Source: Treponema sp. (GTDB lineage: Bacteria > Spirochaetota > Spirochaetia > Treponematales > Breznakiellaceae). Taken from it: 33,631 nt of DNA. Made by a program: the position numbers and the translations under genes. This document shows positions 1-33,631 of the stretch, one piece after another (the stretch's first letter is position 1; every line of letters starts with the position of its first letter). The stretch spans positions 1-33,631 of the forward strand of contig WQSF01000020.1 of assembly GCA_009788065.1 (NCBI GenBank), written 5' to 3'. Below the pieces are notes generated by a model. The model was not told the DNA's origin. It ran no database searches and saw only the letters and a program-made list of their open reading frames with translations.

Positions 1-167
1 GTGTTTTTATTGGAAAATTCATTGCTGAAATTCCTGTAAAACATGACAGCCTCGCTTTGCGTCAGCACCTTGTCCAAATCTTCGAAGGGGAAGACCGCAA
101 TGCTCTCCTGCGCGAACAACACCGCCGCAAGAACCGCAAAAGCCATTGTTAAAATCATTCTTTTCAT
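1..167 (-). CDS. secreted CsgG/LpoB-like array protein, cut by left edge (g1)
   Basis: Only the first 55 codons are in the window. The ATG at 167 follows a clear AGGAGAAAAG ribosome site at 171-180. The peptide opens with MKRMILTMAFAVLAAVLFAQ, a signal peptide ending in the same LFAQ cleavage motif as its neighbours, then continues ESIAVFPFEDLDKV. That stretch is almost the same as the start of the mature proteins encoded at 5581-6429 and 6518-7504. It is therefore the eighth member of the tandem array and carries the second type of N-terminal domain. Its C-terminal domain, which by analogy should be DUF1566 with a variable tip, lies beyond the left edge. Partial, but family membership is clear. 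Confidence 0.85.
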   Translation of the reverse strand, partial: MKRMILTMAFAVLAAVLFAQESIAVFPFEDLDKVLTQSEAVMFYRNFSNEFSNKN

Positions 168-194
168 TTTCTTTTCTCCTTATAATTTTTTTGA

Positions 195-258
195 GGGAAC
201 ATTCCCCCAAACCCCCTTTAAAAATTTTTAATAGTTAAAGGGTTAAATAGTTAAATTG
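195..258 (-). repeat. duplicated intergenic block behind g2
   Basis: Second copy of the block at 7535-7590, sharing AAAGGGTTAAATAGTTAAAT and a preceding run of C and A bases (CCCCCAAACCCCC). The match runs on into the 3' ends of g2 and g8, which share the rare ending ...CACGTCCGT or TACGTCCGT. g2 and g8 therefore share both the end of the gene and its 3' flank. Confidence 0.65.
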
Positions 259-381
259 TTAAAAAGCCCGAACGGCACGGACGTGGTAGTTGCGGTTCTT
301 GTAAGTGTTGTACTGTCTGCCACCACTGCCGAATTCCTGATACCACGCGTAACTGTAATCGAGCTGCGACGAAGACCAGTA
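259..381 (-). other. hypervariable C-terminal cassette of g2
   Basis: Runs from the TAC of YWSSSQ to the TAA. The scaffold codons TCT TCG TCG CAG, GCG TGG, CAG, TTC and AAG match the other copies. The five codons after SSSQ are CTC GAT TAC AGT TAC (LDYSY), mostly NNC or NNT. One variable position carries GAA and breaks the NNY pattern. Interpreted as a DGR-type variable region by codon pattern only. Confidence 0.55.
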
Positions 382-1377
382 ATCATTGCCACTAAAACCG
401 CCCAAGCCTTTCGCTTTTAAATTCTTATACATTAGATTAAGTTGATCTTTATCCGGCAAATACCATCCTGTAATTCCATTAATATTAAGTTGACGACACC
501 GGCTGACAGCATTATCCCATGCTGCGCTAAATTCAGTATTGGCAGGAGCTGCTTCCAAATATCTCCAGCCGTCATTATTGTTTCCCTTATCGTAGAATAC
601 ATATCCTCCGCCGGGTCCTATTGCTCCCATATAATATTTGAACTCCATCTTCGTTATGCCTCTTTGCGTAATAGTTACCGTATTGCTCAATTCACTTCCA
701 TTTGCAAAAACCATTTTTACCGTGTACGTTCCGGGTTTTTCTATCGGTATTGAATGTTTATCGTTGTCCCACAATGTCGCTATTTCTTCGTTCTGGAAAT
801 AAAGCGTTCCTCCTTCTTTTGTGCTAACCTCAATAGAAATTCCTGTCGCGGCGGGCGTTCTTCTTGCCTGCCCCTGCACAATCGCGCCTTTTTCGTCCGC
901 GGACATTCCGGCTGCGAACTTTGCCATTAACGAATTTATTCCGTTAAATAATTCACGCGAGCCGCTTCCCATAAAATCATTGTCGCTGTGTGAAAACTGC
1001 CCTGTGCTTACGTCAAGCACGCGCACCGTTACAGCGTAATCGTTTCCCATTGCGTCTAACGAACCTGTTACAATGTAGCTGATGTTTTGCAATTGCAGTT
1101 TCTTTAGGTTTTCCGAGCTTGAGATACTTCTTACCTGTATTTTTTGGTTTTCAAGCAGTTTGTCAATATCGTCCCTTGTAATGATCTGGTATTTTCTTGT
1201 TCCCACCATCTGGCTTTCTACAAGGTTGCGCACGGTTATCGCGTCCGCTTTTGTTTTTTCATTGCTGATGTTTGTATTAAATTCAACAACAGCAAGCCGC
1301 GGCAAAGCAGTCTCCTGCGCGAAAAGCCCTATGGAAAGCAGAGCCAGTAACGCGGCTAATAAAATAAATCTTTTCAT
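259..1377 (-). CDS. secreted CsgG-like / DUF1566 variable-tip protein with extra beta domain (g2)
   Basis: 372 residues. The ATG at 1377 is chosen because TTTTGGAGGT lies just upstream; the frame stays open further only across the tail of the next gene. Residues 1-21 are a signal peptide ending LFAQ. About 24-165 form a CsgG/LpoB-like domain (PRLAVVEF, ITRDDIDKLLENQ, ISYIVTGSL, VRVLDVSTG). About 180-250 is a segment not found in its paralogues (GGTLYFQNE, PGTYTVKMVF), which looks like a PEGA-type beta sandwich. From about 250 to the end is a DUF1566 domain (GPGGGYVFYDKG, WRYLEAAP, WYLPDKDQLNLMYKNL, YWSSSQ, VRAVRAF). The last 40 codons are the hypervariable cassette. Likely exported to the envelope or surface. 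The ligand is unknown. Confidence 0.8.
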   Translation of the reverse strand: MKRFILLAALLALLSIGLFAQETALPRLAVVEFNTNISNEKTKADAITVRNLVESQMVGTRKYQIITRDDIDKLLENQKIQVRSISSSENLKKLQLQNISYIVTGSLDAMGNDYAVTVRVLDVSTGQFSHSDNDFMGSGSRELFNGINSLMAKFAAGMSADEKGAIVQGQARRTPAATGISIEVSTKEGGTLYFQNEEIATLWDNDKHSIPIEKPGTYTVKMVFANGSELSNTVTITQRGITKMEFKYYMGAIGPGGGYVFYDKGNNNDGWRYLEAAPANTEFSAAWDNAVSRCRQLNINGITGWYLPDKDQLNLMYKNLKAKGLGGFSGNDYWSSSQLDYSYAWYQEFGSGGRQYNTYKNRNYHVRAVRAF

Positions 1378-1402
1378 ATTACCTCCAAAAATTATTACTA
1401 TA
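1378..1402 (-). repeat. repeated array junction (stop to Shine-Dalgarno)
   Basis: The spacer reads ATATAGTAATAATTTTTGGA on the minus strand and continues with GGT and the start codon region. Close copies sit at 4545-4570, 5531-5562 and 6430-6461, always joining a TTTTTAA end to the next GGAGG and MKR start. The repeat supports growth of the array by unequal recombination at the junctions and supplies each gene with its own ribosome site. Confidence 0.7.
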
Positions 1403-1522
1403 TTAAAAAGCGCGGATAGCGCGAACTGAGACCGTAATTTCCTTGTCGTAGTTGAGTTGATTGCCATTGAGGAAACTCTGGAGCCACGAGCTACCACTAT
1501 CGCTCTGCGACGAAGACCAGTA
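1403..1522 (-). other. hypervariable C-terminal cassette of g3
   Basis: After TCT TCG TCG CAG come AGC GAT AGT GGT AGC, then TCG TGG CTC CAG AGT TTC CTC. The third bases agree with the sister copies column by column (C, T, T, T, C), while bases 1-2 differ. Ends GCT TTT TAA. Confidence 0.55.
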
Positions 1523-2422
1523 AATAAATGTCAAATTGGTTGTATCTCCTCTTGTTACAAAATTCCCTAGTCCCTTCGCTTTTAAATTTCTATACATCAA
1601 GTCCAGCTCATCTTTGCTTGGTAAGAACCAGTCTTTGATGCTGTCAAAATCCAAACTTGTGCAAAGTTGAGCCGCTCTTCTGTTTTCTCCTTTGCTTTTT
1701 AAATACTCCACGATAAGCTGCGTGTTTCTTTTTCCTGAACCAACCGCGGTTGATGTTCCTGCTACATCATGCTGATACGCTCCCCATTGTGCGCGAAATT
1801 CTGTTTCTAAAGGCGCCACTTCCAAATACCTCCAGCCGCCGGAAAATACTCCTTTGTCATAAAATATTATTCCTCCGGCAGGACCTGTATCTCCTATTTT
1901 GTAAGTTCTTCCTGTACCCTGTACAATCGCACCTCCTTCATCTGCGGACATACCGGAATTAAACTTTTTCATTAAATTGGTGATACCATTGAATAATTCA
2001 CGAGAACCACTGTTTATAAAATCATTGTCGCTGTGGGAATAGCGTCCTGTACTCACGTCAAGTATTCTAATTGTAATTACATAATCATTTTCATTTGCGT
2101 TTAACGAGCCAGTTACAATGTAACTTATATTCTGCAATTGCAATTTCTTAAGGTTTTCCGCGCTTGAAATACTGCTTACTTGTATACGCTGATTCGCGAT
2201 TAATTTATCTATATCTTCACGGGTAATTATTTCATATTTCCCGGTTTTTACCATTTCGCTTTCTGCTACTTCTCTTACTGTTATCGCGTCTCGTTTTATT
2301 TTGGCGGTATTGTCATTAACCGCAAACTCTACAACAGCGAGCCGGGGGAGAGCGGTCTCCTGCGCGAAAAGTTCTGCACTTAGCAGAGCTAACAACGCAA
2401 GCAATACAATAAATCTTTTCAT
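1403..2422 (-). CDS. secreted CsgG-like / DUF1566 variable-tip protein (g3)
   Basis: 339 residues. The ATG at 2422 follows AAGGAGTGTTTGA. Residues 1-21 are a signal peptide (ending ELFAQ). About 24-165 is a CsgG/LpoB-like domain (PRLAVVEFAV, IITREDIDKLI, QNISYIVTGSL, RILDVSTG). A short linker leads to the DUF1566 domain at about 170-339 (GDTGPAGGIIFYDKG, WRYLEVAP, GSGKRNTQLI, DWFLPSKDELDLMYRNL, YWSSSQ, VRAIRAF). Its first 170 codons are nearly identical in DNA to those of the gene at 3516-4544, which points to recent duplication or gene conversion, whereas the tip after YWSSSQ differs at most variable positions. It ends 25 bases before the next member, so co-transcription is likely. Function inferred as a surface ligand-binding protein; the ligand is unknown. 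Confidence 0.8.
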   Translation of the reverse strand: MKRFIVLLALLALLSAELFAQETALPRLAVVEFAVNDNTAKIKRDAITVREVAESEMVKTGKYEIITREDIDKLIANQRIQVSSISSAENLKKLQLQNISYIVTGSLNANENDYVITIRILDVSTGRYSHSDNDFINSGSRELFNGITNLMKKFNSGMSADEGGAIVQGTGRTYKIGDTGPAGGIIFYDKGVFSGGWRYLEVAPLETEFRAQWGAYQHDVAGTSTAVGSGKRNTQLIVEYLKSKGENRRAAQLCTSLDFDSIKDWFLPSKDELDLMYRNLKAKGLGNFVTRGDTTNLTFIYWSSSQSDSGSSWLQSFLNGNQLNYDKEITVSVRAIRAF

Positions 2423-2458
2423 TCAAACACTCCTTGTTTTGCTTTATAAAAAATATGG

Positions 2459-2487
2459 TTTACATTTTTTAAAATATTGATTATATT
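2459..2487 (+). promoter_or_regulatory. promoter of the BrnT-like toxin gene
   Basis: TTTACA at 2459-2464 and TATATT at 2482-2487 are 17 bases apart. The GTG start follows 6 bases after the -10 box with no Shine-Dalgarno, so the transcript may be leaderless. Confidence 0.5.
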
Positions 2488-2493
2488 AATAAA

Positions 2494-2751
2494 GTGAATA
2501 TTTCTGTTGAGTTCAACACTTCTGCTTTCAAGCATGGTTTCACCGAATCTGCTATAAGGAAAGCTATGATTAATGCTATTTATGATGATATTTGGGATGA
2601 AATAGATGACAAGCACCTGCTTTTGGGCTTTGATGATAATGGCAATTTGCTTGAAATTATGTATAATATTATTGATGAACAAACTGTGAACGTGTTTCAC
2701 ACAATGAAATGCCGCAGCATTTATTATCATTTGATAAATAATGGAGGTTAA
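2494..2751 (+). CDS. BrnT/RelE-type toxin-like protein
   Basis: 85 residues starting at a GTG; no ATG is available near the start and no ribosome site is seen. Visible features are FKHGF near the N-terminus, a central LLLGFDDNGNLLEIMYNI segment and a closing VFHTMKCRSIYYHL. This layout (a short basic start, beta strands ending in VFHAM-type sequence, one terminal helix) is what small BrnT-like or DUF4258-like RNase toxins show. Its last codons contain the GGAGG that serves the next gene, so the two are translationally linked as toxin and antitoxin. It lies head-to-head with g3 inside the array. Family placement is from memory of such pairs and is moderate; the pairing itself is clear. Confidence 0.55.
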   Translation: MNISVEFNTSAFKHGFTESAIRKAMINAIYDDIWDEIDDKHLLLGFDDNGNLLEIMYNIIDEQTVNVFHTMKCRSIYYHLINNGG

Positions 2752-2755
2752 ATTT

Positions 2756-2989
2756 ATGGCAAGAATGACAGATGAAGAAGCTGACGCTCTTGATGAACAA
2801 GTAACAAAAAATCCGCCAAAAGTAACTGGTGACGGGAAAAGCGGTTTTTTTATGAAACACAAAGGAAATGTTGTTATTTTAGATGATGTATCATCAACTT
2901 GGCTTCGAGCAAAATCAGAATCTACGCATAAATCACCTTCTGATATTATCAGCGAAATGATACGAGAAAAAATTGCTTTTGCTTCATAA
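2756..2989 (+). CDS. BrnA-like antitoxin
   Basis: 77 residues. The ATG at 2756 is preferred over the in-frame ATG at 2741 because GGAGG lies at 2743-2747, within the last codons of the toxin gene. The N-terminus MARMTDEEADALDEQVTKNP resembles BrnA-like antitoxins (an acidic helix followed by a P-P-K-V turn). The C-terminus (SSTWLRAKSESTHKSPSDIISEMIREKIA) reads as a ribbon-helix-helix-like DNA-binding and dimer segment. Expected to neutralise the upstream toxin and repress the shared promoter. Family placement moderate. Confidence 0.6.
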   Translation: MARMTDEEADALDEQVTKNPPKVTGDGKSGFFMKHKGNVVILDDVSSTWLRAKSESTHKSPSDIISEMIREKIAFAS

Positions 2990-2992
2990 ATA

Positions 2993-3088
2993 TCACATTT
3001 CATTGTTATAATATCCCGCTCCTCCACCCTCAAATATCCCTGCACTTAGCAGAGCAAGTAATCCAAGCAACAAAACAAATCTTTTCAT
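2993..3088 (-). pseudogene. signal-peptide fossil of another array member
   Basis: The ATG at 3088 is followed by MKRFVLLLGLLALLSAGIF, clearly the start of an array protein. It then reads EGGGAGYYNNEM and stops at the TGA at 2993-2995, giving 31 codons. The usual AQ cleavage site and the whole mature protein are missing. Its leader, AAGGAGTGTTTGA before the ATG, is the same as that of g3. The simplest reading is that the toxin-antitoxin unit entered behind the signal peptide of an array gene, or that recombination swapped the body away and left the start behind. Confidence 0.75.
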
Positions 3089-3099
3089 TCAAACACTCC

Positions 3100-3128
3100 T
3101 TGTTCTTTATTTCAATTTGCTATATACT
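3100..3128 (+). promoter_or_regulatory. promoter of the YefM-like gene
   Basis: TTGTTC at 3100-3105 and TATACT at 3123-3128 are exactly 17 bases apart. The ATG follows after 7 bases with no ribosome site, so a leaderless mRNA is likely. The promoter overlaps the leader of the fossil gene on the other strand. Confidence 0.5.
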
Positions 3129-3135
3129 TTGTTTC

Positions 3136-3396
3136 ATGGAAACGATATATAAATTGAATGCGCAGGATCTTACCTCCAGTTTTGTAGCTTCTGTTCAAAG
3201 TGCGTACCTCGATCGTGATATCGAAATAACTGTACGCGAAGCAGATTCCTCTATGGATGAAACTGAATATTTAATGCTATCCCCTGCTAATCGTACCCAT
3301 ATAACAAACGCAATTGAAAATATCGAAAATGGCAAAAATATAATTTATTTTAAAAATCTTGAACAAGCCATAGAAAAAGCAGAAAAGGCATCATAA
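3136..3396 (+). CDS. YefM/Phd-like orphan antitoxin
   Basis: 86 residues from the ATG at 3136 (METIYKLNAQDL). The C-terminal half, DETEYLMLSPANR followed by ITNAIENIENGKN, matches the toxin-binding part of YefM (E-E-T-x-Y-L-L-x-S-P-A-N then a helix ending in a GK turn). The N-terminal half is less typical. It stops 2 bases before the remnant of a YoeB toxin in another frame, which fixes the identification: it is the antitoxin of a YefM/YoeB pair whose toxin has been largely deleted. It may persist as an anti-addiction protein or be decaying. Confidence 0.7.
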   Translation: METIYKLNAQDLTSSFVASVQSAYLDRDIEITVREADSSMDETEYLMLSPANRTHITNAIENIENGKNIIYFKNLEQAIEKAEKAS

Positions 3397-3398
3397 GT

Positions 3399-3503
3399 AA
3401 TTGGTCGGGGTATTGGTCTCGCCGCATTACCTATGAGCATAGATTGATTTATAAGGTTTCTGCTGATAGTGTCTTTATTGCTTCTTGTAAATATCATTAC
3501 TAA
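3399..3503 (+). pseudogene. yoeB: C-terminal remnant of YoeB toxin
   Basis: Immediately after the antitoxin stop, the frame from 3399 reads 34 codons to the TAA at 3501-3503. It includes GYWSRRI, EHRLIYKV and the terminal SCKYHY. These match the last third of YoeB, whose E. coli form ends in a WSRRI, EHRLVY and CRYHY pattern. The family is about 84-90 residues long, so roughly the first 50 codons and the start codon are missing, including the helical part and the catalytic glutamate region. The catalytic arginine and the terminal H-Y are still encoded. No start codon serves it, so it is a deletion remnant. Confidence 0.85.
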
Positions 3504-3515
3504 CCTCTAACTCCC

Positions 3516-3635
3516 TTAAAAAGCCCGTATGGCACGAACTGAGTAGGTACTACCCTTGTAGTTGTAGCCTTGATTGCCATTGTCGAAATTCTGATCCCAC
3601 GCGTTACCATTACTGTCCTGCGACGAAGACCAGTA
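3516..3635 (-). other. hypervariable C-terminal cassette of g4
   Basis: After TCT TCG TCG CAG come GAC AGT AAT GGT AAC, then GCG TGG GAT CAG AAT TTC GAC AAT GGC. This copy is rich in unmutated-looking AAT/AAC codons, so it may be the closest in the window to the hypothetical template. Confidence 0.55.
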
Positions 3636-4544
3636 AACATGAGTCCAATTTGTTCTGTCTTCTCTCGTAATAAAATTCCCCAGACCTTTCTGTGCGAGAT
3701 TCTTATACATCAAGTCAAGCTCATCTTTGCTAGGTAAAAACCAGTCTTTAATGCCGTTAAAATCCAAACTTGCACAAAGTAGAGCCGCTCGTCCGTTTTC
3801 ACCTTTACTTCTAAGATGTTCTACAATAAGCTGCGTGTTCCTTTTGCCGGAACTTATCACTGTTCCTGTCCCCGCCACGTCCTGTTGGTACGCTCCCCAC
3901 TGAGCGCGGAATTCTGTTTCAAAAGGCGCCGCTTCCAGATACCTCCAGCCATCGGAAATATTTCCCTTGTCATAAAAAATTATTCCGCCTGCTGGTCCTG
4001 TATCTCCAATCTTATATGCTGCTGCACCTCTTCTTGATTGTCCCTGTACAATCGCACCTCCTTCTTCAGTTGACATACCGGAATTAAACTTTTTCATTAA
4101 ATTGGTGATACCATTGAATAACTCACGAGAACCACTGTCTACAAAATCATTATCACTGTGGGAATAGCGTCCTGTACTCACGTCAAGTATTCTAATTGTA
4201 ATTACATAATCATTTTCATTTGCGTTTAACGAGCCGGTTACAATGTAACTGATATTCTGCAATTGCAATTTTTTAAGGTTTTCCGCGCTTGCTATACTGC
4301 TAACCTGTATACGCTGATTCACGATTAATTTATCAATATCTTCACGGGTAATTATTTCATATTTCCCGGTTTTTACCATTTCGCTTTCAGCCACTTCTCT
4401 TACTGTTATCGCGTCTCGTTTTATTTTGGCGGTATTGTCATTAACCGCAAACTCCACAACAGCGAGCCGGGGGAGAGTTGCAGTTTGAGCGAAGATTAAT
4501 GTCGTTAATAATGATGTTATAATTAATAAAACCAATCTTTTCAT
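3516..4544 (-). CDS. secreted CsgG-like / DUF1566 variable-tip protein (g4)
   Basis: 342 residues; the ATG at 4544 follows TTTTGGAGGAAAT. The signal peptide differs from the other members (MKRLVLLIITSLLTTLIFAQ), but the CsgG/LpoB-like domain at about 22-165 is nearly identical to that of g3 (PRLAVVEFAV, IITREDIDKLI, SYIVTGSL, DVSTG). The DUF1566 domain spans about 175-342 (GDTGPAGGIIFYDKG, WRYLEAAP, GSGKRNT replaced by SSGKRNT, DWFLPSKDELDLMYKNL, YWSSSQ, VRAIRAF). This is the first array member on the promoter side of the toxin-antitoxin island, which lies just downstream of its stop. Readthrough from here to g3 would have to cross the island in antisense. Confidence 0.8.
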   Translation of the reverse strand: MKRLVLLIITSLLTTLIFAQTATLPRLAVVEFAVNDNTAKIKRDAITVREVAESEMVKTGKYEIITREDIDKLIVNQRIQVSSIASAENLKKLQLQNISYIVTGSLNANENDYVITIRILDVSTGRYSHSDNDFVDSGSRELFNGITNLMKKFNSGMSTEEGGAIVQGQSRRGAAAYKIGDTGPAGGIIFYDKGNISDGWRYLEAAPFETEFRAQWGAYQQDVAGTGTVISSGKRNTQLIVEHLRSKGENGRAALLCASLDFNGIKDWFLPSKDELDLMYKNLAQKGLGNFITREDRTNWTHVYWSSSQDSNGNAWDQNFDNGNQGYNYKGSTYSVRAIRAF

Positions 4545-4570
4545 ATTTCCTCCAAAATATTTTTACTATA

Positions 4571-4696
4571 TTAAAAAGACCTAATGGGACGGACTGAGTA
4601 GGTTCTATGCTTTCCGTAGTCGCTGTTACCAATACTGCCATTGTAGAAATTCTGACCAAACGCGTAACTGCCATCGGACTGCGACGAAGAAAAGTA
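4571..4696 (-). other. hypervariable C-terminal cassette of g5
   Basis: After TCT TCG TCG CAG come TCC GAT GGC AGT TAC, then GCG TTT GGT CAG AAT TTC TAC AAT GGC. TGG has become TTT at two scaffold positions, which adenine mutagenesis alone would not produce. This copy has therefore also drifted. Confidence 0.5.
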
Positions 4697-5530
4697 TCTA
4701 TCATCACTAAAACTACCAATTCCTTTTACTTTCAAATTTTTATACATTAAATCCAGCTCATCTCTACTTGGTATAAACCAGTCGCGGTAGCCACTATAAT
4801 TTAAATTACTGCAAAATTGTGAAGCTGTATTTTGCCATTTTCTCGCATTGGCTTCAGCAAGCATAAACTCTGTATTCCGCTTACCACTACCTATTACAGT
4901 ATGTGCCCCACTTACATTACCATCACCCCACCTAGCTACAAATTCCAACTCAAGCGGAGCAGCTTCCAAATATCTCCAATTATTGGAATAGTTACCTTTA
5001 TCATAAAAAATAAATCCGCCTGCAGGACCTTTATCACCGATTTTATATACGATTGTTGATCTTGGTTTTGGAAGTTTTTCCATTAATTCTTTTACAAAAC
5101 CCTGCATTTTATCAAATACTTCGCTCATATCTTTCATTCTTAGAGTAGATGAAGAAATGATTTGCGCGGTGTTTAAATCAAGTATTGTTGAGGTTAAAGC
5201 GGACGAACCGGCAATTACCATAACAGAACCTTGAATGATACTGCTTGCGTTTAACGCTTTTCCTAACTGAACAACTCTTTCGTTGTTTGTCCAGTCTGAT
5301 GCCTGAAACTTCATTTCCGCCATAATTTTGTCTAAACTGCTTCTGTTTACCACATTAACAGAGCCGTCAGAAACTAATGCCGCTATAAATAAATCTGTAA
5401 TAGCATCAGCGTCATCCTTTGTAAGCCCGCTTCGCGCTTCAAACGTGCTTACAGCAACTGTAAGCTGCTGCGCAAAAAGCCCTGCACCCAGCAGAGCCAT
5501 TAACGCGACAATTAAAACAAATCTTTTCAT
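4571..5530 (-). CDS. secreted CsgG-like / DUF1566 variable-tip protein, third N-domain type (g5)
   Basis: 319 residues; the ATG at 5530 follows TCTGGAGGTAAT. The signal peptide (MKRFVLIVALMALLGAGLFAQ) is close to that of g7 and g8. The N-terminal domain at about 23-150 is again CsgG/LpoB-like but of a distinct subtype (LTVAVSTFEARSGL, VNVVNRSSLDKIMAEM, SSIIQGSVMV, LDLNTAQI). A short linker leads to a DUF1566 domain (GDKGPAGGFIFYDKG, WRYLEAAP, GSGKRNTEF, DWFIPSRDELDLMYKNL, FSSSQ, VRPIRSF). The tip has FSSSQ and AFGQ, where its sisters have WSSSQ and AW, so two scaffold tryptophans have become phenylalanine. Confidence 0.8.
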   Translation of the reverse strand: MKRFVLIVALMALLGAGLFAQQLTVAVSTFEARSGLTKDDADAITDLFIAALVSDGSVNVVNRSSLDKIMAEMKFQASDWTNNERVVQLGKALNASSIIQGSVMVIAGSSALTSTILDLNTAQIISSSTLRMKDMSEVFDKMQGFVKELMEKLPKPRSTIVYKIGDKGPAGGFIFYDKGNYSNNWRYLEAAPLELEFVARWGDGNVSGAHTVIGSGKRNTEFMLAEANARKWQNTASQFCSNLNYSGYRDWFIPSRDELDLMYKNLKVKGIGSFSDDRYFSSSQSDGSYAFGQNFYNGSIGNSDYGKHRTYSVRPIRSF

Positions 5531-5577
5531 ATTACCTCCAGAAAATTATTACTATATTAAAAAGCCCGTTACAGTGC

Positions 5578-5592
5578 CGCTCAGAATGAGCG
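5578..5592. repeat. hairpin at the 3' end of g6
   Basis: CGCTCA, GAA, TGAGCG: a perfect 6-bp inverted repeat with a 3-base loop. It spans the stop codon at the end of the variable cassette. The same hairpin ends g7 at 6515-6529. Confidence 0.7.
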
Positions 5593-5700
5593 TATGGCAC
5601 GAACTGAGTAAGTACTAACCTTGGTGAAGTTGTTCTGATTGCCACTGCTGAAATACTGACCCCACGCGTAATTACTACCGAGCTGCGACGAAGACCAGTA
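5581..5700 (-). other. hypervariable C-terminal cassette of g6
   Basis: After TCT TCG TCG CAG come CTC GGT AGT AAT TAC, then GCG TGG GGT CAG TAT TTC AGC AGT GGC. Scaffold codons are identical to g4 and g8 although the N-terminal domains are of different subtypes. Confidence 0.55.
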
Positions 5701-6429
5701 AGCACTTGTTCCAAAACCACCCATACTCTTCGATTTTAAATTCTTGTACATCAAGTCAAGCTCAGATTGACTGGGAAGTTTCCAATCTGTAAAACCTCCT
5801 CCTCTGTGATTCCGCGCGGCTCTTATCGCGTCATCCCAGTTAAATGTACCTAAGTCCATGCTGCACTCCATGTATATTCCGTTCTCAGCAAAAAAAACAA
5901 AACCTCCTCCTGGTCCTTTATCTCCTATTTTGTAAACTTTAGGAGGTTGATTTGCTATAATCACTTCCTGCATATTCTTAACAAGCTCAGGTATCTTGTC
6001 AAAAAGTTCATCTATATTAGTTACGCGCAATGAAGTACCTCCAGGCAGTTGTTGAAGCTCAGGATAATTGTATAAAGATACGGATATGCTTATCCTGCTT
6101 CCAACTTTTCCTATTACGCCTGACAATATCTGCGTACCGTTTAAAACTCTCTGCATTTCTGCGGTTTTTGCTTTTGCAGAAAAATCACTTAACTGGAAAG
6201 CGGCTTCTGTATTAATTAGTTTTTCCACTTCCTGACGCGGTACAATTTTAAATTTCCCTGCGTTTTTATTGGTAAATTCATTACTGAACTCGCGGTAAAA
6301 CATTACATATTCGTTTCGTGTAAATACCTTGTCTAGGTCTTCGAATGGAAAGACAGCGATACTTTCTTGCGCGAAAAGCTCTGCACATTTCAGAGCTAAT
6401 AAGCCAACCAACAAAACTATTCTTTTCAT
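5581..6429 (-). CDS. secreted CsgG-like / DUF1566 variable-tip protein, short form (g6)
   Basis: 282 residues; the ATG at 6429 follows TCTGGAGGTAATT. The signal peptide ends ELFAQ. The N-terminal domain at about 22-150 is the second subtype, shared with g1 and g7 (ESIAVFPFEDLDKVF, KIVPRQEVEKLIN, NGTQILSGVIGKV, ISISVSLYNYP). The DUF1566 part is short: after GDKGPGGGFVFF it goes to ENGIYMECSMDLGTFNWDDAI rather than the WRYLEAAP and GSGKRNT segments, then WKLPSQSELDLMYKNL, YWSSSQ and VRAIRSF. The 3' end differs from most sisters: the stop is TGA inside a small hairpin, and a CGGGCTTTTTAA end survives 10 bases beyond it. Confidence 0.8.
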   Translation of the reverse strand: MKRIVLLVGLLALKCAELFAQESIAVFPFEDLDKVFTRNEYVMFYREFSNEFTNKNAGKFKIVPRQEVEKLINTEAAFQLSDFSAKAKTAEMQRVLNGTQILSGVIGKVGSRISISVSLYNYPELQQLPGGTSLRVTNIDELFDKIPELVKNMQEVIIANQPPKVYKIGDKGPGGGFVFFAENGIYMECSMDLGTFNWDDAIRAARNHRGGGFTDWKLPSQSELDLMYKNLKSKSMGGFGTSAYWSSSQLGSNYAWGQYFSSGNQNNFTKVSTYSVRAIRSF

Positions 6430-6514
6430 AATTACCTCCAGAAAATTATTACTATATTAAAAAGTCCATTACTGCAAGCGCAACAGTGCCTATATAATAG
6501 TTTCTATACAGTAC

Positions 6515-6529
6515 CGCTCAGAATGAGCG
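6515..6529. repeat. hairpin at the 3' end of g7
   Basis: Identical to the element at 5578-5592: CGCTCA, GAA, TGAGCG. It contains the TGA of g7. Confidence 0.7.
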
Positions 6530-7504
6530 TATGGCACGAACTGAATGCCTTTGATTCTTACGACCATCAGGATAAGTACCGCCACTAAATGTGAAACCAT
6601 CACTAAAGCGAATAGACCACGAAAGCCAATTATCCATTTGCGATGAAGACCAATACCAACCGTCACTAAAATTTCCCAATCCTCTTTGTTTAAGATTTTT
6701 ATACATCAATTCCAATTCGTCTTTACTTGGCAGAAACCAGTCTGTAAATCCATCGAAATTTATATCTGTACATAACTGTGCAATACGTACAGATTTTCTA
6801 ATAAGTTCGGTATTACGTTTTCCACTTCCAATTACTGTTCCTGTGCTAGGCACATCAACATCTGCTCCCCATTGAGCGCGAAACTCAGTTTCAACAGGAG
6901 CTGCTTCTAAATATCTCCAACCATTAGAAAAAACTCCTTTATCATAAAATACAATTCCACCGGCAGGACCAAAGTCGCCTACTTTATAAACCTTATTTGA
7001 AGAACCGCTTTGTGATCTTGAGCTTCCACCTGCTATTGCTTCCTGCATACTCTGCACAAGTTCAGGTATTTTATCAAAAAGATCTATTACACTGTTTACA
7101 CGAAGCGTCGCTCCGCCGGGTAATTGTTCTAGTTGTGGGTATGTATACAAAGACACAGATATGCTTATACTGTTTCCCACTTTCCCTATTACACCGGATA
7201 ATATTTGAGTGCCGTTTAACACTCTCTCCATTTCCGCGGTTTTCGCTCTTGCCGAAAAATCGCTTAACTGGAAGGCGGCTTCTGTATTTATTAGTTTTTC
7301 TACTTCCTGACGCGGTACAATTTTAAATTTACCTGCGTTTTTATTCGTAAATTCATTACTGAAGTTGCGATAAAACATAATAGATTCGTTTCGTGTAAAT
7401 ACCTTGTCTAGATCTTCAAAGGGGAAAACTGCAATACTTTCTTGCGCAAAAAGCCCTGCGCATTGCAGAGCCATTAACGCGACAATTAAAACAATTCTTT
7501 TCAT
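6518..7504 (-). CDS. secreted CsgG-like / DUF1566 protein with diverged tip (g7)
   Basis: 328 residues. The ATG at 7504 is chosen because TCTGGAGGTAATT lies directly upstream, although the frame is open for eight more codons. The signal peptide (MKRIVLIVALMALQCAGLFAQ) is nearly identical to that of g8, while the mature N-terminal domain is the g1/g6 subtype (ESIAVFPFEDLDKVF, VPRQEVEKLIN, NGTQILSGVIGKV). A serine-rich linker (GGSSRSQSGSSN) leads to DUF1566 (GDFGPAGGIVFYDKG, WRYLEAAP, GSGKRNTELI, DWFLPSKDELELMYKNL, YWSSSQ, VRAIRSF). The tip after SSSQ (MDNWLSWSIRFSDG) uses different scaffold codons (TCA, CAA, TCG, TTT) and is longer than in the sisters, so this copy looks outside the homogenised set. 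Confidence 0.8.
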   Translation of the reverse strand: MKRIVLIVALMALQCAGLFAQESIAVFPFEDLDKVFTRNESIMFYRNFSNEFTNKNAGKFKIVPRQEVEKLINTEAAFQLSDFSARAKTAEMERVLNGTQILSGVIGKVGNSISISVSLYTYPQLEQLPGGATLRVNSVIDLFDKIPELVQSMQEAIAGGSSRSQSGSSNKVYKVGDFGPAGGIVFYDKGVFSNGWRYLEAAPVETEFRAQWGADVDVPSTGTVIGSGKRNTELIRKSVRIAQLCTDINFDGFTDWFLPSKDELELMYKNLKQRGLGNFSDGWYWSSSQMDNWLSWSIRFSDGFTFSGGTYPDGRKNQRHSVRAIRSF

Positions 7505-7534
7505 AATTACCTCCAGAAAAATTCCCAATTTTTG

Positions 7535-7590
7535 GGGGAAAATTTCCCCTAAACCCCCTTAAATAGCTAAAGGGTTAAATAGTTAAATTG
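7535..7590 (-). repeat. duplicated intergenic block behind g8
   Basis: This G/C-run and TTAAA-rich block follows the stop of g8. A close copy follows the stop of g2 at about 195-258; both share the piece AAAGGGTTAAATAGTTAAAT on the plus strand. The block at 7523-7549 can also form small hairpins (CCCAA/TTGGG and GGGGAA/TTCCCC), which may act as a weak terminator or as a recombination site. Confidence 0.6.
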
Positions 7591-7710
7591 TTAAAAAACC
7601 CGAATGGCACGGACGTAGAGTGTACTACCCTTGTAGCTACTGCGCTGATTGCCATTGCTGAAAACCTGAATCCACGCGTCACTACTACTGAACTGCGACG
7701 AAGACCAGTA
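7591..7710 (-). other. hypervariable C-terminal cassette of g8
   Basis: After TCT TCG TCG CAG come TTC AGT AGT AGT GAC, then GCG TGG ATT CAG GTT TTC AGC AAT GGC. The third bases match the sister cassettes at nearly all variable columns. Confidence 0.55.
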
Positions 7711-8595
7711 CCAATCGTCCTTAAAACCACCCAAGCCTTTCGCTTTTAAATTCTTGTACATCAAGTCCAGCTCGTCCTTGCTGGGCAAAAACCAGTCTTT
7801 AAATCCGCTTATCTCCATTCCAACGCATATCTGCGCCGCGCGGTCGTTCTCCCCTAATTGTTTTAGTCTGTTGGCAATCAGTTCTGTGTTTCTTTTGCCG
7901 CTGCCCACCGCTGTTCCTGTTCCTGTTACATCTCTTTCATAGGCGCCCCACTGCGCGGTAAAATCAGTTCCGGCAGGTGCTGCTTCTAAATAACGCCAGC
8001 CGTCGGAAACAAATCCTCTGTCATAAAAAATTATTCCTCCGGCGGGACCTGTGTCGCCTATTTTATATATCCTTCCCGTGCCGCTCTGCCCCTGCACGAT
8101 TGTGCCACCCTCTCCTGCTGACATTCCTGAATTAAACTTAGTCATTAAACTTGTTATACCTGTATATAGTTCCCGCGAAGCGCTTCCCATAAAATCGTTG
8201 TCGCTGTGCGAAAACTGCCCTGTGCTTACATCAAGCACACGCACCGTTATCGCGTAGTCGTTACTCATTGCAGATAACGAGCCTGTTACTATGTAGCTGA
8301 TGTTCTGTAATTGCAGTTTCTTCAAATTTTCAGAGCTTGAAATGCTGCTTACCTGTATTTTTTGGTTTTCCAGCAGTTTGTCTATGTCGTCGCGCGTGAT
8401 AATCTGGTATTTGCGCGTTTTTACCATTTCGCTTTCGACAAGCTCGCGCACTGTTATCGCGTCCGCTCTTGTTTTATCATTAGCGATGTTTGTGGCAAAC
8501 GATACAACCGCAAGACGGGGCAAAGCCGCATTTTGCGCAAAAAGCCCTGCGCATTGCAGAGCCATTAACGCGACAATTAAAACAAATCTTTTCAT
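7591..8595 (-). CDS. secreted CsgG-like / DUF1566 variable-tip protein (g8)
   Basis: 334 residues; the ATG at 8595 follows GAGGTAAT. Signal peptide MKRFVLIVALMALQCAGLFAQ. CsgG/LpoB-like domain at about 23-165, first subtype (PRLAVVSFATN, IITRDDIDKLLENQ, SYIVTGSL, VRVLDVSTGQFSHSDNDF), closest to that of g2. DUF1566 domain from about 178 (GDTGPAGGIIFYDRG, WRYLEAAP, GSGKRNTELI, DWFLPSKDELDLMYKNL, YWSSSQ, VRAIRVF). It is the array member nearest the presumed promoter and starts 9 bases after the caspase-like gene, so the array is probably transcribed together with it. Likely a secreted or surface ligand-binding protein. Confidence 0.8.
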   Translation of the reverse strand: MKRFVLIVALMALQCAGLFAQNAALPRLAVVSFATNIANDKTRADAITVRELVESEMVKTRKYQIITRDDIDKLLENQKIQVSSISSSENLKKLQLQNISYIVTGSLSAMSNDYAITVRVLDVSTGQFSHSDNDFMGSASRELYTGITSLMTKFNSGMSAGEGGTIVQGQSGTGRIYKIGDTGPAGGIIFYDRGFVSDGWRYLEAAPAGTDFTAQWGAYERDVTGTGTAVGSGKRNTELIANRLKQLGENDRAAQICVGMEISGFKDWFLPSKDELDLMYKNLKAKGLGGFKDDWYWSSSQFSSSDAWIQVFSNGNQRSSYKGSTLYVRAIRVF

Positions 8596-8604
8596 ATTAC
8601 CTCA

Positions 8605-9843
8605 CTAATCCCTAAAAAACGTAAAGCGTGCAGGTGATCCGTTCGCAGCGGGTCTTGCCAAAATATTAAAAGAGTTATTGTCTCCTGTAAAAGTAACAAT
8701 ACTAACCCATTGCAGATTTCTTTGATATGAAATTTTCGCGTTTCTGAAAACAGCGCTTAATTTAAATGTCGAACCGTCGTACGACCAGTTTCCGTTTGTT
8801 TCCTGCTCCGCGTCGTCATTGGTTATTTTTACGGTACAGCGTCCGTTAGCTGATAAATTAATCTGATATGTGTCAAATGAATTGTTATACTCGACTATCG
8901 CTGTCCACGGTCCTGTAAAATATGCCTGATCTGCGGACGCCCCCTGTTTTGGAAGCTGAGGCGAAGGAGTACTTGCTGTCGGCGTATTCGATACATACGG
9001 CTGATCCGTTACGCTGATTTTTTCGCTTCTTCTAAAAAATAAAAAACTGCCTCCTTCCTGATGCTCGCTTCCGCGAATTACACCTAACAAAGGCTGAGTG
9101 GATTTTACTTCTCTGACGCTCACAAAAATATAATCGGGGTCTATGCACGCTCCCTCGGCACGGATTAAACTGCTTTTAAAACGCATAATAAATTCCGACG
9201 CGTCCGGCACCCTCTCGCTTGAGCCGCTTGTCATTACCTTTCTGCTGATAAGAGCGTAAGCGCGGCGGTAATAATCGCTGTCTATTCTAGGAGAAGCGCT
9301 GCGGTTAATATCAAGAATATCACCTGAAAAACAGGAGTCCGCTACAAGGAACACATGCTTTGCCGGTAAAAGCGAAATCATGTTGCGAATCTGACCGTTC
9401 GGCAGCCAGTTAGCCTGTCCTTTATTAATATCTTGTCCGTCCGAGGGAATCCAAAAACCTGTATTGGTTTCGTGATCCGTGTGTCCGTGTCCCGCGAAAA
9501 ACACAAAAACAGAATCGTTCTTTCCCAGTTGAGACCTAAGCCCTACAAGCAGTTGTCTTATTCCGTTATTTGTAGCGTCGCTGTCATAAAGCTCTCTTAC
9601 TTCGTCTATATAATAATTTTCCAATAGAATATTTTTTATTTCCCGCGCGTCCTTAACGGGATTTTTCAACGGGCTCCATTCCAGATACTTGTCTATAGCG
9701 ATAAGTACCGCCCATTGTTTGCCGACATTAATGTTTGAACCAACGGCAGTTTCCAAATCGCCGCCCCGTGTCTGCGCGGGAATGTTAAACCAAACCGCGC
9801 TTAACAATAAAATTGTTAAAAATACCCGAATTGTTTTCTTCAT
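8605..9843 (-). CDS. secreted caspase-like (peptidase C14) protein
   Basis: 412 residues from the ATG at 9843, chosen because GAGGTGAGG precedes it; a GTG three codons upstream is less well placed. Residues 1-24 are a signal peptide ending PAQ, so the protein acts outside the cytoplasm. About 42-270 is a caspase/metacaspase fold: WAVLIAIDKY, the histidine motif FFAGHGHTD (His119) and the cysteine motif ADSCFSGD (Cys171), so the dyad is intact. A proline/threonine-rich linker at about 280-300 leads to a beta-rich C-terminal domain (FTGPWTAIVEYNN, NGRCTVKITNDD, NGNWSYDGSTFKL) of lipocalin-like look. It overlaps the end of the DUF4384 gene and sits 9 bases before the array, so it is co-expressed with the variable proteins. 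Its substrate is unknown. Confidence 0.85.
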   Translation of the reverse strand: MKKTIRVFLTILLLSAVWFNIPAQTRGGDLETAVGSNINVGKQWAVLIAIDKYLEWSPLKNPVKDAREIKNILLENYYIDEVRELYDSDATNNGIRQLLVGLRSQLGKNDSVFVFFAGHGHTDHETNTGFWIPSDGQDINKGQANWLPNGQIRNMISLLPAKHVFLVADSCFSGDILDINRSASPRIDSDYYRRAYALISRKVMTSGSSERVPDASEFIMRFKSSLIRAEGACIDPDYIFVSVREVKSTQPLLGVIRGSEHQEGGSFLFFRRSEKISVTDQPYVSNTPTASTPSPQLPKQGASADQAYFTGPWTAIVEYNNSFDTYQINLSANGRCTVKITNDDAEQETNGNWSYDGSTFKLSAVFRNAKISYQRNLQWVSIVTFTGDNNSFNILARPAANGSPARFTFFRD

Positions 9844-9848
9844 TTTCC

Positions 9849-12350
9849 TCACCTCTGTCCAAAAAATGCTTTTATTTCTTTTTCTATCAATGAATTGGGA
9901 ATTACCAGCGGTTTATCAGTTATCGTTACATTCACCAGTTCAGCCACCGCATATTGTCCTGTAATTCCGCTGGCTTTAAAATTTCCCTGCTGTTCGTTGC
10001 CGTTGAATGTTCCGCCTTTTTCCTGAATACCGGCTCTTACAAGACTAATTGCCTGCGGCATATTACCGGGTCTTGTGAACGAGAAATTAAATCCCGCGCC
10101 TTTATTAATCGCGCCGGCTCGCGAACCGCCTGTAAAATTTTCCATGTTATAAACGGCAAATTGAATTTTATCGGGGTTTTCCCGCGATACGCGGTAACTG
10201 CCGCGCACGCTGTTCATCGTATACAAACCGCTTACTTCGTTTCCTTCAAATGTTCCGCCCTGTTTTAAAGCGTCACTTCGAATGTTGTTTATTAAATCGC
10301 CCATATTTTCAGGTTTTCCGTATTCATATTCTTCATGAGGTTTTAATATGGTTATCTTGTATATCGCTTCCCCCTCCCTTATGGAAGTATTTGGTCTTGT
10401 TCCGGCTTCAAGCTCGCCTGAACGCCCTCCCCTAACTGCAGCTCTTACCGTTTCGGCAGTCGCGGGTGTCCACGGCGCTATATATTCCTGTTCTATATTC
10501 TTAAACTGCTCGCTGCTTGCAACAATAATTATTGTCTCCGCTCCGTAAGGACCGTACAGCATGTATTTCGCGTTTTCAAATATATCTCTCGGAGAATTTG
10601 CCCTAAGCGAATTATTTTTGTCGGAACTGTTTGGATAAATCATCTTCATTTGATTGTTAACATCAATATGAATAACTTTAAAATAACAGTTTCTGTCGGC
10701 ATTTAATGTCATTTTTAATTCGTCTCTGTGCAAAAATGTCCGGCTTGCGGAATTAAAAAAAGCTTTTATATTAATCCCTTGGCTGGTATCTGCAGGTTCA
10801 ATAACAGATTTTTGCGCGACTATATTTTTATTTTCAGGGTCTATTGCTATCCCGTTTTCCGCAAGATATTCAACAGCGATAGAAAAATATTGAGAGCCTT
10901 CGGTGTCTCCGCTTGCGGTTATCAGTTCCAGTGTAACGTCAACCTGATTGTTTCTTCTTGTAAAAAATCCCGTAATGTGTACTAATTTATTACTGTCCCT
11001 GCCTGTATTCTCGCGGCTAACGCGGTATTTTTTACCGGGATTATTAATCGCGTGATGCGTCACTCTTTCTGTCAGATAACGCGATAATCCCGTGGGTATA
11101 TCAGTTCCTGTTAATGTAAAAGGACCAATATTTGTTTCCGTCTGATTTTTAAGCGGTATCGCCAGTGTATCAACCGCTTTTTTTATTCCTTCTTCTATTT
11201 CATTTCTGTTTCTTAATACCAGTGTAAGCGGCGTTACTTCAAATGAAAACCCCGAGCTGATATTTTTAACAATACCGCCTGTTAATTCGTTTAACAGAGC
11301 TTCAACCTGCACGGAATATCTTCCGGGTTCCATGGAATTGGTATGAAAGGACATGGAAAATGTATTGTCATTTGTAACTGTGTAATTAACAACAGGAATG
11401 TCCATGTTCATTCCCGTAATACTTACACTGCAGTTAAAAGGTCCCAAAACTGGGAATTGCGCCGATTGTAATTTAACAACTGTGTCCAATGTATCCGATT
11501 TTTTAACAGTCCTGTTTTGCAGACTTGCGATGCTCAGGCTGTTTGCAAGTTCGTTTATGCTTGACACTATATAACCATACAAACCGACTCTTCCTTTACC
11601 TGTGTCATAATATGCCGTAATCCTGTGCAGAGGATTTTGCTCCAGAGCTTTTACAACCTGAACATATCCTTCCATTGCCGCTTTTAACGTCGATCTCTTT
11701 TCCAGCATAGCCGCGTATCTCTGTGAAATATTTTTGGTAAAATTGGCTATGTCATCTTCTGTTTTTTGCCTTCCAATCTGGCAGAGCGTATAAACTATGT
11801 ATTCTTCTTTATTGTTATTATTAAGATAAACTTCCGTAAAGTAACGATCGGTTCCTACCTGAGAAATTACGTGTTCGGCATAACTTCTTAACTCATCTTC
11901 GCGGCTTACATAAGCTTCAAGAGTATCTCTAGTATTTCCGCCGATACTTGTTCTTGCTATAGCTCTGCTCTCCATAAACTCGCCGTAGAATTTTAAAACC
12001 TGATTTCTGGCATTCTCCCGCGAGTTGTCACGGGCATTTGCCGCAGTGTCAAACGGCTGTGATGTTCCTATAAAAAAGAACTCGGTCGCGCTCTGCGGAA
12101 CCGCGTCAACCCAATCCGGCCTTTGGGCAGGATCGGTTCGTAACAGAAATCTCATTTCTTTTAAAGGTAAAACGCCTTGTAAAGAATCGTTTCCGCTTGA
12201 TAGTATGCTATGTTGATTATCATCCTGCGTGCCATTTGCAAAAACAAACATTTGCGATGTTAATGCAAAACAGATAACGAATATTGCCTGCGCGATATGC
12301 GCCGGAATAACGCGTGTTATTCCAACGCTGTTTTTACCGAGTTCTTTCAT
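9849..12350 (-). CDS. large LPP20/DUF4384-type envelope protein
   Basis: 833 residues; the ATG at 12350 lies 3 bases after the LPP20 gene, with AGGA about 9 bases upstream. A hydrophobic segment at about 18-38 (AIFVICFALTSQMFVFA) is a signal peptide or anchor. About 70-215 resembles the LPP20 family (RPDWVDAVPQSATEFFFIGTSQ, ENARNQVLKFYGEF) and is related to the smaller protein encoded next door. The middle contains CsgG/FlgT-like strands. About 530-620 is a DUF4384 domain (LHRDELKMTLNADRNCYFKV, MKMIYPN), common next to secreted caspase-like proteins. Two copies of a ~55-residue repeat lie near 680-735 and 755-810 (GGTFEGNEVSGLY and GGTFNGNEQQGNF). The role is unknown; it is probably a periplasmic partner of the caspase-like protein. 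Confidence 0.7.
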   Translation of the reverse strand: MKELGKNSVGITRVIPAHIAQAIFVICFALTSQMFVFANGTQDDNQHSILSSGNDSLQGVLPLKEMRFLLRTDPAQRPDWVDAVPQSATEFFFIGTSQPFDTAANARDNSRENARNQVLKFYGEFMESRAIARTSIGGNTRDTLEAYVSREDELRSYAEHVISQVGTDRYFTEVYLNNNNKEEYIVYTLCQIGRQKTEDDIANFTKNISQRYAAMLEKRSTLKAAMEGYVQVVKALEQNPLHRITAYYDTGKGRVGLYGYIVSSINELANSLSIASLQNRTVKKSDTLDTVVKLQSAQFPVLGPFNCSVSITGMNMDIPVVNYTVTNDNTFSMSFHTNSMEPGRYSVQVEALLNELTGGIVKNISSGFSFEVTPLTLVLRNRNEIEEGIKKAVDTLAIPLKNQTETNIGPFTLTGTDIPTGLSRYLTERVTHHAINNPGKKYRVSRENTGRDSNKLVHITGFFTRRNNQVDVTLELITASGDTEGSQYFSIAVEYLAENGIAIDPENKNIVAQKSVIEPADTSQGINIKAFFNSASRTFLHRDELKMTLNADRNCYFKVIHIDVNNQMKMIYPNSSDKNNSLRANSPRDIFENAKYMLYGPYGAETIIIVASSEQFKNIEQEYIAPWTPATAETVRAAVRGGRSGELEAGTRPNTSIREGEAIYKITILKPHEEYEYGKPENMGDLINNIRSDALKQGGTFEGNEVSGLYTMNSVRGSYRVSRENPDKIQFAVYNMENFTGGSRAGAINKGAGFNFSFTRPGNMPQAISLVRAGIQEKGGTFNGNEQQGNFKASGITGQYAVAELVNVTITDKPLVIPNSLIEKEIKAFFGQR

Positions 12351-12353
12351 AAT

Positions 12354-13073
12354 TTAAAATCCTAAAGTTGAGCTTAAATTACCGCCGAAGAATTCAGCCG
12401 CTTTCTGCAGCTGTTGTCTTCTTACAGCGTCCTGTTCCGCCGCCGCTCTCTTGGCGTAATCAGCGGCTTGTTCTCTTCCGTAGTTGTCAATAACTCTTGC
12501 AACTAACGTCTTGTCAATCTGCATCAGTACATACACTTCAAACGCTTCCCTGTTTGTTTGATCCAGATAAACAAGAGTGTAATAACTGCGCGGAGCAAGA
12601 GCCTGCGAAACATTCTGCGCAATTCTCTCGTTCAATTGTTGTCCGGCAATTTGCGGAGCAAGCACATCGCTTGTAATTCCGAAAGTCGCCGCATGAGTTC
12701 TTGCCTGATTCGCCATTAATGTTCCGTAAAAATCAACAAGCTGCGTTCTTCCATTTTCTTCCGCGAAATAACGAGCGCCGTGATTACCTGTCGCCGTCGC
12801 ATAACGTCCTGCGGAACCGATAAAACTCAGCGTTGTCGGTGAATCCGGCACTTCGTCCACCCAGTCAGGTCTGCGGGCGGGCTCTGTGCGAATCGGCGTA
12901 GCCGCGGCGATTGCCGCATCACGCGCTGATGGCGCCGCAGCGGGTCTCTGAGCCTGAACAGGCGCCTGTGCCGCCGACGGCGCTTGCGCCGCGCCCTTGC
13001 TTGACGCGCAGCTGATTGCCGCAATCGCTGTAACAGAGATGGTTAATAAAACCAAAATTTGTTTTACTTTCAT
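12354..13073 (-). CDS. LPP20-family lipoprotein
   Basis: 239 residues; the ATG at 13073 follows AGAAGGAGTTTTAT. A lipobox (AAISC, Cys at about 22) ends the signal peptide, so it is membrane-anchored. A low-complexity Ala/Gln/Pro stretch (to about 55) leads to an LPP20 domain: RPDWVDEVPDSPTTLSFIGS, ENGRTQLVDFYGTLM, and a YYTLVYLDQTNREAFEVYVLMQI strand region. The same R-P-D-W-V-D motif opens the next protein, so the two are paralogous over this domain. The gap to the next gene is 3 bases, consistent with an operon. Confidence 0.8.
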   Translation of the reverse strand: MKVKQILVLLTISVTAIAAISCASSKGAAQAPSAAQAPVQAQRPAAAPSARDAAIAAATPIRTEPARRPDWVDEVPDSPTTLSFIGSAGRYATATGNHGARYFAEENGRTQLVDFYGTLMANQARTHAATFGITSDVLAPQIAGQQLNERIAQNVSQALAPRSYYTLVYLDQTNREAFEVYVLMQIDKTLVARVIDNYGREQAADYAKRAAAEQDAVRRQQLQKAAEFFGGNLSSTLGF

Positions 13074-13179
13074 ATAAAACTCCTTCTCTTTTTTTCATCA
13101 CCGCAACGCGGCGAATATTCCAAATACATATAGATAGACATAACATAGGCTGCGTTTTTACACTTTTAAAAATAAAAAA

Positions 13180-14073
13180 TCATTTATTTCTACTCCATAC
13201 ATTACTGTCAGCATCCTGCCGGATATAAATTCCCGCCGCTTTACCGTGGTTGTTATACGCATTGGCAAAATTACCTGGAATCGAGCTTTCATCTATGGAA
13301 ACATTCGCTCCAATCGTAACACTGACAATCGGATTATCCGCGAATGCGTTTTTACCAATGGAAGTTATCCTTTGAGGTATAACAATCTCTGTTAACTGTC
13401 TGTTCGCGAACATATTTTCAAAAATAAACGAAATACCGGGCGGAATATTTAAATTGGAGTTTTCCTGTATACTGCTTTGTGCGGGAACGGTATTCACGTT
13501 CTGCCCGGCGGAGCCCGCTGTGCCCCTTGTATACACTTCCTGTTGTGAATCAGGTAAAACTGCGACAGTTACAGTTTCATTCTTAATAATTGGCTTGTTA
13601 TCATTTTTAATTTCAATATCTTTTTTTTTATCTGGAATAGTGAAACTTTTTTCTTCTGTAATAATTATATTATTTTCGGGAATTGAATGAATTTCCATAT
13701 TATTATAAATTTCACCGGCAATAAAACTGTCAGTATTTTTATTGATTTCTCTAAAATATATAAAAGGCGGTATTAAAATACATAAAATAATAGCTGCCGC
13801 GCAAATACCCCACAGAAGCTTCTTTTTGCGTTGTAAAGTTTTCGATTCGTAAACATCAATATTATCATTTTTAATTAAAGAAAACACAGGCGGTTTAATT
13901 AATGAATATTTATTTTTAATTTCTTTATCGAGTTTTTTTAATTCATCGTATCGCAAACGAACCTCATTATCTGTAAGCAATGCGTCCTCGATATATTTGC
14001 GTTCTTTTTTAGACAGAGCGTCCAAATGATAGAGTTCAAGCATAAATTGTGTTATTCGCTTTACTTCTTTCAT
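13180..14073 (-). CDS. putative anti-sigma factor with leucine-rich-repeat tail
   Basis: 297 residues. The ATG at 14073 overlaps the sigma-factor TGA (ATGA), so translation is coupled. About 1-60 is a helical, charged cytoplasmic part (MLELYHLDALSKKERKYIEDALL) in the place where an anti-sigma domain is expected. One membrane helix lies at about 85-108 (LLWGICAAAIILCILIPPFIYF). The outside part contains a spacer and, at about 215-275, BspA-like leucine-rich-repeat units (LTEIVIPQRITSIGKNAFADN, then IVSVTIGANVSI). The arrangement suggests a sensor that holds the sigma factor and reads an envelope cue. No known anti-sigma motif (such as a zinc-binding HxxxCxxC) is seen, so the role is inferred from context. 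Confidence 0.6.
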   Translation of the reverse strand: MKEVKRITQFMLELYHLDALSKKERKYIEDALLTDNEVRLRYDELKKLDKEIKNKYSLIKPPVFSLIKNDNIDVYESKTLQRKKKLLWGICAAAIILCILIPPFIYFREINKNTDSFIAGEIYNNMEIHSIPENNIIITEEKSFTIPDKKKDIEIKNDNKPIIKNETVTVAVLPDSQQEVYTRGTAGSAGQNVNTVPAQSSIQENSNLNIPPGISFIFENMFANRQLTEIVIPQRITSIGKNAFADNPIVSVTIGANVSIDESSIPGNFANAYNNHGKAAGIYIRQDADSNVWSRNK

Positions 14074-14627
14074 TTTTTATCCTTGTTAATTTTCTGCTGA
14101 ATTTTATTTCTTAATCTGATTATTCTGTTGTTAACAGCATTAATGCTAAGCCCGGTAATTTCGCCTATTTCTTTGAGAGTCATTCCATCGTAATATTTCA
14201 TACAATAAACGATTCTGCTTTTTTCATCTTCTTCATTAAACAATGCGTCTGTTAATAATCTGGCTTCGATTATTTCAAATTGCGCATCATGTCCCGGATT
14301 TTCTGCATGAAAATTAGTTTTAAATAATTCTGCAATTTCGCCTTCTTCTTTTTTCCTTAGACAGTCAATACTTGTATTGGTCGCCTCGGCATAAAGTTTC
14401 TGTGCATCTTTTTTTCTTTTCTTGTTTTTAGTTAGTACCATGTTAGTTGCCGTCCTGTATAAGAAACTCTTAGGAGAAACAATCTCCTTTTGCATACGAT
14501 GAAGCCTTGCGAATACATCCTGAGCGGCATTTTCAGCATCTTCATGGTTTCTGAGCATTTGCAAACACCGCCTGTAAACCATAGGGAAATATTCTTTGTA
14601 AAGGGTTTCAAGAAGATTGTTTTCCAT
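14070..14627 (-). CDS. ECF-type RNA polymerase sigma-70 factor
   Basis: 185 residues; the ATG at 14627 has only a weak AAAAGA upstream. Region 2 is visible at about 10-65 (YKEYFPMVYRRCLQMLRNHE, AENAAQDVFARLHR, SFLYRTATN), and region 4 at about 125-180 (IVYCMKYYDGMTLKEIGEIT, then SINAVNNRIIRLRNKI). The length fits ECF factors. It overlaps the downstream membrane protein by 4 bases, a typical sigma/anti-sigma pairing. Being the first gene of the minus-strand run, it is the best candidate regulator of the lipoprotein, caspase-like and variable-protein genes that follow. Confidence 0.85.
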   Translation of the reverse strand: MENNLLETLYKEYFPMVYRRCLQMLRNHEDAENAAQDVFARLHRMQKEIVSPKSFLYRTATNMVLTKNKKRKKDAQKLYAEATNTSIDCLRKKEEGEIAELFKTNFHAENPGHDAQFEIIEARLLTDALFNEEDEKSRIVYCMKYYDGMTLKEIGEITGLSINAVNNRIIRLRNKIQQKINKDKK

Positions 14628-14943
14628 GTTCTTTTCACGTATATATAAGACTCTTGATGGGAGAGTTTTTCCACCAAATTATGTAAATTAAACTTGTAAT
14701 TATTTCCAATTCCATACCTCTCTTGAAAAAAATACTCGTAATACAGACAAAATTATTAAAAAATAATATAAAAAACGTTTGTTATTTTAAAAACATCATA
14801 ATTTATTAACCATTTTTTTAAGAAAATCGCTGTTCCTTATAAGACCATGTTATATAGTCCTTATAGATATTCGTTATTCTATAACCCTAATAGGAAAATA
14901 TCAATAGACCTATAAGATTTTTATGAAAATAGGATAAAACGCC
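14628..14943. promoter_or_regulatory. AT-rich divergent intergenic region with repeated CTTATAG/CTATAAG motifs
   Basis: No gene is seen in these 316 bases, which separate the divergent sigma-factor and XRE genes. Near the XRE start lie related short motifs: CTTATAAG at 14836-14843, CCTTATAGA at 14859-14867, TCTATAACC at 14879-14886 and CCTATAAGA at 14910-14918, plus the palindrome CCTAATAGG at 14886-14894. Their 20-30 base spacing suggests binding sites for a dimeric regulator, most simply the adjacent XRE protein. The rest is A/T runs with no clear structure. Confidence 0.4.
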
Positions 14944-15285
14944 ATGGATGGTAAGGAATTAAGGGCAATTTTAAGTAAAAATATCAAACTTTATCGTAAT
15001 CATCATGGTTTATCACAAGCTGATCTGGCTGAAAAAGCCGATATATCTATTCCTTTTTTAAGCAGTATAGAGAGAGGTATAAAATGGCCGTATCCCGATA
15101 CCCTGGTTAAGATAGCAAAAGCCCTTAAAATAGAAGAATTTGAACTTTTCCGTGAAAAAAAGCCTGTCACTAACGATACGTCGCTTTATATTGACAGACT
15201 TGTTATGGATATATCTGAATCCGTTTCAAAATCGATTGAAAAAACATATCATCGCTACAGAGGAAGAAAAAAAGCTATGAATTAG
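14944..15285 (+). CDS. XRE-family helix-turn-helix regulator
   Basis: 113 residues from the ATG at 14944; a possible AGGAT lies about 10 bases upstream and no strong ribosome site is seen. Residues about 8-65 are a classic XRE domain (LSKNIKLYRNHHGLSQADLA, EKADISIPFLSSIERG, YPDTLVKIAKALKIEEFELF). The tail (DRLVMDISESVSKSIEKTY) is a helix resembling the tail of the XRE protein at the right edge (IVKDIDKVVADAVKKAI), so the two are paralogues. Probably binds the repeated motifs upstream of its own start. Target genes other than itself are unknown; the divergent sigma factor is one candidate. Confidence 0.8.
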   Translation: MDGKELRAILSKNIKLYRNHHGLSQADLAEKADISIPFLSSIERGIKWPYPDTLVKIAKALKIEEFELFREKKPVTNDTSLYIDRLVMDISESVSKSIEKTYHRYRGRKKAMN

Positions 15286-15327
15286 CGAACCGTTTTCTGC
15301 AGATACATTATTTAATATTCAAACATA

Positions 15328-15347
15328 AAATTTGCTGTTACAAATTT
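15328..15347. terminator. weak hairpin between convergent genes
   Basis: AAATTTG, CTGTTA, CAAATTT: a 7-bp stem with a 6-base loop that includes the stop of the ABC gene. It is A/T-rich with no long T run, so a bidirectional terminator is only possible. Confidence 0.3.
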
Positions 15348-17440
15348 ATACAACACCTAATCTCTCTGCTTCCGGCGCTTTGCAATTCCGGTGTTCTTTG
15401 CGCGCATTCGCTGTCCGCTCTCTCGCACCTTGGCGCGAAGGGGCAGCCGGGTTCGGGCGCTGAAGGATCGCTCACCTTTCCGGGGATGGTAAGAAGGCGC
15501 TCTTTTGAATAATGGCTTCCAAAACACGGAGAAGCGGCAAGAAGCGCGGTTGTGTACGGGTGGTGCGGACTGCTTGTAATTTCTTTGGCGCTTCCTGATT
15601 CCATCACTAAGCCGCCGTACATTACCATTATGCGATCTGAAATCTCGGCGACTAAATCGATGTCGTGGCTGATAAAAATAATGGAAAGGTTTCTTGCGCG
15701 CTTGAGGGTTTTTAAAAGTTCCACTATTTGTTTTTGTATTGTGAGATCAAGCGCCGTTGTCGGCTCGTCTGCGATTAAAAGCTCGCAGCCCTGCGCCAGC
15801 GCGAGCGCGATACCGATTCTTTGTAATTGTCCGCCCGAAAATTGATGCGGAAAATTAATCAGCCTTTCTGTTCCGTTATCCAATCCTGTTTCCGCAAGCA
15901 GTTCAACGGCTCTTTTGTCGGATTCTTCTCTTGTAATTTCCGGCTGAGAGTTATTAAATGTTTCAAAAAACACGCTTCCCATATTTTGAAGCGGGTCATA
16001 AGAGCGCCCCGGCTCCTGAAAGATCATTCCAATCTTTTTTCCCCGATATTCGCGTAACACTTCAATATTAAGTCCAAGCAATTCATTTCCTTCGTACAGG
16101 ATGGAGCCGCTCACACTCGCGTTCTTTGCCAAAAGCCCGGGAACAGCCAGAGTGCTTACGCTTTTCCCGGAACCGCTTTCTCCGACAATGCCGAGTGTTT
16201 CGCCTCTTTTTAAATTTAATGAAACGCCTCTTACAGCCTGAACTTTGATTAATTCTCTGCCGCGTAATACAGAAAAATCTACTTTCAAATCTTGTATAGA
16301 TAATAAATTTTCACTCACGGAGGATACGGAGGAAAAGTTTGAACTAATACTCTGTACACCCTTTGTCCTCTGCGGTTTAATCTTCTTCCTTAATCTGCCC
16401 TGCATTGTATGGTACGGATCATAATAATCGCGTAACGCGTCGCCGATAAAATTAAACGCCAGCGTTACACCTAATAAAAACCAGACAGGATTTAACAGCC
16501 ACGGGAAGGCGCGAAGATTCGCCAAAGTGGAAAGATCGCGTTTAATAAGAGAGCCCCAGCTAACCGCAGGATCGGTTATTCCAAGCCCTAAATATGAAAG
16601 GACAGTTTCTGTCATTATAAAACCGGGAATGCTAAGAGCGACGCTTACAATTAAAAGACTCGATATCTGCGGAATTATATGTCTAAAAATAATAGTTACA
16701 GAAGGGATCATTTCCAGCTTCGCGTTTAAAACAAATTCTTCGCGCTTGATCGCGTGAACCATACCTCGAATTGTACGCGCCGATCCCGGCCAGCCGACAA
16801 GCGAAAGTATTATCGTAATCATCATGTATGTTTGCCCCGGGTCCATGTTAGACGCAAGCAGAGAGCGAAGGAACAAAATAAGATATAAAGACGGAATCAA
16901 CATTAAAAATTCCGCGCCCCGCATGATCGACCAGTCTGTGATACCGCCGAAAAAACCCGCCAATCCTCCCGCAAGCCCCGCGAGAATAAGCGATATAAAT
17001 GTTGCAACAAAACCTATGGTGAGCGAAACACGCGAACCGTAAACAATGCGCGAAAAGAGGCATCTTCCGAGATTGTCCGCACCCATCAGAAAAACAGGAT
17101 ATTCGCCGTGACCTGTGGTAAAAAAATGCCGATCCGAGGGAATAAAACCCCAAAGCATATAGGGCTCCCCCTTCCCGAAAAATTTTAAAGATGAATAATG
17201 ATCTCTTAGGCGCGCGTATGTCCATGAAATTGAATTTGTTACGCGAAATTCCTGAGCCTGAAAAATGCCTTTGTAAGAGCGGATGTTCGGCGGATGGTAG
17301 CTTTTATCAGCAAACGAAGTGTTAGGTGAATAAGGAGCGAAAAACTCGGCGAAAATCATCATCAAATACAGAAGGATAAGACAGACGAGAGAAACTAAAG
17401 CAACAGGGCGGGTTTTAATATAGTTAAAAAACTTCTTCAT
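15338..17440 (-). CDS. fused peptide ABC transporter permease (OppC-like) and ATPase (OppD-like)
   Basis: 700 residues; the ATG at 17440 follows GGAAGGC. About 1-345 is an OppC/YejE-like permease with a first membrane helix (VALVSLVCLILLYLMMIFAE), a long periplasmic insert to about 125, and the binding-protein-dependent core (GADNLGRCLFSRIVYGSRVS, ILSYLGLGITDPAVSWGSLI). After a linker, about 380-700 is an OppD-like ATPase: Walker A GESGSGKS near 422, signature FSGGQLQRIG near 535, Walker B LLIADEPTTALD near 553, and the cysteine-rich oligopeptide tail CPFAPRCERADSEC near 670. These domains are usually separate proteins, so the fusion is notable. No frameshift is involved. A partner substrate-binding protein and a second ATPase are not in the window. 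Confidence 0.9.
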   Translation of the reverse strand: MKKFFNYIKTRPVALVSLVCLILLYLMMIFAEFFAPYSPNTSFADKSYHPPNIRSYKGIFQAQEFRVTNSISWTYARLRDHYSSLKFFGKGEPYMLWGFIPSDRHFFTTGHGEYPVFLMGADNLGRCLFSRIVYGSRVSLTIGFVATFISLILAGLAGGLAGFFGGITDWSIMRGAEFLMLIPSLYLILFLRSLLASNMDPGQTYMMITIILSLVGWPGSARTIRGMVHAIKREEFVLNAKLEMIPSVTIIFRHIIPQISSLLIVSVALSIPGFIMTETVLSYLGLGITDPAVSWGSLIKRDLSTLANLRAFPWLLNPVWFLLGVTLAFNFIGDALRDYYDPYHTMQGRLRKKIKPQRTKGVQSISSNFSSVSSVSENLLSIQDLKVDFSVLRGRELIKVQAVRGVSLNLKRGETLGIVGESGSGKSVSTLAVPGLLAKNASVSGSILYEGNELLGLNIEVLREYRGKKIGMIFQEPGRSYDPLQNMGSVFFETFNNSQPEITREESDKRAVELLAETGLDNGTERLINFPHQFSGGQLQRIGIALALAQGCELLIADEPTTALDLTIQKQIVELLKTLKRARNLSIIFISHDIDLVAEISDRIMVMYGGLVMESGSAKEITSSPHHPYTTALLAASPCFGSHYSKERLLTIPGKVSDPSAPEPGCPFAPRCERADSECAQRTPELQSAGSREIRCCINL

Positions 17441-17454
17441 GCCTTCCGTCCGCC

Positions 17455-18540
17455 TTATTCTTTTCCGTACCGGATTCTTGGATCAACAAGCGCGAGAATT
17501 ATATCCGCTAACGCCATGCCGACAAGCACAAGGAAGGAGATGAACATTATATTCGCCAAAACCAAATTAATATCCTGCTGGGTTACAGCTTCGTACATAA
17601 GCCTGCCGATACCGGGATAGGCGAAAATAATTTCCAGTATCAAAGAGCCAGAAAAAAGCCCGGCAAGCAGGTTCGCGCTTCCCGTGATATACGGATTTAA
17701 AGTATTTCTAAACGCATGAGCGAAATAAATCCGCCATTCCGCGATACCTCGCGAACGAAGACTTGTGATGTAAGGCTGTCCAAGCTGGTCAAGCATGGTC
17801 GCGCGAATCATGCGTAAAGAACCGCCGATTCCGCCAAGAAACGCGGATAACAGCGGCAGAAAAATATGGTGCATATAAGAGAATACAAATTTTCCGGGAG
17901 CTTCAGAAAACGGAAACGGCGGAAACGCCGTAACCGGAAAAAGTCCCGATACGGACGCAAAGAGCTGAAGCAGAATAAGGAGTAAAAGCCCCGGAAACGC
18001 GTGAAGCACAAGAGCAAAAAATGTCACGGCATAATCCGCTCTGGTTCCCGCTTTAGTGGAAAAATAAACACCTAACGCAAATGAAAAAATTGTTATAAAA
18101 ACGAGCGAAATTAAATTTAAAATTAGAGAGTTAATAATCCTTGTTGAAATCAAAAAAGAAACAGGAGCGCGGGAAATTAAACTGACGCCAAGATCATGAT
18201 GAATAACAACACGGTTAAGCCAGCGGAAATATTGCGCATAAAACGGCTGATCAAGTCCAAGTTCCGCTCTGCGCTGCGCAAGCTGCTCAGCGCTCATCGC
18301 CTGAAGATTCTGCCCTGCTCTGCCCTGATTTTCGCTGAAGAGCTGCTGCATCATAATTTGGTCAACAATATCCCCGGGTGCAAGAGCCATTAAACCAAAC
18401 ACCGCTAACCCAAGGAGAAAGAGCATAATTGTCATGGTTACAAGTCTGTTTATAATGTAGGAAAGAAGCGGGAAGCGGCGTTTGAATACATAAAAAGGTT
18501 TTAATAATATATTCGTTATCGCCCGGAGCTTTGTCAGCAT
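17455..18540 (-). CDS. peptide ABC transporter permease (OppB-like)
   Basis: 361 residues; the ATG at 18540 follows AAGGGGAGGGGGA. The first membrane helix is at about 32-53 (MTIMLFLLGLAVFGLMALAPGD). A periplasmic segment containing ELGLDQPFYAQYFRWL, typical of OppB/DppB, comes next, followed by five further membrane helices and the core motif around RSRGIAEWRIYFAHAFRNTL. A glutamine-rich insert (MMQQLFSENQGRAGQNLQAM) lengthens the first periplasmic loop. It lies 14 bases before the fused permease/ATPase gene, with which it forms one importer in the inner membrane. Confidence 0.9.
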   Translation of the reverse strand: MLTKLRAITNILLKPFYVFKRRFPLLSYIINRLVTMTIMLFLLGLAVFGLMALAPGDIVDQIMMQQLFSENQGRAGQNLQAMSAEQLAQRRAELGLDQPFYAQYFRWLNRVVIHHDLGVSLISRAPVSFLISTRIINSLILNLISLVFITIFSFALGVYFSTKAGTRADYAVTFFALVLHAFPGLLLLILLQLFASVSGLFPVTAFPPFPFSEAPGKFVFSYMHHIFLPLLSAFLGGIGGSLRMIRATMLDQLGQPYITSLRSRGIAEWRIYFAHAFRNTLNPYITGSANLLAGLFSGSLILEIIFAYPGIGRLMYEAVTQQDINLVLANIMFISFLVLVGMALADIILALVDPRIRYGKE

Positions 18541-18647
18541 TCCCCCTCCCCTTAAATCATATTAAAATTAACAAGATATAAAGTCAAGGTTAGCTAAAAA
18601 TACCGGCTAAAATCCGAGGAATTAATGTTACAAGTTAGTTTTATAAC

Positions 18648-19043
18648 TTATTTTTCTAAATAGTCAGCCAGTTCAATCAATTCAAGATGAACAGTTTTTA
18701 TTTTCTTTTCATTGTGAGCTTCTATTGGAAACCACTCTTTAGCTATTTCTCTTAAAAAGTCCGCCTTATGTACAATAGAATGGCCGTCTTTTAATATTTT
18801 ATAAAGTTCATCCTGATCAACAACGCCGACGCCTTCTTTACCCTTTTTGGATTGATCGGACATAGACGCCAATCCGCATCTATACGCGTGAACTATAGCT
18901 TCTTCAATATCTGTAAAATCGGTGCCGGCTATGTTTATATTAAATTCCATTTTAGTGCTGATATGAAGCTGAATACTCTTATCATTGAATTTGCTGACTT
19001 GTTTACTGTCAACTTTATTTAACATGTTCATTTTTTGCGCCAT
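18648..19043 (-). CDS. uncharacterised small cytoplasmic protein
   Basis: 131 residues. The ATG at 19043 is chosen because AAAGGAGT lies 7 bases upstream; the frame is open further upstream but that part includes the promoter. No signal peptide or membrane helix. The middle reads MEFNINIAGTDFTDIEEAIVHAYRCGLASM, and the C-terminal half is charged and helical (DELYKILKDGHSIVHKADFLREIAKEWF). I do not recognise the family. It stands alone, with its own promoter at 19113-19142, divergent from the PTPS-like operon. Confidence 0.65.
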   Translation of the reverse strand: MAQKMNMLNKVDSKQVSKFNDKSIQLHISTKMEFNINIAGTDFTDIEEAIVHAYRCGLASMSDQSKKGKEGVGVVDQDELYKILKDGHSIVHKADFLREIAKEWFPIEAHNEKKIKTVHLELIELADYLEK

Positions 19044-19112
19044 ACATACTCCTTTAAAGCGTAACAAAAGAATATTTATCTTCTGTTTTTGACTGGTTTT
19101 ACTTTGTGAGAC

Positions 19113-19142
19113 ATTATACACTATATAACGATTTTTTGTCAA
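19113..19142 (-). promoter_or_regulatory. promoter of the small gene at 18648-19043
   Basis: On the minus strand TTGACA (19137-19142) and TATAAT (19113-19118) are 18 bases apart. It leaves a leader of about 60 bases before the ATG. Confidence 0.7.
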
Positions 19143-19211
19143 ATGGAGAAAATCATATAATTTCTACAAATGCTTAATGTTAAAACAATATATTTACAAG
19201 ATTATTTTTCC

Positions 19212-19264
19212 TTGTAAATTCATTTTTCATGTTATAATTCCTTATCGAGAACTTTTCTTGATAA
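19212..19264 (+). promoter_or_regulatory. promoter and leader hairpin of the PTPS-like operon
   Basis: TATAAT at 19233-19238 has a weak TTGTAA at 19212-19217 in front (15-base spacing, short). Directly after it, TTATCGAGAA (19242-19251) and TTCTTGATAA (19255-19264) form an inverted repeat, 9 of 10 matching, with a 3-base loop at the likely transcription start. It could be an operator or an mRNA 5' hairpin. Confidence 0.45.
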
Positions 19265-19286
19265 TCTATATGAAAAGGAGAATATT

Positions 19287-19778
19287 ATGGATGATTTATA
19301 TACATCGATAGTTAGACTGGATTTCCAGTACGCCCACCGGTTTATGAACTGGCCAAGAGAGGCAAAGCATCTTCACGGACATTCGGGTCTTTTAGAAATT
19401 AAACTGGAAGACAAAGTAGACCCCGTTACAGGTTACGCGCACGCCTGTAAAGAAGGTTTTAAAAAAGCATGGGAAGTTGTCGACCACTTCCACCATGCGA
19501 CATTGTTTCAGGAAGGAGACCCGCTGCTTGACGCGGTTCTTGCCGTATACAAGAAAGAAGGAATTAACAACGACCCTGAAAATTGCGTACCTCTCAAAAA
19601 AATTGACAATCCTCTTGCCTGGTCATACCCTGAATACCGCATAATAGTCACAAAAAAGGTTTCTACCTGCGAGAACCTTTGCGAACTTTTTCATGCGCTT
19701 CTTAAAGACAGAATGCCCATCAAAAAAATTACGATGCGTTCTTCAAGCATTAATGCGGCAAGTAAGGTTTTTAAGTAG
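19287..19778 (+). CDS. 6-pyruvoyl-tetrahydropterin synthase / QueD-like protein without catalytic cysteine
   Basis: 163 residues; the ATG at 19287 follows AAAAGGAGAATATT. The family's zinc ligands are visible: His17 (AHRF) and His30/His32 (HLHGHS). Asp66-His67 (VVDHFHH) fits the D-H pair of the catalytic triad. The cysteine normally four residues before the HGH histidine is Ala26 (REAKHLHGH), and the usual C-terminal glutamate motif is not obvious (ITMRSSSINAAS). So the fold and metal site are retained, but the standard QueD or PTPS reaction is doubtful. It is first in a four-gene operon with a sugar-acid-type reductase, a small secreted protein and a DHH phosphoesterase. Confidence 0.75.
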   Translation: MDDLYTSIVRLDFQYAHRFMNWPREAKHLHGHSGLLEIKLEDKVDPVTGYAHACKEGFKKAWEVVDHFHHATLFQEGDPLLDAVLAVYKKEGINNDPENCVPLKKIDNPLAWSYPEYRIIVTKKVSTCENLCELFHALLKDRMPIKKITMRSSSINAASKVFK

Positions 19779-19789
19779 GCGGAACTATC

Positions 19790-21394
19790 ATGAAACTGAC
19801 AAACGCTTCGCTTAAAGATAAATCTTTCTGGCAAAAAGCCGCCATCGCCCTGCCTCGCTTTGACCGTGATAAAATGATCGCCGCTACAAAGGCATCTCCA
19901 AAGTGGGTGCATTTCGGAGCGGGGAATATTTTCCGCGCTTTTCCGGCGGCTATGATGCAGCAGCTTCTTGAGCAGGGGCTTGAAACAACGGGCATCGTGG
20001 TTGCCGAAGGTTATGACGGCGAAATAATCGATAAAAGTTTTACCGCGTTCGATAATTTGACAATTCTTGTAACTTTAAAATCGGACGGAACCACAGAAAA
20101 ATCCATAATAGCGTCAGTCGCTTCGGCGATGAGAATGGATACGGAGCTTGCGGTTCTTAAAGAAATTTTCGCCTCTCCTTCTTTGCAGATGGCGAGTTTC
20201 ACAATTACAGAAAAAGGCTATAGCTTAAAAGGACGCGACGGATCGCTCTTCCCCGACCTGGCGGAAGATTTAAAAGCGGGTCCAGCTTCGCCAAAAAGTT
20301 ATCTGGGGCGCATCGCCTGTCTTTTACATGAACGATATACAAAAGGCGCTTTCCCAATCGCAATGGTCAGTATGGACAACTGTTCGCATAACGGCGATAT
20401 TCTTTTTGCCGCGATGGATGCAATCGCCGCCGCTTGGGCAGAAAACGGCGTTTGCGATAAAAGTTTTTTAAATTATATCCGCAATAAAAGAAAAGTTTCC
20501 TTCCCGTGGTCGATGATCGACAAGATCACTCCCCGCCCGGACGACAGCGTGCGCGATATGCTCGTTTCCTGCGGATTGGAAGATATGCAGGGAACAGTAA
20601 CGTCAAAAAACACCTATGTCGCGCCGTTTGTAAACGCGGAAGAAACTCAATATCTCATCATCGAAGATGTTTTCCCCAACGGAAGGCCTGCGCTGGACAA
20701 AGCGGGTGTTTTGTTCACAAGCAAGGAAACTGTAGACAGAGTCGAAAAAATGAAAGTCTGTACCTGTTTAAACCCGCTTCATACCAGCCTCGCTGTTTTC
20801 GGCTGTCTTTTGGGCTACACCCGAATCAGCGAAGAAATGAAAGACGCTGATTTAGTCAAGTTAATTGAAGGAGTCGGTTACATCGAAGGGCTGCCTGTGG
20901 TGACAGACCCCGGAATCATCAAACCTAAGGATTTTATTGATCAGGTAATAAAAGTGCGCCTGCCCAATCCCTTCATGCCCGATGCGCCTCAGCGTATAGC
21001 TATGGATACATCGCTTAAAGTGCCTATCCGCTTCGGTGAAACCCTGAAAGCTTATAAGGAATCGGGTAAAGACTACGCCGGTTTGAAATTTATCCCCCTA
21101 GTTATCGCAGGATGGCTTCGTTATCTCATTGGTATAAACGACGAGGGTCAGCCTTTCGAACTAAGCCCTGATCCAAATCTGGAAACCTTAAAAAGCCAAA
21201 TAAACGGTATAGAACTTGGCAATACCGGGACGTTCCATGATAAATTGGAGCCGATTTTGTCAAATTCCGCCTATTTTGCCGTAAATTTATACGAAATTGG
21301 CTTAGGCGAAAAAATCGAAGGTTTATTCGCCAGGATGATTGCCGGCAAGGGAGCGGTTCGGAAAACTCTTGATTTGTCAGTAAACATGCGTTAA
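19790..21394 (+). CDS. mannitol dehydrogenase / fructuronate reductase family oxidoreductase
   Basis: 534 residues; ATG 11 bases after the previous gene, with AGGCGG upstream. The N-terminal nucleotide-binding part has WVHFGAGNIFRAF, matching the GxGNFxRA pattern of polyol-specific long-chain dehydrogenases. The catalytic pattern K-x5-N-x2-H appears as KVCTCLNPLH near residues 322-331. The C-terminal helical domain holds KDFIDQVIKVRLPNPFMPD. The family reduces fructuronate, tagaturonate or fructose with NAD(P)H in the cytoplasm. Which substrate this enzyme uses cannot be read from the sequence; the length and motifs suit UxuB/UxaB-type uronate reductases. Confidence 0.8.
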   Translation: MKLTNASLKDKSFWQKAAIALPRFDRDKMIAATKASPKWVHFGAGNIFRAFPAAMMQQLLEQGLETTGIVVAEGYDGEIIDKSFTAFDNLTILVTLKSDGTTEKSIIASVASAMRMDTELAVLKEIFASPSLQMASFTITEKGYSLKGRDGSLFPDLAEDLKAGPASPKSYLGRIACLLHERYTKGAFPIAMVSMDNCSHNGDILFAAMDAIAAAWAENGVCDKSFLNYIRNKRKVSFPWSMIDKITPRPDDSVRDMLVSCGLEDMQGTVTSKNTYVAPFVNAEETQYLIIEDVFPNGRPALDKAGVLFTSKETVDRVEKMKVCTCLNPLHTSLAVFGCLLGYTRISEEMKDADLVKLIEGVGYIEGLPVVTDPGIIKPKDFIDQVIKVRLPNPFMPDAPQRIAMDTSLKVPIRFGETLKAYKESGKDYAGLKFIPLVIAGWLRYLIGINDEGQPFELSPDPNLETLKSQINGIELGNTGTFHDKLEPILSNSAYFAVNLYEIGLGEKIEGLFARMIAGKGAVRKTLDLSVNMR

Positions 21395-21418
21395 AATTAA
21401 TGATACTGGAGGTCATAA

Positions 21419-21829
21419 ATGAAAAAACTCATTTTTGTATTAATAATCTTGGCGTTGGCTGCGCCTGTTTTTGCTCAGGTTAATAATAATAGAGACGCCG
21501 AATTCTACTGCGTCAATGTATCGGTAGAAAAAATATATCCTTCCCATGAGGGTTACATCGTTCAGTACCGCTGCGGTTCAGCCACGGTCGCCACAATAGG
21601 CATTCCCAACCAATGGTTTACAGACGCGGCGGGATGCGCGGAACTTGTAAAATTGCCGCTCGCTTCAGACTGGCCTACCATGTCTGTATTTTACAGCGAT
21701 GGCAAATTCAGCCATGTCAGGCTGTACACACACCCGGCAAAAAGCCATTGGACATGGGGAAGCATTCCCATGGGTATCGATGTAAGCAAGTTCTTTACCG
21801 ACAAGGAATCGTTTAAACTGAAACACTAA
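21419..21829 (+). CDS. small secreted protein of unknown function
   Basis: 136 residues; the ATG at 21419 follows ACTGGAGGTCATA. Residues 1-19 are a clear signal peptide (MKKLIFVLIILALAAPVFAQ). The mature part has three cysteines (EFYCVNV, QYRCGS, AAGCAEL) and is rich in aromatic residues (HWTWGSIPMGIDVSKFF). I do not recognise a family. Its stop overlaps the start of the DHH gene by one base (TAATG), so the two are translationally coupled despite acting in different compartments. Confidence 0.7.
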   Translation: MKKLIFVLIILALAAPVFAQVNNNRDAEFYCVNVSVEKIYPSHEGYIVQYRCGSATVATIGIPNQWFTDAAGCAELVKLPLASDWPTMSVFYSDGKFSHVRLYTHPAKSHWTWGSIPMGIDVSKFFTDKESFKLKH

Positions 21830-22818
21830 TGGCGTCCATTGTTACAGTACCTCAGGAAATTTTAGATTTTATAAATTCTTGTTCAAAATTTATCATCGCG
21901 GGTCATAAAGAGCCCGACGGTGACTGCGTGGGGAGTCAGTTAGCTCTGCGCAGCGCGCTTCTGCGTATGGGTAAAGAAGCGGTAGTCTGTTCCGCGGGTC
22001 CGTTTAAAAAAACTGAAATAAAAAAATATTCCACAGAGTTTGTTCCTATTCCAAAAGACGCGGACATTTCAGATACAAAAGTGATTATCGTCGATTGCTC
22101 GGGGAGAGAAAGAACAGGTGAAATTGACGATTCTCTTAAACCATTTCAAAGCGCTATTATCGATCATCACGCCGCGGTTACTCATCCCCGTTCAACCGCG
22201 CTTGCCCCGGTTTTTGTCGATTCAGATTCGCCTTCCTGCACACTGCTTATTTATAAACTGATTACCGCGTTAGGTCTTCAATTAATTAAAAAAGAAGCCG
22301 AATTATTATTTTTCGGACTTTGCACAGATACCGGATTTTTCCGTCATCTAACAGAAAAAAATGCTGATGTTTTTGAGGCTGCGGCAGTCATGATCCGGTG
22401 CGGCGCAAGCCCGAAGATTACATTTAACAGTATAAACGGCGGAAAAAGCCTTAATTCTAAAATATTGATGGGAAATATTCTTTCAAGAACCGAAGCGCAC
22501 TTCGGCGGAAAACTTTTAATCAGCTATGAAACGCTTTCAGAGTTTACAACATACGGCTTTGAAAGCAGAGACTCTGACAGCTTGAATCAAATTCTAATGT
22601 CGATACACGGAGCGGAAGCGGTTGTAATTATCCGCCAGGAGTTAGCCGACAATTGTACTGTGAGTTTAAGATCGATAGATAAAATAAACGTCGCTAAAAT
22701 CGCCGCTACATTCGGAGGGGGAGGACACAAGAACGCCGCCGGTCTCACAATGAAAGGTGATATTCAATTTGTAAAGCAAAAAATGTTAGAATCATTTGTA
22801 AATATTTTAATTTATTAA
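21829..22818 (+). CDS. DHH/DHHA1 phosphoesterase, NrnA-like (nanoRNase / pAp phosphatase)
   Basis: 329 residues starting at the ATG that overlaps the preceding TAA. The DHH motifs are in order: GHKEPDGDCVGSQLAL (aspartates of the metal site), VIIVDCSGRERTG, IDHHAAVTHP (the namesake D-H-H), and GLCTDTGFF. The DHHA1 substrate-binding domain at the C-terminus ends in FGGGGHKNAAG. The family removes nucleotides from very short RNAs and dephosphorylates pAp in the cytoplasm. The length is normal for NrnA (about 315-330). Confidence 0.88.
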   Translation: MASIVTVPQEILDFINSCSKFIIAGHKEPDGDCVGSQLALRSALLRMGKEAVVCSAGPFKKTEIKKYSTEFVPIPKDADISDTKVIIVDCSGRERTGEIDDSLKPFQSAIIDHHAAVTHPRSTALAPVFVDSDSPSCTLLIYKLITALGLQLIKKEAELLFFGLCTDTGFFRHLTEKNADVFEAAAVMIRCGASPKITFNSINGGKSLNSKILMGNILSRTEAHFGGKLLISYETLSEFTTYGFESRDSDSLNQILMSIHGAEAVVIIRQELADNCTVSLRSIDKINVAKIAATFGGGGHKNAAGLTMKGDIQFVKQKMLESFVNILIY

Positions 22819-22923
22819 CTTAAAATTGTTAATTATTATAAACATCACTTTTAAACAGCGTATTACCCGCGATCTCTCACAAGCCTGCGGATATGACCGA
22901 TATTCTGGAAACAGAGGTCAGTC

Positions 22924-23790
22924 ATGCAAAAGAAATCATTAAATCAATTTTATAACTCTTATCGTTCGGGAGACATGGAACGGGAAAATTTCGAAGGCGC
23001 GATTTATACGTTTCTTGTAAATAATCAGGAAAAAACATGTATCAGCCATTGGAATAACGATCTATATGAAGATTTTGTTTCGTGGTTTTATCCGCGTCTT
23101 AAGAAATCGATAGATAATTACCAGGAAATGGGCGCGTCTTTTGAAGCATTTTTAGGCAAATATATGCTTCTTTCCGCAAAAGAATTTCAAATACGCGCAA
23201 CCACAAACAGCATTACCGAATATTCGGCTTGGAGCGCTCAAATTCCTGAAATGTACGTTTACGAAGAAGCGCCTGTTTACACGCATAACAACGCGCAGGA
23301 AATTATATCAAATCTGATAATAGACAGATCCGGCAGAAAAAACACAAGGCGCATTCTGGCATTAATTATAAAATGTTATTGCTGCGTTTCAGATAATTTT
23401 GCGGAAAGAATCGCGCCCTTAATTGGAATGAGTTCAAAAGAATTAATAAAGCTGCTGGATGAAATAAGGGAAATGCGCCAGGAGAAAGACGACCGGATTT
23501 TCAGAATGAAGGAAAGATCGTATTGTCAATATTACAGATGTATTGTTTATGAAAAAAGGCTTATACATACGCGCGAAAACACATCAGAGCATGAAAGATT
23601 AAAATTCCGTCTTGAAAAAGCCAGGGAACGTCTTGAAAAAATGCGTAAGCGAATCTCGGCAATCCGTACAGACGCAACCAACAAACAAGTAGCGGAAATT
23701 TTAGGTATTGCAAAAGGCACTGTAGACGCGAATCTTCACAGATTGAAAACAAGATGGGAAATAATGTCCAAGAAGGCGGAATTAAATTAA
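22924..23790 (+). CDS. protein with sigma-region-4-like C-terminal helix-turn-helix
   Basis: 288 residues; the ATG at 22924 follows GAGGTCAGTC. The first two thirds are helical and charged, with a CYCC cluster near 140 (IIKCYCCVSDNF) and no family I can name. From about 245 to 275 it reads TDATNKQVAEILGIAKGTVD, then ANLHRLKTRWE, a good sigma-70 region 4 or LuxR-type helix-turn-helix. The first part (FLVNNQ, LYEDFVSWFYPRLKKSIDNY) could be a diverged sigma region 2. It probably regulates transcription; whether it is a true sigma factor is open. The ~105 bases before it may contain its own promoter; no clear boxes were seen. Confidence 0.6.
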   Translation: MQKKSLNQFYNSYRSGDMERENFEGAIYTFLVNNQEKTCISHWNNDLYEDFVSWFYPRLKKSIDNYQEMGASFEAFLGKYMLLSAKEFQIRATTNSITEYSAWSAQIPEMYVYEEAPVYTHNNAQEIISNLIIDRSGRKNTRRILALIIKCYCCVSDNFAERIAPLIGMSSKELIKLLDEIREMRQEKDDRIFRMKERSYCQYYRCIVYEKRLIHTRENTSEHERLKFRLEKARERLEKMRKRISAIRTDATNKQVAEILGIAKGTVDANLHRLKTRWEIMSKKAELN

Positions 23791-23803
23791 AACAAACATG
23801 AAA

Positions 23804-24841
23804 TTATACGCTGAATGAAAACACAGACCTTTCATGATAATCCTTGTCAGGTCCGAAAATGCAAGACGGGAAACTTTTTTGATTCGGCGTATCTGGAAAG
23901 CGCTGTGTTTCAAGACAGAATCCTGAATATTTCACATAACATGAGCCTTGTTTGCCGTTGACCGATTTTAAATGGTTTCCCGTGTAGAACTGAACGCCGG
24001 GCTGTGTCGTACTCACTTTCATTAAACGTCCTGAACCGGGTTCATAAACTTCCGCGCACGGGCGTAATTTTCCTGTTTCTCCGTCCACGGCGAAACAATG
24101 ATCATAACCTTTAAACGGCTTAAAGAGCGAACTGCCATTAGTAATTTTTCTTCGCTCTCTAAAATCAAAATGTGTTTTATCAACAGGAATAAGACAGCCC
24201 GTGGGAATACATGATCCGTCTACCTGTACATATTCCGAGGAATTAATTAAAACTTCGTGTGATAGAATATCGCCCTTCCCTTCTCCGGCTAAATTAAAAT
24301 ACGCGTGATTAGTCAAATTTACGGGGCATAATTGATCAACCTTCGCGAAATAATCGCAGATTATCTCGTTGGACTTGGTAAGCCCGTAACATACTACAGC
24401 TTTTAAATTTCCTGGAAAACCGCAGTCGCCGTCCTGGCTTTTCAACTCGAAACGGACATAGACGCCTCCGTCTTCCTCATAGCTTTCTGATTTCCAAAGG
24501 AGTTTATCAAAACCGCGAGGTCCTGAATGGAGAGAATTTTTTCCGTCATTGGCATGCAGATTGTATTTTTTACCCTGAATATAAAAAGACGCGTCTTTAA
24601 TCCGGTTCGCGAAACGTCCGACTGTAACGCCGATAAAAGGTTCGTTATATAAATATCCGTCAAGATTGGAATAACCCAAAAGAACGTCGTCTTTACTTCC
24701 ATTGCGCGAAGGAACAATTAAACTTGTCCATGAAGCGCCGTAATCCGTAAGAGATAATTCTAAATCACCAGCGCTTAAAGTCCAAAGTTTTACTTTTTCG
24801 CCGTTACTCAGAACGCCAAATCTTTTTTTGTTAATTTTCAT
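23804..24841 (-). CDS. galM: aldose 1-epimerase (mutarotase)
   Basis: 345 residues, starting at the ATG at 24841. It shows the GalM landmarks: VTVGRFANRI near 75, HSGPRGFDK, the catalytic histidine in VNLTNHAYFNL near 180, an aspartate region (FAVDGE), QPGVQFYTGNHL, and the catalytic glutamate in FCLETQRFPDTPN near 310. It interconverts alpha and beta anomers of sugars such as galactose or glucose in the cytoplasm. The length is typical. No ribosome site lies before the start and a TATAAT is only 7 bases upstream, so the mRNA may be leaderless. No other galactose genes are adjacent. Confidence 0.93.
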   Translation of the reverse strand: MKINKKRFGVLSNGEKVKLWTLSAGDLELSLTDYGASWTSLIVPSRNGSKDDVLLGYSNLDGYLYNEPFIGVTVGRFANRIKDASFYIQGKKYNLHANDGKNSLHSGPRGFDKLLWKSESYEEDGGVYVRFELKSQDGDCGFPGNLKAVVCYGLTKSNEIICDYFAKVDQLCPVNLTNHAYFNLAGEGKGDILSHEVLINSSEYVQVDGSCIPTGCLIPVDKTHFDFRERRKITNGSSLFKPFKGYDHCFAVDGETGKLRPCAEVYEPGSGRLMKVSTTQPGVQFYTGNHLKSVNGKQGSCYVKYSGFCLETQRFPDTPNQKSFPSCIFGPDKDYHERSVFSFSV

Positions 24842-24848
24842 ATAGTCA

Positions 24849-24854
24849 ATTATA
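24849..24854 (-). promoter_or_regulatory. -10 box of galM
   Basis: TATAAT on the minus strand, 7 bases before the ATG. The -35 is weak (TGTACT, 17 bases further up). The divergent promoter of the next gene lies beside it. Confidence 0.5.
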
Positions 24855-24857
24855 CAC

Positions 24858-24886
24858 TTGCAGGCATGATAAGTACAGGGTACAAT
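24858..24886 (+). promoter_or_regulatory. promoter of the DUF2147 gene
   Basis: TTGCAG (24858-24863) and TACAAT (24881-24886) with a 17-base spacer, about 30 bases before an AAGGAG ribosome site. Confidence 0.6.
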
Positions 24887-24922
24887 TACCGGTATGCGTT
24901 TTTTACATAAGGAGAAAAATTT

Positions 24923-25429
24923 ATGAAGAAAGTAATCGCCGTTTTAATCTGTATTGTCTGTACCGCGTTATGTTTTGCTCAAAGCGACCCTGTAGAAGGT
25001 TATTGGATTAGCATAGACGAAAAAAACAACAGAATTACGGCAGGCTGGCATGTTTATCAGGAAGACGGTAAACTTTTCGGAAAAATTTTATCAACGGCAA
25101 ATGAACCCAGGGGACTAAAAGCGGATAGATGCAAGGAAAGCTATAACGGTTTTCCCATTGCCGGAAAAGTCAATCAAATGCCTCTGGACGGAACACCCTG
25201 GATTTATTCTCTTACAAGAAACAAACCCGGCGAATGGAGCGGCGGCAGTATTATAAACCCTGAAGACGGGAATCATTATAAATGCAAAATTACTTTTCGT
25301 CCGGCGGACGGAAAAAAATACAAATCCGACACTCTGGAAATGCGCGGCGAGATCGGACTCGGCATCGGGCGCAGCCAGTTCTGGCGAAAATCCGATCTCG
25401 AAACCGCGAGCAATTTATGGCCGGATTAA
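24923..25429 (+). CDS. secreted DUF2147-family protein
   Basis: 168 residues; the ATG at 24923 follows AAGGAGAAAAATTT. Residues 1-20 are a signal peptide ending CFAQ. The mature protein has DUF2147 landmarks: DPVEGYWISIDEKNNRITA, DGKLFGKIL, and LEMRGEIGLGIGRSQFWRK near the end. The family forms small beta-barrel-like proteins of unknown function in the envelope. The stop is directly adjacent to that of the convergent beta-barrel gene, leaving no room for a separate terminator. Confidence 0.85.
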   Translation: MKKVIAVLICIVCTALCFAQSDPVEGYWISIDEKNNRITAGWHVYQEDGKLFGKILSTANEPRGLKADRCKESYNGFPIAGKVNQMPLDGTPWIYSLTRNKPGEWSGGSIINPEDGNHYKCKITFRPADGKKYKSDTLEMRGEIGLGIGRSQFWRKSDLETASNLWPD

Positions 25430-26653
25430 TTAAAATTTAAATCTAATTCTTGCTGTTAAGTTGAAGTACCTTCCAAGGCGTTCCCCGGTTATGGGCAGTA
25501 GCGCTTGAAGAGAGTCAGGCGGTATTGGACCGAGTTCGCCGCGGTTTCCGTCCTTGCGGAACAGGTCGCGGTCAAAGGGAATTTGCGCTGAAACAGTCAA
25601 TGTCGCGCCTTGAAACAGATCGCGGCTTACGCTGATTAACGCGCTGAAACTGATGTCGTCAAAACAGGAGATAAGAGTTGTGTTCATGCTGGTAAAATCA
25701 TTAAAACGAACTGTCAAACCTGTGTACAAGTAATGGTTGTTGGAAAAATTTCCGCCGTATCCGTACGCGGTTGACGAAGTTGCGCCGTTGTAAAGATATT
25801 CCGCCAGCACAATCAATTTGCCGTCAACGAATGAATAATCCGCGCCTGCTGAAAAACTAAATCCGTCCCATTCTGTACGCGCTTCGTGGTTGTATGTATA
25901 AAGCGTATCAACATATAATCCGATTTCGATATCCGCTTTCAATGAAAAACCGATACGATGAATACCATAAGAAGATTTAAACGCCTGATTCCCATTCGGC
26001 GTTTCGTATGAATATAGTGATTGAATACTTACCTTATTCCAATGCTTGTCGAATGAAAGCCCGACAAACGAACCCTTGCCCTCGCTTGAAAACGGATTGC
26101 GCGGCGCAGAATAAAACACAAGCAGTTTCATTTCGTCCATGGGATAAAATGACAAGGCGGCGCCAAGCGCGCCGCGAAGACGCGCGTCAGGTTTTAACGG
26201 ATTTCTTGGATTTAAAAAATCCGAAGGCGCCCATATCTGTCCAAAGCCGAAAGGTATGCGCATTAAACCGCCGTCAAAATCGGTTCGTTCGCCGTGAAGA
26301 CGAAAGTAAAGGCGTTCAAGTTCAAGCGCGGCTATGTAATTATCACCCGCGATAAATGCGGAAAAACTCAGCGGATTGTCATTTCCTTTAGAAGCCATTA
26401 ATGCCGCATTTGCCGCGTAATCACCGACGGCGGCAAGCAAATTGACAGCGCCGTAGATTGTCGCCTTATCCCTCAATTTAGCTTGAAAGCGCAGGTTAGC
26501 GTATTCTTCAAGTCCGATAGAAAACACCGGCGCATCCCCTGCACCGATGTTCATTGAGACTGTGGAATCCAGTACACCGGAAATACTTAATTGCGCGTAA
26601 AGACAGTTGAGTGTAAATAACGATAAAATAATTACAAATAAATATTTTCTCAA
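25430..26653 (-). CDS. outer-membrane beta-barrel protein of a Lol-like operon
   Basis: 407 residues from the TTG at 26653, which has GGAGAGG 5 bases upstream; a GTG at 26659 is possible but sits too close to that ribosome site. The signal peptide is RKYLFVIILSLFTLNCLYAQ. The rest is alternating amphipathic strands with aromatic girdles (LSISGVLDSTVSMNI, GLYVDTLYTYNHEAR, HYLYTGLTVRF) and ends in RIRFKF, a terminal phenylalanine typical of BAM-inserted barrels. It is last in the operon and starts inside the end of the LolA-like gene, so it is coupled to it. Probably the outer-membrane acceptor or end product of the pathway. Confidence 0.75.
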   Translation of the reverse strand: MRKYLFVIILSLFTLNCLYAQLSISGVLDSTVSMNIGAGDAPVFSIGLEEYANLRFQAKLRDKATIYGAVNLLAAVGDYAANAALMASKGNDNPLSFSAFIAGDNYIAALELERLYFRLHGERTDFDGGLMRIPFGFGQIWAPSDFLNPRNPLKPDARLRGALGAALSFYPMDEMKLLVFYSAPRNPFSSEGKGSFVGLSFDKHWNKVSIQSLYSYETPNGNQAFKSSYGIHRIGFSLKADIEIGLYVDTLYTYNHEARTEWDGFSFSAGADYSFVDGKLIVLAEYLYNGATSSTAYGYGGNFSNNHYLYTGLTVRFNDFTSMNTTLISCFDDISFSALISVSRDLFQGATLTVSAQIPFDRDLFRKDGNRGELGPIPPDSLQALLPITGERLGRYFNLTARIRFKF

Positions 26654-26655
26654 GA

Positions 26656-27396
26656 TCACCTCTCCAAATTACGCTGGCTAAATACAGAATCCGGTATTGT
26701 CCTGTCCAGAACAACATTGCGCATTACGAATGTTGTCTTTGAATCTTTGCGCATAAGATCGCGCATTTCGCCTTCTACAGGAAAACGTCTGCCGCCGATT
26801 GTTTCCACTCTTTTTAAAGAGTAATCTTTAAGTTTAACGCCTGACAGCGCGTACAGCTCGTAAGCAAGCAGATCGCCGTTTTCTTTATCTATCCATAATT
26901 TGCGTTTTGGATAGCTTTCCGTTCTTTTCCTTGCCGTAAGTTCCAGCGCCCATGAATCTCTTCCGTTGACAATCTCTGAACCTGCAAGAACAGGATCATA
27001 ACGGCTGCTTAGAGTTTCGTTGTTCAATGTATCTTCGTATGACATATCAGAACCCATCATGGATTCTTTTAACATATGGCCGGAGATAAGCATAACCTCT
27101 TCAGTGTCGGGCGAATAAACAAAGAGCCTTCCGTCCCTTTTAAGATACTTTGTACCCCTGTCTTCGGGATTTGTAAATTCGATAAAACTGTGTGTATTGC
27201 CCCTTCCCCACGCTTTCATTACTTTCACATAACGACGGCTGCCGTGTTCTATGATAATTTCGCCTTCGTATTCAATCGTCTGGTAGATTTCATTGTTGTC
27301 GACGCGCGAAAGAAGCTGCTGCGCTGTCGGCGCCTGAGAGAATGCCGACACTGCAATGCTTATTAACAAAACTGATAAAAATAATTTCCTGTACAT
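26656..27396 (-). CDS. LolA-like outer-membrane lipoprotein-sorting protein
   Basis: 246 residues; the ATG at 27396 follows AGGAGGTAATT. Signal peptide at about 1-20 (LFLSVLLISIAVSAFSQ). The mature protein begins with AQQLLSRVDNNEIYQTIEYE and continues with LolA/LolB-type strands (GTKYLKRDGRLFVYSPDTEE, SYPKRKLWIDKENGDLLAYE). Related proteins are annotated as outer membrane lipoprotein-sorting proteins. It would shuttle lipid-modified or hydrophobic cargo from the FtsX-type permeases to the outer membrane. Just two bases separate it from the permease gene. Confidence 0.8.
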   Translation of the reverse strand: MYRKLFLSVLLISIAVSAFSQAPTAQQLLSRVDNNEIYQTIEYEGEIIIEHGSRRYVKVMKAWGRGNTHSFIEFTNPEDRGTKYLKRDGRLFVYSPDTEEVMLISGHMLKESMMGSDMSYEDTLNNETLSSRYDPVLAGSEIVNGRDSWALELTARKRTESYPKRKLWIDKENGDLLAYELYALSGVKLKDYSLKRVETIGGRRFPVEGEMRDLMRKDSKTTFVMRNVVLDRTIPDSVFSQRNLER

Positions 27397-27398
27397 AA

Positions 27399-28670
27399 TT
27401 ACCTCCTAAGAGCTTCTACCGGTTCCACAAACGCGCTTTTAAGCGACGGAAGCAAGGTAAAGATTGACGCTACTACAACACCCATAAGCCACGCGCGTAA
27501 CAATACACTCGGCTTAAATTCAAAGAAAATAGCGTTACTCATCGGCATATCGGCGAATGTATTTCCGAAATGCTCCATAAACCGGATCGGAGAGCCTGCC
27601 ATAACGGCGACTATCGATCCTCCTAATACAACTCCGGCAAGCGCGCCGAACGCCGCCATAAAAATCGATTCAAAGAAAAACACTTTAACAATTTCCGCGC
27701 GGGTCATTCCAAGACATCCCATCATGCCGATTTCTTTGATGCGTTCGTGAATGATCATTACAACCGTATTGATAATTAAAAAACTTGCGACAATCAGGAA
27801 AACAAGAAAAACTGTATTGTATATGGGACCTACCATATCCATAACAGCGACCCAGTAGTTATCTCTCCATTCTGTAACGATATTGTCGCCTCCCAAAAGA
27901 TTCTGAACGCGCGCGGCAATAGCTCCAGCCATGTTGTCATCATCGGCGAAGATAACAAGAGACTGCGTTCCTTCGCCAAGTACAAGCAGACTCTGAAGCC
28001 TTTCAATATCCATTATGATGTAACGCTCGTCAATCTTGATATAATCAAAATTGAAAACGCCGACAATCTGCGGACGCAAAAACTTTTCGGAAAATTGAGC
28101 GGATATTGTTTTAAACATCAATCTGTCGCCTACAGTTAACCCGGATTTCTGCGCGAAAACACGTCCTACCGCGATTTCATTCGCGCCCGGACGCGGCCAG
28201 CGGCCTTCAATTATACCGTCATTGCGATCCGTCAGGTTTAAATGATTCGCCTGAGTTTCTTTTTCAATATCCAGCCCCCACAGCATTGCGTGTTTTACAA
28301 TGCTGTCCTGCAATGTCGCCATCGTAGCTATCCTCGGAAGAACGGCACGTACTCCCGGGATTTGATAAATATCCGAAGCAATTTCATTCCAGCTCTTTCC
28401 GTCGGCTACAGGATATTGTACCGGCATATACTCGCTTTCGTTTTCATATTGCTTTGACACAACCTTAACATGCCCAAGCTCGTAAATCTTTACAGTATCA
28501 AATATACATTTGGTCATTCCGTCTATCATTGATGAATAAACAACGATAAAAAAAACCGCTATTCCTACTGCCGCAAAACAAAAAAGAGTGCGCCTCATGT
28601 TACGCCAAATGTTACGGTAAGCGATTTTTATCAGCGTTCCCGTGCCGCCCGTTTTATATACATTATTCAT
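27399..28670 (-). CDS. FtsX/MacB-type ABC permease (LolC/E-like), second of pair
   Basis: 423 residues from the ATG at 28670, preferred because AGGGGG lies 6 bases upstream; an in-frame TTG at 28691 is less likely. The first helix is at about 30-50 (TLFCFAAVGIAVFFIVVYSS). A large periplasmic domain follows, then three helices at the C-terminus with the FtsX core (IKEIGMMGCLGMTRAEIV). The layout of one plus three helices is that of MacB, LolC and LolE. It works with the LolD-like ATPase encoded upstream. Confidence 0.85.
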   Translation of the reverse strand: MNNVYKTGGTGTLIKIAYRNIWRNMRRTLFCFAAVGIAVFFIVVYSSMIDGMTKCIFDTVKIYELGHVKVVSKQYENESEYMPVQYPVADGKSWNEIASDIYQIPGVRAVLPRIATMATLQDSIVKHAMLWGLDIEKETQANHLNLTDRNDGIIEGRWPRPGANEIAVGRVFAQKSGLTVGDRLMFKTISAQFSEKFLRPQIVGVFNFDYIKIDERYIIMDIERLQSLLVLGEGTQSLVIFADDDNMAGAIAARVQNLLGGDNIVTEWRDNYWVAVMDMVGPIYNTVFLVFLIVASFLIINTVVMIIHERIKEIGMMGCLGMTRAEIVKVFFFESIFMAAFGALAGVVLGGSIVAVMAGSPIRFMEHFGNTFADMPMSNAIFFEFKPSVLLRAWLMGVVVASIFTLLPSLKSAFVEPVEALRR

Positions 28671-28683
28671 TAACAACCCCCTA

Positions 28684-30420
28684 TTATTCAAACCTAAGGC
28701 TTTCTGTTATCGGTTTCTTCACTGCCTGACGCGTCGGTAAAATCGCCACAAGCGACGACAGCAATGTCGCGATAACACCTGAACCGATGATTACTCCTGG
28801 ATTCCACGTACTGCGGAAGATCGCCATGGTACGGAAACCAATCCCGTCGGGCATTAACTCGCCCATCGCTGAAAAATCAATACCGTATTTAACCAGCGGA
28901 TAATTGATAACACAGCCGACTATAATTCCTAAAACCGATCCGATTAATCCAAGAAAACCTGCTTCCAGCATATATGTCATGATCATCTGTCCGTCCGTCA
29001 TCCCCATCGCTCTCATCATACCGATTTCTTTTGTGCGCTCAAGAATCGCAAGCAGAATCGTATTTGAGATTCCAAGGAATGAGAGCAGGAGTAAAAGGAA
29101 AGCCAGAATCTGCGGCATTCCGGTTTGAATCGCTTCATAATTCAGATAATCTTCCATGTATTCCTGCCATGTACGAACGCCAAGCTCGCCCGGCATATTC
29201 AATCCCATCGACGCAAGTCCGCGTTTAAGCGCGGTTTCAATAACAAAGCCGCTCTCGCTCTTTCCGGGAAGCCGGTCATCGGGAACGCCTTTTTCCCTGA
29301 TAATAAGCTCTGTGACAGCTCCTTCAAGCATCATACCTGCCTCATCCTGCAGAACATCAAGCGGAATAAAAGCTGTGTTTCCGTTTGGAAGCGGAGCCGG
29401 TGAATTAATTACTCCTGCGACTTTTACATCAAAAGCTTGATTGATGTGATTAACCGCTCCCGCAAAACCGGCGCGTATCATGGCATCTAAAACTTTGTTA
29501 AGCTGATCCTCGTCAGTTTCAACTAACAGATACGCGTTCATAAAATCAACGTATTCATAAGCGGAATAAACTGTTTCCTTATCTTCGGTCCGCAGGGAAG
29601 GCCATAACTCTCCGTCCCACTTGTCGGCGCGGATAATTTCCGGAGTCGCCCTTATATCGATAACCGCGTTAATGCGAACATCGTTTCTCCCTGACGCGTC
29701 CAGTATAGCCCAGTAACGGTCAAGATCCGCTTTGCTTGCATCCCTCTTTAAAATCATTCTTTCATTACCTTCGCTGGCTTTTAAATCGATATTTATACCG
29801 AACGGATCTTTGGTAACAAGAGACATGTCATAAAGCGACCGTATAAATTCCGCGTCATTGGAATTTGACGTTTCCTGCGAGATGAGTTCTTCCAGTTCCA
29901 TACGGTATGGACGAGTTGGAATCCCGACTTTTAATTTTTCCGCGGCTATTGTTCCAAGCGCGATTTCAAATTTTCCGTTCTGCACGAAGCGGCCGAAATC
30001 AACATACTCGGTGTACCTAAGAACTTCTTTTTCCGAGGCAGGATCGATTCCGAAAAACAATACAGGCGCGTAGCCTGATGTTGAAAATAAAGTGCCGGAA
30101 AAAGTATAACGCGGAGCGCTTACATAACCCTCGTTATTGAGCGCAGCTTTGTATATTTCCCAATCTTTAAAATTTTCATAGCTGGGCATCTCGTCCTTTC
30201 TTTCAAAATAAAGATTTGTCTGCAGTTTTGCCGCGCCCTGCTCAAAATTGACGATATTTCTGCGCGATTCAATCTGCATACCGCCAAGCCAGCTATTAAG
30301 GAAAATGTAAACAGCGACGCTAACCATAATCGCTAAAGATGTAAGTACGGTCTTAACCTTGTGACGGGCAAGATTGCGTAAAGCCATCTTTTTTAATTCC
30401 CATATTCCTGTTAATTTCAT
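28684..30420 (-). CDS. FtsX/MacB-type ABC permease (LolC/E-like), first of pair
   Basis: 578 residues from the ATG at 30420, which has AAGGAG 5 bases upstream; a GTG two codons earlier is poorer. First membrane helix at about 25-45 (VKTVLTSLAIMVSVAVYIFL), then a periplasmic domain of about 380 residues, larger than in its partner, then three helices with the core motif TKEIGMMRAMGMTDGQMI and the closing LPTRQAVKKPITESLRFE. It shares the overall plan with the next gene but is clearly diverged, so the two probably form a heterodimer as LolC and LolE do. Confidence 0.85.
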   Translation of the reverse strand: MKLTGIWELKKMALRNLARHKVKTVLTSLAIMVSVAVYIFLNSWLGGMQIESRRNIVNFEQGAAKLQTNLYFERKDEMPSYENFKDWEIYKAALNNEGYVSAPRYTFSGTLFSTSGYAPVLFFGIDPASEKEVLRYTEYVDFGRFVQNGKFEIALGTIAAEKLKVGIPTRPYRMELEELISQETSNSNDAEFIRSLYDMSLVTKDPFGINIDLKASEGNERMILKRDASKADLDRYWAILDASGRNDVRINAVIDIRATPEIIRADKWDGELWPSLRTEDKETVYSAYEYVDFMNAYLLVETDEDQLNKVLDAMIRAGFAGAVNHINQAFDVKVAGVINSPAPLPNGNTAFIPLDVLQDEAGMMLEGAVTELIIREKGVPDDRLPGKSESGFVIETALKRGLASMGLNMPGELGVRTWQEYMEDYLNYEAIQTGMPQILAFLLLLLSFLGISNTILLAILERTKEIGMMRAMGMTDGQMIMTYMLEAGFLGLIGSVLGIIVGCVINYPLVKYGIDFSAMGELMPDGIGFRTMAIFRSTWNPGVIIGSGVIATLLSSLVAILPTRQAVKKPITESLRFE

Positions 30421-30422
30421 GT

Positions 30423-31109
30423 TCACTCCTTAACGTGATCGTTAACAATCTGCCCGTCGCGGATATTGATAAGGCGGCGCGCAAAATCCATAACCATCTG
30501 ATCATGAGTGGAAAAAATGAACGTCGTCCCTTCGGACTTGTTCAATTCCAGCATTAGTTCAAGAATTTCCTGTCCTATTTTTGAATCAAGATTTGCCGTA
30601 GGTTCGTCCGCAAGAATAAGTTTAGGTTTTTTTACAAGAGCGCGGGCGATTGCGACCCTTTGCTGCTGTCCGCCTGACATTTCCTTGGGACGGCGCTTTG
30701 CCATACCGTCAAGACCTACGTCTTTTAAGACTTTGCCTGTACGTTCCTTTATTTCTTTTTTATCAATGCCCATAAGAGTTAAAGGAAATGAAACATTTTC
30801 TTCTACAGAAAGCACAGGAATCAAATTGTATGCCTGAAAAATAAAACCAATACTTTGCCTGCGCAAAAGAGCCAACTCGTTACGCGTCATATTCGCGGTG
30901 TTTGAACCGCCGATTATAATGTTCCCCGAAGTAATAGTATCAAGACAGCCGACAAGATGCAAAAATGTTGATTTACCGCTTCCCGAAGGACCGGCGATGG
31001 CGGAAAATTCTCCGCTCTTGAATTCGACATTCACTCCGCGCAGGGCGTGAACTGTCTGTCCGTTTAAACCGTAGTCTTTAACTACACTTTCCGCTTTTAC
31101 AACTGTCAT
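30423..31109 (-). CDS. LolD/MacB-type ABC transporter ATPase
   Basis: 228 residues from the ATG at 31109, which follows GGAGGTTAAA; upstream in-frame starts have no such site. Walker A is GPSGSGKST near 40, the Q-loop region is FIFQAYNLIPVLSVEENV, the signature is MSGGQQQRVAIARAL near 140, Walker B is LILADEPTANLD near 163, and the H-loop is FSTHD. These are hallmarks of the LolD/MacB/FtsE branch. It powers the two permeases downstream at the inner membrane. Confidence 0.9.
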   Translation of the reverse strand: MTVVKAESVVKDYGLNGQTVHALRGVNVEFKSGEFSAIAGPSGSGKSTFLHLVGCLDTITSGNIIIGGSNTANMTRNELALLRRQSIGFIFQAYNLIPVLSVEENVSFPLTLMGIDKKEIKERTGKVLKDVGLDGMAKRRPKEMSGGQQQRVAIARALVKKPKLILADEPTANLDSKIGQEILELMLELNKSEGTTFIFSTHDQMVMDFARRLINIRDGQIVNDHVKE

Positions 31110-31152
31110 TTTAACCTCCATTAAGCGCCGCATTAGCAGCGCAGTCAAATCG

Positions 31153-31174
31153 AAAAAGGAAACGAAGTTTCCTT
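31153..31174 (-). terminator. intra-operon hairpin with short T run
   Basis: On the minus strand AAGGAAAC, TTC, GTTTCCTT form a perfect 8-bp stem followed by TTT (five T in a row with the end of the stem). It overlaps the stop codon of the slipin gene. It probably reduces, rather than ends, transcription into the ABC genes. Confidence 0.55.
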
Positions 31175-32087
31175 ATTTATCTCCTTTCTTTATTTCATTC
31201 AAAGCCTGTAAACCAAAAATATCCGTCGTCTTTAGTTCTTCGGTTATCGTATTTGGAACAAGCATCATTGAGTTGCCCGCTTTTAATCCTTCATTCAATA
31301 TCGAAAGAATTTTAAGCTTCATCGCAGGTTCATTGCTCCTGTAAATTTTAGAAGCTTCTTCAAGTTTTTTCGCGATTTCAATTTCAGCTTCCGCAAGCAG
31401 AATACGCCCCTTCTTCTCGCGTTCCGCCTGTGCGACGCGCGAAAGCGAATCCTGCAAGGCCTCAGGAATTTGAATGTCTGTAATCTCGATATGAAGAACT
31501 GTTATTCCCCACTGTGTTGTTTTTTTATCAACATCTTCCTGTATCTGCTTTTCGATAATATCACTGCGTTCAAGAAATGTTGAAAGATCGTGGTTGGAAA
31601 TCGCGTTACGCAGAGCGGTCTTGGAAGAAAGTACAACAGCGTCAATATAATTTTCAACTTCAAGAACAGCTTTCTGCGGATCCCACACAAGCCAGAAACA
31701 AATAGCGTCAACATTTACAGTGACAGAATCGCCTGTTAAAGTTTTCTGCGTTGAAAAATCAGAAACCCTGATTCGGATATCTACAATTTGATTTATTCTG
31801 TCCGCAATGGGAATCAGGAAAAAAAGCCCGGGACCTTTCACCCTGAGGAATTTTCCAAAACGAAGAACGATAGCGCGTTCCCATTCATCGGCTTTGCGAA
31901 TTGAAAAAACCAAAAGCGCGACTAAAAGAAAAATAGCGATACCAGCCCACATCTGCTTTAAGTCTTCCAAATGCAAAGCCGGTTTCTCCGGGATGTGATA
32001 AACCATAGACATAATCGCCGCAACTGCGACAAGCGCGATAAGCCTGATTAAAGCGAGAGTGTAATCAGTCTTTTTCTTCAATTTCAT
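31173..32087 (-). CDS. SPFH/band-7 protein (slipin, stomatin-like)
   Basis: 304 residues; the ATG at 32087 follows AAGGAGGAATTTA and overlaps the end of the gntR-type gene by 4 bases. Two membrane segments lie at about 11-28 (LALIRLIALVAVAAIMSMVY) and 48-63 (AGIAIFLLVALLVFSI). The band-7 domain at about 65-230 shows WERAIVLRFGKFLRVKGPGL, TGDSVTVNVDAICFW, LSSKTALRNAISNHDLSTFL and GITVLHIEITDIQIPEALQD, followed by a coiled coil (AQAEREKKGRILLAEAEIEI). Slipins build membrane scaffolds that organise or protect envelope machinery. Position between a repressor and a Lol-like exporter suggests it supports that exporter. Confidence 0.9.
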   Translation of the reverse strand: MKLKKKTDYTLALIRLIALVAVAAIMSMVYHIPEKPALHLEDLKQMWAGIAIFLLVALLVFSIRKADEWERAIVLRFGKFLRVKGPGLFFLIPIADRINQIVDIRIRVSDFSTQKTLTGDSVTVNVDAICFWLVWDPQKAVLEVENYIDAVVLSSKTALRNAISNHDLSTFLERSDIIEKQIQEDVDKKTTQWGITVLHIEITDIQIPEALQDSLSRVAQAEREKKGRILLAEAEIEIAKKLEEASKIYRSNEPAMKLKILSILNEGLKAGNSMMLVPNTITEELKTTDIFGLQALNEIKKGDK

Positions 32088-32521
32088 TTAAATTCCTCCT
32101 TGATATACGAATCAATCAATTTGACAAGTTCCTTGTTTTCAACGCCCAGATCGTGTAACTCATGCGTGAAGCGGGCAATCACTTCCCGGATTTTACGGTT
32201 AAGACTGTCGTCTTCCATTACAGGTTTTTTATCGGAGATGTAAGTTCCGCTGCCTACCTGTGTTTCTAAAATCCCGCGAATTTCCAGCTCGTTGTAAGCT
32301 CTGGCGATGGTATTCGGGTTGGTCTTTAAATCAACCGCCAAAGAACGAATCGTCGGCAGTTTATCGCCGGATTTCATCCGCCCGGACAGGATGGCATACT
32401 CAATCTGCTGGATTATCTGCCTGTAAATCGGCGTCCCGTTTATCGGGTCCAGCGTGAAGTTGATGCCCTCCTCGTGGGTTTGTAGCTTGGCGTCCTTCGT
32501 CCTAACCTTTGTACTATTCAT
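32084..32521 (-). CDS. GntR-family transcriptional regulator, YtrA subfamily
   Basis: 145 residues. The winged helix lies at about 28-95 (INGTPIYRQIIQQIEYAILS, GDKLPTIRSLAVDLKTNPNT, YNELEIRGILETQVGSGTYI). The tail is only about 45 residues and helical, which is the YtrA type that usually represses an adjacent ABC operon. The ATG at 32521 has no ribosome site; the good promoter just upstream places the RNA start at or next to it. An alternative start was not found. The downstream ABC, slipin and LolA-like genes are its probable targets, together with itself. Confidence 0.88.
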   Translation of the reverse strand: MNSTKVRTKDAKLQTHEEGINFTLDPINGTPIYRQIIQQIEYAILSGRMKSGDKLPTIRSLAVDLKTNPNTIARAYNELEIRGILETQVGSGTYISDKKPVMEDDSLNRKIREVIARFTHELHDLGVENKELVKLIDSYIKEEFK

Positions 32522-32558
32522 CTAGTACAATTCTAAGTGTACTAGTACAATATGTCAA
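32521..32558 (-). promoter_or_regulatory. promoter and operator of the GntR/slipin/ABC operon
   Basis: On the minus strand TTGACA (32553-32558) and TAGAAT (32530-32535) are 17 bases apart. The spacer contains the perfect palindrome TGTACTAGTACA (32538-32549). The 9-base word CTAGTACAA occurs twice, at 32522-32530 and 32542-32550, 20 bases or about two helical turns apart. Binding there would block RNA polymerase. The -10 box is 8 bases from the ATG. Confidence 0.75.
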
Positions 32559-32622
32559 GAAAAATTTTAATTTTTTTTACGATTTTTTTCACATAGAGGA
32601 TGCGTAGGGGGAAAGAGAGGAG

Positions 32623-33003
32623 CTAAATGACCATAACCAGCGAAGAATACTCGGCAAGGATTTTATCGCCTGTGATAAGACGCATGGGACAGGTTATAGC
32701 TTGGGCAAGGAGCATGTGGTCGAAGGGGTCGTTGTGTATTTTGGGAAGTTCTTTATAAGCTCTAAACTGCTCTCTTGTAACGGGCAACTCGTGAAAATCA
32801 TACATATTTACGAATGATTCCAGTTCTAAACCGGTAAATGAAAAACCTTCTTTACGTTCCTTAATCGCTATTTCCCACCATGAAGCCGCGCTGATATATA
32901 CTTTTGAATTTTTCATGGAAAAAAGCGGTAAAACCGGTTTCATTCTAGGTGAACCTTCAAATAACCATATAAGCGCATTGGTATCTAACAAGAAACGCGT
33001 CAT
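32623..33003 (-). CDS. vapC: VapC-type PIN-domain toxin
   Basis: 126 residues; the ATG at 33003 overlaps the antitoxin TGA. PIN acidic residues are visible: Asp7 (LLDTNALIW), Glu44 (SWWEIAIK), Asp95 (NDPFDHMLLAQA) and Asp113 (LITGDKIL). This completes the usual four-residue metal site, so the RNase should be active. Length is typical. The presence of the SWWEIAIK and PFDHMLLAQA forms places it with PIN toxins that pair with Phd-like antitoxins. Confidence 0.9.
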   Translation of the reverse strand: MTRFLLDTNALIWLFEGSPRMKPVLPLFSMKNSKVYISAASWWEIAIKERKEGFSFTGLELESFVNMYDFHELPVTREQFRAYKELPKIHNDPFDHMLLAQAITCPMRLITGDKILAEYSSLVMVI

Positions 33004-33326
33004 GAGTTAACAAATTCCTCCCAAGTCATAAAACTTGCGTAAAACATCTGATATATTTCCTCATCCGTCCAAGAAACGGGATTATCAGGTAGTTCGCAAT
33101 GTCCTTTCATGCATCCAAATGCTTCATTTACGGGTCTTTTTTTTGGTACAGCTTCACTGGAAATCATCGCTACAGTCGGCTTGCCGTAAGCGCCGATATA
33201 AATTGTCTCCCCAGCTTCCGCTCTTTTTACCAACTTAGAAAAATTAGTCTTGGCTTCGTGGATCGAGACAGTCTTTGCAGCATAAGCTGCCTGAGGTTCT
33301 TCAACATAGGATTCATTATCTTTCAT
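33000..33326 (-). CDS. Phd/YefM-type antitoxin of the VapC toxin
   Basis: 108 residues from the ATG at 33326. The N-terminal part has AKTVSIHEAKTNFSKLVKRA and GETIYIGAYGKPTVAMI, the standard Phd fold that binds DNA as a dimer. The C-terminal part (MKGHCELPDNPVSWTDEEI) is the toxin-binding tail. No ribosome site is seen, and the -10 box lies 6 bases before the ATG. The large palindrome just upstream is its likely operator. Confidence 0.85.
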   Translation of the reverse strand: MKDNESYVEEPQAAYAAKTVSIHEAKTNFSKLVKRAEAGETIYIGAYGKPTVAMISSEAVPKKRPVNEAFGCMKGHCELPDNPVSWTDEEIYQMFYASFMTWEEFVNS

Positions 33327-33327
33327 A

Positions 33328-33362
33328 TTGACATCTTAGTCCATAGTGGACTAAGATGTCAA
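33328..33362 (-). promoter_or_regulatory. promoter and operator of the Phd/VapC pair
   Basis: TTGACATCTTAGTCC (33328-33342) and GGACTAAGATGTCAA (33348-33362) are perfect 15-bp inverted arms around ATAGT. On the minus strand TTGACA (33357-33362) and TAAGAT (33333-33338) form a promoter with an 18-base spacer that lies entirely within the palindrome. The upper arm overlaps the last codons and TAG of the XRE gene. Confidence 0.8.
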
Positions 33363-33631
33363 GTGTTTCCCGCTTTTCACGCAGTTTTCCGCAATCGCCT
33401 TTTTAACCGCATCGGCGACTACCTTGTCGATGTCTTTGACAATGGACATGCGCAACTGTTCCATGGCATCTTCGGGAATAGCTTTTACGCTAAAAAATTG
33501 ATAAGTCTCTATTTCCAGTGCTTTTGCGAGGCGTTCAAGCATTTCCGGCGTTGGAAATTTGCGTGAAACCTCGATCATGGCGATATATTGGGTTGTTACA
33601 TTGGCTTTTTCTGCTAATTTTGCCTGTGAAA
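33351..33631 (-). CDS. XRE-family regulator, cut by right edge
   Basis: The frame is open to the right edge, so at least 92 codons are present and the start lies outside. The visible part begins in the helix-turn-helix (QAKLAEKANVTTQYIAMIEV) and continues RKFPTPEMLERLAKALEIET, then a helical tail with IVKDIDKVVADAVKKAI. The tail is like that of the XRE protein at 14944-15285. The stop codon TAG lies in the operator of the antitoxin gene. An internal ATG at 33578 is not the real start because the helix-turn-helix continues upstream of it. Confidence 0.8.
   Translation of the reverse strand, partial: SQAKLAEKANVTTQYIAMIEVSRKFPTPEMLERLAKALEIETYQFFSVKAIPEDAMEQLRMSIVKDIDKVVADAVKKAIAENCVKSGKHLTS

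Follow-up and report, generated by a model that had tools for sequence, protein, structure and literature searches.

A predicted exported caspase homologue in one gene block with DGR-type variable proteins in a treponeme-like gut bacterium, and its fused counterparts in relatives

Background

To our knowledge, few functions are known for the cellular (non-phage) targets of diversity-generating retroelements (DGRs), which act by targeted mutation. Among the closest described systems are those in which a DGR target is joined to a peptidase. In cyanobacteria, orthocaspase domains are found at the N-terminus of DGR variable proteins, and most of the variable proteins are predicted to be cytosolic (Vallota-Eastman 2020, PMC7517822). 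In the conflict systems of multicellular bacteria, caspase-like peptidases are fused to DGR targets or encoded beside them (Dore 2024, PMC10907252), and the DGR-diversified antigen sensors (Dore 2024, PMC10907252; Kaur 2020, PMC7159879) combine, in each locus, a C-type-lectin sensor with a trypsin- or caspase-type effector, sometimes as separate genes. A DGR has also been described in a spirochaete, Treponema denticola, where the variable tips belong to FGE-type lipoproteins such as TvpA (Nimkulrat 2016, PMC4891356). Caspases are mentioned neither in the main text of that paper nor in the global DGR survey, and a partial literature search found no report combining DGRs with "peptidase C14".

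Here we analyze a locus of a treponeme-like gut bacterium in which a caspase gene stands apart from, and directly upstream of, an array of genes for variable proteins. The window, i.e. the whole stretch of 33,631 bases that was analyzed, covers almost the whole of contig C20 (33,713 bases), which belongs to a genome of 2.1 Mb in 98 contigs, estimated to be 70% complete. An earlier, sequence-only reading of the same DNA had stated that DGR targets joined to protease or conflict domains are known in other bacteria, as the above publications confirm (PMC7517822; PMC10907252), and that no arrangement with separate genes was known, which was too strong, because caspase-like peptidase genes adjoin DGR loci in conflict systems of other kinds (PMC10907252). 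The cyanobacterial orthocaspase proteins resemble two relatives of our locus described below (genomes G165 and G002), in that a caspase-type peptidase is fused to a DGR-variable C-type-lectin domain; they differ from it by the export-like signals, the DUF4384 and LPP20-like partners and the ECF sigma pair found here, and by the separate caspase gene of the window. The antigen-sensor systems rely on ATPases of the MoxR/vWA or NACHT kind and on adaptor domains, whereas MoxR, vWA and STAND/NACHT Pfam domains are absent from the 20 window proteins scanned. Compared with the T. denticola lipoproteins, the tips in the window are of the Lcl_C type and are carried on a CsgG-like domain. The pairing of caspases with DGRs is thus already published, and what appears to be new, judging from predicted features, is its exported, sigma-linked form.

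The gene block and its products

On the minus strand, from position 14627 down to 259, genes for an ECF sigma factor and a putative anti-sigma factor are followed by those for an LPP20-like lipoprotein, a DUF4384 protein, a C14 caspase homologue and seven CsgG/Lcl_C proteins, named here G to A (Table 1). From the LPP20-like gene through variable protein C the intergenic gaps range from -4 to 88 bases; the anti-sigma and LPP20-like genes are spaced by 106 bases, and variable proteins C and B are set apart by a stretch of 1,093 bases. This break in the array (about 1.1 kb, 2423-3515) opens with the truncated start of a CsgG-type gene (about 3088), followed by unrelated sequence, and a peptide stretch resembling one of the break occurs in another locus, L058. 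The gap of 9 bases between the caspase gene and the first variable protein (start 8595) was measured as claimed earlier. A single transcription unit had also been proposed, and a general scan for sigma-70 promoters and terminators found neither above chance in the interval between the caspase gene and the array; as the scan returned no more sites than shuffled sequences did, internal signals are neither supported nor excluded by it.

Table 1. Features of the window (coordinates within the 33,631-base stretch)
Feature	Coordinates	Strand	Basis
ECF-type promoter-like site before sigma gene (TGGTGGAAAAAC ... GTCTTATATA)	14642..14676	-	score 20.7, best in window
ECF sigma factor	14070..14627	-	Pfam Sigma70_r2 4.1e-10, r4_2 1.6e-8; TIGR02937 69.7 bits, over cut-off
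Putative anti-sigma factor	13180..14073	-	LRR_5 4.8e-8; 4-base overlap with sigma gene
Second ECF-type promoter-like site, before LPP20-like gene (AAGTGTAAAAAC ... GTCTATCTAT)	13130..13165	-	score 15.4, second best in window
LPP20-like lipoprotein, upstream of DUF4384	12354..13073	-	orthologues 64-76% identical; lipobox AISC|A by eye
DUF4384 protein	9849..12350	-	Pfam DUF4384 E 3e-10, domain in C-terminal half
C14 caspase homologue (predicted export)	8605..9852	-	Pfam, dyad, hydropathy, PDB profile matches
Variable protein G (CsgG-like + Lcl_C)	7591..8595	-	Pfam CsgG 8.3e-6, Lcl_C 1.9e-9, both above cut-off
Variable repeat of protein G	about 7591-7710	-	codon-position comparison
Variable protein F (likely ATG 7504)	6518..7528	-	Lcl_C 7.3e-8, slightly under cut-off
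Variable protein E (variable repeat about 5581-5700)	5581..6429	-	Lcl_C 6.7e-12
Variable protein D	4571..5530	-	Lcl_C 3.3e-9, CsgG 6.3e-7
Variable protein C (variable repeat about 3516-3635)	3516..4544	-	Lcl_C 1.2e-10
Variable protein B (variable repeat about 1403-1522)	1403..2422	-	Lcl_C 5e-7, under cut-off; codon-position shift against C
Variable protein A (likely ATG 1377 in 259-1497 frame)	259..1377	-	Lcl_C 1.4e-11
Eighth CsgG-type gene, start only, cut by window end	1..167	-	read from sequence: MKRMILTMAFAVLAAVLFAQESIAVFPFEDLDK

The caspase homologue matches Pfam Peptidase_C14 above the cut-off (E 5.6e-11, 43 bits against 21.4), and its profile matches in the PDB are to metacaspases and MALT1, while NCBIfam caspase_w_EACC1 gave 46 bits and did not reach the family cut-off of 140. 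The His119/Cys171 dyad reported by the sequence-only reading, counted from the ATG at 9843 (motifs AGHGH and DSCFSG), is intact and also invariant in two orthologues. This ATG is the likelier start, since GAGGTGAGG precedes it; the reported overlap with the DUF4384 gene amounts to 4 bases if counted from the upstream GTG and vanishes from the likelier ATG. The signal peptide that had been assigned to the protein stands as a prediction from hydropathy, by which a hydrophobic N-terminus is present in the window caspase and in the 15 other caspase proteins examined. In two of these 15 (L099 and L114) a simple search for the GHG motif did not find the His motif, so that the dyad is confirmed for only part of the relatives; L114, for this reason no more than a putative peptidase, is the caspase-FGE protein of G165. 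Like orthocaspases and metacaspases (C14), the window protein has a p20-type domain with a His/Cys dyad, and it is set apart from them by the predicted export signal (by hydropathy), an additional C-terminal domain (residues 311-414 in the GTG frame) and the DUF4384 partner. The same C-terminal domain was also found without a caspase, beside or inside CsgG-type proteins (L056-L064). For the caspase and the LPP20-like protein, AlphaFold2 gave models with a mean pLDDT of 44 and 50, respectively, too poor to interpret.

The N-terminal domain of the DUF4384 protein is related to the LPP20-like lipoprotein (37% match). Its long orthologues are 52-57% identical, and its named relatives come from Treponema MAGs and one contig labelled Fibrobacteria. 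The same genome encodes a second DUF4384 protein and, following it, a WD40-caspase fusion (L026 8548-13257, on contig G000:C14); this second DUF4384 protein shares 59% identity with the first one over the C-terminal half of the latter. The family label "LPP20", given earlier to the upstream lipoprotein, could not be upheld: PF02169 matched one of four orthologues with E 0.047 and more distant relatives with E 0.03-0.14, never above the cut-off (13.1 and 15.1 bits for the two scores listed, against 25.9).

Variable tips and the fused caspases of relatives

Among 13 tips of this genome, many variable codons hold the third base while the first two vary. Between proteins B and C, the differences at codon positions 1, 2 and 3 number 40, 22 and 80 outside the tip and 10, 11 and 3 inside it. 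A shift to positions 1 and 2 inside the variable core was seen in four of the five pairs tested, most clearly in B/C and C/G, with B/G in agreement, A/G weaker and E/F showing none. By this pattern, the array proteins would be classified as DGR-type targets. When the seven window tips were compared with a template from G160, a genome of the same genus, the mismatch rate was 0.49 at template adenines and 0.23 at other bases. An adenine bias is thus present, but differences at the other bases are common too, and we interpret this as a DGR-like signature that drift or a diverged template has made less distinct.

In the source genome itself a template repeat was not found, the good matches to the variable repeat used as the single query being coding copies, and a DGR-type RT was not found either, which is weak evidence of absence, given that the genome is only 70% complete. 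The only RT found, on contig C9, was discounted as a candidate: among NCBIfam models it comes closest to a group II intron RT, below the cut-off, and a search of its neighbourhood gave no template for the window tips. Since neither a template nor a DGR-type RT was found, the array may have been inherited without being diversified any longer.

In relatives, a DGR acts on a caspase gene directly. Contig C43 of G165, of the same genus, encodes in this order a DUF4384 protein, a 543-aa caspase-FGE protein, an HRDC protein, an RT and a template; the accessory gene of the T. denticola DGR is annotated as of the helicase/RNase D type (PMC4891356). The template and the 3' end of the caspase-FGE gene differ at 19 adenines and at no other template base over 141 nt (P 1.8e-12). 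As all 19 mismatches fall on template adenines, the caspase gene itself is the DGR target, and the locus thus has the RT, the template and the variable repeat with adenine-specific mismatches of a DGR. In G002 (L100 625-1773), a template lies in frame within the 3' end of the RT frame, so that the RT would bear a C-type-lectin-like tail, and genes for DUF4384 and a caspase directly follow; against two caspase-FGE genes on another contig this template shows 22 adenine and 6 non-adenine, and 14 adenine and 6 non-adenine mismatches, respectively. G177 and G099 carry a caspase and Lcl_C within one protein, and the G177 tip differs from the G160 template at 16 adenines and 3 other bases over 60 nt. 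Most of the remaining FGE or Lcl_C tips that were compared, among them those of G160:C22, G186 and G136, had no template in the loci searched.

The caspase domains of these fusions belong to the same Pfam family as that of the window and are in part only its distant relatives. The existence of caspase-FGE and caspase-Lcl_C proteins means that the split genes of the window have fused counterparts, and the window looks like a split-gene form of the same caspase-tip arrangement. The proposal of recognition tips paired with a protease thereby gains strong support, as relatives fuse a caspase to a DGR-diversified tip. The further suggestions of the sequence-only reading, namely action outside the cell, cutting, or processing of the array proteins, gain no support from the analysis. 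A near-identical caspase-FGE and Lcl_C stretch is shared by G166 and G171 (L123 and L124), so that the two genomes may come from one organism or from very close ones.

Recurrence in related genomes

We surveyed 200 genomes of the family and found C14 matches in 100 and Lcl_C matches in 119 of them. At least 10 caspase genes have an Lcl_C gene within 3 kb against 2.05 expected (P 6e-5), the expectation being that of random placement, while surface genes may cluster for other reasons as well; with the window and one near-duplicate left out, the numbers are at least 8 and 1.88 (P 7e-4). Among the matches listed, proximity is thus about five times the expectation. Co-occurrence at the level of whole genomes is weak (P 0.04), hence the case for an association rests on local clustering.

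The block is kept in a Treponema MAG of the same genus and on a contig labelled Fibrobacteria. In G186:C164, genes for the sigma factor, an anti-sigma-LRR protein, two CsgG-FGE proteins, the LPP20-like protein, DUF4384, the caspase, a CsgG-TPR and a CsgG-Lcl_C protein follow each other in one direction, and L136, labelled Fibrobacteria bacterium GUT307, has the block from sigma through caspase to a CsgG-type gene, which may reflect either horizontal transfer or mis-binning. DUF4384 followed by a less similar caspase (assigned by Pfam), beside CsgG-Lcl_C genes, is found in G080, G140, G148 and G002:C6. The earlier reading had called for a search of other genomes for caspase, DUF4384 and DUF1566 genes together, and the association, with Lcl_C genes, does recur in several genera. 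The tips are not obligatory: an Lcl_C neighbour is missing for most caspases of the family, and the DUF4384-caspase pair is also seen with WD40 in its place.

Interpretation

We give a probability of roughly one half to the following reading, in which the block encodes a split-gene version of an exported caspase system gated by ligands. The variable C-type-lectin-like tips would bind changing ligands at the cell envelope, such as molecules of phages, rivals or the host; the assembly would be held together by the CsgG-like, LPP20-like and DUF4384 parts; and a bound ligand would release the caspase, or recruit it, to act on an envelope protein in defence or as an alarm. In the fused relatives one protein would both sense and cut, whereas in the window one caspase could serve many sensors. 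If so, rapid, immune-like recognition would be linked with a caspase-type family of protein-cutting enzymes, and such systems, described so far in multicellular bacteria, would extend to (predicted) exported proteins of spirochaetes. A lineage in which a DGR writes into a caspase gene, and in which a caspase of the same family also stands apart from variable partners within one block, would offer a tractable test of whether hypervariable receptors of bacteria control a proteolytic effector.

It is conceivable, if rather unlikely, that the genes share only their regulation, with the sigma factor driving an envelope set in which the caspase serves envelope housekeeping and the tips serve adhesion, as separate jobs. 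DUF4384-caspase pairs without variable proteins nearby (G118, G146) and LPP20-like/CsgG clusters without a caspase in the stretch read agree with such a division of labour, as would a clustering of surface genes for other reasons; against it stand the caspases that several relatives fuse physically to Lcl_C or FGE tips, and the action of a DGR on one such fusion. We regard as very unlikely a role of the caspase in the maturation or shedding of the array proteins, in which it would cut the CsgG-Lcl_C proteins to release or display the tips. The single block with its 9-base gap and the linker that joins the CsgG-like and Lcl_C domains would suit this role, yet the linker has no motif common to all copies, the fused relatives would have to cut themselves, and caspases also exist without such array proteins. 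Least credible of all is an outward weapon, in which variable adhesins would direct the exported protease to rival cells, protists or host tissue: export signals are predicted by hydropathy, and the DGR targets of T. denticola and Legionella are believed to lie on the cell surface (PMC4891356; PMC10907252), but a Pfam scan of the window proteins revealed no dedicated secretion machinery in the block and nothing indicates that the caspase crosses the outer membrane.

The linked sigma/anti-sigma pair

A further reading, which we consider quite improbable, is a DGR-tuned alarm circuit, in which ligand-bound tips would activate the exported caspase, the caspase would cut the envelope-exposed part of the anti-sigma factor, and the freed sigma factor would switch on its own operon, including the caspase and the sensors. 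The observations behind it are gene linkage (in the window, G186, G159, G195 and L136, and for another pair in G176) and a shared promoter-like motif. The putative anti-sigma factor has a cytoplasmic N-terminus, one hydrophobic segment recognized by eye and a BspA-type LRR_5 region at the C-terminus. Full-length orthologues, each beside a sigma gene, were found in four of the genomes searched (G186, G159, G191 and G195) and on L136. Downstream of them lie genes of the caspase block in G186, G159 and L136, and CsgG-Lcl_C in G195; in G159 these are DUF4384 and then a WD40 protein that is truncated where the contig stops, so that any caspase part would lie beyond the sequence, and in G191 the downstream genes have no Pfam matches. 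Another sigma/anti-sigma pair, in G176, directly precedes a caspase.

Between the genes of the sigma/anti-sigma loci a two-box motif was noticed by eye. An ECF-type promoter model was built from four sites in other loci, with 12 shuffles as a control, the best of which scored 15.1. For the site before the LPP20-like gene, position counts for more than the score, which barely exceeds that of the best shuffle. A site of the same type with a score of 18.9 was found just after the anti-sigma gene of G191 (L170:1508), a locus that had not been used in training.
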